A stretch of 64,000 bases of DNA from Macrocystis pyrifera (taxonomy: Eukaryota; Sar; Phaeophyceae; Laminariales; Laminariaceae). The notes beneath the pieces are model-generated. The model saw only the letters and a list, made by a program, of their open reading frames with translations. It had not been told where the DNA came from and did no database searches. The translations under genes and the position numbers were made by a program. The stretch is taken from the NCBI GenBank assembly GCA_031763025.1, contig JASSKH010000020.1, forward strand, positions 9,856,528-9,920,527. Reading direction: 5' to 3'. Shown piece after piece: positions 1 through 64,000 of this stretch; position 1 is the stretch's first letter, and every line of letters starts with the position of its first letter.

Positions 1-1415
1 GTACAGGGGGGTTTTCCTCTGTCTTCCAAGCTCTTGGCAACCGGCGCACGACGAACAACATATCAAACGTTGATCGTGCGGGGCGGAAGCCGCACTGTTC
101 CTCCGGGAATAATTCCTCGGTCTCGCAGTAGTTGCTGAGGCGGGGCGCGACGATTTTCAACAAGACTTTGCCTGCGTGGGCAACAAGCGAAATCCCTCTG
201 TAGTTGTTGCAATCAGTTCGGTGCTTTTTTTTGTGAAGGACCTTGATGATCGCATCTTTCCATTGCTGGGGGACTTCTCCTGTTACCCAAACATTGACAA
301 GGATGTTGTGAAAGCACTGGGCGAATGCGGGGTGGTCGATTTTCAGGAGCTCCGCCGGGAGACCATCTTGCCCGACAGCTTTTCAGTTTGACATCCCCTT
401 AAGTGCTTCCGTCATCTCGTCCATGGATGGTTCATCTCCGAGCGACAGTTTAAGCGGTCGTGGTGGCAAGAGGTCAGTGATCGTGGAATCGAGTTTAAGC
501 GATTTCTTGTTGTTGAAAAGTTTGTGGTTAAACCTCCCCCACCGTTCACGAATTCGCACCTTATCCCGCAACAGCGTGCCATCCTCGTCCCTAATGAACT
601 GTTCGCTTCTCGCTTTAGTCCCTTCCAATCCTACCGTAATCTTAAGGTGCTTGTAAAAGCCTTTATGGTCATTGTTCGCTAGTAGTCGTTCGGTTTCGGC
701 GAGGTACGCTTCGAAGACGCATGCAGTCCTGCGGCAATCACCTTCTGCAGGTTCGCACACGCAGATCTCAGTGTCTTCCACGCGGTTCTATCCCGGGGGT
801 GGGCACGCGAGAATTGCCGTGCATCCTCCCTCGCTGTCCATGCTAATATGAATGCGGCCAAGGTTTCGGCAGACTCACACCATCCATGTCTGCGGAGACG
901 ACGTGGAGGGGGTGGTACCTCTTTTTGGACCGCATCAATAATAGCCGCAGTGATAAACTCAACCATGCCAGACGTATTAAGGGGCTGGTTAAGCTGGTTG
1001 AGAGTGGAGATGACCCTCGCGACTACTCGTTCACGACACTTTCCATCGGACATAAAAAGCTGCCTGTCGAACTCTCGGCGTTTTGTCGGTTTACGTATTT
1101 GTCTGTTGGACGCAAAGTGACCACTGAGTCGGACTTTGATCTGCACGATGTTGTGGTCTGAGTCAGCCTTAGCTGGGGCAGGAGGCTGTGGGACGACTTT
1201 GACATCTTGTACTCTACGTCGATGGGCTTGATGGGTTAGGATGTAGTCGATCCGCTTACGGTCACTCGGGCTGGTGCCGTTGTGTGTATGCGAAATCCCA
1301 CCCTTGCGCGTGCTGAAAAACGTGTTGGTGAGAGCTAACTTGCAATTGGTGGCGAACGACAGGAGTCGTCTGCCATTATCATTACGAACATCACGCCCAT
1401 ATGCTCCAAGCACTC
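1..1415 (-). mobile_element. APE-type LINE, copy 1 (endonuclease end to RT start)
   Basis: This is part of a non-LTR retrotransposon read on the minus strand and running off the left window edge. From 1413 down, the reading frame shows the C-terminal half of an APE-like endonuclease: NDNGRRLLSF, then RIDYIL, then SDHN, the end motif of the exonuclease-endonuclease-phosphatase fold. A linker with LLRDKVRIRERWGRF follows (781-383), then the start of reverse transcriptase, with the [10 protein letters not shown] region at the window edge. A frame change lies between about 679 and 781, where the two open frames overlap, so the copy is dead. It is 5' truncated at about 1415, where a plus-strand LINE 3' tail begins. 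Clade is uncertain; the RT and C-terminus look RTE/I-like. Confidence 0.85.
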
Positions 1416-1455
1416 GATGGGTAGGAAGAACGGATTAATGTGAAGAACACACATA
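1416..1455 (+). mobile_element. LINE 3' tail fragment
   Basis: About 40 bp match the conserved LINE 3' end seen elsewhere in the window: GGGTAGGAAGAACGG, then TTAATGTGAAGAACACACA. It abuts the 5' end of the inverted LINE copy 1, a layout expected from twin priming (5' inversion) or from an independent insertion. Confidence 0.7.
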
Positions 1456-2369
1456 CCACTCGTATGGTCCATGCAGGACAATTTCCCCAGGCAAACGCTC
1501 TGTCTCTAGGCGCAGGTTTCCAAGGAGAGCTTTACTTTTATTTTCCTCTGAGCCTTTTGTATCATAGGTGAACCGCAAACACTTCAATCGTTTCTTGGGA
1601 CCGGGAAACTTTCTTGATCTCCAATATCTCAACGGGTTTGGACAGCTCTCAACATTTTCTCGCGACGTGATGTCTTGTTTTGAATGTGAAATTTGATTGT
1701 TGAAGTATCCCAAAACAAATTGAATCCAGAAGGTCGACTTCATTTTTCATTATAGTTAGCAATACTGAATACGATCTTCAAAATGAGTGCGGCAAACGAT
1801 TCATTTCATCAATCCCCACACGCTAGTTGATTTTTTCTGAGAAAAGCTATACGTCCCGAGATATTCGTAAAATTGTCTTGCCGCTACCTGATACGGACCC
1901 AGATGACCCTACATACCAAAAATTGTGCTAGGTATATACGATATGCTGTACTGAAAACAGTATGTCCCATACAACACACGCATGCGAACAGCAGAGCTCT
2001 GTTGGGGCAACACACGCACACGGCAGAGCTAGGGTTAGGGGGGGTGAGAGGCGATAAGTTCCTGTGACTGGGTGTTGTTTTGACGTGTAGAAAGGCCATG
2101 AGGTCTTCCTGCGGCTGGGTATGGGTTCGGCGTCCGTACAAAAAAATAACGTACGAATACTGCCGACATCGATGTGTTGTTCAAGTGAGGCTTGCCCCTG
2201 GTATACACCATGACTGATACATCAGACACGAGATATGATTATATCGCATCGTACGTATGATATACGATATGTACAATGTATCGTATGCACGTACGTATAA
2301 CTGCCTGTTGGTTGCCATTGCGCTGCAAGTACGCAAGGCTTGATCTGCGAGCATGATGTGCGTGCAAAT
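1456..2369. other. No gene seen
   Basis: Mixed AT-rich sequence with short open frames on both strands and no recognisable protein. Around 2028 there is a single TTAGGG-like stretch, and 2230-2300 is rich in GATATR/CGTAC words. No exon with credible splice borders was found. Confidence 0.5.
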
Positions 2370-2661
2370 TTGGCGCCCATTTGTTTTTTCTTGTTTTTTT
2401 CTCTTTCGATTTGTTTGTTTTTTGATTTTTTTTTGTTTCCTTTCGTTTCTCTACTTCATAGAATGTGTGTGTCGTGTCTGTCGTATCCAGTATGAAGACA
2501 TGGCATTGCTTTGCTCACTACTGTGTACATGGCAACGTAGTATATCTGTAGCGTAGCGTTGTGACCACAAAACTTGTGCCTATCTCTCTAGGCAATAGGA
2601 TTGAAGAATCAGCACGGACACAGGTTGTGCTCGATGTCAACGGGTAGAAAAATTCTTCGGC
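2370..2661 (+). mobile_element. 5'-truncated LINE 3' UTR
   Basis: T/C-rich sequence is followed by the shared LINE 3' UTR words (GAATGTGTGTGTCGTG, GGCAACGTAGTATATCTG, GAAGAATCAGCACGGACAC). It ends in the hairpin-like junction at 2661, where an opposite-strand copy of the same tail begins. The two tails form a near-palindrome of about 130 bp per arm (2528-2800). Confidence 0.8.
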
Positions 2662-2662
2662 G

Positions 2663-3540
2663 GGTATACCGTTCTTCCTACCCGTCGGCATCGACCACAA
2701 CCAGTGCCCGTGCCGATTCTTCAATCCTAGAGAGATACCAGTTCTGTGGTCACAAAGCTACGCGACAGATATACTACGTTGCCACGTATGCAATGCCGGC
2801 GTCCCCGGTGGCTTGGTAGGTGGTCCGCGTGCCTGTCAAGATGAATTTCGTGGGTTCAAGTCCCACCGAGTGCATGCTCATATGGACTTTTTCTTGCATA
2901 AAAAAATGATAAGCGGAAAGCGCGAAAGCGTGAGTTGGCTACATTCGATGAAAAATCGACGAGCAGTGGGAATGCTGAACCCTATGCGCGACCAAAAATA
3001 AAGGCACGTACCGGGGGGGAGAAGGGACGACATCTGTGACCACGGGTTGTCCAGAAAATCGTCGAGGGTAAAACCTCCTACGAGTGGGCTGGGAAGTAAA
3101 AGTGATGGATAAAATGCAATGCCATGTCATGATCCTGCATACGACAGGCACGACACACACATTCCATGACATAGAGAAACGAAACGAAACAAAGGAAAAG
3201 AAAAACAAACAATGAAGACAACTCGAAATAGAAAAAGAACCAAGAAAATAATATAAGAAATAAGCCATCGTGCCCCCCCCCCCCCCGCAGAACGAGCTAG
3301 AAAAAGAAAGGGGAAAAAAAAAAAACACCACTAGTCGTCAACAGAGAAAGACTAAGAACCAAGGGAAAATAACAGGCAAACCAAAGCACAAAACATCCTC
3401 CAGGTAGCGGCAGCAGGCCATGGTACGAGTAGCACATCCAGGGTCTCCCTGCTATTCCGCCTGGTACCTTGTTACCCTGTCTGCTGCCTCCGTCCAGCGT
3501 TCGTCAACTATGCCCCGCCCCTCGGCGTCGGACAATACGA
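2663..3540 (-). mobile_element. Short LINE-derived element (ORF end plus 3' UTR), split by a SINE
   Basis: On the minus strand this starts at TGTCCGACGCCGAGG and carries the last part of a LINE ORF (VDERW, then DRVTRYQA). It continues through a T/C-rich 3' UTR to the conserved LINE tail at 2663. A related element at 62385 (+) starts at the same base, so the pair may be a short non-autonomous family rather than random truncations. The 3' UTR is interrupted by the SINE at 2798-3113. The element joins the 3' UTR of LINE copy 2 at about 3541. Confidence 0.65.
2798..3113 (+). mobile_element. tRNA-derived SINE, copy 1
   Basis: The head has a pol III A box (TGGCTTGGTAGG, 2809-2820) and B box (GGTTCAAGTCC, 2853-2863). 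The B box sits in a perfect T arm, GTGGG/CCCAC (2850-2866). The anticodon-loop region CTGTCAA would read GUC, suggesting a tRNA-Asp ancestor, but the anticodon stem does not pair well. A non-tRNA body of about 230 bp follows and ends in AGTGATGG plus A-rich sequence. ATGCAATGCC flanks it on both sides (2788-2797 and 3114-3123), a 10-bp target duplication that proves retroposition into the LINE 3' UTR. A second copy lies at 63387. Confidence 0.88.
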
Positions 3541-6395
3541 AACAAGCAAAGCAGGCTCGTCATCCACCCACGCCACGCGACTTCTTCAATAAGGCTTATC
3601 AATCGGAGAAAGGAAGAGAAAGAAATAAAATGAAAATCACATAGGGTCAGCGCAAAAAGAAGAAAACAAAATGAACTGAAAAAAAAAAAACGAAAAACAA
3701 AATAAACAAAAGGAAGACCAAGCAAGACCACGTTCGAACCAGCTGTGCACCAGTTAGTGGCACGAGTAGTATAGGCATGTTGTACTTCCTGGTCTGCCCG
3801 GTACCTTGCTACCCTGTCTGCCATCTCCTTCCTACATTCGTCCACTGCAGTTTCCCTTCTACTCCTGTCCCCCCCCTCCCCGCATTCCCTTGGTCGGGTT
3901 TTCTGCCACTCCCGTTTGTTGCCCCCCCTCCATCCATTCCCCTTGACACCACCCTCGGCGGATGCACGGCGCTTCCTACTCAGCTCAGCCTCAGCCTCGT
4001 ACCACCTCACCTTGAACCGTTCGGCTGCTTCGAGGATCCCCCGGTACCACTTCCCCGCCTTTTTTGCAGCAGTGGACCACAGCGCGGTCTCAACTCCAAA
4101 CACCAAGGGGGCAAGTTCCGGTGACCCTTCGGTGGCTCGGAACTCCCTATGGTCTTCGACTATGCATCTATGCTAAGTCTTGAACTGTCCGCCAGGTCTC
4201 GGGTTCTCCCCACCAGCCATCGTCCCGAACATCACCCGACTGGGTAATCGATCCTTGCTTTGCCGTGCCACCCCCCCCGCGAAGAAGAGCTTCCGTTTGC
4301 GGATGATTGTTTCGATGCTCTCGCAACGTGTCATCTTGAGGGCCTTCGCGTACGAGAGGGTGGCAAGGTCAGTACGAAGTCGTCGCTGGAAGCCAATGAC
4401 TCGCAACAGGACTTGGTGGTGAGCCGTTCGAAGCTTGGCACAGTGTTCCGCTCTGAAGGTCCACGTCACACACCCGTAGAGCAGGGTCTCAATCACCTCG
4501 GCCGTCAGCATTCGGACTTTCAGGCTACAAGGGGGGCGGTCGTCCGATCATACAGCTCCGGACCGAACCGTTTGAGGCATGCTCGCATGAGACGGATCCG
4601 TCGGTCGATTTCGAGCGAGAGGTCAGCATTTTCGTGGATATTGCCGCCTAGGTATAAAAACTGGGCCGTGTGCTTATACCTCTGGCCTGCTGCTTTGATG
4701 ACGAGCGGTGGTGCGAGGGATTTCTGGTCCGGCGTTTGTAGAAGCATTGTCTCTGTCTTATTTTCCGACACCGTAAGGCCTGCTGCTTCGAAGACAGCCA
4801 CGATGACTGTCATCATTTTCGCGAGCCCTTCAGCCGACTTCGAAACAATCCCTGCGTCATAGGCGTACAACATGCCCCATACAGCCCTTCGCACGCACAC
4901 CAACGGCTCCTGCTCCTCCGTTCCGACTACTCCAGCATCACTGATTTGGACCAAATCCCTTACGATGGCTTCGTCATGGCTGGAGCGTACTAGTACGACG
5001 TGTAACGCAGCAGCGAAGAATACGTCGAACAGCAACGGTGATAGTGCACAGCTTTGCCGCAGCCCCTGCGTGACATCAAATCATTCCGAGTGCTCGTCGT
5101 CATCCGTACGCACGCGAGCCCGCATTCCTTCGTGGAAATTACCGATAATTCTCAGCATCTTGGTTGGTACGCCAAAACGTGTGAATACCTCCCATAACAG
5201 CTCTCGGTCGACAGAGTCGTACGCTTTCTGCAGATCGATGAAGTACAAGTACAGGTGGATTTTCCTCTGTCGTCCAAGCTCTTGCAACCGGCGCACGACG
5301 AACAACATATCAATAGTTGATCGTGCGGGGCGGAAGCCGCACTGTTCCTCCGGGAATAATTCCTCGGTTTCGCAGTCGTTGCTGAGGCGGGACGCGATGA
5401 TTTTCGACAAAACTTTGTCTGCGGGTATTCTGTTACCCAAACTTTGACAAAGATGTTGTGAAAGCACTGGGCAAATGCGGGGGGGTGGTCGATTTTCAGG
5501 AGTTCGGCCGGAAGACCACCTGGTCAGACAGCTTTCCAATTGGACGTCCCCTTAAGTGCTTACGTCATCTAGTCGATGGATGGTTCATCTCCGAGCGACA
5601 GTTTAGGCGGTCGCGGTGGCAAGAGGTCGATGGTCGTGTGGGATCGGGTTTAAGCGATTTTTTCTTAAAGAGGTTGTGCTAAAACCCCGCCCGTCGTTCA
5701 CGAATTCGCATTTAATCCCGCAACAGCGTGTCATCCTCGTCCCTGATGAACCGTCCGCTCCTCGCTGTAGTCCCTTCCAACCCTACCGTACTTCTAAGGT
5801 GCTTGTAAGCGCCTTCCTGGTCATTGTTCGCTAGGAGTCGTTCGGTTTCAGCGAGGTACGCTTCGAAGTATGCATGCAGTCCTGCGGCAGTCATCTTCTG
5901 CAGATTCGCACACGCAGATCTCAGTGTCTTCCTCTCGGTTTATTCCCGGGGGTGGGCACGCAAGAATTGTCGTGCATCCTCCCTCGCTGCCCATGCTAAT
6001 ATAAATGCGGTCAAGGTTTCGGCAGACTCACACCATCCATGTCTGCGATAGCGACGTGGAGGGGGTGGTACCTCTTTTTCGATCGCATCGATAATAGCCG
6101 CAGTGGAAAACTCAACCATGCCAGACGTATTACGGGGCTGGTTAAACTGGTTGAGAGTGGAGATGACCCTCGAGACTACTCGTCCACGACACTTTTCATC
6201 GGACATAAAATGTTGCCTGTCGAACTCTCGGCGCTTTATCGGTCTACGTATTTTTCTGTTGGACGCCAAGTGACGACAGAGTGGGACTTTGATATACAAG
6301 AGATTGTTGTCTGGGCCAGTCTTAGCTTTGGCAGGAGGCTGTGGGACGACTTTAACATATTGTGCTCTAGGTCGATGGGCGTGACGGGTTAGGAT
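3541..6395 (-). mobile_element. APE-type LINE, copy 2
   Basis: This minus-strand LINE is 5' truncated inside the endonuclease domain at about 6395. Order on the minus strand: endonuclease end and linker (6395-5712), then reverse transcriptase. The RT shows [31 protein letters not shown] (5081-5539), then LSPLLFDVFF and YAYDAGIVSKS, where the catalytic box reads YAYD instead of YADD. C-terminal parts follow (LLYGCVTW, FFAGGVAR, MFGTMAGGE; 4511-4173, then 4106-3830). Breaks are visible: a stop (TGA) where the RT has Trp before FDVTQGLRQ near 5079, a stop at 4511/4520, and frame changes near 5540-5712, 5900 and 4110-4170. The copy cannot be active. Confidence 0.88.
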
Positions 6396-6984
6396 GAAGT
6401 AGCTCGCGACCGCGGTCACGGCCATTGTCGTTTCACGCTACATAATTTTTCACTCCATAGATATGCGCAGAAAAGAGGATGGACAAATTGTCCGGCATGG
6501 ACTGTACGTACCTGCATTATATGATTAAAAAAACAAAATGGGAGTATCATACTCATACGCACCACCAGTATATACACCGACTTTTTTTTATCTACTCTGC
6601 TTACTGCATAGCAATGTAGTATATCTGTGGCTTACGTTTTGACCACAGGAATTTTATATCTCTACAGCGGTCTAATAGGATTGAAGAATCGGCACGGACA
6701 CTGGTTGTGCAAGATGTCGATATGGGTAGAAAGAACGGTTTAATGTAAAGAATACCTGGTACACACGAAGGTACTAAATCTTTGATTTCCTGCATACTGC
6801 TGTTGTTGTACCAGGTAACAGCGGCAGCAAGAAGTGCACTACTTCTGACCTGACCCCGGATCTGAGTTACCGAAGGGAATTAGGGCCAAGATAATCATTA
6901 TTTATGCGTGGGATGGAAATAACTATTAATAAGAGAATTATTGACAACACTCTTTGATCCCATCCCAATCACGCCTCGCCTCAG
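6396..6984. other. Intergenic or intronic; LINE tail only
   Basis: AT-rich sequence holding the plus-strand LINE tail at 6598-6755 and nothing else recognised. If the glycosyltransferase gene starts further left, this is intron sequence. Confidence 0.45.
6598..6755 (+). mobile_element. LINE 3' tail fragment
   Basis: Conserved LINE 3' terminal region (AATGTAGTATATCTGTGG, GACCACAGGAATTT, GAAGAATCGGCACGGACAC, GAACGGTTTAATGTAAAGAA), heavily 5' truncated. Confidence 0.8.
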
Positions 6985-7086
6985 ATTTTCGTCGTCAGCG
7001 ACGAGGATGACAACGACCCGGACGACGTCGTGGACTTTCGGGTCGGCTCTCGCAGCGGGCACAGGTCACTCGCAGCCATCACGGAG
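6985..7086 (+). CDS. Glycosyltransferase exon A
   Basis: 34 codons between acceptor CGCCTCAG and donor GAG|GTGCGG. It encodes IFVVSDEDDNDPDDVVDF, an acidic loop after a hydrophobic strand, and ends in SLAAITE. Joined to exon B it gives a smooth reading into ACKRYEGMFDW. Confidence 0.7.
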
Positions 7087-10000
7087 GTGCGGAAATTATT
7101 TTCGTTTCGTTTCCTTGCGACGGCGTAGAGATTTTCTTTGCCACCGCTTCGTATTGTTATGGCATCTATCACCCTGGACAGCCTGCAAGACTGCAGGATG
7201 TGTTGCAATAGGGCAAAGAGATGATGACACGTTTAGGACTGCAGTCCCGTTTGGGGGACAAAGCACTTAGGATTGGAAGGGTTTGTCTCCCAAACAGGAC
7301 TGCGGTTCTAGAAGGGTTAAGAGGCGTTGTTGGTCTCGGACGAATTTTGTTTTGCCCGTCGCTACCGAATTTTCGCCCGAGATTCTGGTACTCATTTGTT
7401 GCTTGTGCTCGTCATTTCCGAGTGGTTGTCCGCTAAATACTGACCAGGTAGTTGCCGGTGGATTGCCGGTCATTACCGGTTGTTAACCCACCGGAACCCG
7501 TTCGTGTCCCGACATTTTACCGGCCCGTTGCCTGTCGGTACCCATATGTTTCCCGTCATTTACCACCGAAGACTTCCCAACCGCTATGTACTACTCACAG
7601 CAGTAGTTTTGTAGCACGCCATTGCCGATTCGCTGCCACCAGTCGGTAACGGTTTTGTTGGCAAAAAAAATAATACCGACTTGTTGCGCGACAACGTGCT
7701 GAATCAATGATGTTGTATATGCCCACGACGTAATTTTTTCGCTTTTCAGGCGTGCAAGCGATACGAAGGGATGTTCGATTGGCTTGCTCTAGGAGACGAC
7801 GACACAATCTTCATGTACAACAGGGCCAAGGCTTTTCTGCGACACATCGATCACACACAGGTCAGCTCCACGACGTTCGGCTGCTCTGTCTGGTAGATGG
7901 GGCGGCCCAGATGGGAATATGACTGAGGAAGCGAGAACCAACTGTTACGGGGGGGGGATGTTAAATAGGACCTACGGTACACAAAACCTCTCTATATATT
8001 TTCACTAAGAATATGTGGTCTTATTTACCATGGTCCCCCGTAATGTTTTCGCACATCTCACCACCTACACCCGCAACATAAAAGGAGCCTGAGGACCGCT
8101 ATCTTCGGGAAGCTCTGTTGTCCAGGTTTTTCACATTATCTCAATTTGGGAATATTAGATCACGATATGGAGGCGTCATTTAACAAGTACATGGTGAATT
8201 TGACCAAGAGCGACACATTTGGGATCGGGAATGTGCTCAACAAATCGCACATATCCGAAACAAAACGAAGAAGAATGAAAATAAACAACAAGGGGTCCTT
8301 CGATCGTAACGGTCCTGAGGCCGCAGCATCGCTTCGCTGCACGCCCGGCTCGGTAGGTGGACTGAAATCAATATAACAAAAGGGGACAAAACCGAAAGAA
8401 CTGACTATGTTTGCCTCGTAGTAGGTGGCGGTGTACCTGCGCTTCTAGCGTGTCGGTTACAAACGTGCGGTTCGAGCACGAAACACGTACCACACTTGAG
8501 GTGCTTAAAAACATAAAAATATTATTACGGGTATTTTAAACCCGTATACGTGCATGCCAGGATAGCGGAAGACCAGGATGGCGGAAGACGCCACAGCAGC
8601 GGTAGCACCCCCTACCTGAGATAGTAACCCGATGTATTTGCGGTCTTATGCCGGGTTAGTGTGTTCACTGCAATACGGTAGTACATCAATATACAGCAGG
8701 TACTAATGGTTCATGGGAAAAGCTTGTACAATGGTCAAATAAGAGTTTTTGGGAGACATTGTTATAGAGGTTCTCAAATGCAAAGCCTCACAGGGACCCT
8801 TCGTTCATCCCTCTCCGCCGCCGGATGCGTCGTACGGGGGAAGTGTATGCGTTGAAATCACAAAACAAAACTCCTCAATTATGATGTTGGTCATCCGTCG
8901 ACGAATGTGTGTCATACACACCGGTCGGCAGGACTGGTGGGAGAAAAGGGGAGGTGAGGATCACGTTTTCGTCTGTCTCCGGGTTTATCGGCGATGGAAC
9001 TAGACCGTTTATGCCGCACATTCGTTGGGCGATTGACGAGGCTGACCGGGTTTGGTTCATATTAGGCCCAGGCTTCAAGCTGTCGTCTTGGACTGCTGTG
9101 TGATCTGACACTCCCTTTGCGACTTTCATCGCCATGTGCCCTTCTCTTGGACTGCTGTGTGATCTGACACTCCCTCTGCGACTTTCATCTCCATGCACCC
9201 CTCTCTGTGTTCCCCGTTTACCTCGTACCTGGTATATATATAGCCGGTGGCGATAGGCAGAGTTGACGGCCTCAGCCGGTCCGCAGAACCCATCGGAAAG
9301 AAGGGGTGCTACTCCCCTGAGGTGAGATTCCTTATGGATTATTCCACTAACGGAACACGTACGTCTTCTCCCAGAAAACACACATGATAGCTTTTTTTGT
9401 CCGAATTTGTTGCGTTGCATTTGGTGACGGAAGGACCACAACAAGTGGACTCTGAACCTTCATTAAAACTCGAGAAAAACGGAAGCACTTCAGAAAAAAA
9501 AAGTTTAAGCGGACTGGCTTCTTCAGTTCGTAAATGTTTCAGGTCTGATTAGGCTCAAAACCTGTTACTCTTCGACAGCAAACAACCGCACTTACTTCTA
9601 ATAAAATCGAACAAGAGCACAGCCGGAGGTACGGCAAAAACAATATATTTACCGCAGATTCTATATTTTTCGCTTCAGACGACTGTTTTCGCTCTACTAC
9701 CTTCGGCTGTGCCCGTCCGAGTTCCTCAAGAGTACGTGCGTTCATTTGCTGTTGAAGAGTACATAGTAGTTGGGTCTAATCAGACTCGAAACATTTTACG
9801 AACTAAAGAAGTTAGCCGCGTAGACGTTTTTTTCTCGGCTGCTTTCCTTTTTTCTCAAGATAAGAAATCCTGTAAAAACGGGTATAACAAGGCAACAGAT
9901 TCGATCTCTAAGCCTCCTGCTCAAGAAAGGTGCTAGTAAAAAGAACGGACTTGTCCTACGGTAGTATCAGGCCAGTAGTTCGGAGATAGTACAGACGGTG

Positions 10001-13000
10001 GCTACGGAGAGATACAAGCCGTCGTGGACGAGCACGAAGACGGCCGTTTTAGGGCCATGGCAATAGATATATGGAGGCGTGCTCCGATAGGGGTCGACGA
10101 TTTTCGGTTAATTTTGTTGACAGGGGCTTCTCCAACTGAGTATCTACCCATCCGAACCCAATACCGTTTGTTAGTATTAATATTTTACAATATTTTCGGT
10201 ACAGCGCGCGACAGCGGTACAGCACGCGACAGCAGCTAATAGTCCCCTATAGTTGTGGACAAGGTTTTTCGGCTTGCTGTGATGTCCACGTGGATACTAG
10301 GCTCTTAAGGCTAGCATATACCTGGCAGGTTTTAGTGCGGCGTTCCTCGCCGAGCACGAATCCTTATTCACAGCTGTAAGTTCGTGAATCTTTAAAAAAC
10401 CTCAGCCTGAAATGCTGAACTCCGAAGCTATTACTTCATGTCGCATACTGTATGCACCTAAGCCGTGAGATCGTTAGTAGGCCACACCTATCTGTGTACT
10501 ACTGTAGAGGTGTACCCCGATGAGTACCCGTCACAAACGAGTATTCGGACAACCCGTTTTCGCTTACCGTGATCAACGGGTACCACAAGCGGAAGACAGG
10601 GCGTACTACGATTCAAAGTCGAAGCTACAACCTCAACCATCAAACGGGAAAAAACCGAGCTCCGGGTATCAATAAGAATAAAAAAGCTGAAACAAAATGC
10701 GTTCACCGTATAGTATAGGTGTCTTGGTTTTTGTTTTTTTCATGTTTTTTATAGTTTTATTAGAGTACCTGGCACAGTTTTGCGCAGCTGCACAGCATAA
10801 TGAGTACTACGTACAAATATAGAGAACCATGCCGTACGGGTAGTGGCGTGCCTCATGTAGTCTATGGCTGCACGCGCCAAACCAAGATACCCACACGTAC
10901 GCCCCTGAACTGAGCGAGGGGTGTACATACCTTGATAGTAGATCTTTATGGGGGTTTTGTGTCGGACGCCTGAAGCCGACCCTCCGACCCGAACCCTAAC
11001 CCTAACCCGAACCCGAACCCTATGCCAGTGGTCCGTGCTGGGATGCTGTGCTTGTCAACGTTGGCTCGGCCGGCGTCGATGCTGAGCTTGGGAAGACTCT
11101 AGGTTGACTCGGGATGACTCGGGATGCTGTGGCTTGGAAGGACTCGAAAGTTGATTAAGCCGCGTAAAACATACCCCTAGCCTATCAGAGTGCCTAATTA
11201 GCCACCTCAGGAAGATCTACTATCATGCTTTGTCCACTACTGGAACTGAGCACATTCAGTTATACAGCCAAAGACAGATTGACCTGATGTGCGCTATGGT
11301 TGGTGACGTTCTCGGACCTCCATGTCGGGCAGATGTCATGGTTCGGGTAAATAGAAGGCATGCCTATGTGTGCGTCTGTACTCGTAGTAGACCCCAAAGA
11401 CATCGAGGTCAATATGACAGGCACGCGCGTAAAAACAATAATTGAAATCTCCATGGACAGGTCAGGGACCCCCGTTTTCTGTCGATTGAAAAGGTTTATA
11501 GAGTTATCGTCCGGCATTCTAAACGGGGGACATGTCAAACATACGGGTGTGGTCACCCCCAAAACCCGCGGGTTTCGAGTCAAACGCGAACCCTTTACGT
11601 GTTTTTCCCATCCGGATTGTACCCGCCGGCTTCTCAGGTTTCTATCATCCGGGGTACACTTAAATTGTACCTGGTACTGCGTGTCGTACTAGGGCAGAGG
11701 ACCATATTATGGGGGTCCATAGTAAATAGGGACAAATATTGTTAGTAAAAACAGGGAAATGTATAGGTTTTTATGTACACTATAGGGCCTATTAACTACG
11801 GACCCCCGTAATAGTAAATAGCACCTACGGTACACACAAAAACCTATATATTTCCAGATTTTTACTCAAAATTTGGTCCCATTTACTATGGTCCCCCGTA
11901 ATAGGGCGGAGTTTTCGCAGCGTGCTGATGCCCGCCGCTGTTCCACGTATGCCAGCAAGTGTTCGAAATGTATAAAGTGCAGTTATAGTATCATATACGG
12001 GCCATATATCAACAACTAAAAGCGACAGTACTGCCACCTGAGGCATGTTAGTGTCTTAGTCCGTTGGGCTACTGGTGAAAGGTTAACCGATCGCCTACCC
12101 AATCTAAGCCTTATAACACCCCCCCCCCTGGAACGGGTGGAACGGGTCGGGTATACGGGTCGACGTGCCACCAACACGCGGTTCCAATTTTTTGTCATAT
12201 CCATAAAAGCATTCTTTTAAGATTCTTGGCACGGAGGAAATTCACTTCCTCCAAAAGGTGATTCCACGGTGGACGTGAGATTCGAACTCACGACCAGCGA
12301 CTCATGTCGTGCCGATGATGCCATTATGTAAGGTCTTGGTCCGTTGGGCTTCTCGTGAAAGGTTCACCGATACCCTACCCAATCTTAGCCTCGTAAACTA
12401 AGGGTGACCACTGCGAAAAGTAGGAGGGGGGCTGCCACAACCGAAGACGCCACTTGTTAAGATTAAAGGTCGGGACACTTTGTATCCCTGGACAGGTTTT
12501 CCTGTTAAGTCGGTACTCGTTGGTACTCACGTGTGTTGTAAGAGCGGCTTTGTTCTTTTCATGCACGAGGAGACTAAGAGCCGAGCTCGTGCCTCGCTGG
12601 GAAAACTGGGAAAACTGGTCTACGATACGCCTCCCGAGTGCCACAAATACGATCCTACCACTTGAACCCAGGTAACTACCGGGCTTTCAGCCTCCTTCAA
12701 GGCAGTGTCATAACAGGCACACGTCAAAGTGGAAACTGCTTTTTTTTACAGAAGCGATCTACTGCTTTTTACGACAGCACGCTACAAGACACGAAAAACC
12801 CAGACAACGACGTATTTTTCGACCGAAAAAAAACCCAGACAACGACGTATTTTTCGGCCAACTTGCTTTAAAAACGTCACTACAAAGGCTCATTTTGGTG
12901 TCATGGGTTCGTCACTTATAGCCGGCGACAGCAAATTTCTGATGTGCCTCGTGTATAGTGCACCTGGTACGCATGTAGTGGAGGTACTGCGCAATTGCTA

Positions 13001-16000
13001 CCGGTGGGACTGGTGATTACTCTTTCCTGTTGTACGGACGCCACGAGAAAATGTACTAGAACGTAGTAGATTGCAAGTACACTGCATACAATTGGAGGGA
13101 TTCGTCGCCATAACGGGACCGCAGTTTCACACGGGTCAAGGGAGACGCTTTCGTCAGCACTGACCCGAACCACGCTGGAACAAATAAGCACTTCGTCGAC
13201 TCCCGATGTGTGCCTCCTCCGTTATAACATCGACAACACAAGAAGCGCGACCAAACCGCACAGTCTGGGGTGGTCACTGTTTTGCGTACCGTCTAGCCAG
13301 ACTTATGCCACGGTAGGGATTTTGCCCTTTCTTATTTCCGAGGAAAATTCTGAACGGCTGAGTGACTCAAGCGACCAACCACCGGTACATATGAACGATG
13401 AACATGTTGCCAATTAATACGAAGTAGTAGGTTTGTAGCAGAACTTAGCTCCTGCACACGTTGGTCAGGTTGCGTGACCTTCTTCGAAGTCGCCTTTCGG
13501 GCGATGACAGATATTCAAGCTTGTGGTGCGAGGTGCTCCGAAGATGAGGCACCGCCCCCTACCGTGATGTTCGCTCGGCATTACGGATACCCTTGCCGCC
13601 GTGTGTGTCCCTCAGGACAAGCTTGATGCTTCCGAGGCCGCTGCCGCCAACGGTTGCTGCAAAGATTTCACGCGCCCTTGCAGGGTCCCACCCTACCCTC
13701 TACAGGAGGAAATAGAAGCTGCGGGCGGTCGCAACTTCGAGTACGACGACTACGGGCCGGGGGGGCTGTACTGGCCCTACGGCGGCTCCGGAACGTTTGT
13801 CAGTGCGGGGCTGGTGATTGATGCAATCGGGAGCACCAAGGGGTGGAGGCACTGCGCCAGTGTCTTTGGCATCAAAAACACCGACGTTCAGGTGAACACA
13901 GCCAGTGCAGACTTGCACCCACCAAATAGTAGTAGATTGAAAATGGCTCAATCTTGATACGGACATAGACGGCACTACCCGTGAAACGGATAACCCGGAA
14001 GGGTCTAGAGTGCTAGCCGGGAGGGGGTTTTGATGTGTCGCGGTCGGGAAGCTGTGTGGAGTGACTGCGCCCCGTCTCTTCGGTATCATGACCACTGACG
14101 TGTACGGGTGGGTGAGTCTATAGGGCGCGTTATTTTGCCTCTCAGAACGTCGCTCGCGTTATCTTGCGGACAAAACGTCTGTTAGATCTGTTCCTGTTCT
14201 GTTTAGCGGGATTAAGATGGATTGCCTTGAGGCAGAGTACTTCCAATGCCTCGGAGTGGGAAGGGGGGGGGGTCACTGTCCTCGCATCTTCGCTGTCATG
14301 GAGACCCCTTTTTCGAGTAAATCATTACGCTACGAGGGTGTCCCGACTTTTGCATGGCCTACTTCGTACGGAGATGCATGGTGATGGATTGTGATTGAAT
14401 GTACTCTAATTTGACAGGCGTGGAAGGTCCCGCCGTAACGTCGGGCACTGCAGGCCGGTCCTTGTCGTGAACTCTTCAAAGCAGTCAATCCTGCTGCTAT
14501 TTCGGAAATATTATGACCGGAGAGATGTGGGGTCGCTGCACCCATTCCTTTGGTGGTCATGGATTCTGACGTTCAGGCGCAGCAATGGGGGGGGAGTTCG
14601 AACTACGTTGACAGTCAGGAAGGGAGTTTTGACAGATTGCTGTTTTGAGTTGGGTTGACGCCGTTGAAGTAAGGCAATAAACTGAGGCGCAGTGACAAAT
14701 TAGAACTCAGGTGCCCATGCCAACAGCAGTGCGAAACAACAATGGCTCACACGTCCTGCTCCCAAACCCTTCGTTCACCCACCGTGCCGTTCGATTGCGA
14801 AGTTCGCCCAGTGCCTTAAGCTGCACGGGTACTCAATGGGCCGCCACCTCGAGGGGTTCGCTCAGATGGAAACATCCGACACCGATGCCATCCGGGATAT
14901 ATTAGGAGCTAATTGTCAGGTAAATCCATAGCGTGTCCACTTCGAACAACGAACGGAATGCGTAGCAGGCGTTGTCGAGACCTGTACGGCATTCTTTGTC
15001 GAGGTCCAGATCGTCTGATGGTGGCAGACCTCAGATCGTTCACAAGGCCCAGCTTCAGAGCGATGGCCGAGAGGCTAGCGTGGAGCTGTGACTAACACAG
15101 TTCGGGCTTCGTACACTGATTGGCGATCACTTGCACGAAGTTGGTCGTTGAGGTGGTAGATGACGCTCTCGGGCGCAAAACGTAGGGCCCCTTGTAGAAT
15201 TACGATTGCACGTACATACAAATACCATGTACCAGGTAGCTAAACTCGTCTCTCCAGGTACATTTCGAGCACTGGACGGACAATACCTCCGACGTCGCGC
15301 TGTGTAACGTTCTTGTTATGACCTCCGTATTTCATATCAGTACAAGACCAGGCGTGGCTACGATCGTGGTATTCGCATCAATTATCGGCCGAAACAATTC
15401 TGAATGACGGAGCCCCTCGACTGAGGCAAGACACTACCTATAACCCGTTTGTGCTGCACAATACTTATCGCTTCGAGCACCTAAGTCTCAATAGGCTTCT
15501 TCAGGTTTGAAGCCTAATTATTTTACTAACAGTCAGTTTGGGTGAGGCACGGAGCTCAAGTCAGGAGTCCTAGAGAAAGTAAGTGCCACGCACACCCCTT
15601 TCTAACGTCTACACCCCAAGGAACAAAATACCCGAACGATTTTTAAGCTTGTTGTTTGTGTGATGTGTCGTGCCTCGCCAAAACCGAGCGTTGTGATCTG
15701 ATGCAACAGGTAGGGGAGCCTCCAGTGGATCCTTCCAGTCTAATCGCACACCCTTGCCGTACTCAATGAAACGGCCTTAACATCAAGCGAAGTGTCCTCA
15801 ATCGGTTGCGAGACACATCAAGTAGCCCAAACGGAACCACGAAAAATGCTAACGTGCTAGTGTTGGAAAAAGTACATATTACGTCATGGCTTTGAATGAA
15901 ATATCTGGAGCTTAACATTGTAGGATACAGGGTCAACGTCGGGCGTATTCTTGGCATTGGTCCTGCGAAGTCAACGTTGGAATGTTTGCGCGAAACGTTT

Positions 16001-17022
16001 TATGGACATGCCCAGGAGTAACTGGCACCAACTCACTCAGAAACGAAAAAGAAAAAAAATGCGAGTAATTTAAATGGAAACGCCTGACCGCCATGTAGAT
16101 GGGTTCAAGGACGGGACACAATTCCCTGCGCCGCTAGCGACAGCCCAAGGTCTTCGCGAAAATAAAAACAAGATATATCACGCTAATCCTCTGATCATTA
16201 CGGTCAACATGATGCCAGATGTCTGACTTATCGAGTACCGATTGCATGCTGCATTCGTGGTGGGCGCAATTTGAGGCGATTTTCATGCACCAGCCTGGAA
16301 TCTTCAGTTGGATATCGGCTCGCTCCTAACTTGGGACTACTTCTGCAGTTTGTGTCAGGTCTACGAGTTTCCGTAGGGTTTACTAACTTTAGGAAGTTCA
16401 TTCCAAACTTGTGTAGGCATTGGGTTTCTGATGTAGCGCAGCAGTACAAAGAGCGTCGAGTTGGCAAACAAAAGTGCGCTCGCTTTCTCGACAACGGTAA
16501 GAGTTCTAAGTAAAGTCGAGCAAGGCAGTTTCCGAAGGCTCCCGACTAGATTTTTCTGAAAACGCCTTGTTTGGTTTTAGCAAACCCTTCTCGTCCTAGA
16601 ATGGTCGAGCGCTCAAAATCGATAGTACCCCCGGTGCGAACTCGACGTTCTTTACGCTATACCGGCAGATGGCGAACGGCTTCTCTTTTGGGGATGGGAA
16701 ACAGCACCAAACGAAACCTCCAAGTATTTCATATGTGGGCCTGAACCAAAAGTGAGCACCGCCCCCCACCACCATCGGCGGTGTTTTACTGATTGTTCTA
16801 TCCTCGCAGATCATGGGCGTGCATCTGGGAATGAACCATCTCACGGATGGGACCACCTACACACCGGAATCGTTCGGGGATGCTGTGGCTGCGGTCCGCG
16901 ACGAAGACATTGCCTGGATGGAAAACAAGGATAGACGCCTGAACGCCTCTTGCCACGAATCGTGGGCGGAACTTGCCAAGTGGAAGTCCTATAGCAGTGG
17001 TGCAAGCGACGGCGCACGCTAA
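6985..17022 (+). CDS. Fringe/GT31-like glycosyltransferase, five exons, 5' partial
   Basis: Likely a Golgi-type inverting glycosyltransferase that adds a sugar to a protein or glycan in the secretory pathway; donor and acceptor are not known. Five exons join in phase 0 with AG/GT borders: 6985-7086, 7750-7860, 13616-13891, 14812-14919 and 16810-17022, 269 codons plus TAA. Visible motifs: IFVVSDEDDN; WLALGDDDTIF with the DxD metal-binding motif; YGGSGTFVSAGL, the Fringe-family glycine motif; and GWRHC, then NTDVQCLKLHGY. These match the order in the Fringe-like/DUF604 group. Exons with the start codon, any membrane anchor and the N-terminal strands are not seen. The usual 'PYYIG'-type segment after exon 2 is also missing, so a small exon may lie in the 5.8-kb intron. 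The introns carry several transposons. Family call is strong; substrate is unknown. Confidence 0.8.
7750..7860 (+). CDS. Glycosyltransferase exon B (DxD motif)
   Basis: 37 codons after acceptor GCTTTTCAG and before donor CAG|GTCAGC. It holds FDWLALGDDDTIFM, the metal-binding DDD box, followed by a helix ending in FLRHIDHTQ. The DDDTxF and late DH residues are typical of the Fringe/DUF604 family. Confidence 0.82.
7948..8040 (+). mobile_element. TA-flanked MITE (mariner-like)
   Basis: A 93-bp element with ends CGGGGG and CCCCCG, both flanked by TA. Subterminal inverted words are TTAAATAGGACC and GGTCTTATTTACCATGG. The TA target suggests a Tc1/mariner-mobilised MITE. Relatives lie at 11710, 11811, 53464, 60321/62041 and 63231. 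Confidence 0.8.
8041..9468. other. Intron sequence; 59-bp tandem pair
   Basis: No exon was recognised. A 59-bp unit starting TCTTGGACTGCTGTG is repeated in tandem at 9086-9144 and 9145-9203. Open frames over 8875-9444 have no known match. Confidence 0.5.
9469..9859. mobile_element. Foldback element with ~165-bp inverted arms
   Basis: The left arm (9469-9635) runs CTCGAGAAAAACGGAAGC, AGTTCGTAAATGTTTC, GTCTGATTAG, CTCTTCGACAGCAAAC, CACAGCCGGAGGTA. The same series appears reversed and complemented from 9859 back to 9697, with roughly 70-80% match by eye. The loop is about 60 bp. There is no coding sequence and no clear target duplication. Confidence 0.75.
9860..10933. other. Intron sequence, no gene
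   Basis: Nothing recognised apart from an 18-bp direct repeat, GGTACAGC(G/A)CGCGACAGC, at 10199-10234. Confidence 0.5.
10934..11224. mobile_element. TIR element carrying CCCTAA repeats
   Basis: Perfect 13-bp terminal inverted repeats: GATAGTAGATCTT (10934-10946) and AAGATCTACTATC (11212-11224). Near the left end is a telomere-like stretch, AACCCTAACCCTAACCC (10992-11008). The body repeats GACTCGGGATG. Relatives: 57472-57753, a partial copy at 62104-62219, and short pieces at 60270 and 63066. It is non-coding and its superfamily is not known. Confidence 0.72.
11225..11709. other. Intron sequence, no gene
   Basis: Short open frames on both strands only; nothing recognised. Confidence 0.4.
11710..11898. 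mobile_element. Two abutting MITEs of the CGGGGG family
   Basis: The first copy, 11710-11808, is in reverse orientation (GGGGGTCCATAGTAAATAGG ... CCCCCG). The second, 11811-11898, begins without its outer CGGGGGACC and ends TTTACTATGGTCCCCCG followed by TA. Tail-to-tail insertion at a TA inside the first copy's right end explains the layout. Confidence 0.78.
12046..12398 (-). mobile_element. TRIM-like element, copy 1
   Basis: A 353-bp unit bounded by direct repeats of about 72 bp (12046-12118 and 12327-12398). On the minus strand they contain GGCTTAGATTGGGTAGG and CCCAACGGAC and end TAACA-like. A G-run on the minus strand (12119-12129) directly precedes the 3' repeat, like a polypurine tract. 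The interior has a tRNA T-arm look-alike, CGTGAG-TTCGAAT-CTCACG (12274-12292). A TRIM fossil fits; a tRNA-based SINE with duplicated ends is the alternative. A second copy is at 38147. Confidence 0.6.
12399..13615. other. Intron sequence; short tandem repeat
   Basis: No exon recognised. The stretch 12793-12860 holds two copies of a roughly 35-bp unit with CCCAGACAACGACGTATTTT. Confidence 0.5.
13616..13891 (+). CDS. Glycosyltransferase exon C (GGSG motif)
   Basis: 92 codons after acceptor TCCCTCAG and before donor CAG|GTGAAC. It has a Cys pair early (NGCC, then RPC), then GPGGLYWPYGGSGTFVSAGL and KGWRHCASV, and ends in NTDVQ. It is the longest exon and gives the clearest family match. Confidence 0.85.
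14812..14919 (+). CDS. Glycosyltransferase exon D
   Basis: 36 codons, acceptor TTCGCCCAG and donor CAG|GTAAAT. It encodes CLKLHGYSMGRH, continuing the DVQ..C motif of exon C in phase, and ends in RDILGANCQ. Confidence 0.75.
14920..16809. other. Last intron of the glycosyltransferase gene
   Basis: Bounded by donor CAG|GTAAAT at 14920 and acceptor CTCGCAG at 16809. No repeat family or exon was recognised inside. Confidence 0.55.
16810..17022 (+). CDS. Glycosyltransferase exon E (C-terminus)
   Basis: 70 codons plus TAA after acceptor TATCCTCGCAG. It begins IMGVHLGMNHLTDG, with a His suited to the family's C-terminal His position, and ends in SSGASDGAR. A decayed copy of its middle part sits at 19150-19262. 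Confidence 0.72.
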   Translation: MMGVHLGMNHLTDGTTYTPESFGDAVAAVRDEDIAWMENKDRRLNASCHESWAELAKWKSYSSGASDGAR

Positions 17023-19149
17023 CAACAAGAAACGTCGAAGCCGGTGGCGTTGAAGTTCAGTTTCATATATTGCCACCAATGGGAACAGGCTAATACCAAT
17101 GGTTTCGGCTGCAGTAGTGATACCTTCTTCGATAGGAGGTAACACTGCTTGGCCGAAGCATTCATTGACTGACGAGGCCTCTTAACTGAGGGACTTAAGC
17201 CAATGAAAAGGCACGCCTTATCGGTGAGACACCATCTGAATTTTTTGTTTATAATACCCAAACAGGCCATGGGATTGCTGCTGGGCCTGCTTCGCCTGGC
17301 TGGTGCACTTTCGATGCGCGCTAAAAAGCGATCGAAATATAGAGCAGTTGTTGGCCTGTTTGCGTTCTGATTGATGCGCGCCCGTTAAGGGCTTCAAGGA
17401 ATTAGCAAACACCGTTTTTATTTATTAATAGAACGATCTTCGGTATGTACCTGGGCCGTGAAGTCGTGCATCGAGTTGTCTCGGTATTTATCAAATCACC
17501 CCTCGGGTGAAGTAGACCCTGTTGTAGCATGTATCTCATCATTTCCGTCAGGGTCTACTCTTTTATGGGCGAGGCGTGTACAGTAGTAGATATCCTCAAC
17601 TCAGGATCCTCGGGAGAATCAGGTCCATCCCTATGATATTGGGGCATGCCTTTGCAATAGTATTGGGAATTTTGTGTGGTGTGCGACCTTGAGAACCGAT
17701 TATGTGGTCCACTGCAATTTTAATTTAAGAGTGACATTATATGGGCCTCCATTTATCACACGGCCGAAGATACTAACCGTTGGGCCCCCTGCATTCTATA
17801 GTAGTATCCTAGTACGAGTACTGCTGTAGTCAGATTCACGACCAGGTTCGTTTCGAGATGCACACGTGCTCGATTTTTTTTTGCAAACCGGACCGATCAG
17901 ATATACAGGCAGTAGTATCGGCCCTCTCGTACATTTGAAAAAAGGTTCCTTTTTGTGTTGCGCCAACATGAACCTTGTTCTGGCGGAGCCAGAATGGGGT
18001 TACTTTTTTAGTTACATATTTTTGTGGACGGCGAGCGCGTACATGGATAGTCTGCATTCGTTCCCCCAAGTTTTGTTTTTAACTCCTCAGCTGGTTTTTG
18101 TGTCAAGTTAGTTTTCTCACGAGCGGGCCGATACTGACCTTGCCATGTTTTTGGATCTAAGTTTTCTCCGTCAGACGCAATCGAGATCATACTTGAGGTA
18201 TACGTGCCTGTGTATGTTCTGCGCGATCAACTATTAATAGTAGATGATATTTCTTGCTGGGAGGGAGCTGCATGACGCAACTCTCTTTGTCGCCATGTCT
18301 GCCGGACGGGATCTGTATGAAGTACAGCTCTTTCTTGCGAGCAATATATCATCATGGAAACTATAGGATCTAGAGCATCTACCGGAGATCGTGATTAGTC
18401 CATTGCGTGGAAGGGTCGAAAGCGGCCGGAGAAACCTGGAGACACAACACAGGGAGTGTTTCTAGACACGAGCCCTGCCGGGTAGATCCGCTGAGACGCG
18501 TGCTATGCGCGATAGGAGTGACCTTTGTTCGACCGAAACGCTTTTGGCAAACGGGGCTCCTTCTCCAAGGGCTCTGGACAAACATCCCAATTCCGTTGGA
18601 ACGCCGTGTGTGCGTCACGATAAGGCGTCCCTTGTATACCCAGCAGGCAACTGTGTTGCGATTTCAGGTATTCTTATATGTCAGGTTTGCTTTCGTATGG
18701 TTGCGGTGTACAGTAGAACCTTTAAAGCAAGAAGAGCCCCAGAAAACAAGAGGTGAGCATTCTCTGTCGTAGCATGTATCCCTTGTAGGTCGGAAACCAC
18801 TGAGTAAAAGAGGCGTGCTACGTGCGATAAGGTACGCCTAATCGTTAACATGTTGGTCGCTTGAAGAGCTCCCATACATCTTACCGAACAATCTTATTTG
18901 ATAGAGAGAGCTTTTCTTAGTAATGGGCTAAGCCCGGCGCATAGGCCATCGGGTGAGCTACGTGCAGGTACTCAACGTGCTCTAATCTGTAAAATAAAAT
19001 TCAGTGGAGGAGCCTCTCCCCCTCCCCCGTCTGTGAGTATTTGATCCGCCTCGAAAGCGCAACGCCGATCATAGCTCAGAGCTGTAGCCCACTTAAAAAA
19101 GATGAGGCATCGCTTCGATGCTACGAGCTACACAACACACTTGTTTTGG
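17023..19149. other. No gene seen
   Basis: Downstream of the glycosyltransferase stop. An 11-bp perfect inverted repeat, AGTAGACCCTG / CAGGGTCTACT, lies at 17511-17521 and 17549-17559, about 490 bp after the stop. Open frames here, including 18407-18772, match nothing known. Confidence 0.45.
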
Positions 19150-19262
19150 GGGTAAGAAATGCTGTAGCTGCGACTCGGGATGACGGCATGGCATTGATGG
19201 AAAATAATGGCGTACGTCGAAGCGCCTGCCAGGAATCGAGGGCGGCCCTTTCGACGTAGAAC
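19150..19262 (+). pseudogene. Decayed copy of glycosyltransferase exon E
   Basis: The frame reads VRNAVAATRDDGMALMENN, then RRSACQESRAALS. This parallels exon E, which reads FGDAVAAVRDEDIAWMENK, then RRLNASCHESWAEL. The DNA also aligns over about 110 bp (GCTGTAGCTGCGACTCGGGA against GCTGTGGCTGCGGTCCGCGA). The upstream part of exon E and its acceptor are not conserved, and a stop follows at once. A partial tandem duplication of the gene's 3' end is likely. Confidence 0.65.
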
Positions 19263-21199
19263 TCGATGCGCAGCAGGATACTTCACTGTGTTGTCAACTT
19301 GTGTGCGTTGATGGATTTGTTGGATATAGGAATTTCGCGTACCAGGTGTTGTTTTGGAATATATACGAGCACTGCTGTGTTCTTCCTCAGATTGTTAGCC
19401 TCTTTGCTTCTGTTTTTTTGTGTTTCTTCTTTGCTTTTATTTATGTTTGTTCTTTTATTCATTAACTTTCCTTGGTTTGTATGTATTTCGATATATCTTG
19501 GTTCCTTGCGACTGACTGTATGTTTGTCAGGCATATCCAGCACGATTTTATGATACTGTATTGCCTGCATTGTATTCGTGTGTCGTAGTTTCGCGACCAC
19601 AGAGCTACAGTAGTAACATTTCGGGACACAGAATCAGAAGTAACCGCTCCATGTGAAGACCACACACCACAATAAGGATGCACACATGCCCTCTAGACCA
19701 CGAATCGTGCGCGGAGATGTCGACGCGGAAGTAGTAGTCAGATTCGCGCCAAAACGTCGTGTAGCTGGGTTGGAGAACGACTGTTTGGCACTTGAGGTCT
19801 AGCGGAGAGTGAAACCGTCGACACGTAGCATTTGCAACGCCTATACCAAGGGGCAGCACAGAGATATTATGAGGCTCTTCACTCGAGTGACCGGTATCCT
19901 AAAGGCTGGGCGCTGACCTTGTCGTAGTTGCGTATACGTGTTTCTCCCAGATACCGACTTCGAGAAAATGAATTTCACGCCGATGTTTTCGGTTTCCACA
20001 CGCTTGTCCATCGGAGAGTGGTTAGTTTTTCTGTTGGTCGACGAGAGAAATGAAGGTGATCAATTTGTATTTTAAAACAGTATCTACTGTAGTGTTTGGC
20101 GTGTATTCCATCCGAAAACGATGTTACTTGAGCTGCACCTGACCCATGTTGGAGATAAAATATATGGAGACAATGCGGGGTGCTATATGCAGTAGTGCAA
20201 GGAGTGAACGTCAAAAATGTGCTTTGCCAAAGTTTATACTCTTGGGGATGACGCCTAATACAGCAGTAGCCAGTATGATATAGTCGCTGCTGCAGAACAC
20301 ATGGTTACATGGTACAACGCAGGTCGTACTACCGTACGCAGGCAGTACCCATCTAGGAGTAGTGATCTGTACCGTAGGGCGGTTTTTATGTGGTACATTA
20401 CCAGTAGGCAGCAGAAGGTATTGCACTCTTCTGTGTATTCGTACAGATAGGAAAATATGTTTCAACAACAGTAATATCGTGGATATACACAACATCACAT
20501 GTGGTACATACGTACTGGTTAAGCATGGAAAATATATCTTCAGTATCCCTCGGGAACCAGTAGCATAGTATTTGTTTTGGTTGAAGTAACAACGTAGGCT
20601 AGATATCCCAAAATATATCTGGTGTCGGTTGTTGCTGCAGTAAAAATGGGAGTTATTTTTCTTGTTTGAACGAATTTTAAGGGCGGTCTTTCGATTCGAG
20701 CCGTGAGCGCACACGCGCACCGTCCCCCTTTGAGATAACTTTACGTTTGCTCACCATCAGCTTGCCTATGTTCCAACACTTTCTTCCCAACAATTTTCAC
20801 CTTGTTTGCATTTTTGGAAGTATCGTACGTAACGCAGAACAATGTTACAGGGTTGAATTTCAAAATTCAGTTCAACCTGTGCGGATTATCTCTGGTACGT
20901 GCTTCAAGCCAGGAAATCAACCGTGTTACCGGGTAACAAAACTACTGTAATATGTGGCCGGAACAAAAAGGTCGAATACGCCAATCGAGACGGTAATAAG
21001 TATAGGACGGAAAATGCACCCCTGAGATAATCCGAACCGAAACCACGACAACACCAGGAATAGGCCAAAGCAACAGTTTAGCATGCCACCGAAAGTAGTC
21101 GTCGTTTACCAGTGGATGTGTCACAGTGATAGACACAGGACAGGACGGATGAAGTTCCTCTCCGATGTCTTGCGTTCGCTCAGCCGAGTGAAACGCAAC
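19263..21199. other. No gene seen
   Basis: AT-rich sequence with scattered short frames; none has splice borders or motifs that can be defended. Copies of the window-wide words CAGCAGTA and TACCAGGT occur here. Confidence 0.4.
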
Positions 21200-21219
21200 G
21201 GGGGGGGGGGGGGGGGGGG
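21200..21219. repeat. Poly-G tract
   Basis: Twenty consecutive G. Immediately after, a word like ATATCCAAGGYAAGRRGACT recurs three times (about 21220, 21269 and 21361). Confidence 0.9.
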
Positions 21220-22149
21220 ATATCCAAGGTAAGGGGATTACTGCGGTCAACGCAACCCTTGGCAAAGGATGTCCAAGATAAGGAGACTACTTTGAACGGC
21301 CAGCCTAACCCAGGGTTGAGTCGGCCCTATCTGCGATAAAAAACGCCGATTTCCCTGAAGGATATCCAAGGCAAGAAGACTGATGTGAGCGGTCGTGGAG
21401 TCCCCCTACGACGAACAGGTTAATAGGTTAATCAACACCAGGGCCAATGGGTGATTCTGGAAGGGAAAAACCGATCCCAAGGTGAAGACATTGGAATCAA
21501 TAAAACAATCCACCCCGAAAGTATGGGATCGTTCCGAAACGCGAAGCGGCCGAGAGTGGAGTTCCTATTCTCCTGGTACCCGTTCTCGAAGATCGAATAC
21601 TCGAATAGAACGTAAATATCATGGAAGGCGGCTCTAGGAGATAATTCAGTGCCACAATCCTTAAGAAAGCGGGAGGGTGATCAACGTGGCGGAAGCAGGA
21701 GACTTTTGAATGGGGTGGTACACTCTTGAGGCAAACTAGGAAGGCCATCAACAAGACAGAAATGTAACTAGATCAGCAATCATCAAAGAAGATAAGTAGA
21801 GTCACGCTCAATGAAACCAGAGAGAACGGTAACTGGCTAGTAAACGGCGCCCAACGCTAAGAATGGACCGGCGTGTCACGACAACTATTTGCGCGAGAAG
21901 GAGTGGTCAATTTATGGGCAAGTCCACAACACTCCAAGATCAACGTTATGCACAACGTGCTCAGGCCAACGATGTGGGAAAGGTGAGCCCCGCGGTTTTA
22001 GCCTAGCTTCGTACCGGTGAGCACGTACCTCAACACCGGCCACTAGCATAACCAATGAACCTGTCCCGATCAAAAAGGAACGTCCAACACATGCAAGTGG
22101 TTGAGAAAAATGAGGGGGTCTCGCCAGGTAAACACGAACTCCGAGTCAG

Positions 22150-22400
22150 CCATCCAGTGAACTACTGTGGCCTTGAGTCGATCAGGTAATGGTAGGCGGT
22201 CATCCGCGGCACAGGAGGTGAGTGCGGTGTTGTGGTCGTTGAACTACTTCAGACCGAATGCCTGGAGAAGGGAGTTGCCCGTCGTCGACTCGGCTGTTCG
22301 AATGTTAGAGACTTTCCTCCATGCGGCGCAGAAGAGATCTGCGATTCATCGAATACGCCACGAACCTGCAGTGGCCACCCTGAGCTCGTCATCTGCTCCC
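22150..22400 (+). mobile_element. Possible Ty3/gypsy RNase H fossil
   Basis: The plus-strand frame reads QEVSAVLWSLNYFRPNAWRR, close to the 'E..AVVWAL.HFRPYLWGR' opening of gypsy-type RNase H, then VVDSAVRML in the place of 'VTDH.AL.WL'. No other retroelement domain is firmly recognised nearby and no LTRs were found. If correct, this is an old broken remnant. Confidence 0.4.
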
Positions 22401-24421
22401 GAATACCCTGTCAAAGTTGGCGTGTTCTGCTTTGAGGTGAAATCTTCAGGGAGGCTTTCCGGACGATGCACCTTGTTGTTGAACGTACTGAGGTCCGGAG
22501 GGACTAGCTTCGGAGGATCTTATCCTTCCGGAGCTTGGTGCAGACGAAGAGGTTGCACCGGCAACAGAGAGTGATACAGAAATTAGAGTCAGACTGTATG
22601 TGTACACGTCATGTGTCACCTCTTACGCATGCATACAACCTGTAAAGGCGGTTGAAACCAGTTTATTAACCGCGTTGACTGTCATAACATGCCTGATCAA
22701 TCAACGGCGGTGGTTAAGACGACTGGAATTACGGAAAAATGTGGCATTCTCGGTGTTGCCGAGTTACTATTGCAGCAAGCGTGGACTATCTCCAAGGGCC
22801 ACGAGAAGGTACGAGGGCCCCGTATGTCCACCCTCTGCCATATCAAACTAAGTAACTGACACAGTGCAGAATTCCCGACCGTTAAAGGGAAACCGGGCAA
22901 GAGGTGGAACGCTACCACTGATATACGAATATTCTTATATAGTCAAGCTTGGGTCAGGTGAAGGGGCACAGCTCACGAGGGGTGGTACGTGCAATACCAC
23001 GAAGGTATGCGCCGGCAGGCCCTTGAGGACGAGGACTCCAAGCTAGCTATATCAGAGGCAATGATACCGGAGTTGTTCGCCTTGGTTTACAGCGCATTCG
23101 GTTGTCCAGGCGCGGTACCCACGACGTTGCTGACCCAGGGCAAGTGCAGTTAGCCCACGCTAGCCAACGTAGTGTATGTGCTCTTATGTGAGCATAGGAG
23201 GAACAAATAGATGACCACGTAAGTGACAGTATTGCCCACTAGCCCCCTACAATCGTGGAAGGTCCCTGAGATGTGCATCTAATGCCGTGAACAGGGGCTT
23301 TAAACAGGTATTAGGTTCGAGTATGTGTTTTCTGTGGTGGAATAAGCCAGCACATGCTTTGCTCACATGTCCTGTGCTATCAAAGGAGGCCCTTGCGGTA
23401 AAGCCTCACACTGAGCGATGCGCTTTTCGGAACCGCTATTGGTCCGGGGCGATGCAGGGGGGGAGTTTGCAGACCAGGTGGTGAACCATCGGTGCCAGTG
23501 GCTAGGGTGTTAATATGCTACGGTCCCGTCAATCGCCCCCGAGGGCAGGGAGCTGTCGAAGCGATGGAGGGGGTGGCTTCAGAAAACATTATCGGGACTC
23601 TGCAGGTCTTCGCCTCTTCAATGAAACGAAGAAGTACTCCCCGAGGGATGGATTCGATTCTTCACTCCAGATCCTCGCCCACCATGCGTTCCGTTCACGT
23701 TTGTTGTGCCTGTCACTGACGTGTATCAGGCCTGGGCTAAACGCTTGTCGTGCGTGTCATTGATTATTCGAATGCCTGATATCGATGTTTAACGAACTTA
23801 ACCTGGACGGGTGCTGTACCAAAACCGAGGATGGCGGTGTTTCCGGTGGGCATCAAGACATTCATGAATACTCTGAACTTGGCGATGCCATCGATTCATG
23901 GCTCGTGCACCTGGTCGGCGCATCGGATGTAAGACTTGCCGATGTTCACACTTTGGAGGAAACCTTTGTACATGATATCCGATCGCAAGCCCTCAAGGGA
24001 CGTCACAGACACGTAAATATGCGCATACTTTCTAACTGGCTTGAGGATAATACGAGAGTATCACTCCGCTGCAGCTGCACGTATTGCTGGTTTGAGACAA
24101 GTATGGGAGTAGCCTCCTCGGATGAGGTGAGTGCAGGTTTCAGTCCATTGAAGCTGGATATATTTCACGCCTCGTAAGGACTGCACTACGGTTGAGACTG
24201 CCGTCCTCGCTTGCCGGAGATGAAAACAGGGGAAGAACGAGAAACAACTTCCAGAGCAGCGAGCGAGGTACATCGGCTAGATGCCAAGTTCAGGAGGGAG
24301 CTTCCAGAAATTAGAAGGCGGCAAGCGTTCATCGAAGAGGTATAAGGCGTCAGGTACTAATATCAGCGAGTGGGGATCCAGATGAAAATCGAGATCAGTT
24401 CAATCGTCAAGCGGCAAACCA
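22401..24421 (+). other. Unassigned region with moderate open frames
   Basis: Frames at 23492-23763 and 23785-24177 are open but match no family I know. The second (130 aa) begins MFNELNLDGCCTKTEDGG and contains two Cys clusters. A further charged stretch near 24227-24340 (SEVHRLDAKFRRELPEIRRR) ends at a possible donor, GAG|GTATAA. These could be exons of an unknown gene or remains of a mobile element. Confidence 0.25.
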
Positions 24422-24720
24422 AAGGAAGCAGCTGGCGACAATTTCAGCCTAAACCGTTTGTTTAAGCGGTGGGTCTGGCTGGAAAGGGGAAGAAGACTTG
24501 GAGGGGTTTCAACGTCCGGAGCCAATGCGGTGGAAGGGGCTTGCGGCGATCTCAGTCTAAACGGTTTGCCCAAGCTGCGGATCTGGTTGGAAATGAGAAG
24601 AAAGCTGGCAGGAGTTCAACCGTCCAGAGCAACAACCGAGGAAGGAGATGGCGGCGATTTCAGCGTAAACCGTTTGTTCAAGCGGCGGGTCTGGCTGGGA
24701 CGGGAAGAAGAGCTCCGTCA
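24422..24720 (+). repeat. 108-bp tandem repeat, open in frame
   Basis: About 2.7 units, starting near 24422, 24534 and 24642; the last two are spaced exactly 108 bp, equal to 36 codons. The frame from 24458 reads LFKRWVWLERGRRLGGV, then LPKLRIWLEMRRKLAGV, then LFKRRVWLGREEEL. A second plus frame is also open. Whether it is translated is not known. Confidence 0.6.
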
Positions 24721-25081
24721 TCCGGGGTCGCACTCTTTCAAAATCTGGCAGACCATACCAGACTTGGGGGGTGTTGCGGCAGAGGGACGTGGGGAGCAAC
24801 TAAACGTACGACGAGTGGGGGCATGCAGCCACGAGTCGTTGGGCGCAGAGTAGAGACGGATTGCTGTGTGGGTGTGGCATGGGTGTTTCATTCAGCAGAC
24901 GGTTTTAGCCTGCTGGATGCAAAACGCCTGACGAAGGTGTACAGCGCATGTAGCACGCGGGCCAACACCGAGTGTCTATAGACGCTACATAGGTAAGGAA
25001 GACAATACGTGCAAAACTATAAAGATGGTGGACTAAGTGACTAAATACTGCCTGGAAAAAGGATTAAATGCTAACCAACTG

Positions 25082-25643
25082 TGTTACAGCGGGTGGCGCC
25101 AGGGAGGGAGGTTCACAGCGCTGTGACTGTCGTGACCAGCGCTATGGGGAGGATAATACGGCGCGAGACCACTGTCCTGATCAGGGTCACGCGTCGAGTC
25201 TATTCGATAGACAGAGGGCAAGCTTTGGTTAGCATCCTCTGGGCGGATCTTATAGGGGCAGGGAGGATCCCCGGTGTGGGAACGCCTTCGGTCTCGGGTA
25301 CTGAGCCAGTAACGAGGTTCCGGGACCACCCGGTGTTTACAAAACACCACCAAGTGAAGAAAGAAAGTCAAAGCCAAGTGATTTGTGATACCTGTCCTAT
25401 CGACCCCCAGCCCCTTGGGCCCTGCCTTGCCCGTCATGCCCGTCATCGTGTCTGTGACGCTTCGTTGAGTGTTCGCGCTGACTGCTTGCATCTACTGCAT
25501 TGCATCGATCCACGTTCTGCGTGACCCGATCAATACTGCTTGAAGGCACTTCCTCGAACTCCCAAACACCAGGTGAGCCGGCCTCAGATATCTAACGAGC
25601 GCAGGTCCTTTTTACGATCTGAGAGCTGTACCCTGCTGTAACA
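25082..25643 (+). repeat. 5' LTR of the LARD-like element
   Basis: 562 bp, starting TGTTACAGCGGG and ending CCTGCTGTAACA; the termini form the inverted pair TGTTACAGC / GCTGTAACA. Preceded by ACTG. Confidence 0.88.
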
Positions 25644-25661
25644 TGGTGAACCCAGGGATAT
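25644..25661 (+). promoter_or_regulatory. Primer-binding site
   Basis: TGGTGAACCCAGGGATAT begins directly after the 5' LTR. TGG is the complement of a tRNA CCA end. The reverse complement continues into a TTCGATAT sequence like a tRNA T loop. The tRNA species was not identified. Confidence 0.6.
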
Positions 25662-27633
25662 CGAAGTGCATTGTAGGAGATCGGAGTGTTCGCAAAACGT
25701 GTGCAAGAGATCGGAGCGATTGCAAACTTGTGAAATAATGTCATCGTGTTCTCTGTATAAATCCCACATTTGATCTTGCATAATACTTCACTGCATACCA
25801 GGTACTTGGTATATTCATACATCCACATGTGTTCGTTGTTGCCTGCCTTGTATGAAGGTGATACGTGCAATATGCTGTTGTGTATTCACGCTGCCAATGG
25901 TGCTCTGCTTGTTTGTTTCGTGAGGTTTTGAAGATACTTATCTGGTCAATGCATGCGGGCATACTCGTTGCTTGTGCTGCGTTTGCCTGTTGCTCGTGCT
26001 CGTCTGTTCGCTCGTTGTTCATGATCGCACACTCTTGCATGTTCGTTAATAAATGACTGCATGCTATTGACCACATATTGTCTTCAAAACCGAATGCAAT
26101 CGACGGGTATCGATACAAGCCAAAGGTGCCGTACGTACTAATGCACGCATGCTCTCGTGTACCGTTTGCCTGGTTAGGTGATACCGGAAACTAACAACGT
26201 TGAGCCTTACGCCGTTTGGGCGTGCGTAACCCTATAGAACCATGAACCCCTGGACAACACCGTACATTGTCGGCTGGCAAACATAGAACTTTCAAGAAAA
26301 CCACGGATATTTTTGGTGACTAGTATTCTTGCCGCGATGCTTGTAGACTACATCAGTAGTAATAGACCAATCGTCGTATTATGCACGCCAAATGGAAAGT
26401 CCGATGCACGTTTGACCCTCTTCGGTGTCTCCGGTCGTGCCATTTTCTGTGTTGTATACCAACCGAGCGTTGCGCTCGAGTATCAGGTACAACACCTGGA
26501 GGACTGAAAGCCAAGTACAAGAGGAAAGGACAAAAAAAAACTGGAGCAGCAGATGAAGATCGGCTACGCAAGCCCTCGGGGGGCACGGGTCACACGGGGT
26601 GACATAGTTTCAGCTGGACGATGATGAGCTTGCACACAACGGAGGAAGGTGCGGCTTGCTGTGTCCGGAGGGTTCGGGCTAGATATATCGATGAAGCCCA
26701 ACCTGAGTAGTACCAGGCCAACAGGTATGGAGCGGGTGAAACACAACCGTGGTGATCCTTCTCTTTTTCTGATGTCGTATCCACAGTCGAAAATGCTATA
26801 TTATTCTTGCTGTACGTTTTTCCTCGAGCGTAAAAAAAATCGGGGGGGGGTAGGCTACTGTGTCGCCCTGATTGACTTAGATTTCAAGTCACGCACCAAA
26901 GCTAGAAAACTCGCGCAGCGCATGCCGTAATATGCAGGACCACCAGGGACATGGATCAAGCATGACATAGCGCATACCAGTGACGAGCAGCCCGGTGTGT
27001 TCAGAAAGGCATGGAATCCGAGTAATAAATTGATTGATGTGCTGTATCCATTTAGACTACCATGGAAAGTATTGCTGTGGGCTGTCAATATATGTACGAC
27101 TCAATTAGTCAGCCCAACCTGATCAACCGTCAGTATTTTCGTGGTCACATATCACATGTACTGGTGTTGTTAAAGAATGTCTCACTGCTGGTATCGAAAA
27201 AGCAGTAGTAGGGAGTATTTTTGAATATCATTGCGGAATGAGCGCCTCCCATAGATGGTTCTAAGTGTGAAGCTGGACGTAGTTACAGATGAGCCTACCA
27301 TGCCACGACAACTTGTCTACCGCCGCCCGGGGCAAAGGCACCTCAACTCGGAATTACACAGAAGAGCCGTATCCCCGTCTCTACAATGCTATCAGTAGTC
27401 TAAACACTACGCACGATGCTCAAAAAGATGAAAATAATAGTGCTGACGACCTGCACTGCCGTACACTATTGGTATTAATATCAGTCTTAGTGCATGTAAT
27501 TTGGAAGAAAATACAGGAACCATGCTGCTGGTGTACGCTGTACCTGGAGTTTTTATTTATTTATTTCCCGAACACGGTTGATTTATCGATATACGGGGTT
27601 GGTGAATACTAAACCACAAGCGTACAGGGGGGG

Positions 27634-27930
27634 TGGCTCGCAGTATGCTTTTTACACATACGTACATAAAGGACGTATACAATATATATACCCATAATGC
27701 TAAAACTGTACGGCAAGATACCGAAGGACCCTTTGGCTCGCAGATGGCTCGCAGCACGCTTTTTACACATACGTAATATGTTCATACTAAAACTGCTAGA
27801 TCCCGAGGGACCCTTTGGCTCGCAGTATGCTTTTTGCACAAACGTACATAGAGGACGTATGTGTGTGTATAAAATACATCCATGATACTAAAATTGTATG
27901 GCAAGATCCCGAGGGATCCTTGAGCCTATC
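27634..27930 (+). repeat. Tandem array in the LARD-like element
   Basis: Roughly three units of 70-115 bp, each with GGCTCGCAG, GCTTTTTACACATACGTA and GATCCCGAGGGAYCCTT. Confidence 0.75.
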
Positions 27931-28030
27931 TCTCTTCCTATCTTGACGAGTTATCATGTTGACTCGTTGAAACAGCAGTACCTACACGGCACTATCTGCT
28001 GGATGCACTACACAACACCCGTATGTATAT

Positions 28031-28112
28031 ATCTAGGGTGAAGAATCAGCACGGACACTATTGCTGGATGTCGACGAGTAGAAGAACGGTTTAATGTGAA
28101 GAACACACACAT
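28031..28112 (+). mobile_element. LINE 3' tail fragment
   Basis: CTAGGGTGAAGAATCAGCAC, then GATGTCGACGAGTAGAAG, then TTTAATGTGAAGAACACACA: the conserved LINE 3' end, inserted into the LTR element and ending in a CA-rich tail. Confidence 0.82.
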
Positions 28113-28227
28113 ACACCATATTCACACGGGGCATACTTCAAGCTGGATGAACAGAGTGAAGCTGGGTAGAAGGCGTTGGTCTAACAAACTCAAGACAACA
28201 ACCTGGAGGATGTATATAAATATGTTG

Positions 28228-28500
28228 GTAATACTATTGGTCGTACGGCAAGATCTCCCTCGATCCTTGGGCCTTACGATAGTTGTCCCTTACTACCGCA
28301 GCAAAGCATCAACACCACTGCCTCTCGGCATAAAGTACCGTTGTGAAGCCGTTCTATATGGTATTCATACTACTATAAAGAAATTAACTGTAACAGTTGA
28401 TGATACTATAGGTCGTACGGCAAGATCTCCCTCGATCCTGAGCCCTAAAATAATGTCCCATACTGCTGCCGCAGCAAAGTATCAACACTGCTGCCTCCCG
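28228..28500 (+). repeat. ~172-bp tandem pair
   Basis: Units starting ATACTATTGGTCGTACGGC (28228) and ATACTATAGGTCGTACGGC (28400); both continue AAGATCTCCCTCGATCC and later CCGCAGCAAAG. Confidence 0.75.
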
Positions 28501-28644
28501 GCATGAAGTACTGCAGTGAAACCGGTCAGCTGTCCAGTACAGCAATCAGGTTTTTATTCGGGTGAAAACACCGCATGAAAGCTACGTTGAAACTGAGAAC
28601 TATACAACGACTTATATGTTCACAACATAGCTGGTGTTGTGGTC

Positions 28645-28770
28645 TTCTCGTACCCGGTACGTTGGCATTTCACTTGTTCTACCCGTTACGGTATTCTCGT
28701 ACCCGGTACATTGGCAATTCACTTGCTTTGCCCGGTATTCACCGGTACGCTGGCATTTCCCTTGCTTTCT
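28645..28770 (+). repeat. ~45-bp tandem repeat
   Basis: Three units with TCGTACCCGGTACGTTGGCA or close variants, each followed by a CACTTG or CCTTGC word. Confidence 0.7.
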
Positions 28771-29475
28771 TGTTTTACTCATTGCTTTGTCTGCAAATAA
28801 TAATAAATCAGAACGGACACTGGGTTGGACAGATGTATTTGGGTATATAGAACGGTATGGCACACACATAAGGGAAGTACGTACCCCTACGACTCATATC
28901 CGTGGGGTCTCCATACATTCTACATCCAGTAGTATTATAAAATGGTTTTAAGTATGTTGCCTTCATTCATATTCTATAATATACAGCAGTATCTTCAGCA
29001 TACCAAGCGGTATCACACAGCCTCAGTTTACTCTTGGCAGATACCCCGGATAATTCTGTCCACTACGGCGAGGAAGTGAGCGATGAGATAATTACTGCTG
29101 TGCATGAGCTTCGTACGATACTGCTGTTAATGTTGTACTTCTCCGTCCATGGCCAAAATTTCGATTGAAGCATTATTATCTGCTGTAGATTACGTTAATA
29201 ATGTCCGCACAGAAAGACAAAGATTATACCATGGTATTTATTAGGGTTCGACCTTCTATATACGTATACCCGATCGGGGTCGTGCCCTGAAAGAGTTTCG
29301 TTGGTTTTGATATGGCTGGCCTATTATTTTCATCTAAAGGCCCGCGTGGTCTAGAGTATCGCTTCTGTTTTTAGCGTTGAACCATGGAGCTCGAATCTCA
29401 AGATGGATGAGGCGGGGATTCACGCAATATATACAACAAAAAGGTGTGGAATCAACTGCTGAGATCGCCTAACGA

Positions 29476-29748
29476 GTGTGTGTTCTTCACATTAAACCGT
29501 TCTTCTACTCGTCGACATCCAGCAAGCCCAGTGTCCGTGCTGATTCTTCACCCTAGAAAGATACGAGCTCTGTGGTCACAGACTACGACACAGAGATAAC
29601 ACACCGTGATGCATTAATAGCCTACGTAATACCATGCCTTCGCACTAGGTGCGGCCGACACAACATACATACATACGCCAGCAACCAAAATACACCATAA
29701 AGAAAGAGAAGCAACGAAAAAACCAAACCGAAAAAGAACAAGAAAAAA
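29476..29748 (-). mobile_element. LINE 3' UTR, nearly identical to LINE copy 3
   Basis: The reverse complement matches the 3' UTR of LINE copy 3 (about 61760-62033) with only a handful of differences over some 270 bp, including the TCGGCCGCACCTAGTGCG segment and the final ACACACAC. It lies inside the LTR element. Confidence 0.88.
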
Positions 29749-31774
29749 TAGGCGCAACGAAGAACTGAAGTATTTCCACAATAAAACCCAAGGCACGGAC
29801 CACATCGGGGAGAGGAATAAAGAGCTTGCTGTGTGACACCGGATGTCTACACGTAGGAGGGATAGAGAAAAAAGGGCGAAGATAACAAATGGGATGGAAA
29901 TCAATGATATATCTGTATCGTACATACATAACTACGTACGAAAAAAAATATAAGGTACCTGGTGTGAAAAATCAGCAAACGCGTACGAAGAAACACTGCA
30001 TGGTCGGTGGGCGTAGAGGGGTTTCAAGATCGGTTTGGTTTGAAGAATACACTGCCTGTTGTTAGGTCCACCCCTTGCGTGAGTATCATCTGAAGATTGG
30101 GTTGTCCGAGAACGAATCTGGCCAGCAGGTAAACGCTTTAAACTCCGAGAGTGTGGGGTGGTCAAATACATACTACCAGGTATTGTAGTACGCATGTTCT
30201 GACACTATAACAATAGCTCAAAGTCCTAAAATCCCGCCCGTGATCACTAAACAGGCTGTAAAAACCAAAATGCATCGCGACTGGAGAAAACTAACAAGTA
30301 CGAAATAGTGCCGAACCGGTAGGTGAGAGAAACGGTATTAACGACTTGTCCGATATGGTATGTACATCCCGCATCAATTGCAAATGAATAACACCATGAA
30401 CGTGTCCATGCTATTACACGTACACCCAGCATAGAGCATAAAAGCGGGCAAGAACTTTGGACATCGTGCCGAAAGGACCCCGGATCGTCGGCTCCTATCA
30501 TGAGTGCTTTGCCTGCAGGAATTGCGACTGCTCTCCCAGAACTGATGCATGCATCCTAAGCGGTGGATTCGAGATGCACTATTCAAACCAAACTGAGCAG
30601 AGAAAACCTGGCCTTCTCCGATAGTAAAAACCATTCCCAGGACACGTATACTCATTGACCGCCTTACTCACTAGCGCGGTGAACAGACAGTCAATCGATT
30701 TTCACGCTGTTTTAAGTATCTGACACGGTTCCCAATGTCGACTGGGCATCTTAGTCTTCTGAGTACTGCACTACTGTTGCTGTACATGTACCGAAGTTTG
30801 ACCCTAATTCCAAGTGTTTCGTCCGCGCAATGGAAGGGCAGTTCTAAAGGCCACATGCCCAATGCCCAAACGAGAGGTTCCCTGAATGCCAAAAACAAAA
30901 CGCTAACGGCACCCGAGTTTGCGAACGCGAACGTGTAGGTGTTGAGCGTACCACGCATCCCTGTTTTATTTGTCCGTATCCGAGTAGCGGATGATCCGCC
31001 TGATGAGACAGGAATGCTTGAAGAGACACTAAATTGCATGGCACCTAACACCGAGAAACATGTTGGGATCATAATGCTGCTCTCCACGTGACAATCTTTG
31101 ATCGCAACGATGGCACAATAACAGTAGTGACAGTCGAATAAGAGGCAAGTCGACACAGAACCCCTGCTACGAGAAGGGTATAGCTGGATACGCCCAAGCA
31201 TCTATTACGACCGACCAGGCTCCTTAACCCAATACCAGTGGGATACAGACCATCAGTGTTTCGCTATACGTTTTCGTGAGAATACCTAGGCTTTGGGATT
31301 GTTCACGCAGATTCAGTTTATATACAGATACTCGACGTCACGCGTACAGGAGGTACATGAGAAGGCGTATACCAGGTATCATAACCTTTGGATACCCACA
31401 TGTAGGAAGGAACGAGTGCATGTGCAAGTCGCCACACCACGTACAGGTACACATTTGTGAGACGCTAAACCGAGATGGAACGTGACGAGCTTTGGTATGA
31501 TCTGCGCAACCTAACAGGATACTATTTGTCGCTCCAAGCATAGTGGTCGAGGGTTGAAGGAACGAATCGACAGGTGTGATTGGAATGCGAGTAGGTGGTA
31601 GGCAGTTTCTGTTCTGGGGGGGTGTTTGTCTCCACCTTGCTGCAACTACTTCCACAAAAAGCGTTGTACGAGGGGTACGATTTGGAAGTAGGTCTGGACG
31701 AATGCCGTTTTAAGACGCGTGATTGATTTTAGCACGAACAAGTTGCACGAGTGGACAGTGTCCGTGCTGGGGGG
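29749..31774. other. Internal LARD sequence, no gene
   Basis: No recognised coding sequence. The longest frame (30671-31201, minus) has no family resemblance. Confidence 0.5.
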
Positions 31775-32025
31775 GGTGGCGTAAACGTCAGTACCTTCAA
31801 ACACTTTTTAACTCGGAATCAAATATTTACCTTGGCTAGCGCCAGTAAGTCGATGTGGAGTACCTTGAAACGACCTAGGTCACTCGAATAAAGGTGGCGC
31901 AAACGCCAGTAGCTTCAAACACTTACTTAACTCGGAATCAAATATTTACCTTGGCTAGTGCCAGCAAGTCGATGTGGCGTGAACGTAAGTACCTTGAAAC
32001 GACCTAAGTCACTCGAATAATAATT
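31775..32025 (+). repeat. ~118-bp tandem pair
   Basis: Units begin GGTGGCGTAAACGTCAGTA (31775) and GGTGGCGCAAACGCCAGTA (31893). Both share AACTCGGAATCAAATATTTA and GACCTAGGTCACTCGAATA or a close variant. Confidence 0.8.
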
Positions 32026-32539
32026 TTGGCCCGGAGTAGAAAGAACTCATGAACTTCCTACAGCCCGTGATGAACGTATACATAAAACGACCTCCACATT
32101 CGAAGGAAACGTGAAGTTTTGCCACATCGATATAAACAAGTACGTGAATATATTGGAATACTGATCGGTGAACCGTTATAACAGGTTTGACAAGTCAAGC
32201 CCGCAGGTATATATATAGACAGGGGCAAGGTGGACAGCCACCGCAGCGTCTCGGTAGTGTGGCCACGTATAGCCATACGACAAAAGGCTGGCAGAATTAT
32301 CTGAAGTCTCAGTTAAAGGTTAGGTGGTGGGGTAGGACGATGGTAGCTTTCAGTGGAATCTCTGTCTGGCCAAAAGCTTAAACTTGTAGGTTATTGTCAA
32401 AGTGCAGACGTAGGCCTTCGAGAGGAACCCCCACCTCAGATGCAGGTAAGCCAGGAAGAAAAAACATGTTTTTTCGCAGATGAGTACATGCTCCGAGCGT
32501 GTTAGACAGATGTGGCGCAGGCAGTTCCAAGTGAAGACT

Positions 32540-33010
32540 GTACGAGGGTCAGGTCCGCCGCTCTTCTCAGCACCGTCCAAGGTCAGCACCGCGGGAACAA
32601 GAGGCGCTGCAACATTGGGCCGACGGCGATAGACGGGGGAGGAAGACTGAAGAATATCTGGACGAAGGTCAGGACCGCCGTTCTTCTTACCACCGTCCAG
32701 GGGCAACACCGCGGAAAGGAAGGGCGCTGCAACATCGGGCCGACGGCGATGGATGGAGGAGGAAAGCTGAAGAACATCTGGACTAAGGTTAGGACCGCCG
32801 TTCTTCTTACCACCGTCCAAGGGTAACACCGCGGAAAGGAAGGGCGCTGCAACATCGGGCCGACGGCGATGGATGGAAGAGGAATGCTGAAGAACGTCAG
32901 GACGAAGGTCAGGACCGCCGCTCTTCTTACCACCGTCAGATGGCAGCACTAAGGGAAGGAGAGGAGCTGCAACATCGAGCCGACGGCGAGGTGCGGAGGT
33001 GGAAGGCGCA
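32540..33010. repeat. 120-bp tandem array near the 3' end of the LARD-like element
   Basis: Four units spaced exactly 120 bp (GGTCAGGWCCGCCG at 32547, 32667, 32787 and 32907). Because 120 is divisible by three, frames stay open on both strands; the 250-aa minus frame (32350-33102) with 40-residue repeats is therefore probably not a gene. Confidence 0.85.
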
Positions 33011-33160
33011 GGCGCTGCAGCGGTCCATGATCGTAATACCCGCTGGGCACCGTCGCTCATATGCGCCGGTCTGGCGGGGTGTCCGAGGAGGAAAGCGCAC
33101 ACGCTGTCGCCGGGCTAGCACCGGGGCGCCGGCTTTGTGCCGACAATGGTTTTGTGTCGG

Positions 33161-33170
33161 GCAGGGGGGG
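33161..33170 (+). promoter_or_regulatory. Polypurine tract
   Basis: GCAGGGGGGG ends exactly at the 3' LTR start, the expected plus-strand primer position. Confidence 0.8.
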
Positions 33171-33732
33171 TGTTACAGCGGGTGGCGCCAGGGAGGGAGG
33201 TTCATAGCGCTGTGACTGTCGTGACCAGCGCTATGGGGAGGATAATACGGCGCGAGACCACTGTCCTGATCAGGGTCACGCGTCGGGTCTATTCGATAGG
33301 CAGAGGGCAAGCTTTGGTTAGCATCCTCTGGGCGGATCTTATAGGGGCAGGGAGGATCCCCTGTGTGGGAACGCCTTCGGTCTCGGGTACAGAGCCAGTG
33401 ACGAGGTTCCGGGACCACCCGGTGTTTACAAAACACCACCAAGTGAAGAAAGAAAGTCAAAGCCAAGTGATCTGTGATACCTGTCCTATCGACCCCCAGC
33501 CCCTTGGGCCCTGCCTTGCCCGTCATGCCTGTCATCGTGTCTGTGATGCTTCGTAGAGTGTTCACGCTGACTGCTTGCATCTACTGCATTGCATCGATCT
33601 ACGTTCTGCGTGACCCGATCATTACTGCTTGAAGGCACTTCCTCGAACTCCCAAACAACAGGTGAGCCGGACTCAGATATCTAACGAGCGCAGGTCCTTT
33701 TTACGATCTGAGAGCTGTACCCTGCTGTAACA
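33171..33732 (+). repeat. 3' LTR of the LARD-like element
   Basis: 562 bp, the same length as the 5' LTR and about 97% identical by eye, ending GCTGTAACA and followed by ACTG. Confidence 0.88.
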
Positions 33733-36460
33733 ACTGTCCGCTTACATAAATGCATCATTGCGCGTGATGGCGGACATTATCGAGTATCTGCATCGTTCGT
33801 ATTCGGGGTTTTGGTCATCGTTTGCTTTGCTCTCGCCTGCGTAAAATACTGGACCCACTTTGACTGCCGACGGGTCGAACTTACGAATTGAGGAGGCGAG
33901 TCAGGTGAGCGTTGACAGCTCACGCCGGGGTGCCTGCCGTTACATTTCCTCCACCTTCGCGCCCAAGAAAATAAAGTGATGATTTACGACCTCAGGGCGA
34001 GTTTCCCTCCACGCCCATCGTAGAACAGCATGCAGAGCCTACGATTTGGTTCCCCCCTCGATCGCCGTGCTCCGCTGCCCCGACTGCTGCGTCGGGGCGG
34101 CTTCGGACGTGCGTAATGTAGCTTGCTGCTGCTGCTGCTGCTGCTGCTGTGATGGTCTGGTGTTGCTGCTCACGCAGCTCCCCTCGTGGAGTAGGTCAGC
34201 CTGAGATTCTGAATCGTTGCTGAACCTCGAAGGTATGGTTCTAAATCTTTTAATTTGTTTTCTTATTCTCACTTTTACTTTCCAGCTTCTGGACAAGCCG
34301 TAGTCACAGGTGTCATTCCTTCTGTCCCCCGGTTAGCGCCTTCATTTGTATCGTGCAGTGAGTTCAGATTTCTCGGCGCTTATCGATTATTCATTGATTT
34401 CTGCTAACAATCGGTCTGGCGCTATCGGCTCGTCTAGTTTTTACGCAATAAAAATCCTCCCCGGTGAGTCCCTTCATTTTGTCCCACAGCGGGAACACTC
34501 GTCGAGTATTCATTTAAATTTGCTAACCCATGCTCTCACGCTTTCGGCTCGCATAGTTCTGTCAATAGAAAACGTCCCCACGAGCACGAGCACCCACTCG
34601 GTGAGACTCGAGCCTACAACTTGACCTTAGTTTGGACGACATTTACTCACTACAAAGTAACTCCATGGGGGACGCCATTTCGCCTTCTCTCGTCGCACCC
34701 CATCGTGCTCCCCTGCCTCGGCTGCTGTGCCTAGAGCGGCCTCGGGCGAGCTTAATGTGCTACTGCTGCTGCTGCCACTGCCGCTGTTCTGCTGCTGCTG
34801 CTACTCTGCTGCTACTACGTGCAGCTGCTGTGTTGTGTGGCTGTTGCTGTTGCTGCTCACGCAGTCCGCCTCACGGAGTAGGTCGGCCTGAGATAAACTA
34901 GGAAGCCTTTCCTCCTCGTGCGCCACCGGGCTTCCCTTCCCTGACTATTGTGCCAGGGGCAGCCTCGGGCGTGCATGATGTGATACTACGGCTGCTCCTG
35001 CCGCTGTTCTGCCGCTGTTCTGCCGCTGCTCTGGTGCTGCTGCTAAGTATGTGTTACTGCTGTGCTGTTCTGATGCTACTCTTGCTATGTCTGCGATAGG
35101 TTTTTGCTGTTGACCCCCGTGAGCATGGTTCTTATGCAACTCAACCCCTCTCGGTGATGTGTCTCCGCATCGTAAGCTGAAAGGCGGATCTATCTGCTTC
35201 GGAAGCTGTACAAGTGCCGTCTCGCAATTAACATTTGTTTGCCGTCTCGGCGAAGGTCTCGTGCCAGCGTAGAGTTTCTACTTCACGTACCTGTGCGGTA
35301 TACTACCGCTGCTTGCTGCTGCTGAGTTTGCTGCACCGACGTAATCGCCAGCGCTTCGTACTGTCGATTAGCTCGATCGACTGCTGCTCAACTAACTGTT
35401 TTGTGTCTATCTGCGTATGAAGTACTAGGTATACAGTACGGAAGACGAGCGTCTCGTGCGTAGCACTTTGTGGTACTGCTTTCTGTGATGTACGAACGTT
35501 TATGTGTTGTTCCGGACGGTGGATGACAAAGTTCATTTTTCGTAGGTTTGCAGTGTTATTTTTCTTCACTCAAATGTTCCTTTGATAATCCACACCTTGA
35601 CAATACCGCCGCACTAACGGTCTCGAGTTGCATACCGGTTCGACTTCAGCCAATACGGGCTATGCACCGAGCCGGCGGCGGGCGCCAGCACGACACGGTG
35701 AAGCCCCCCTTGTATACGTATATGTGTGCCTGTCAAATATTCGTACTTTAGCCAAATTTTCTCTTCGCACGAGCACTTGTCGGCAAATGCTAAACACTCG
35801 GACACGGGAACCCCGCCCGGACACAATGGTCGAGGTCTCGGCGCGATCCGTGCACTCTGAAGCGCGAGGCGGGCGCTCGAAAGTCTTTTTCGGCGGGAGT
35901 TGATGAGACAATTCCCCTGGTTTCAGTACGAGAGGCCTTTGATTTTGTACATACGTACGTACGTACGGATAGAATGGTGTCTGCTTTCTTCCATGCGCTC
36001 TCGTGGACTGTGAGCACACAGTCCGGACACATACCAGGTACACAACAAGCAACACGTACAGATCCCATCGTTACAACGCTGCCGCCCACACGCCGTGCGT
36101 GTGCGACACACCCATATGCGCGGCATTGCTGTGGCTGGTAGTGGTTATCGTAGCATGCCCTCCGTGTTCCACCGTCTGCCTTGCCAGGTACCATATTTTT
36201 TTTCTTACGTATATACACAGGCTGACGTACCTATATCATTATAACCTCTCTCTCTGCTGCTTCTTCTGCGTATTGCTGTGTGTGATCCAACATTGTCACT
36301 GCTCCAGCTGTGCTCAGCACAGTGCGCCGACAGCAGCTGAAGGCAGCGTGCTCTGCGCATATGGCAGATCCGCGCTGTACTCAAGGTACTTCAGTAGTGT
36401 TTGTTGTTGTCATCTCAGCATTGGCTTATCCACGTATTTGCTGCTGCAGTGTGTGAGGTT
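33733..36460. repeat. CTG-rich diverged repeats, no clear gene
   Basis: A block with a CTG run (34125-34149), CACGCAGCTCCCCTCG and GAGTAGGTCAGCCTGAGA is echoed in diverged form at 34650-34895 and, more weakly, 34905-35105. In the minus frame 34039-34296 the run would be polyglutamine. From 35.1 to 36.4 kb no gene is recognised; the Cys-rich plus frame at 36003-36572 looks like chance. Confidence 0.5.
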
Positions 36461-37209
36461 GTTTCCTATGCGGTTCGATATCGAGCTTCAGATTTGTATT
36501 TTTTTATCTCAAAAATGGATGACCCTCATGCAGGCCAAATATGCAAAATCCGACCGGATTTGTTTCGATTAGAGAATCCGATGACCCAAGTCGTCGGATT
36601 GCCAAAATCCGACGACTTGGGTCATCAAATTTTCAAATCGAAAAATGGCATGCTCTCTAAATTCAAGATGTTATCCACGACAGCAAACAGCAGCAGAACG
36701 ATCGATGAGTTGATGTTGACACAGCTGTATAGCGACGTTGCTTCGCGCCCGACGCGCGGTCGGCGCATCCCTCTGTGGCCAAACCACAGTCGGCTGGCGC
36801 GGGCTCGGGCCTAGAGACCAAGCCAAGCGCACTCGGTGCGTACTTCTCCATGGATACGTACTCGTAGGCTACACTGCTGTACAGCAGCAGCAGCAGTCAG
36901 ACACATTTTGAAACACAAAATACCAAGACACTGTAGCGCACGCGCCACGTCTCTTCGCCGCCAGACCAACTCAGTCAGCCTTGGCTCGGACGCTTGGGTC
37001 CTACGCACAGGGCAGCGCACCCAGCGCGTCTCTTCGCGGCGCCAGACCACAATAAAAAAAGCAGTTGGTCTTGGCGTTTGCTCGAATCTCAGCACGCGTA
37101 ATTAATCTGATTTTTCCGCATGGGACGACTGTTTCGATTGGCCAAGTTCACATCTGAAAATGCGATCGGGTCAAAATCTGAAGCTCAAAAATCGAACCGC
37201 ATAGGAAAC
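36461..37209. mobile_element. 749-bp TIR element with internal hairpin
   Basis: The left end GTTTCCTATGCGGTTCGAT ... GAGCTTCAGATTT (36461-36495) is matched, inverted, by AAATCTGAAGCTC ... ATCGAACCGCATAGGAAAC (37174-37209). A third end of the same family is at 57856-57919. There is no transposase and no evident target duplication. Inside lies a perfect 20-bp hairpin. It is either a non-autonomous DNA transposon or an inverted duplication. Confidence 0.65.
36580..36626. repeat. Perfect 20-bp hairpin
   Basis: GATGACCCAAGTCGTCGGAT (36580-36599) pairs with ATCCGACGACTTGGGTCATC (36607-36626) across a 7-nt loop. Confidence 0.95.
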
Positions 37210-37859
37210 GGCCTGACCGGCATTTTTTCTTACCGATCATCCCCGGATCGTGTACGTTCGTCGAGTCCAGTACAACAAATCGTTGGTACAAGCATCGTGT
37301 ACATCAGCATTCGTACAAACAATGCATGCAGTTTCTAACTGCTGTGTGTCCTACGCTACTGACCGATAGGTCCTAGAACCAGCTAAAAATGCAGCAGTAC
37401 ACGTTCCTATTGTCGCAGTACGCGGATCTTCTGCTGTCGTATCATATCACATGGCATTTTACAGCAGTACTACTGTACATGCAATTGTGCCCGTGCAAGC
37501 TACTCTAAAAGATACTGCAATGTAGATTAAACCGCGTCAAAAACATAACTTGCCAGTTGTATGAGTACTGCTGTAGCGCATTAGGTAGATGACAAACTGT
37601 GCTTGATAATATTTTTCGTCACCGAGGTTCGACTCGCACGATCCTCGTCTTTTATATTTCCAACTTTTCACATATTTTGTACCATTACATCCACCTTCTT
37701 TTTCTGACCTACTATTTATACTTATATATGGTACCACACAAGTTGTGTGTTTTTATCCAAGGCCACGGAGTTTGGGCGCGCTAACGTGTGGCGCGTGCAT
37801 TTGTACCTCAATCTTTCACAGTTGCTGCCAATAGTAATAAAGTCAAGTATGTTCGAGAA
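37210..37859. other. No gene seen
   Basis: AT-rich sequence with several CAGCAGTAC / GTACTGCTGTA words. Confidence 0.4.
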
Positions 37860-38890
37860 AATACTGTAGGTACTTCGTGCACTGGCAGTATTTCGAGGTT
37901 CTGTACACTGTGGATACTACTCTGCAGATACTTTCGGGCTTGAACTGATTCGGGATTCGCTACCTCTGCTGCTGCGGATACTCCCTGTTGTGCTTCAAGT
38001 GACTAGGGGTCCGGTAGTACGGTTACTGCAAGTACTATCCGTATTTCGTCCATTGGTAGTGTTCGTACCGCGAGCACTCGCAGTATCGAAATACTTTCTC
38101 GATATGCCCAGTATATGGGAGTATGACGTGTACTTCGACCATCTGTTGTTATAAGGCTTAGATTAGGTAGGCGATCGGTTAGCCTTTTACCAAAAGCCCA
38201 ACGGTAACAGACCTTCTTAACAAAGGGCGTCCTCGGCAGGACATAGATTGTTGGTCGTGAGTACAAACCTCACGTCTATCATGAAAACGGTTTTTAAGGA
38301 AGAGTGAATTTCCTCATGTTTCAAAAACTGAAAAAAATACTCCTGGACCCAAAAAAATTGGAAGCGCGCGTTGGCAACACGTCGACCCGTATATCCGGTC
38401 CGTTCCAGGGGGGTAGAGTGTTACAAGGCTTAGATCGGGTAGGCGATCGGTTAACCTTTTACCAATATAGCCCAACGGACTATTAACAAGACCTTATCAC
38501 TGTGCACCGTGTCGACAATTCTCGGGCCCATTGCACCGCACGAAACAGTTTCATCAGAATCTGATGGCCCCACGAGTGGGATTTGGAGCAAATTCTTTCG
38601 CTGGGGACAACTGGAGTACTTAGAGCGTCTTGTCCGTATTTCGGGAATACGTCCTGCTAGTACTCTCAGTATCTCGGGGTTGTGTACTGCGTGTATTGCC
38701 TGTACTCCAAGTATTTTGTAGTTCGAAACTGCCGGTACATATGCCTGTGCTCTCGGCGTTCCGTACGGTTCATATACTCTCGGTACTCTCAGTAAGTAAT
38801 TGGGCCTTCTCAATACTCCCAATATATTGACCTCCTCAGCACTCGCAATATTTGGTCGCCAGTAATTTAATACGTTCAGTACTCGGACTA
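37860..38890. repeat. Degenerate short-unit array, split by the TRIM-like element
   Basis: Variants of GTACTCNCAGTATTTCG recur loosely across 37860-38130 and again across 38600-38890. The TRIM-like unit and about 110 bp of other sequence lie between. Confidence 0.45.
38147..38488 (+). mobile_element. TRIM-like element, copy 2
   Basis: 342 bp with direct terminal repeats, TGTTATAAGG...GGTAACA (38147-38209) and TGTTACAAGG...ATTAACA (38419-38488). A G-run lies just before the second repeat (38407-38413). The interior includes a T-arm-like CGTGAG...CTCACG (38256-38274). It matches copy 1 at 12046-12398 throughout. Confidence 0.62.
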
Positions 38891-39216
38891 CGAATTATAT
38901 ATTATTTAGTGCCCCGTAAGAGGAAAACACGTACACCGGGTGTGGTGCCGCTCAACGTTACCATGAGGCGAGGGAGCAAAAGAAGAGATGGTGTTGTTGT
39001 TGTTGATATTTTCGTCGATGAGTTGTGGTTTCGTTGAGTTGTGAGGTCAAGGGGGCTCTCATCCCTCTTCCCCGGGACCCTAGAAAACCATCCAAATACA
39101 TTTTTATGCAACCCATTCGGGAAAGCATAAATCCCACCGCATATTTCGTCGGTCAATTTGCCGTTACATAGATCACACTGTCAGTTCAATCGGGCTTTGG
39201 TACGAGGAAATCCCAC

Positions 39217-42200
39217 ATTCCCCCTGCTCGTTGCACAGTCATGGTTATCTACCTACATTCATAACTAAAAAAAAACAAAAGTCCTAAAAACCAAGCAAAA
39301 CCTGAAGGAAAAAAAACCTGAATACAAAAAGAACAGTTGAACTAAAATCTCATATAGTCAAAATTCAGTTGATCTAAAACTCAGCTAGCCAAAAATCAGT
39401 GTCGAAAGGTCAAAAACCGACAAAACCAACAACCCGTGCCAAAAAGTAAACACAAAACCCATCAAACAAAAACTCCGAAGGACAAAAAATCACCCAAAAA
39501 TTAAAACTTAGTCCCTGTGTCACATTCAGCTTTCCAGCAGGAAGATCACCATAAATTCGTCGCAAGGCTACGATGAAACTCGAAAGACTCCCGCGATATC
39601 GCTTTGGTCAGGAAATCCGCACGCTGAAAAGGGGATGGTACGTGGATAATCGGTACCTCTTTTCTCCCACTAGTTCCCTGAGGAAGTGGTGTCGCACGTC
39701 AATGTGCTTGGAGTTGGAGATAGTAATGGGGATCTGCGCAAACTGCAGCGCACCCTGATTATCCTCGAACAACGGTATGCAGGGCATTCCCACCTCAGGC
39801 AACATGAAACGCCAAACCTGCCTCAAAAACAACACTTCCTTGATCACGTCAGCAAGCGCCACGTAATCTGCCTCCGTAGTGGAGAGTGTGACGCACTTCT
39901 GAGTCCTAGAAAACGAAGGCACGTAGGCACCCCCGCACACATCACCAATCCCCCTGAAACTGACCTTCTGTCAGCCGCATTGCTTGCGTAGTCCGCGTCA
40001 GCAAACACCTGCAAGCTCAGTCCCCCTATTGTACCTCTCTGAAGAGTAATGCCGAAGGAACTAGTCCGTCTCACATACCCTAAAATACCAAGTGCTGCCC
40101 TCCAGTGCACTAACTTTGGTGCAGTGCAGTACCTTGCTGATGCCGTTTCCTTGCTAGTGCTCTTACGGCATTGGAGATGTCTGGTCGAGTCTGGGTTGAT
40201 AGCCACATAAGTGAGCATACCAACTCGCCAAACGACCAGTCTCCCCGTGCTTCATTCTTGTCGAATTCCGCAAGTTTCGTGCCAACAGGAAGCGGAACAC
40301 TCTTACCAAACTCTACCCCGTACTCATCCACCTATTGTTCAGCGAATGTCTGCTGTGAAATCTTGAGCACCCCCTTCTCCCAATCCCTCTCGTAAAAACA
40401 CCCCGAATACCAACGTAATTCTCCCAGGTTCTTACCCGGAACCATTTGGTCCAGGTCCCTGCCAAACTGGTCACACCTTGCCCTCTCCCGAACCGCAAAA
40501 ATATCATCCACATGCACTACTATAGTCATCACTACTCTCCCCTCATCCATCAAAACGAAACACGCATGCATCTTCCAGGCACTGTGCAAACCCTAGTAAG
40601 ATGTGCATGCCATTGCCTTGAAGCCTGCTTCAAACCGTGCAAACTCTTGTTCAGTTTTACTATTTTCCCCGAGAGTCCACCGCAACCCTGAGGCAAACAC
40701 ATGAGTACGTTTTCCTCTAGGTCAGATAGCTCGAAAGCCTGCTCAGTGTCAAAATGGCACAAGTCAAGATCCAGTTCGCACGCCATCGCTGTCAACAACC
40801 GAACACTCAAAACAGCAACAGTAGGCGCAAACAACTCCCCGAAATCAATGTTAGCTCTCTGCTCATTACCCCGCGCTACTAGTCTCGCCTTAGTTTTTGT
40901 GGGCCAACCGTACTCATCAGCCTTCCAGTCAAACACCCACATTACATTGATGTAGTTGTCCACTGGTTGCTATACTGTCTCAAACGTCCCCGCATCCAGC
41001 AATCCGTAAACCTCCCCACCCGTCGAGTCCTCCCAAAGATGAGCGTACTCCGACCGCCTGGCCTCCTTGTGGCTCCGTGGGACCTTAAGGTCAGAGGCGT
41101 AGCATTGCGGCAAATCCAGGAGCTTGTAGGGCGGCCGCTGGTTCCTCAGGGTGTTGTCGATGTCCTCCCGAGTGGCAAGCCGTGTCGCGAACGCACACGG
41201 TATCCCCCCGGGCCCCCCTGTTGGTGATATTTCCTGGCGGTTTCCACTCGCCGGCTCCCTGCGGCGACTTGCGTCGACGGCCTCCCGTGTATCGAACATC
41301 GACAACAGCGCCGTCTTGTCCATCATCGACAGACGTCCGACACTATGGTTGAGGCCTTGGTCGCGGCTTACTGGCGACGGCGGGGGCGGCTCCTCTGGAG
41401 TTGCTGAGCGCTGAACGTCCGGTGTGGCGGAGAACTGAACCGTCTTCGAACGGGTACGGCCGGGTATCCGGTGCGGCCCCGGCGGCGGTGGCTGAGCGGC
41501 GGCGGCGGCGGCGACTGAAGCGGCCGTTGCGACGACTGAAGCGGCGGTTGCGGCGACTGAAGCGACCATGGCGGCGACTGAAGCGGCGGTGGCGGCGACT
41601 GAAGCGACGGTTGCGACGACTGGAGCGGCTGTGACAGAGACTGAAGCGGCGGTGGCTCGTACGTATTTCAAAACCGGTGTTGCCGGCGCGGCGGCGTACC
41701 CTGAACCCCTCGCGTCCAGCGGCGCCGGCACGGGCATGATGGACGCACGCGGGACCGTCCACGCCACGTCGCTGGTGTAGCAGATGCCGCCTCTCGAGGC
41801 CTTGATGACCTTCACAGCGGACGACGGATAGTTGTACTCGTTGTGCAGGAAGTGGCATGGTACCGCCTGGACGTCTGATTTAGGCCTACGGTCGACTCGC
41901 ATCATACCTGCTTAGAAAAACGGCACCACTTACAGATCCGCCAGTCGCGAGTAGAATACCTCGTATGGTGACCGCCACCCGGTGTTGGCCTTGGTCGTGG
42001 ACCGGTTGAAACAGTCGGCGGCCCAAAGGAAAGCTTCCAGCCACAGACGGTTGCTATCGGCCCCGACATGGGAAATCCGGGCGAGGTCGACGCTCGGAAA
42101 TAGCCGTCGAATCTCGCGGCGAGCCGCATGACCACACTTCATGGCCCGTCAGATCGCGCTCTCGACAACGGCGTTCTGCTGCGGCTTGGCTGGGGCCGTG

Positions 42201-43563
42201 TACTCACGTCGAAGCCCGGCAGCATCGGTGAGCTCGATGAAGCTGCGGTCGGTGAACTCCCCACCGTTGTCCGTGCGAATGCAGAGTGGTCGCCCCATGT
42301 CGTTGATGTCGGCGAGGAACTTCTGCACGTACGCGGCGGTGTCCGGCTTGGTCTTCATCCCGTACGGCCGCATCCACCGCGAAGCGCTGTCGACGAACAT
42401 GATCAGATAATGAGACCCGTACATGGGCGCCTCGTACGGGCCGGCCAGGTCGATGTGCACCGTCTCCATAGACCTCCTTGCGCGAGATGTCGTCCTCCGC
42501 GGTACTCCCGCCCGCATGCCCTTCGCTTCCAAACATCCACCTCACGGTTGCAGCATTCCCGTGAGGGTGATACCGTGCTGCCCAGCCGTCTCCCTCAACA
42601 GACGTTCGTTCAGTTGGCCGGAGGAGACGTGAAAGGGGTTAATATCAATAGACCTGCCACGTTTCCCAACAGTGAATGGACGCCTACCCGGAGTAAGTAC
42701 AGGTGCAGCAGTCATGCCTACGTGCCTAACATCAACGTCCGTCCGATCCGACTCTGTAAGGGCTTGAACGGCGGCCTCATGAAAAATATCGTAGGACACA
42801 GTGTCATCCTGACCCTGTCCATGAGCCGAGTATCGGTGAACACGCTCATGTCTGGCTCCTGCATCCCGGGAGCGGCGACCAGGAGTCTAGTCCTCATCAC
42901 GCGATCCTCAATTCTTACGGCCGATCCTAGATCTGCTTCGCCAGGAGCCGGGGGGGGTAAACAAGAAGCCATAGGCACTGCACCGCTGTCGGTGGGCTAC
43001 AAACTTGAATCCTGAGGTACTACGCCGTTAAAGGCGGGCGGGAAACCATCATGCGCAGTCACTACCCCTTCCACACTATGGTGGGACAGGGGGTGGGAGT
43101 CAGACGCCGAGAGTCCTGCCCTATCTACGTTAAAGAGGGGCGGGGGGGGGCAAGGGGGGAGCAAGTGAGACACCAGATGCTTAAGTATACCCGGGCTTAC
43201 CAAGCGAGGGGCCTGAAACACCAGACATGGCAGATACGGCAATAAGTCCTGCAGTGGGGTTCAAGTCTGTCAACTCCATGCGAGTTGCGCACAAACGTGT
43301 TCCGACCGAATCACGGAGGAAGGTCAGACGGTTATCAAACAAGTGCACACCATCCTCGTCCATGATGATTCTCTGCCGGCCCTGGGCCTCGTGTAGGGAA
43401 ACAAGGTTGTACTGGATACCCTCTGTCCAACACACTCTCGTCAACTTCACATTAAAGTCCGTCTTCAAGTGCAACTTCAGGTTGAGGCCATCTATTCCTA
43501 GCGCATTCATCTTCTTCCCATCACCAATCAGAACCTTATCCTGCCCAGGGGGAATCTTCACCA
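39217..43563 (-). mobile_element. Ty1/copia fossil, minus-strand part
   Basis: Minus-strand order from high to low: protease/pre-integrase region (43563-42542), integrase core with HIDLAGPY and RTDNGGEF (42532-42149), linker (41905-40970), reverse transcriptase with GVSVRLL-like and LHGLKQ motifs and a VDD box (40963-40332), and RNase H with STTEADY and HIDVRHH (39940-39540). A purine tract at 39218-39229 is followed by TGTGGGA, a possible LTR start; its far end was not found. The copy is broken by several interruptions. Moderate age. Confidence 0.85.
41513..41659 (-). repeat. 21-bp minisatellite inside copia linker
   Basis: Seven units of 21 bp beginning GACTGAAGCGG on the plus strand, at 41513, 41534 and so on to 41639. 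On the minus strand they give an Ala/Val/Thr/Ser heptapeptide repeat between integrase and reverse transcriptase. Confidence 0.9.
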
Positions 43564-45761
43564 ATTCGTACCAGAAATATCAGCACCAGTACGCCAACGA
43601 TCGGGGAGGACGCGGTTGGAGCGGAGCGTCACAGCAGTTGGGCACTGGAGGCAGAGGACCTGGCGTCAGGGTCGACATAGGAATATATGGGGGCGGTCGT
43701 GCGCAAACAGCTGGGGGTAGGGGGAGAGGTTTGCCTTCGAACCCCGCTCCACCTGGTGGCTACGACTATTCCCGGCACCCCCGTCTAACCGGAAATCAGC
43801 CCCTGGTGCAGGGGGCTGATCCCATGAGTCGGAAGCAGCCGTGGGCGCACTCATACGGTCAAGCAAATATCACCGCCGCCGCCGCCGCCACTGCCGCCGT
43901 CGCCACCGCCTACGACGATTCCCCGTATGCTCATGATGCTGACGCTGCCGCCACTGCCGGGGACGGCAGCTACTACGACGACGACCACGGGCCCTACTAC
44001 GAGGAAGAGCCTTCGAAGCAGCACCAGCAAGCGCCTTCGCAGCTGTACCAGCCTTCGCAGCAGTACCAACCACCGCCTTCGCAGCAGTGCCAACCTCCGC
44101 CTTCCCAGCAGTACCAACCACCGCCACTATCGCCACAGCATCCTCAGCAACCTCCCAGCCATGTCCCGCCCTCTTCCTCGGCCCCTCCTCCCGGAGTATC
44201 TACATCTCCCCCGAGCGCCCTACATCTTCTGATGGCACGTTCAGAGCCCAAAGGCGAGGCGGATTCGAGTGTTGGTAGCGTAGGAGGAGCTGGGATGGCG
44301 CGTGCTTGCCAGACTGGCAATGAGACTGTTGAGGGACGTGGCAGACGTCCACCCGGTAGTGAGATGTGGGTTTCCGACAACGGGGCCACGAACCACGTTA
44401 CCAGTGACTCCCGGTGCACGTACGACCTGGTGAAGATTCCCCCTGGGCAGGATAAGGTTCTGATTGGTGATGGGAAGGAGATGAATGCGCTCGGAATAGG
44501 TGGCCTCAACCTGAAGTTGCACTTGAAGACAGACTTTAATGTGAAGTTGACGAGAGTGTATTGGACAGAGGGTATCCAGTACAACCTTTTTTCCCTACAC
44601 GAGGCCCAGGGCCGGCAGAGAATCATCATGGACGAGGATGGTGTGCACTTGTTTGATAACCGTCTGACCTTCCTCCGTGATTCGGTCGATCACGTTTGTA
44701 CGCAACTCGCATGGAGTTGACAGACTTGAACCCCACTGCAGGACTTATTGCTGTCTCTGCCATGTCTGGTGTTTCAGGCCCCTCGCTTGGTAAGCCCGGG
44801 TATACTTAAGCATCTGGTGTCTCACTTGCTCCCCCCTTGCCCCCCCCGCCCCTCTTTAACGTAGATAGGGCAGGACCCTCGGCGTCTGACTCCCACCCCC
44901 TGTCCCACCATAGTGTGGAAGGGGTAGTGACTGCGCATGATGGTTTCCCGCCCGCCTTTAACGGCGTAGTACCTCAGGATTCAAGTTTGTAGCCCACCGA
45001 CAGCGGTGCAGTGCCTATGGCTTCTTGTTTACCCCCCCCGGCTCCTGGCGAAGCAGATCTAGGATCGGCCGTAAGAATTGAGGATCCCGTGATGAGGACT
45101 AGACTCCTGGTCGCCGCTCCCGGGATGCAGGAGCCAGACATGAGCGTGTTCACCGATACTCGGCTCATGGACAGGGTCAAGATGACACTGTGTTCTACGA
45201 TATTTTTCATGAGGCCGCCGTTCAAGCCCTTACAGAGTCGGATCGGACGGACGTTGATGTTAGGCACGTAGGCATGACTGCTGCACCTGTACTTACTCCG
45301 GGTAGGCGTCCATTCACTGTTGGGAAACGTGGCAGGTCTATTGATATTAACCCCTTTCACGTCTCCTCCGGCCAACTGAACGAACGTCTGTTGAGGGAGA
45401 CGGCTGGGCAGCACGGTATCACCCTCACGGGAGTGCTGCAACCGTGAGGTGGATGTTTGGAAGCGAAGGGCATGCGGGCGGGAGTACCGCGGAGGACGAC
45501 ATCTCGCGCAAGGAGGTCTGTGGAGACGGTGCACATCGACCTGGCCGGCCCGTACGAGGCGCCCATGTACGGGTCTCATTATCTGATCATGTTCGTCGAC
45601 AGCGCTTCGCGGTGGATGCGGCCGTACGGGATGAAGACCAAGCCGGACACCGCCGCGTACGTGCAGAAATTCTTCGCCGACACCAACGACATGGGGCGAC
45701 CACTCTGCATTCGCACGGACAACGGTGGGAAGTTTACCGACCGCAGCTTCATCGAGCTCTA
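43564..45761 (+). mobile_element. Ty1/copia fossil, plus-strand part (inverted duplicate)
   Basis: This carries a Gln/Pro-rich Gag tail (43565-44360), protease with SDNGATNHV (about 44375-44400), the pre-integrase region and part of integrase with IDLAGPYEAP (45457-45761). Segment 44429-45761 is the near-perfect reverse complement of 42236-43563. Integrase stops short and RT and RNase H are absent on this strand. Broken and incomplete. Confidence 0.85.
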
Positions 45762-45911
45762 CTTACGCTAGCGGTATACGTTTCCGGGGAAACCCGACCG
45801 TCCTCGACCGCTACCTTACGCTGGCGTGATCTATATGTCAAGATGGCTCATGCGAGAGGGTGAACGTAGGGATGGACCGCTACTGGACACCGTGCTGAGG
45901 GAGACCCGGTG

Positions 45912-46167
45912 AGAGGTTGCAAAAAAGGGTTTTGAGGTGGCTGCTGACGCCGTAGACATTCCTTGGATAAAAGCTATACTCGCGAAGCAACAATGGCGCG
46001 ATGGGCTGACCGACGAGGAAACGGCAGCCGTCGGGGTAGGGTATTGGACTGTTGAAGAATGGCAGGATCTCGAGGCTATGGCGGAATACGATCAACAGCA
46101 GCAACAGAAGAAGGAGCAGAAGCAGCAGCAGCAACGTTATCACCAGCAGCAGGAACGTTATCACTAG
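45912..46167 (+). CDS. Unassigned frame running into polyglutamine
   Basis: The open frame reads FEVAADAVDIPWIKAILAK, then WRDGLTDEET, then YWTVEEWQDLEAMAEYDQQQ, and ends in a Gln-rich stretch. The Trp/Glu pattern looks more protein-like than its surroundings, but no Met lies at its start and no family is recognised. It follows directly after the copia fossil, so it could be part of a neighbouring element or an exon. Confidence 0.3.
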
Positions 46168-46355
46168 TATCATCAGTAGCACGACAGCCAATACCACCAC
46201 AAGCAGCAGCAACAGTAGCAGCAACAGCAACAGCAGCAACAGTACCAGCAAGCAGGAGCAATGTTACCACCAGCATCACCACCACCAGCAGCAGCGGCAG
46301 CAGCAGCAACGTCATCACCAGCAGCAGGAACGTTTTCACCAGTATCATCTCCAAT

Positions 46356-46389
<34 letters not shown>

Positions 46390-46740
46390 GTTATCACCAG
46401 TATCGTCAGCAGAAACGTTATCACCAGTATCATCATTAGCACGACAGCCACCACCACCACAAGCAGCAGCAACAGCAGCAGCAGCAGCAGCAGTACCAGT
46501 AAGCAGGCGCAACGTTACCACCAGCATCATCACCAGCAGCAGCAGCGGCAGCAGCAGCACTATTCTAATTCCCAAGGACAACAACGACAGCATCAAGTAC
46601 ACCCGGATCTCTACTATTAATAACAATATCACCAGCAACCGCAGTGTTACTACCATCGAGATTATCACCACCAGCAGCAGCATGTCATCCAGCGAGACAC
46701 GGCCGACGTTAGTTACGCACAACAAATAGAAGTTGGAGCA
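46080..46740 (+). repeat. CAG/CAA-rich low-complexity block
   Basis: Repeated CAGCAGCAACGTTATCACCA-type units and a (CAG)n run at 46356-46387. Several frames are open on both strands for this reason only. Confidence 0.85.
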
Positions 46741-47849
46741 GATGGGAGAGGAGCATCAGCCCAGAAGAGCAACGCCCCACCATCAAGCGCAGCATCCTTG
46801 ATTGCGATTCCGTCGGGAAAATAATCCGCGGTTTTGTCATTTTACAGCAGCCAGCCAGAGAAAGTGGTCAATAATGCTCAACGATAGGAAACAGAAAGAG
46901 CGGATGGTGAACGAGGAAGAAAAGTAAGTAAATGCAGCAAGGAATTTTCCAGCAGCTGGCGTATTTCTGTTTGTGATTGAATGGTATACGAGCGTCCCGT
47001 CCCGCCGTTACCGTCCCGCCGAAATTACCGTGATAAGCCTTGGTTTTAACGTACTACTGAGACGCAAAATGAACAAACCCCTGTCCGCCAAGATGATCTA
47101 TTGCAATGACGACCCGTCACCTTTCTTTTTGGCTGAGACAAAACGTCTGTTCGGTGTTTGTCCAGAGCCGACGTGATATACAGCAAACCGCTGTCCTCCA
47201 AAATGAACCGCGAATTTCTGGTTCCACAAATAGTTCGTTGTTCGTCCATACATGTCGAAGAGACACATACATAAAAAAAAAAACACGTCCTTTGTGATGA
47301 GCGATTAACTAGACCCTTTCTGGTTTGAGACAAGACCGTTGACGTTCGTCACAGGAGCTGACGCAACGCATAACAACCCACCACCTTCCATTCATCATGA
47401 TGACCTCTGACACGTTCTGGTTGAAACATACAGTTTGTTCGTTCAAAAAAAGCCGACGCGATCTCTAACGCACCACCTCCCCACCTTCCTCCATGACCTC
47501 ACGGCCACTACAAGTCTTGCTACTCGGAGGCAGTGAGCAACAGACCAACAAGACCGTTCGTTATCAGAACCGCTTCGGGGCGCGCTAACCAAAATAGATT
47601 TATTATTGGGCAGAAACAAGTTGCGGCGGAATAATCATGACGACAAAGCGCTCAGCCCGTTGGCCAATGAGTCAGTCGCGCCGCAAGCATACGGCCGATC
47701 AGCATCGCATCCCAAGGAAGGCATCGCCGGCTCCGAGATTATCCTTCTACAAGCTTGAAATATTGCTATAAAATAATAAACCGCGTATCAGCCAATACAG
47801 CAGCTGCGAACCCCCCCCCCCCCCCCTTGTGAGGAAATGGAAAGGCACC
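46741..47849. other. No gene seen; C16 tract
   Basis: A run of 16 C at 47811-47826. Short frames only; nothing recognised. Confidence 0.5.
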
Positions 47850-48430
47850 TATTCGTATCTCTCAGTTGATTTTCCACTCCCCGACTGACACAAAGTTACA
47901 GCACAGCAACGGTTTTCGCCGCGTGACGTATACATAGATAAGCTTGCATACGTATTTCCTTACGGTTTCCCCACGAGTTTATATACCGAGGCATACTTAC
48001 GTACGTCCCAGTTTTATATTCCACTTTGCCCGTGACAAACTTGAAGCTACGCTGTTACGGTTTCGGCCGCGTGAGAAAACAAAGAGGCGTGCGTAGATAC
48101 GTCTCGTCGTCGTTTTTCCGATTGGACTACTACCATTGTGGCATTTTCGCCTCGTTAGAAATAAAGGGGAATACCTACGTACGTTTTAGTTGAGCTTGCA
48201 CTTGGAATTATGACACAGACTTGCAGCCACCATTTTCGCCTCGTGGAAAAAAAAGGTCTCCTTGCGTACACCCCAGTTGGTTTTCAACTCCTACTACGCA
48301 CTACTGTGGCACAAACGTACAGCTGCCGTTTGTCCGGGTGCGAAGACAAAGAGGCCACCTCACGTGCGTCCCGGCTGATTTTAAACTTCGACTTCGTGCT
48401 GTGGCATAATCTTGCAGGTGTGCATTCTAT
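47850..48430 (+). repeat. Degenerate ~95-bp tandem array
   Basis: About five diverged units, near 47850, 48000, 48178, 48266 and 48363. They share CGTACGTCCCAGTT-like starts, a GAC(A)AA(A)C..ACAGC middle and TTTCGCCTCGTGGAAAA-like ends. Spacing is irregular because of indels. Confidence 0.55.
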
Positions 48431-48482
48431 TGATAGTTGCGTTCCCACCTGCACTTGACTACTGTGACACCACTTCTCTGGT

Positions 48483-48881
48483 GTGGGTACTCCGGATACT
48501 GCCGCTTCATGTGAACCCTCAACGTCGGGCGAGCAAGACCCGCACGTCAAAAGGGGGCTAGTTCCGTCGAGGACCGTCGACACTGACTGGTCCGTTGCAT
48601 ATGTTCGTGACCCCACGCCACCGCAGCATACACCAGTAGTACCCACTCCTCCCTCCGTTCCTGCGGAGAAAACTGAACAACTAAACCGTTCAACGCGAGA
48701 CACCTATATCTCGTCAAGACTACAGCAGGCGAGAAAACCCTCCTCAATCACAACACTCCTTGCTACCTGCGATGGAGAGAGCTCAAATACAAGAAATAAA
48801 ACAAACTCCTGCGGTATATATATATATATATCTCGTGAGACGAGCCGCCAAACCCCATCCACCACTCCGCCATACTGGTGA
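48483..48881 (+). CDS. Unassigned Pro/Ser/Thr-rich frame
   Basis: A 132-aa frame with DWSVAYVRDPTPPQHTPVV and NRSTRDTYISSRLQQARK. Composition resembles a disordered linker. No family match and no supporting splice sites; it may be chance or a piece of an element. Confidence 0.2.
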   Translation: MGTPDTAASCEPSTSGEQDPHVKRGLVPSRTVDTDWSVAYVRDPTPPQHTPVVPTPPSVPAEKTEQLNRSTRDTYISSRLQQARKPSSITTLLATCDGESSNTRNKTNSCGIYIYISRETSRQTPSTTPPYW

Positions 48882-49199
48882 CGGGAGAGCTCGAATGCAC
48901 AAAGAAACAAAACATTAATTGCTAGCTACATAAAAACCAAAACGACGAGAAAATATAAGGGAATTCTACATGCACACGGGGGAGAAAACGAAAAGTCGAG
49001 AAAAAATAAACTAAAACAAAAACTCAATTGGGTTCGTACTATAAAGACAAAATATATAATAGACCCCTTTACAGCTAGGTACACCCACGCCTTAGGGATA
49101 AAATACTCAAGACCAGAGGAGAACAATCTACGCAGTGATACACGACCCAAAGAGTAAAACCGCGAAAGGAAAACACGCTCTAGGGGCGGACAAACCGAA

Positions 49200-49930
49200 C
49201 ATCAGCGTTGGACCCTCCACGCCGCCGTAGCACAAGGCTTTGTAAGGATAGGCCCCTTCGAATTATAGCCTTCGGCGTCCACTAGGCAGCGCCGTGAGGA
49301 ATACCAAAGGGGGCAATATCTGTATCTCTCACAGGTTCCCTCGCTTTCTCACGCTACCGCATCCACGCCGTAGCAAGACTCAAAGCAATCGCATTTTGCC
49401 ACCTAACCCACTTACCATCGGCGTGGGGGATGACCATAAATAGCAAAGGTGTTGAACCTCATTTTGCCACCTAGCCCACTCACCATCGGCGTGGGGGGTG
49501 ACTATAAATAGTAGAGGTGTTGACCTCCGCTCCGCAAGGATAGTGGCTCTTGGCGCCTTCGCTTTATATACCGGCGTGAAGGAATACTGAAAAAGTTTGC
49601 CTCCAACACTCCCAGAGAACACGCCTATTTCTGCGTTTGGTCTCCACTCCGCTCCTCAACGGCCTGAGGAGGGAGGGCACACTGAAGATATTGATCTCCA
49701 CAGCAGTAGTTGCTCCTTCGCTCCACCACTATGCTACCGCACCAAGAGCGATCACACACGGAGAACGACTCAACAAGCCCCTGCAGGTCGATCATATGCC
49801 AAAGTTGGTGATGATAATTTGTTGAGGCACGGCGGACGAACCAGCGGTCTCGAGCGGGCTAAGCGTGGAGAATACTGGTGGAGTTCGCTCTCATCACCAT
49901 GCTACCGCCCCTAGAGCGATCAAACACACC
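49200..49930 (+). repeat. Degenerate tandem sequence with a 64-bp pair
   Basis: ATTTTGCCACCTA(A/G)CCCACT, then CACCATCGGCGTGGGG or a close variant, is repeated at about 49393 and 49460. A longer unit with CTATGCTACCGCACCAAGAG recurs 170 bp on as CCATGCTACCGCCCCTAGAG (about 49725 and 49895). Confidence 0.6.
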
Positions 49931-51091
49931 CCGTACGCCAACGACAGGGCCGGTGATAATACGCGCTGGGACATTGCCGACGAATTCAAGGTGACGAGTG
50001 GCCCTGGCGTTGGGCCAGGCTCAACGTAGCACTCCGCCTCTGTGTCCAGGCACTCAAAATCAAGGCAACTGTACTCCATGCCGAGGTCGACGCAGGTACA
50101 CTCACAGCAGTCACCTGTGCGCCGTACGTACGTAGCCGTGCCGTTGCGGGGAAACAAAAATCATTTTTTCAAGCGAGCACAACAAAAAAAAAGAACTCGT
50201 AAACGAAGCGAGTCTGGAGTTCGTGGAGCGAACGGCATTTAATCTGGACATATGGGAGGCTTCGTTTGGGTGCGTAAGGGGTTTGTATTGAAATCCGTAT
50301 TGAAGGCCGTGTTGCATCTTGAACGAATATCCCAAACAGCAAAAGCGAGTTGCTAGTTGGCAACGGCAGCCTTGTATCCAAAGATAGCGGCCCCTTTGGA
50401 GTTGGGTGAAACCGGAGATTCCGTAGGCGTACAATATGTAGCATATCTGCGCCTTCCGGCCGAAAATCTGCGGAATGTGGTTTATGTGTACCTTTGAAAA
50501 AAAAAGAGAGATAAAGCGAGCTGTGAGATTGAATGAACATTTCCGCGAAAATAACTTATGGTACCATATTTTCAAGCTTGGTTTGATACTAATAATATCA
50601 TACGAAATGATTTTCGCCAGGGCACACACAGCAATTGACGACAGTTAAAAGTATTCAGCGCGCTTTTCTATCGAGAGTTATCCGAAACCAACCGTAACCC
50701 TAACTGGACCCGACCCGATCCAACCCGACCAGACCCGACCCATGAGGGACTGAAGCTCACCTGACCCGACCATACCCAACCCAACCCGACCCAATATACT
50801 TGAAACCGTATCGACCTGACACGACCCGACCCGACCCGGCCCGACCCTTCCCAAAAACGGCTTACCTCCATCGAATCCGCATTCCGCAACATTGTTGGCG
50901 TGTGTATCGCAGTAGCTATCACCCATATGTTGCAGTTGACCCCCGATGGTCTCGTTCTCGCATTGGGGGAACTGTATGACCGGGCTGGGTGTCTGAGCCG
51001 GTGAAGCTGTTCCATCAGAAGTCGTCGCGGCACCAACCACCCTACCGCGCGTGACGGCGATCAGCACGAGGATTGCAGCGCCCCACCTATA
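49894..51091 (-). CDS. LNR (Notch-repeat) secreted protein, 5' partial, two exons seen
   Basis: Minus strand. The upstream exon, about 51091-50866, opens with hydrophobic AAILVLIAV (likely the end of a signal peptide) and then a Thr/Pro-rich stretch. An LNR module follows: CENETIGGQLQHMGDSYCD, then NNVAECGFDGG. Donor G|GTAAG lies at 50866/50865 and acceptor GCACAG|GT at 50114, joining to GDCCECTCVD, which completes the DGGDC calcium-site motif. The last exon (50114-49894) is Cys-rich and ends in a hydrophobic tail (SLAYGVCLIALGAVAW) before TGA, suggesting a GPI or membrane anchor. No in-frame Met is present in the upstream exon, so a further 5' exon is missing. LNR modules bind calcium and act at the cell surface; the role here is unknown. 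Confidence 0.8.
50695..50860 (-). repeat. GGGTC-type pentamer repeat in LNR intron
   Basis: Imperfect runs of CGACC/ACCCG (plus strand) in two blocks, 50701-50745 and 50760-50850, just inside the donor site. Confidence 0.8.
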
Positions 51092-51329
51092 CGTACGGTG
51101 TACCGGGTATCATGGTTTAGAAACCGAACAGACAAGGGTTAATACCGACACAGCCTGGCTTTTTTCCGAGGTTCCGGTTTTGGAGAGCGAGTTCAACATC
51201 TGCCCATTTCCCACATCCGTTCCTATTCCCGGTTATACCTTAGAAACCCTGAAAACATATCCCACGTGCATGTTATGGTTGTAGCCGAGCGATTTCCCTT
51301 ATCGATTTGGAGCTAAATCTAAAAACGAG

Positions 51330-51670
51330 GCCATGTGTTGTTCGTCAGACCCCACGGCAGCACTGCAGTAGTGTCTGATATCTCAAGAAGAACAGGACAA
51401 AGTCTCAATACTAAATTGAAAACCCTTTGTTGGATTGTCTGTTGTCTTGTCTCCCAGACCCAACGACAGCACAGAAGCAGCAGTGCATAATATCTCAAGT
51501 TGAACTTGAATGTTTCATCATGCCAATTCGAATGAAACCATGCACTGTTTGTCAGACAATATTGCCTACAGGTAATACCTCAAGTGGAACATAAAAATGC
51601 ATCCATACCAATTGGAAACCCTGTAATGTTTGTCGGACCCCACCACACCATAGCGCTGAATATTTACAAG
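51330..51670 (+). repeat. Degenerate ~75-115-bp repeats
   Basis: TGTTGTTCGTCAGACCCCAC and variants recur at about 51335, 51450, 51550 and 51620, each followed by an ATATCTCAAG-like word. Confidence 0.5.
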
Positions 51671-52439
51671 GTCAAGGGCAACAGCTGTGAGATCGAGGAT
51701 TCGGTCGAAACTCATATTTGCAGGCTGTCATACTATTAATAGTTTATTGCTTCGAGCGTGCGTACTACGGGCTTTATATGGCCTCATACAACAAGTACAG
51801 CAGTCCGTAAATGGGGAAGACAAAATCTGAAGCTGCAGAATTCAAGGAGTGCGTGTATCAATTCTCAACAGGAAACCAGCTGCTTACTGCCGAGCCCACC
51901 ATAACATGTGTCGGCTTCAAATTTGCAAGCAAAATGGATGTAAAAAAAAAAACATATTTTTCGGTTTTGTTCCATTAAAAGTCCAACCAGTACCCTTAAT
52001 CCTTTAAAATGGCACACGCCTTCTTGGGGATAAGATGGTTGGAACTAGAGCGTATTCATTTTTGTACGTATTGGTAAAAGGGTTGACGTCTGGCAAACTT
52101 CAAACTTGCAAGGGTCCGGTTCTGGAAAGCAGTTTCCAACATTTGGGCACCTACTCCTGTTGTACTACTCGTATCAGTGAGGGGTTTCCATTTTTCAAGT
52201 TGCGAATATACCCGTACCTGTGATACATGCAGCCGGACTCCGATATCTAACCTACGCACCAACGACGAGGCGACTACGACACTAACCATGCTCTACTTGT
52301 ACTCGAACCAGGGGGAAATAGTTGGAAAAAAACGCCTACTACACAGCTGAAATCATTGTTATATACATCTTAAGCGATTTGGGACTTCGTTCAACGGCAA
52401 GAGACGTCGAAAACAAGACAGTTAGGATACAGCGTTGGT

Positions 52440-52880
52440 CAAACCAAAGCAGCCTGGGCTGCTGAGGGAAGGGATGGGACGCACGAAACCCGGCGTTGTC
52501 GGTGAGTGTGCGTGCATCCGCTGTCCAAGAGGCACACACGAAGCCCCAGAAACGCAGTTTGGGTGGCTCCCATGTTGCGACACCGGATGCACGAAGCAGC
52601 CTGCCACAATGACACTGGCGACTACGGCGGGGCGGGTGCTGTGGTGCCTGCCGATGTCGTGATGATACAATGGAGGTTCTCGCCGTCGGCACAACAGAAT
52701 CGCCACGACATTGCCGCGTCGAGGTAACGATGAGCTGCGGCCATCCTCTGGACCAGCCAGGAGCATACACGGGTGCCGCAGAAACACAACACGGGGCCCG
52801 GAAAGGCGATTCGGATGGCCCCCAATAGCGAGAGTGGGTGGGAGCAGCAGCTGCGACACTGGGCGCTCGCGCCCGGGAGC
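52440..52880 (+). repeat. Imperfect duplication of ~235-bp spacing
   Basis: CCAGAAACGCAGTTTGGGTG and CCGGAAAGGCGATTCGGATG lie in similar surroundings about 240 bp apart. Frames on both strands are open in part; a Cys-rich plus frame (CACIRC, then WLPCCDTGC) might be an exon but no family is recognised. Confidence 0.35.
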
Positions 52881-53463
52881 CTGCGGTACGCATACGGTAT
52901 CGTAAGCTCGTGCAGCATGCATTTCATACGCCGAGAACTACAGCGGTAACTCTGATTTATGTGCACCACTCTGTCTGGTTTACCACAGCCGGTGTGATCA
53001 GTTGGCAGGGAACTGGTCGTGCTTACCTCGACTTGGAGCGAGGCAAGCACACTAACAACAGCAAGAGCCCACCAAGATCTGTGTTGGTAGTATATTTTTC
53101 GTGCAAAACACGTACCACGGTACTGTTTCTGGCCGAAAAGCCAAAAAAGGTACGTACCAGGTATACCTTCTGAGGGCGTTTCGGCGGGCGGGGACGCTTC
53201 AGGCAACTCGAAAAGGCTGAAAAAGGTTTCCTTATCAGTTTTGGAGCAGTCAAAATGAGAAAATCGCATTCGCTATGTGTAAGTAACACCGGTAGTTCTG
53301 CTCACGGAGACTGGAAAGTGCTTGAAAAGAGGGAAACTGCCATTAATACTGTAACTTGAGATTTTCTCGCCATTTCTCGTTTGGGCGCCCTTATTCATTT
53401 TTCCCCACATGCGTTCGTACCTCCAACCTGGACCGGCTGTACAAGAACCGTGCCCTCGTAATA

Positions 53464-53561
53464 CGGGGGGACGTATTAAATAGGACCTACGGTACACACA
53501 AGAACCTATACATTCCCCTATTTTACTAGCAATATTTGGTCCTATTTACTATGGTCCCCCG
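53464..53561 (+). mobile_element. TA-flanked MITE of the CGGGGG family
   Basis: Starts CGGGGGGACGTATTAAATAG after TA; continues CCTACGGTACACACAAGAAC and ends TTTACTATGGTCCCCCG. Close to the copies at 11811 and 7948. Confidence 0.82.
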
Positions 53562-54164
53562 GAATAGTTTTTCAAGTGCCGAAGACTAGAAACATAAAAA
53601 ACATCCGAAGCCAAATGTAAACTGAAAAACGAAAAAACGGACTAAATACAGCAGTGGTACCAGTATTAATGGTAATATAATGGTACATCAGTAGGACCGA
53701 AGATGTAAAGTGCCTGGACTTATCGTAGGCTACGTACTCGTACCACAGGTATCAACGAGCACAACATATCTTCCGCAGAGTGTTTGCAAACATCTTTCAT
53801 CTTTTGTCTTGTTGTCTGCAACATACCATAGGTGAAAATATGCGTTTAGCCTCGATAACAGCTTGTTATGCTTTTCACTGGCTACAGCACTTGTGACATA
53901 CCAGGTAGGACGTGTACTCGCGGCCTGTACCAGTACTGCTGACAGCTTTGACCTGATATGTTTTTACTATTGGAACGTAATCCATGCGAGGATCATATAT
54001 ACCCTAATCGTCAAGCCGTAACTCCGTTTTTTTCAAAAGGGGGAGAATGAAGCGCTGTTCCGAGCCCTAACGAGCCTTCATTGCGGTTACAGAGCAAATC
54101 ACGATTGACGAGACCAGCGAGGAGACGGCAGGTAGCTCAACAACGTGATAGTAGGTAGAAGCCG
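53562..54164. other. No gene seen
   Basis: AT-rich; holds one exact TACCAGGTA word near 53903 and no recognised exon. Confidence 0.4.
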
Positions 54165-54830
54165 TCTATGCCACTCGCAGCATAAACTGCTGCATGCCTC
54201 GAAGGTGCCTTGTTTTGCTTTGGTTTTACTTCCAACTATTCCATATTTGCATGGGTGGGTGGCGCACCTGCTCCTGGAGGTGCCTTCTGTTCATGTTGAT
54301 GTTTCATCAGTATTATATGGACTTTTTTTTGTCTGTCGCGTCTCTTTGGGGTTAAGACACATTTTAGGGCTTTTTTTCATCTTCGCTGATTCTTCATTCT
54401 CGTCTTGCGTGTCATCTTTCTCAATGTATCTGGATTGCTAGGGTATTGCACACCACCTGTACCTTTCGTCGTACCCAGTAGTTGTTGTTCTCATATTAAC
54501 TCATCGACACAATGCAACGCTTGGCCACAGTATAGGCGCTCCAATACCTCTAGAGTGGAACATTACCTCAGGCAAACGCCTGTAGAGGAAAACATCAAAA
54601 CAGTCAGTGCGATGGCATTGCGTTGCATGGCATTGCGTTGCATGGCATCGCGTTGTCTACTCTCTTTGCCGGCGTATCATTACCATGTATGATATTGATA
54701 GTATATCTACTGCTGTGTCGTGGGTTCGGGACCTTGGAACACCGTCTATATATCTCTAGGGAAAAGAATCGGCACGGACATGAGTGTGCTGCATGCCGAC
54801 GGGTAAAATGACGGGTTAATGACTAGCAAC
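54165..54830 (+). mobile_element. 5'-truncated LINE 3' UTR, diverged
   Basis: Matches the LINE 3' UTR from CATAAACTGCTGCATGCC and CTTGTTTTGCTTTGG, through a T/C-rich stretch, to AAAGAATCGGCACGGACAT and GACGGGTTAATG. A 15-bp unit, ATGGCATTGCGTTGC, is triplicated at about 54611-54655, replacing the single 'GGCATGGCATTGCATT' of other copies. Confidence 0.7.
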
Positions 54831-54961
54831 AACCACATAACTGCTGATGTGTCGTGCGGGAGCGCGCTCAACGTTGCTGTTCTCCCAATAACTCATCGTC
54901 ACAACGCAGTCTGTGGCTACAGGACAAGCTCCAATTTCTCCGGATTGGAATATTGTTTCGG

Positions 54962-54983
54962 AAAAAAAAAAAAAAAAAAAAAC
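54962..54983 (+). repeat. A22 tract
   Basis: Uninterrupted A run followed by CATATATATG; could be the tail of an unidentified retroposon. Confidence 0.85.
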
Positions 54984-55029
54984 ATATATATGAATGAAAA
55001 CGTACCGCTCCATTTTCTTTAGGGCATTC

Positions 55030-56240
55030 CTCAGGACTTTTCCCGCGGTTTTGGGCGGGATTCGGTAGTATCCCGTGGTCCCGTGATAAATGCGGAATCC
55101 CGTTCCCGCACAAACGCGTACAGATCCCATACGCGTTCCGCACGAATTCGAACGCCCCGCTCCCGCGCCACGGAAAAGCGTAGACCCCGTTCCCGCACAA
55201 AACGCATCCCTCGCAAAAAGATAATATCCCGTTCCCGCGCAAACAGGTCCCGCATAATTCAAGGTAAATCCCGAATCCAGTGACGTGAAATCCCATCAAC
55301 TCGCTAATGCAAAGCACTACCCCGCAGAAGGGGGGAATCTAGGGCGTCTCCTGGAAGCATGGTACGAGCCGAATGGAACCATATTCGCCACATGAGTTGA
55401 TGCTGATTGGTGACGTAGAACGAATAGATTTACTGCAGCCCGAGAAAAACAGTGTATCTTGGGAAAGCAGGAGCAAGTGTTGTACCCCTTTTTCTTCGTT
55501 GGGAGGGTCGAACGGCCCCACCGAACGGGAACAAATAGCAGATCGTTTGGTATAGATGGACACACCGACGATGGATGTGGACACCAAATAGCGCACAAGC
55601 AACGTGTTGGTGTCGCCGCATGTCCAAAATATACCGTTTGCGCTGATATGGCTGGCGAGGCCCAGGCTTCTGCATTGACTCTAAAATGTTTTTTTTACAT
55701 AGGAACGGAACGAATGACCACCAGCGGCCTGGTTCCGTTCCGCTCGCTCCCATGCTCTTTGGAGGGGATTGAGACACGTCCAAAAGCAAATTAAGTATCA
55801 GTGCAAAATTCCGCGTTCAAGTTTCACGCGCGATGGGTTCATGGTTACCTACTTCACGCACAAACAAACATGTGCTACCATTCCATTGATAAAATAGTGA
55901 TCTTTACCTGGTATAAAATATTGGAATTCCTGGTGACGTAAGGAATATTGAATATTGCCCGCCGGGTGTAAAACATAACAATACATCCCCTTAAACAATC
56001 CCGTTTAGTCCCGTCGTGGGTGAATCCCGTCCCGGTCAGCACGGCGATGGCCGAATTCGCACAAACAACTCCGTCGAATGCCTTGGTGGGTATATCCCGT
56101 GGAGCGCAAATTGTCCCATAGTCCATTGGTAGCTCAGTCCCGTCTCGCGGAGTCCCGCGGTGGCCGGATCCCGTACCAACAGTACCGTTTAGTCCCGAGG
56201 TACCTGAGCCCCGTGGGATATCGTCTCGGAGTCGAAAAGG
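55030..56240 (+). repeat. Two TCCCG-rich blocks
   Basis: TCCCGTTCCCGC, TCCCGTGGTCCCGTG and similar words are dense in 55035-55260 and again in 55980-56235. The sequence between them is ordinary. No gene was recognised. Confidence 0.5.
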
Positions 56241-57471
56241 CATCCCGGGGAATGCCCTGATTTTATGTAAGCCTTGTGTTTACCGTTTGTCTGTCCGTTG
56301 CGTACTTATTGAATAGCGGAGAAATCGAAGCACGAAGGTGTCCGAGAGAAATTTGACTCGTTCATTGACACCTCTCCTTACCAACGAGGCGCTCACAACA
56401 ATCGGCACGGCACCTCGAAGTCATGTCATGCTGGCGGTGGCTTCCAGCACTTCCCGGGGGCTCTACAGCACGACCAAAATTTATAATGAGGCTTGCGAGC
56501 GCGAAGCTCAAGCCTTTTTTTCTTGGTTTTCCCGAGGAAAAAAAGCCTATTCATAACGGATCGTACAAGCGTAAGGTGCCTTATTTATAGTTCCTCTGAC
56601 AGGTGTAAGTGTGTGTGTCATCATGCTTCAACATTTTTTGCGGCCACGTTTGTCCACCGCGCTCAACGCACACGGCACCAATGCCAATCCCAACGGGCTC
56701 TGTGCATGCACACGCTAGCGAAACCTTCTCGTGTTGGTGCGGTTGTAAGTCGGTCAGAGTTGGTCGAGCTAGGTGCGGCGTGTAGGCACATGGCTGCGCC
56801 ATGGCTTAAAGAAAAGCAGAACCGTAAAACGTCATACCGGCTTTTGACCTTCTAGTTTTACCACCGAACGAAACCCAACTCTACGAGTGCTCGCAGGCAG
56901 AACTGTGTCTGTCCACAGCAACGCTCGGGCCGTGTCCCCAATACATGCTGCAAGAGGTATTGTCAGGCCCACCCTCCTACTCATGAGGAGGCGGAGAACC
57001 TCTGCTGCAGATGTCGTACAGCAGTAGCAGTGGTGGCCTCTGCTACGAGAAGCTTTCTCTGTTGGACACATGCCAGGTGCGGATTTTTCTTAAACTATGC
57101 CGAATTTCGTGTTGGGGAACCAGGAAACGCACAACTAAATCGAGTATATAGGTATACAAAAGGTTCAAGGGTTGGACCGACAAGCCGAGCGTACAGAGAC
57201 GCTGATCCTGGCCTCGTGTGCCCTGCTGCTGCTCATGCTGATGCTGCCGCCGCCACGTCTGCTGCGGCTGCAACTCCTTACGAATTTGTTTTTTCTCGAA
57301 AAAATGAACCCAAACGTCACGGATATATACGACCGAGTACGTAGATGTTCGTTCTCGTTGGTTTAGCACACTATCCGTATTCGCCCGGCATGATGCATCG
57401 CACATTTGACTACTGCAGGTACTGAGGTCGCGTATCATTACCATCATAGAGGCGTGGACACCTGGTCACAG
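56241..57471. other. No gene seen
   Basis: Short frames only. One at 57172 has a Leu-rich stretch (LILASCALLLLMLMLPP) over a CTG-rich run and is probably not coding. Confidence 0.4.
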
Positions 57472-57753
57472 TCAATCTTCACGGAGAATTTATGATTGGC
57501 GCCTAAAGCCGACCCACCGACCGACCCGAACCCTAAACCTAACCCAATGCCAGTGATCAATGCTGGGTGCTTGGCACTCCAGGTTGATTCGGTCGGCTTG
57601 GGTGCTTTGCTTGGAAATACTTTACATGGTTGATTCGGTACGCGAGGGATACTGCGGCTCGGAAAAACTCTAGGTTGATCGCGCCGCGTATTATATACCC
57701 CGCAGCCGAGCACAAATAGCTACGTCACACCTTGAGGAAGATTCACGATCAAC
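57472..57753. mobile_element. TIR element carrying CCCTAA-like repeats, copy 2
   Basis: Shares GCCTRAAGCCGACC, AACCCTAAACCTAACCC, GACTCTAGG-type words and the final GAGGAAGAT.. end with the element at 10934-11224. Termini are diverged. Confidence 0.65.
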
Positions 57754-57855
57754 GGGTGTCCACTGATATTTAGTGAGATAGTTTATATTAATAGTACATT
57801 CAGATCGAATACGTACAAGAAAGAAAAAGGGGTTTGGCACATTTTGGTATGTGCT

Positions 57856-57919
57856 GTTTCCTATGCGGTTAGATTTACGAGCATCAGATTTTGACCCGAC
57901 CGTATTCTCAGATGTGGAC
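57856..57919 (+). mobile_element. End fragment of the GTTTCCTATGCGG element
   Basis: GTTTCCTATGCGGTTAGATT, then CAGATTTTGACCCGACCG, then CAGATGTGGAC: matches the inverted right end of 37140-37209. Confidence 0.75.
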
Positions 57920-57961
57920 TGAGGTCCCAGTTAGAGGTCGGTATCACTTCTGAAAACGCTC

Positions 57962-58057
57962 TGATATGATATATGATATATTTGTAAAAAAAAAGTGATA
58001 TATGATATGATATGATATCATATCATATCATATATCATATCATATGATATGATATGA
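57962..58057. repeat. hAT left subterminal palindromic array
   Basis: TGATATGATAT and ATATCATATCA words arranged as inverted arms around 58017. Confidence 0.85.
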
Positions 58058-59091
58058 CAGAAAACCCTCCCAAGCGCCCGAGAATCTCCCGAGATCCACT
58101 TTTTTCTTCGAAGTTCCGAGTTCTTCGAAATACCCTGACATGGCTCTTAGCTAATCTAGCTCGCACACAAGGAGCCATCATAGCTTGTCTGCTGTAGTCC
58201 ACAGCAACAGTCGTTCTCACGGCATGGTCTTCTTTGTGGTTCGCGTTGAAGTTGGAGTTGTCATTGTTTAATCTATATAACGAAGATTTTCGTATTTCGG
58301 CTTTTGCTTTTGTGTTAATATTAGTAAAAAGAAAGGCGAAGTGCTGCTGTTGATTTCAGGGTGAAGATTCTAGTATGTGTCGTCAGTGTTATATTGCAGT
58401 CTTCATGATAATCTATTTTGAGGACAAGCGGTTGAAATTGTCTGGTGATTGCACACAGCTAGCTGCTGCTGTGCATGCCTTGGGCCCGAGGTATTCCTGA
58501 TTGTTGCGTGCGTAATACCTTATAGCAATGTGCGCCTTGTTTATTCCGTGGAAGCGAAATATATGCTGTTGCACCACCATGTACGTACGTACGTGGTACG
58601 TATGTACCCCTAGTATAGCTGGTATTTTATACTGGTATAAAACTAAGAAAGCACGTTATAATAATATAGCCTACCAGGTACTATACTGCTGTATATAGTA
58701 TAGGTGTTGTAGGCGAGTAGAGCCTGGTAGAGGAGTTAAATATACTAAATACCACTTAAAAAAATGTAAAGGTTTCCAACAACTATAATAACTCTCGGCA
58801 TCATGCCACATGAATACATCATTATTACTACTGATGCTACTTTATGCTGCTCTTCTCGCTGGCTGTGTGTGTGCATCATCACCCACCTTTCGTCCCAGCT
58901 TGTGCTCGAAAACGTTATACGAGTAATATATACGGTTCGCCCTACTATTACTGACTGACGCTGGACACATGTTTGACTATTGAAATATGTGCTTACCAGC
59001 AGTGCAAGAAGAGCATTACACCCCACCCCAACCCAAGAACGTCCTTGGCTACTGCTGTGTGGCCTCAAAGAAAGCTGAAATCGTGACTTTT

Positions 59092-59313
59092 ATTCCATAT
59101 CATATCACATATCATATGATATGATATCGATATATCATATCATATCGATATCATATCATATGATATGATATATCGATATCATATCATATGATATGATATA
59201 TCGATATCATATCATATGATATGATACGATATGATATATCATATCACGGGTTTTTTTGTGATATTGATACGCTTATATCATATCACATATCATATAATAT
59301 ATCACATTTTGTG
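59092..59313. repeat. hAT right subterminal palindromic array
   Basis: Repeated GATATCATATCATATGATAT units, each a palindrome, with TATCGATA joints. Confidence 0.85.
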
Positions 59314-59436
59314 ATATGATACCGACCTCTAGTCCCAGTACAAGCCGGGAGGCAGGATCTTGAGGTTGGCAGGCTGTTCAGGCAATTTGGTTCCTGTAGG
59401 GATCAAGGTACGGGCAACAACCCAATCCCTGACGCC

Positions 59437-59460
59437 AACCCTAACCCTAACCCTAACCCT
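59437..59460 (-). repeat. Interstitial telomere-type repeat
   Basis: AACCCTAACCCTAACCCTAA-type, four units of CCCTAA, with degenerate units on both sides. Confidence 0.85.
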
Positions 59461-59981
59461 GACCCCAAACCGCAGCCAAAACTGGCCAAAACTGGCCATA
59501 AACGCGGCTGCGCCGCGTTTGCATCGAACCAGAAAAAATCTCAATTGCGGACGACGATTACGAAGTGCAGGCCACGCCACGCATTTTTCGAGTCAAAAAC
59601 ACCCCTAAAGATCTTACTCTCGAGAAACGGGATTTACTTCAGTTCCAGAATGCTCTTGAGTTTAGTTTTTGGCGCAGCGAATCAGTTTTCTCAGGATGGT
59701 CAAAAATAAGGCTGCTTGTCAGAACTGGGGCCAGAAATAATGGATTTTTGAAGATTTTTGATGAAAAATCATGGTGTGCTCAGGTGTGGCAATTTGGGCG
59801 AACAGTAGTTTAACTGCGATCCGGAGAAACGGAAAAGTGCTCAAGAAAGCTCTCGGAAAACTTAGGGAAGCATCCTCTCTGGACAGCAGTCCCGTCCAGA
59901 AAATCGCGGGTTTTCGGTGGAAAAATCCAGTTCTGAGAGCCCTTCGAAAATTCCCAGAAAATAGTTGGTCTAAAAACCTGT
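59461..59981. other. No gene seen
   Basis: Short frames such as 59771-60061 (+) match nothing known. Confidence 0.4.
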
Positions 59982-60046
59982 TATTTCTACCCGTCGACAT
60001 CCAGCACAACCAAGACCAGCGTCCGTGCCCATTCTTCAATCCTATT
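59982..60046 (-). mobile_element. LINE 3' tail fragment
   Basis: The reverse complement has TTGAAGAATGGGCACGGACG, then TTGTGCTGGATGTCGACGGG, then TAGAAATAA. Confidence 0.75.
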
Positions 60047-60320
60047 AATAGAGGTGAATAATAATGATACCAGGTACCAGGTACAAAATATTGTAACAAA
60101 ACTATGCCACAGCAGCAGCAGAGATGTTACAGCTACCAGTACATTGTTGATGCAGTAAGCAGAGTAGACAAAATGCAATATCATGGAGACGTGGTTACAA
60201 CTTGATAGTGGTTCTTTCCGGGGGTAGTGGTTCTATGCTGCGTGAGGCTTGTGAAATCTCTATTAATAGGTTGATTCGGCCGGCTTGGATGCTGTGCCGG
60301 TGCTTAGAAAGGCTCTATTA

Positions 60321-62097
60321 CGGGGGGCATAATAAATAGGACCTAGGGCTGTGTCGGGCATGTTGTATGCAGACGACGCAGGAATAGTCTCGAAGTCGGC
60401 GGAAGGCCTTGCAAGAATGATGACAGTCATCGTGACTGTCTGCGAAGCAGTAGGTCTCACGGTATCCGAGAAGAAGACAGAGACGATGCTCCTACGAACA
60501 CCGGATCAGACGTTTACCACCTCACCGCTCGCGATCGAAGCTGCAGGCCGAAAGTATAAACAGACGACCCATTTTTATACCAAGGAGGCATTATCCACGA
60601 GAACGCTGACCTCTCCTTCGAAATCGAGCGACGAATCCGTCTGATGCGGGCATGCCTCAAACGGTATGGTCCGGAACTGTACGATAGGACGAACGCACCG
60701 CTTAGTCTGAAAGTCCGGATGCTTAAGGCCGAGGTGATTGAGACCTTGCTGTACGGTTGCGTGACGTGGACCCTCAATGCGGACCACTTCGCCAAGCTTC
60801 GATCAGCCCACCACGAAGTCCTTCTGCGAGGCATTGGTTTCCAGCGCCGACTACGCACCGACCACACCACCCTCTCGTATGCGAAGGCGCTCAGGATAGC
60901 ACGATGCGAAAGTATCGAAACGACCAACCGTAAACGGCGACTCTTCTTTGCGGGGGCTGTGGTGCGGCAACACGAGGGGCGATTGCCCAGTCGGTTGATG
61001 TTCGGGACGATCGCTGGTGGGGGGAGCCCGAAACCAGGCGGGCAGCCCAAGACTTGGCCTAGGGCCATTGCTGAGGACCTTAGAGTGTTCGAAGCCACCG
61101 AGGGATCAACGGAAGACTCCCCCTTAGTCTTTGGAGTTGGGACCGCACTGTGGCCCACTGCAGCAAAACAGACGGGAAAGTGGTACCGAGGAATCCTCGA
61201 AGCAGCTGAACAGTTCATGGGCAGGTGGCACGACACTGAGGCAAAGCTGAGTAGACAACGCCGTGCATCCGCTGCAGGTAGTGTTAGAGGCAATGGGGGG
61301 AGGGGTAACAGCAGGAGGGGTAGAAGGAACACCGTACAAGTGTATGTGGGCAGGGGGGGGAACAGGAGGGGTAGAAGGGAAACCGCGGTAGAAGAGAGTA
61401 GCAGAGAGACCGCAGATAGGGTAGCAAGGTACCAGGCGGACTAATAGGTTGGACGTTTAATTGCTACTCGTACCGCCAACTGCTGCGGCCGTTCGGTATG
61501 TATTTTGATTTGTTTTCCCTTCTTATCCTTATGAAAGAAGTACTACATAGTGGGTGGGTGACGAGCGTATTTCGGCCCACTCACTATTGCTCTTTTTACT
61601 TAGTTAAGTGTTCACCGGGATGCATAGTCCCCTTTTTCCTTCTCGTATATTTCCCCTTGCACGTCCCTTTTGGCTCATGCTCGGGGTAAGTATGTATGTG
61701 TCTGAGCTTTGGCTTCCAATTTTATTTATTTATTTGGGATTCTTCTCCTTTTCTTTTTCTTTTTCTTGTTCTTTTTCGGTTTGGTTTCTTCGTTGCTTCT
61801 CTTTCTTTATGGTGTATTTTGGTTGCTGGCGTATGTATGTATGTTGTGTCGGCCGCACCTAGTGCGAAGGCATGGTATTTGCGTAGGCTATTAATGCATT
61901 ACGGTGTGTTATCTCTCTGTCGTAGTCTGTGACCACAGAGCTCGTATCTTTCTAGGGTGAAGAATCAGCACGGACACTGGGCTTGCTGGATGTCGACGAG
62001 TAGAAGAACGGTTTAATGTGAAGAACACACACACACACACGGTAGACACAAAAACCTGTATCTTTTGATCAACAATATTTGGTCTTATTTACTATGG
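60321..62097 (+). mobile_element. MITE of the CGGGGG family split by LINE copy 3
   Basis: The left half, CGGGGGGCATAATAAATAGG then ACCTA (60321-60344), follows TA. The right half resumes after the LINE as GGTAGACACAAAAACC ... ACAATATTTGGTCTTATTT, then ACTATGG (62041-62097). The family reads ACCTAC|GGTA across this point, so the join is clean. Confidence 0.82.
60345..62040 (+). mobile_element. APE-type LINE, copy 3 (RT palm to 3' end)
   Basis: 5' truncated inside reverse transcriptase at AVSGMLYADDAGIV, keeping an intact YADD box. Frames 60351-60644 and 60644-61444 overlap. The first runs out of frame near 60578, where copy 2 reads FLYLGGNIHENADLS, so one small frameshift separates them. The C-terminal part has LLYGCVTWTL, RRLFFAGAVV, LMFGTIAGGG and ends RVARYQAD, stop. 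A T/C-rich 3' UTR follows, ending in GAAGAATCAGCACGGACACT ... TTTAATGTGAAGAACACACA. It is the youngest-looking copy; its UTR is almost identical to 29476-29748. Confidence 0.9.
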
Positions 62098-62103
62098 TTA
62101 TCT

Positions 62104-62219
62104 GGGCTGATTTGACCGGCTCGGGACGCTGTGGCTTGGAAAAACTCTAGGTTGGTTGGGCCGCGAACAAAACACCCCTTGGCCAATCAGAGTGCGTAAA
62201 TAGCAACCTTAGGAAGATC
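62104..62219 (+). mobile_element. Partial CCCTAA-type TIR element
   Basis: The right part only: GGCTTGGAAAAACTCTAGG, TTGGCCAATCAGAGTGCG, TTAGGAAGATC, as in 10934-11224. Confidence 0.65.
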
Positions 62220-62285
62220 CACTCATCCACTCTCAACCTGCAACTACTACAGCCAGTAACTGATGACATCATGCAAAGATGTCAT

Positions 62286-62380
62286 CATGCTTCTACTTGC
62301 ATACGACATGTCAGGCACGACATACACGCTCTATGAAAGAGAGATAATAAAAGAAACAACCTAAAACCAAAAGCGTGTAC
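62286..62380 (-). mobile_element. LINE 3' UTR fragment
   Basis: The reverse complement has GGTTTTAGGTTGTTTCTTTT and GTGTATGTCGTGCCTG; the same piece occurs at 63310-63386. Confidence 0.6.
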
Positions 62381-62384
62381 GTAC

Positions 62385-63005
62385 TGTCTGACGCCGAGGG
62401 GCCGGGCATAGTTGACGAACGCTGGACGATGGTGGCAGACAGGGTAACAAGGTACCATGCGGGCCAGCAGGGAGACCCTGGCTGTGCTACTCGTACCATA
62501 AACTGCTGCCGCTACCTGGAGCATGCCTTGTGCTTTGTTTGGTTTGCCTGTTATTTTTCCCTTGGTTCTTAGTCTTACTCTGTTGACGACTAGTGGTGTT
62601 TTCTTCTTTTTCTTTTTTTTTCCAGCTCGTTCTTTTCAAGTGTCTGCCACGTCCCCTACGTGGGGGTACGATGGTTTGCTGCTATACTGAAGTATATACA
62701 TATACCAGGTATATCTAGTTTCTTTTTTTGTTTCTTTTCTCTTTCGAATTGTCTTTGTTTTTGTTTTTGTTTTTTTCTCTTCGTTTCGTTTTTGTTTCTC
62801 TAGGTCATGGAATGTGTATGTCGTGCCTGTCGTACGCAGTATGATGGCATGGCATTGCATTACATACGTGGCAACGTAGTATCTCTGTGGCGTAGCTTTG
62901 TGACCACAGAACTTGTATCTCTCTAGGTTTGAAGAATCGGCACGGACACTGGTTGTGCTGGATGTCGACGCGTAGAAAGAACGGTTTAATGTGAAGAAAA
63001 CAACA
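62385..63005 (+). mobile_element. Short LINE-derived element, intact copy
   Basis: Begins TGTCTGACGCCGAGGGG, codes GIVDERWTMVADRVTRYHAG, then has a T/C-rich 3' UTR and the conserved end (GACCACAGAACTTGTATC, GAAGAATCGGCACGGACACT, TTTAATGTGAAGAAAAC). Same 5' start as the minus-strand copy at 2663-3540. Confidence 0.7.
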
Positions 63006-63112
63006 ACCTGGCAAACGTAAAACCGTTGTTTCGTGAGAGAGGCTTGTGAAATCTCTATTAATAGGTTGATTCGGCCGGCTTGGACGCTGTGCTGGTGCTT
63101 GTTGTTGTTGTT

Positions 63113-63386
63113 TTCTTCACATTAAACCGTTCTTTCTACCCGTCGACATCCAGCACAACCAGTGTCCGTGCCGGTTCTTCAGTCCTAGAGATACAAGTTC
63201 AAAGCTACGCCACAGAGATTGGAAAGGCATAGCGAATAGGACCTACGGTAGACACATGTATATATTTCGCTTTTTTTACCAACAATATTTGGTCTTATTT
63301 ACTATGGCTAGCTAGCAGGCACGACATACACATTCTATGAAATAGAGACATAAAAGAAACAACCTAAAACCAAAAGCGTGTGTAGA
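63113..63386 (-). mobile_element. LINE 3' UTR split by a MITE
   Basis: Minus-strand LINE tail (TTGAAC..CTGAAGAACCGGCACGG, then GTCGACGGGTAGAAAG) at 63113-63228. The upstream UTR (ATAGAATGTGTATGTCGTGC) resumes at 63310-63386 beyond the MITE. Confidence 0.75.
63231..63308 (+). mobile_element. MITE of the CGGGGG family, diverged ends
   Basis: GCGAATAGGACCTACGGTAG ... AACAATATTTGGTCTTATTT, then ACTATGG, inside a LINE tail. The outer G/C runs are lost. Confidence 0.7.
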
Positions 63387-63705
63387 GCCGGCGTTCCCGT
63401 TGGCTTGGTAGGTGGTCCGCGTGCCTGTCAAGATCAATTTCGTGGGTTCAAGTCTCACCGAGTGCATGCTCATAGGGACTTTTTCTTGCATCAAAAATTG
63501 ATAAGCGGAAAGCGCGAGAGCGTGAGTTAGCTACATTCGATGAAAATCGACGAGCAGTGGGAATGCTGAACCCTATGCGCGACAAAAAATAAAGGCACGT
63601 ACCGGGGGGGAGAAGGGACGACACCTACTACCTGTGACCACGGCTTGTCCAGAAGATCATCGAGGGTAAAACCTCCTACGAGTGGGCTGGAAAGTAGAAG
63701 TGATG
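63387..63705 (+). mobile_element. tRNA-derived SINE, copy 2
   Basis: Same head and body as copy 1: A box TGGCTTGGTAGG (63401-63412) and B box GGTTCAAGTCT (63445-63455). It ends GAAGTGATGAAGAAAAAAA before an AT repeat. No clear target duplication; its left flank is LINE 3' UTR. Confidence 0.85.
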
Positions 63706-63741
63706 AAGAAAAAAATATATATATACAAGACGCTTCGCTCC

Positions 63742-63763
63742 GCGGGCGGCCTACGCCGCCCGC
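63742..63763. repeat. 9-bp GC hairpin
   Basis: GCGGGCGGC / GCCGCCCGC with loop CTAC. Similar CGCTCGCTCA words recur near 63770 and 63960. No gene in 63706-64000. Confidence 0.85.
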
Positions 63764-64000
63764 TATGCTCGCTCAGGAAGGAAACATCAAATTATGCGAA
63801 GCAGACAGAGGTCCATGATTGAATATTGTTTTTTTTATAGCCCCTGTAGTTAGCTGCAAACTGGCGACTTGATAATGCCAAGAGTCCCGCCGCCATGCTT
63901 CAGGAGAAAACAGCTCGGACGCCACATATGCTTCGCGTCGCGGGTGGTTTTCCGCTACGCTCGCTCACACGTCGTACATACGTACATACCCCAGGTAGGG

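Follow-up and report, generated by a model that had tools for sequence, protein, structure and literature searches.

Structure of the element

The window, a 64,000-nucleotide stretch of the genome of the kelp Macrocystis pyrifera, contains an element with two LTRs whose features are collected in Table 1. The preliminary description of this DNA had reported two 562-bp LTRs with about 15 differences, a TGG-type primer site, a G-rich polypurine tract and an ACTG target duplication, and each of these was recovered: the LTRs align without gaps at 547 of 562 positions, leaving exactly 15 mismatches, a tRNA-Trp complement adjoins the 5' LTR, the polypurine tract runs up to the 3' LTR, and ACTG flanks the element on both sides. 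The LTR ends are of the TG..CA type (TGTTACAG...CTGTAACA). With 7527 bp, the interior lies above the size limit for TRIMs (<4 kb) and within that for LARDs (>4 kb).

Table 1. Features of the LTR element, in window coordinates
Feature	Position	Strand	Remarks
Left target-site duplication	25078..25081	.	ACTG
5' LTR	25082..25643	+	562 bp, TG..CA, 8-bp terminal inverted repeat
Primer binding site (PBS)	25644..25661	+	17/18 nt complementary to 3' end of kelp tRNA-Trp(CCA)
Leader	25644..26194	+	common to coding relative, 75.9% identity
Interior	25644..33170	+	7527 bp, no recognisable retroelement protein, common to other copies
Repeat block A	27634..27921	+	~100-bp unit, 1-3 units across copies
Repeat block B	28224..28524	+	two copies 172 bp apart, 1-2 units across copies
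Repeat block C	28636..28733	+	49-bp unit, 1-2 units across copies
Insert	29479..29749	+	271 bp
Repeat block D	31775..32020	+	118-bp unit, two units in 7/7 copies
Repeat block E	32538..32989	+	tandem array of a 120-bp unit, 3.8 times here and 2.7-3.8 times in other six copies
Polypurine tract region	33156..33170	+	GTCGGGCAGGGGGGG, G-rich, identical in coding relative
3' LTR	33171..33732	+	562 bp
Right target-site duplication	33733..33736	.	ACTG

The interior had also been said to hold no recognisable retroelement protein, and no pol domain was found inside it by Pfam or by comparison with the coding relative described below. All 33 interior ORFs that are 75 aa or longer stayed below the Pfam cut-offs (lowest E-value 0.008, for Ribonuclease_T2, whose 16.7 bits fall short of the required 26). 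Likewise, a tblastn comparison of the relative's ORFs with seven copies of the element gave no match better than E = 0.13, while in the same comparison the relative's integrase matched another gypsy element in the window (2e-27). An Rfam scan of positions 25000-33800 returned two sub-threshold matches only (SAM, 23.9 bits against 44.4; PVT1_3, 19.1 against 45), which we take as chance.

Copies in the genome

A genome search with the LTR gave 1357 first-look candidates, and the 40 of these that were scored, the element's own LTR included, are all 96-100% identical; copies of the interior, like those of the LTR, were found genome-wide. Seven two-LTR copies, the one in the window and six more, share the interior and are 94-98% identical over aligned letters. 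Their flanks and target duplications differ, and six of the seven (all except C219) carry a 4-bp duplication. One solo LTR has a 5-bp duplication instead. Exact junctions of LTR end and primer site occur in the genome 114 times with TGG and 174 times with TGA, and the reversed control gave 0 for both.

The copies are mosaics. In the whole-copy alignment behind the identity, indel and mosaicism figures, which includes the LTRs, the incompatibility index is 0.148, against 0.309 with the order of sites shuffled, and none of 1000 shuffles was as low. Such copies would come from template switching between RNAs packaged together.

A coding relative of the element

The preliminary description had named a coding relative sharing the LTR as support for a LARD family, and such a relative (hereafter the partner) was found. 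Its domains are RVT_1 (3.6e-19), RNase H, rve (5e-12) and H2C2, and the order reverse transcriptase, RNase H, integrase is that of Ty3/gypsy elements. The partner has the LTR end, primer site, leader and polypurine tract in common with the LARD: its LTR is 93% identical over positions 67-562, the PBS is the same, the leader is about 76% identical and the 15-nt tract before the 3' LTR is identical. The exact LTR/PBS junction lies 3.5-6.5 kb upstream of the reverse transcriptase in 18 of 22 partner copies checked. Ten further copies have the LTR end and PBS in nine cases and the pre-LTR tract in eight, once with two extra G, and both copies that were read at both ends have 4-bp target duplications (GTAC and AATC).

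The two families are nevertheless distinct. A tree of the LTRs, which carries no support values, places each family in a clade of its own. Fixed differences between the two number 33, of which 19 fall within alignment columns 1-66; they are relatives and not one LTR. Beyond the leader, nothing in the interior of the window element matches the partner pieces at the DNA level, and no element joining the interiors of both families was seen among the copies examined. In a search for a conserved RNA structure in the first ~257 bases of the leader, only 5 of 50 predicted pairs show two-sided changes, and four of these are a plain between-family difference. One partner copy (C200) may be rearranged; its two LTRs do not group together and differ by a 39-column gap. 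A candidate for a second coding copy (L030, in C197), with an integrase 8.6 kb downstream of the junction, was rejected, as it is a LARD copy whose match ends ~3.8 kb in and is followed by an unrelated gypsy element.

Primer sites and tRNA-Trp

A tRNA pattern with a typical Trp anticodon loop gave 0 matches because the kelp gene does not have such a loop. A looser pattern was mostly noise (173 matches against 2990 reversed), and a corrected one gave 28 matches against 1 reversed. The calls of tRNA-Trp genes, tRNA-like stretches and primer sites rest on a subset of the pattern-match sites, L052-L059. Here ARAGORN reports three tRNA-Trp genes, two in L054 and one in L057; at L055 and L056, a stretch resembling a tRNA lies next to an LTR-like end. 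L056, in which a 39-nt exact complement of tRNA-Trp adjoins the LTR end, looks like another LTR family with a tRNA-Trp primer site.

From the 17/18-nt complementarity of its primer site (Table 1), the primer of the window element is probably tRNA-Trp. There are two types of primer site, common to LARD and partner, each lying inside family-specific flanks. One complements tRNA-Trp at 18/18 positions, which the second, TGATGAACCCAGGCTGAT, does not; in the partner the TGA type predominates (17 of the 18 exact junctions), and it does not match tRNA-Trp in full. These features are consistent with a more ambitious scheme, which we regard as tentative and on balance doubtful, in which LARD and helper would be one recombining system recording its own priming: the tRNA-matching site would be rewritten repeatedly as the primer is copied, the other type would point to a second primer, and the mosaics would arise by template switching in shared particles.

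Probable mobilization in trans and alternative explanations

LARD-type elements are mobilised in trans. In light of the structure, multiple insertions, shared cis signals, coding relative and mosaic copies observed here, we view the window element as one copy of a high-copy non-coding LARD-type family, most likely moved in trans by the co-resident Ty3/gypsy partner (probability about 0.85), which bears out the family assignment proposed earlier. Because the partner shares the element's ends and start signals, the LARD most likely uses the partner's machinery. The LARD would be transcribed, and its RNA would carry the cis signals (LTRs, tRNA-Trp primer site, leader and polypurine tract); the partner's proteins would package this RNA in trans, and would then reverse-transcribe and integrate it. 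Such hitch-hiking is a known way of life, and kelp would be a new host for it.

The shared signals suggest that this partner, and not another gypsy family, would be the helper. Mobilisation by a different gypsy family that also uses tRNA-Trp is unlikely, even though L056 looks like another LTR family with a tRNA-Trp primer site and the LTRs of LARD and partner fall into separate clades. The 150 scored of 3609 first-look rve candidates, compared by eye with 100 listed of the 114 TGG junctions, revealed no second coding family in which this LTR, leader and pre-LTR tract occur.

We consider it quite improbable that the element is a decayed or internally deleted autonomous copy whose proteins rotted away. 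The LTR, PBS, leader and polypurine tract held in common with the partner would fit such an origin, but beyond the leader neither DNA nor protein comparison links the interior to the partner, in seven copies in the case of proteins. Moreover, the same non-coding interior is found in copies with different target duplications, and therefore the non-coding form itself was copied.

A new protein encoded by the element is more improbable still. One candidate is a 254-aa minus-strand frame at 32353-33114. Each of the seven copies has a minus-strand frame of 185-293 aa at that place, and ORFs of 110 aa or more are commoner in the copies than in first-order Markov simulations (11 against 4.6 for the window copy). 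This frame, the longest in the window element, is however no longer than the longest of 40 simulations (269 aa), crosses the 120-bp array, whose unit is a multiple of three, and reaches no Pfam cut-off; the homologous region contains indels of 1, 2, 2 and 11 bases, and in five of seven copies none of its antisense frames is free of stops. On the simulations, indels and stops, this frame is rejected as a hidden protein. A dN/dS-like ratio of 0.51 for it comes from one pair only (14 synonymous and 18 non-synonymous changes) and carries no weight either way.

That the element is an artefact of two unrelated solo LTRs or of segmental duplication, as does apply to a diverged sub-lineage, is refuted for the window copy, whose LTRs flank one shared interior with target duplication, PBS and polypurine tract, and which has six further two-LTR counterparts with other flanks. 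The sub-lineage in question is represented by primer sites of LARD-family elements with a 31-nt tRNA-Trp complement (L052, L053, L058 and L059), considered as an amplified leader-less form. All four share their upstream flank and thus derive from one insertion spread by segmental duplication, so they are not usable as evidence for a dispensable leader.

Comparison with known systems

Barley LARDs, from work published in 2004, reportedly have LTRs of several kb, and their template is said to have a conserved RNA structure. The kelp element differs from known LARDs in its brown-alga host, its 562-bp LTRs and the local repeat blocks in its interior. It resembles them, as they are characterized in PMC9033089, in having LTRs, PBS, PPT, target duplication, a non-coding interior >4 kb, many copies and a need for proteins in trans. 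In rice, Dasheng and RIRE2, the latter its putative autonomous partner (PMC5473765), are similar in that a non-coding family with similar target duplications stands beside a coding LTR partner, and that the non-coding member came to outnumber the coding one. Chimeric Dasheng/RIRE2 elements are reported there, whereas among the kelp copies examined there are no chimeric interiors and the LTRs form separate clades. In Culex, 38 non-coding LTR families share complete ends, absence of coding sequence and internal tandem repeats with the kelp element; the authors who described them (PMC3286476) found no master copy, whereas the kelp family has a coding relative. TRIMs and LARDs are named in a brown-algal genome in the accessible text of PMC3145265, a likeness to these non-autonomous LTR elements by class name alone.

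The analysis links, in a brown alga, a high-copy non-coding LTR family to one specific coding relative and to the tRNA that is likely its primer; no description of such a pair in brown algae was found in the literature searched, in the parts available and with most subscription journals outside it. The combination of the same pre-LTR tract and PBS with a diverged leader and separate LTR clades suggests which signals mobilisation in trans needs, and the mosaic copies, together with the two types of primer site, allow recombination and priming to be tested on genome sequence.

Repeat blocks and change of the interior

At least five unrelated tandem arrays had been proposed to make up much of the interior. 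Repeats do lie at all five places, within 4 bases of the earlier positions (27634, 28224, 28641, 31775 and 32538), but only at 32538 does the copy number exceed three (3.8 copies of a 120-bp unit), and this array is the only one inside the element reported by Tandem Repeats Finder at default score. The other four are local duplications of two or three copies, and the share ascribed to repeats was overstated: local duplications account for 1301 of 7527 interior bases (17%).

The related suggestion that the interior gains and loses tandem blocks holds in that unit number varies at four of the five blocks, changes which would arise by template switching between co-packaged RNAs; mosaicism and other indels, of 40-400 bp, shape the interior too. 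The 271-bp insert is missing at the same position in the other six aligned copies, and recurs in the window at 61760-62029 (98%) and in other kelp loci read.

A non-coding LTR family

The LTRs of the window element start with TGTTACAG and end with CTGTAACA, and the preliminary description had placed them exactly: its estimate of about 15 differences corresponds to 15 mismatches over 562 positions, without gaps, in pairwise comparison. The ACTG target duplication on either side, the primer-binding site (PBS) immediately 3' of the 5' LTR and the G-rich tract immediately before the 3' LTR are all present as claimed. The reported absence of retroelement protein from the interior also held: the 33 stop-to-stop ORFs with 75 or more aa all stayed below the Pfam cut-offs, as did seven ORFs from other copies (five from locus L025, two from L013), and tblastn of seven ORFs of the coding partner against seven LARD copies gave no match better than E = 0.13. 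ORFs of at least 110 aa exceed first-order Markov expectation in the copies (window 11 versus a mean of 4.6, LTRs counted). The longest window ORF (254 aa) is shorter than the longest in 40 simulations (269 aa), and the region homologous to it carries at least one stop in each antisense frame in five of seven copies.

Features of the window, with repeat units counted across seven copies
Feature	Positions	Strand	Detail
LINE-type reverse transcriptase fragment	4520-5551	minus
Fragment of different gypsy-type element	22243-23705		matches two partner ORFs, 36% identity
Partner integrase match	22950-23705		E = 2e-27
5' LTR	25082-25643
PBS	25644-25661
Interior	25644-33170		7527 bp
Block A	27634		1-3 units
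Block B	28224		1-2 units
Block C	28641		1-2 units
271-bp repeat	29479-29749
Block D	31775		2 units in all
Block E (120-bp unit)	32538		3-4 units
G-rich tract	ending 33170
3' LTR	33171-33732
Inverted pair, first piece	42104-43015
Integrase-like match	42161-42466
Inverted pair, second piece	44974-45762
Integrase-like match	45523-45852
LINE-type reverse transcriptase fragment	60560-61444	plus
271-bp repeat	61760-62029

Searching the 537,376,219-base assembly (223 contigs) with the LTR, as had been proposed, revealed many copies. The 40 scored candidates for each query, window included, were 96-100% identical for the LTR (of 1357 first-look candidates) and an interior piece (of 555), and 95-100% for the 5' end (of 1140). 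Counts of the exact 17-base LTR-end/PBS junction are 114 for the TGG and 174 for the TGA primer-site type (reversed control 0 for each). Seven two-LTR copies, the window's and six fetched, are flanked by ACTG, GTTC, GTTC, CTAG, CTTT and CACC, with no duplication at the copy on contig C219; two solo LTRs have CTGC and, unusually, a 5-bp CTCTG. LTRs differ within a copy at 2 to 15 positions (six of the seven), and whole copies are 94-98% identical in 21/21 pairs (aligned letters, LTRs counted, gaps set aside).

A coding sister family

A coding relative sharing the LTR, which the preliminary description had named as a finding that would support its reading, was sought by eye, comparing 150 scored rve matches (of 3609 first-look candidates) with 100 listed of the 114 TGG junctions. 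Among the matches listed, two integrase matches lie at most 9 kb downstream of a TGG junction on the same strand. One, L030, was rejected: there an unrelated gypsy element lies downstream of a LARD copy. The other, L029/L031 on contig C200, is bounded by LTRs of 549 and 510 bp and a GTAC duplication and codes, in gypsy order across several frames, for RVT_1, RNase H, integrase zinc-binding and rve domains. It has the same PBS as the LARD, a leader with 75.9% similarity across window interior positions 1-551, and a final 15 nt ahead of the 3' LTR identical to the window's. With 7 mismatches and 39 gap columns between its LTRs, which also fail to pair in the LTR tree, the C200 copy may have undergone rearrangement.

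A query with part of its reverse transcriptase (RT) gave 40 scored of 105 first-look candidates, namely the C200 copy and 39 others at 97-99%. Where ends were fetched for ten further copies, LTR end and PBS were found in nine (the exception being C196) and the pre-LTR tract in eight, with two extra G in C201; in C196 the tract was seen but the fetched stretch ends within the LTR. The LTR-start search string had no match in the C209 and C199b copies; C212, with two ends read, has the duplication AATC. An exact junction lies 3.5-6.5 kb upstream of RT in 18/22 coding copies on contigs up to C201, the end of the shorter junction list, and the shared end is therefore a family trait. By the loose first-look counts (555 versus 105), LARD interiors would outnumber partner RT about five to one.

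In a tree of 32 LTRs (570 columns, no support values), LARD and partner form separate clades, with 33 fixed differences, 19 of them within the first 66 columns, and 3 shared polymorphisms. Judged from these sequences, LARD and partner are sister families with common signals, not the product of a fresh deletion.

Primer sites and mobilisation

The TGG-type PBS, TGGTGAACCCAGGGAGAT, is complementary to the tRNA-Trp(CCA) 3' end at 18/18 positions, with one mismatch in the window copy, while the TGA type, TGATGAACCCAGGCTGAT, mismatches the same tRNA at three positions, including one in the CCA end; a genome tRNA pattern search found no gene matching the latter. Both types occur in LARD and partner, the leader beyond being family-specific (alignment A1). 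Scored by exact junction, the 20 LARD elements on contigs up to C201 comprise 8 TGG, 7 TGA and 5 neither, and the 22 partner elements 1, 17 and 4. A mixed form, TGATGAACCCAGGCAGAT, was seen in two LARD copies.

We propose that the LARD would be transcribed LTR to LTR and its RNA packaged by partner Gag via the shared leader; reverse transcription would be primed by tRNA-Trp, as supported by the 18-nt match, and integration would leave the 4-bp duplication seen in 6/7 LARD copies and 2/2 partner copies read at each end. Mobilisation by this partner is the best-supported inference.

Longer tRNA-like stretches were also observed. At L056 and L055 a tRNA-Trp-like stretch of 39 nt (usual length 18 nt), exact in the former and with three differences in the latter, adjoins apparent LTR termini belonging to other families, as though copying of the primer tRNA had continued beyond position 58. 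A diverged copy of the LARD family (L052, L053, L058, L059; LTR about 91%) lacks the first 331 leader bases and has a 31-nt tRNA-Trp complement (29/31 in L058); it sits in a segmental duplication, with matching flank in 4/4 checked, and the tRNA pattern-search list contains 17 instances of its tRNA-like string.

Interior repeats and mosaic copies

The interior had been described as built in large part from at least five tandem arrays. All five blocks do lie within 4 bases of the positions given, but only block E has more than three units, and local duplications cover 1301/7527 interior bases (17%). The suggested gain and loss of tandem blocks is supported at A, B, C and E, whose unit number varies among copies, D being constant; Tandem Repeats Finder gives 2.7-3.8 units for E, and window block A has two units at the cut-off used, a third match being partial. 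Further indels of 40-400 bp define subsets of copies, and those above this size are each confined to one copy. These subsets conflict along the alignment (neighbouring-site incompatibility index 0.148 versus 0.309 shuffled; 133 informative sites; 0/1000 shuffles as low), and on this alignment evidence the LARD copies are therefore mosaics. Template switching between co-packaged RNAs would be the natural cause, though gene conversion may also produce such copies.

Relation to known elements

LARDs are described as having interiors above 4 kb and needing functions in trans (PMC9033089), and the interior of the window element exceeds that limit. In rice, Dasheng and RIRE2 form an established pair of non-autonomous and autonomous elements (PMC5473765). 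Non-coding LTR families that contain tandem repeats, and for which no master copy was found, occur in Culex (PMC3286476), and TRIMs/LARDs are reported in a brown-algal genome (PMC3145265). The main text of a 2025 Ectocarpus transposable-element paper contains no word starting with 'LARD' and cautions that one pipeline mistakes tandem repeats for non-autonomous LTR elements (PMC12477816), which does not apply here because ends, duplications and copies were checked. The kind of element is thus already known; this kelp family and its partner were not found in the portions of the literature searched.

Other repeats in the window

The partner integrase also detected, by tblastn, a different gypsy element in the window. 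Two retroelement pieces of near-identical translation on opposite strands, with integrase-like matches, form an inverted pair that we take from its motif to be probably Copia-like. LINE-type fragments, recognised by eye from translations, have related C-terminal sequence. The 271-bp repeat, 98% identical between its two places, has an A-rich tail end, is partly present in many fetched loci and looks like a short non-LTR repeat.
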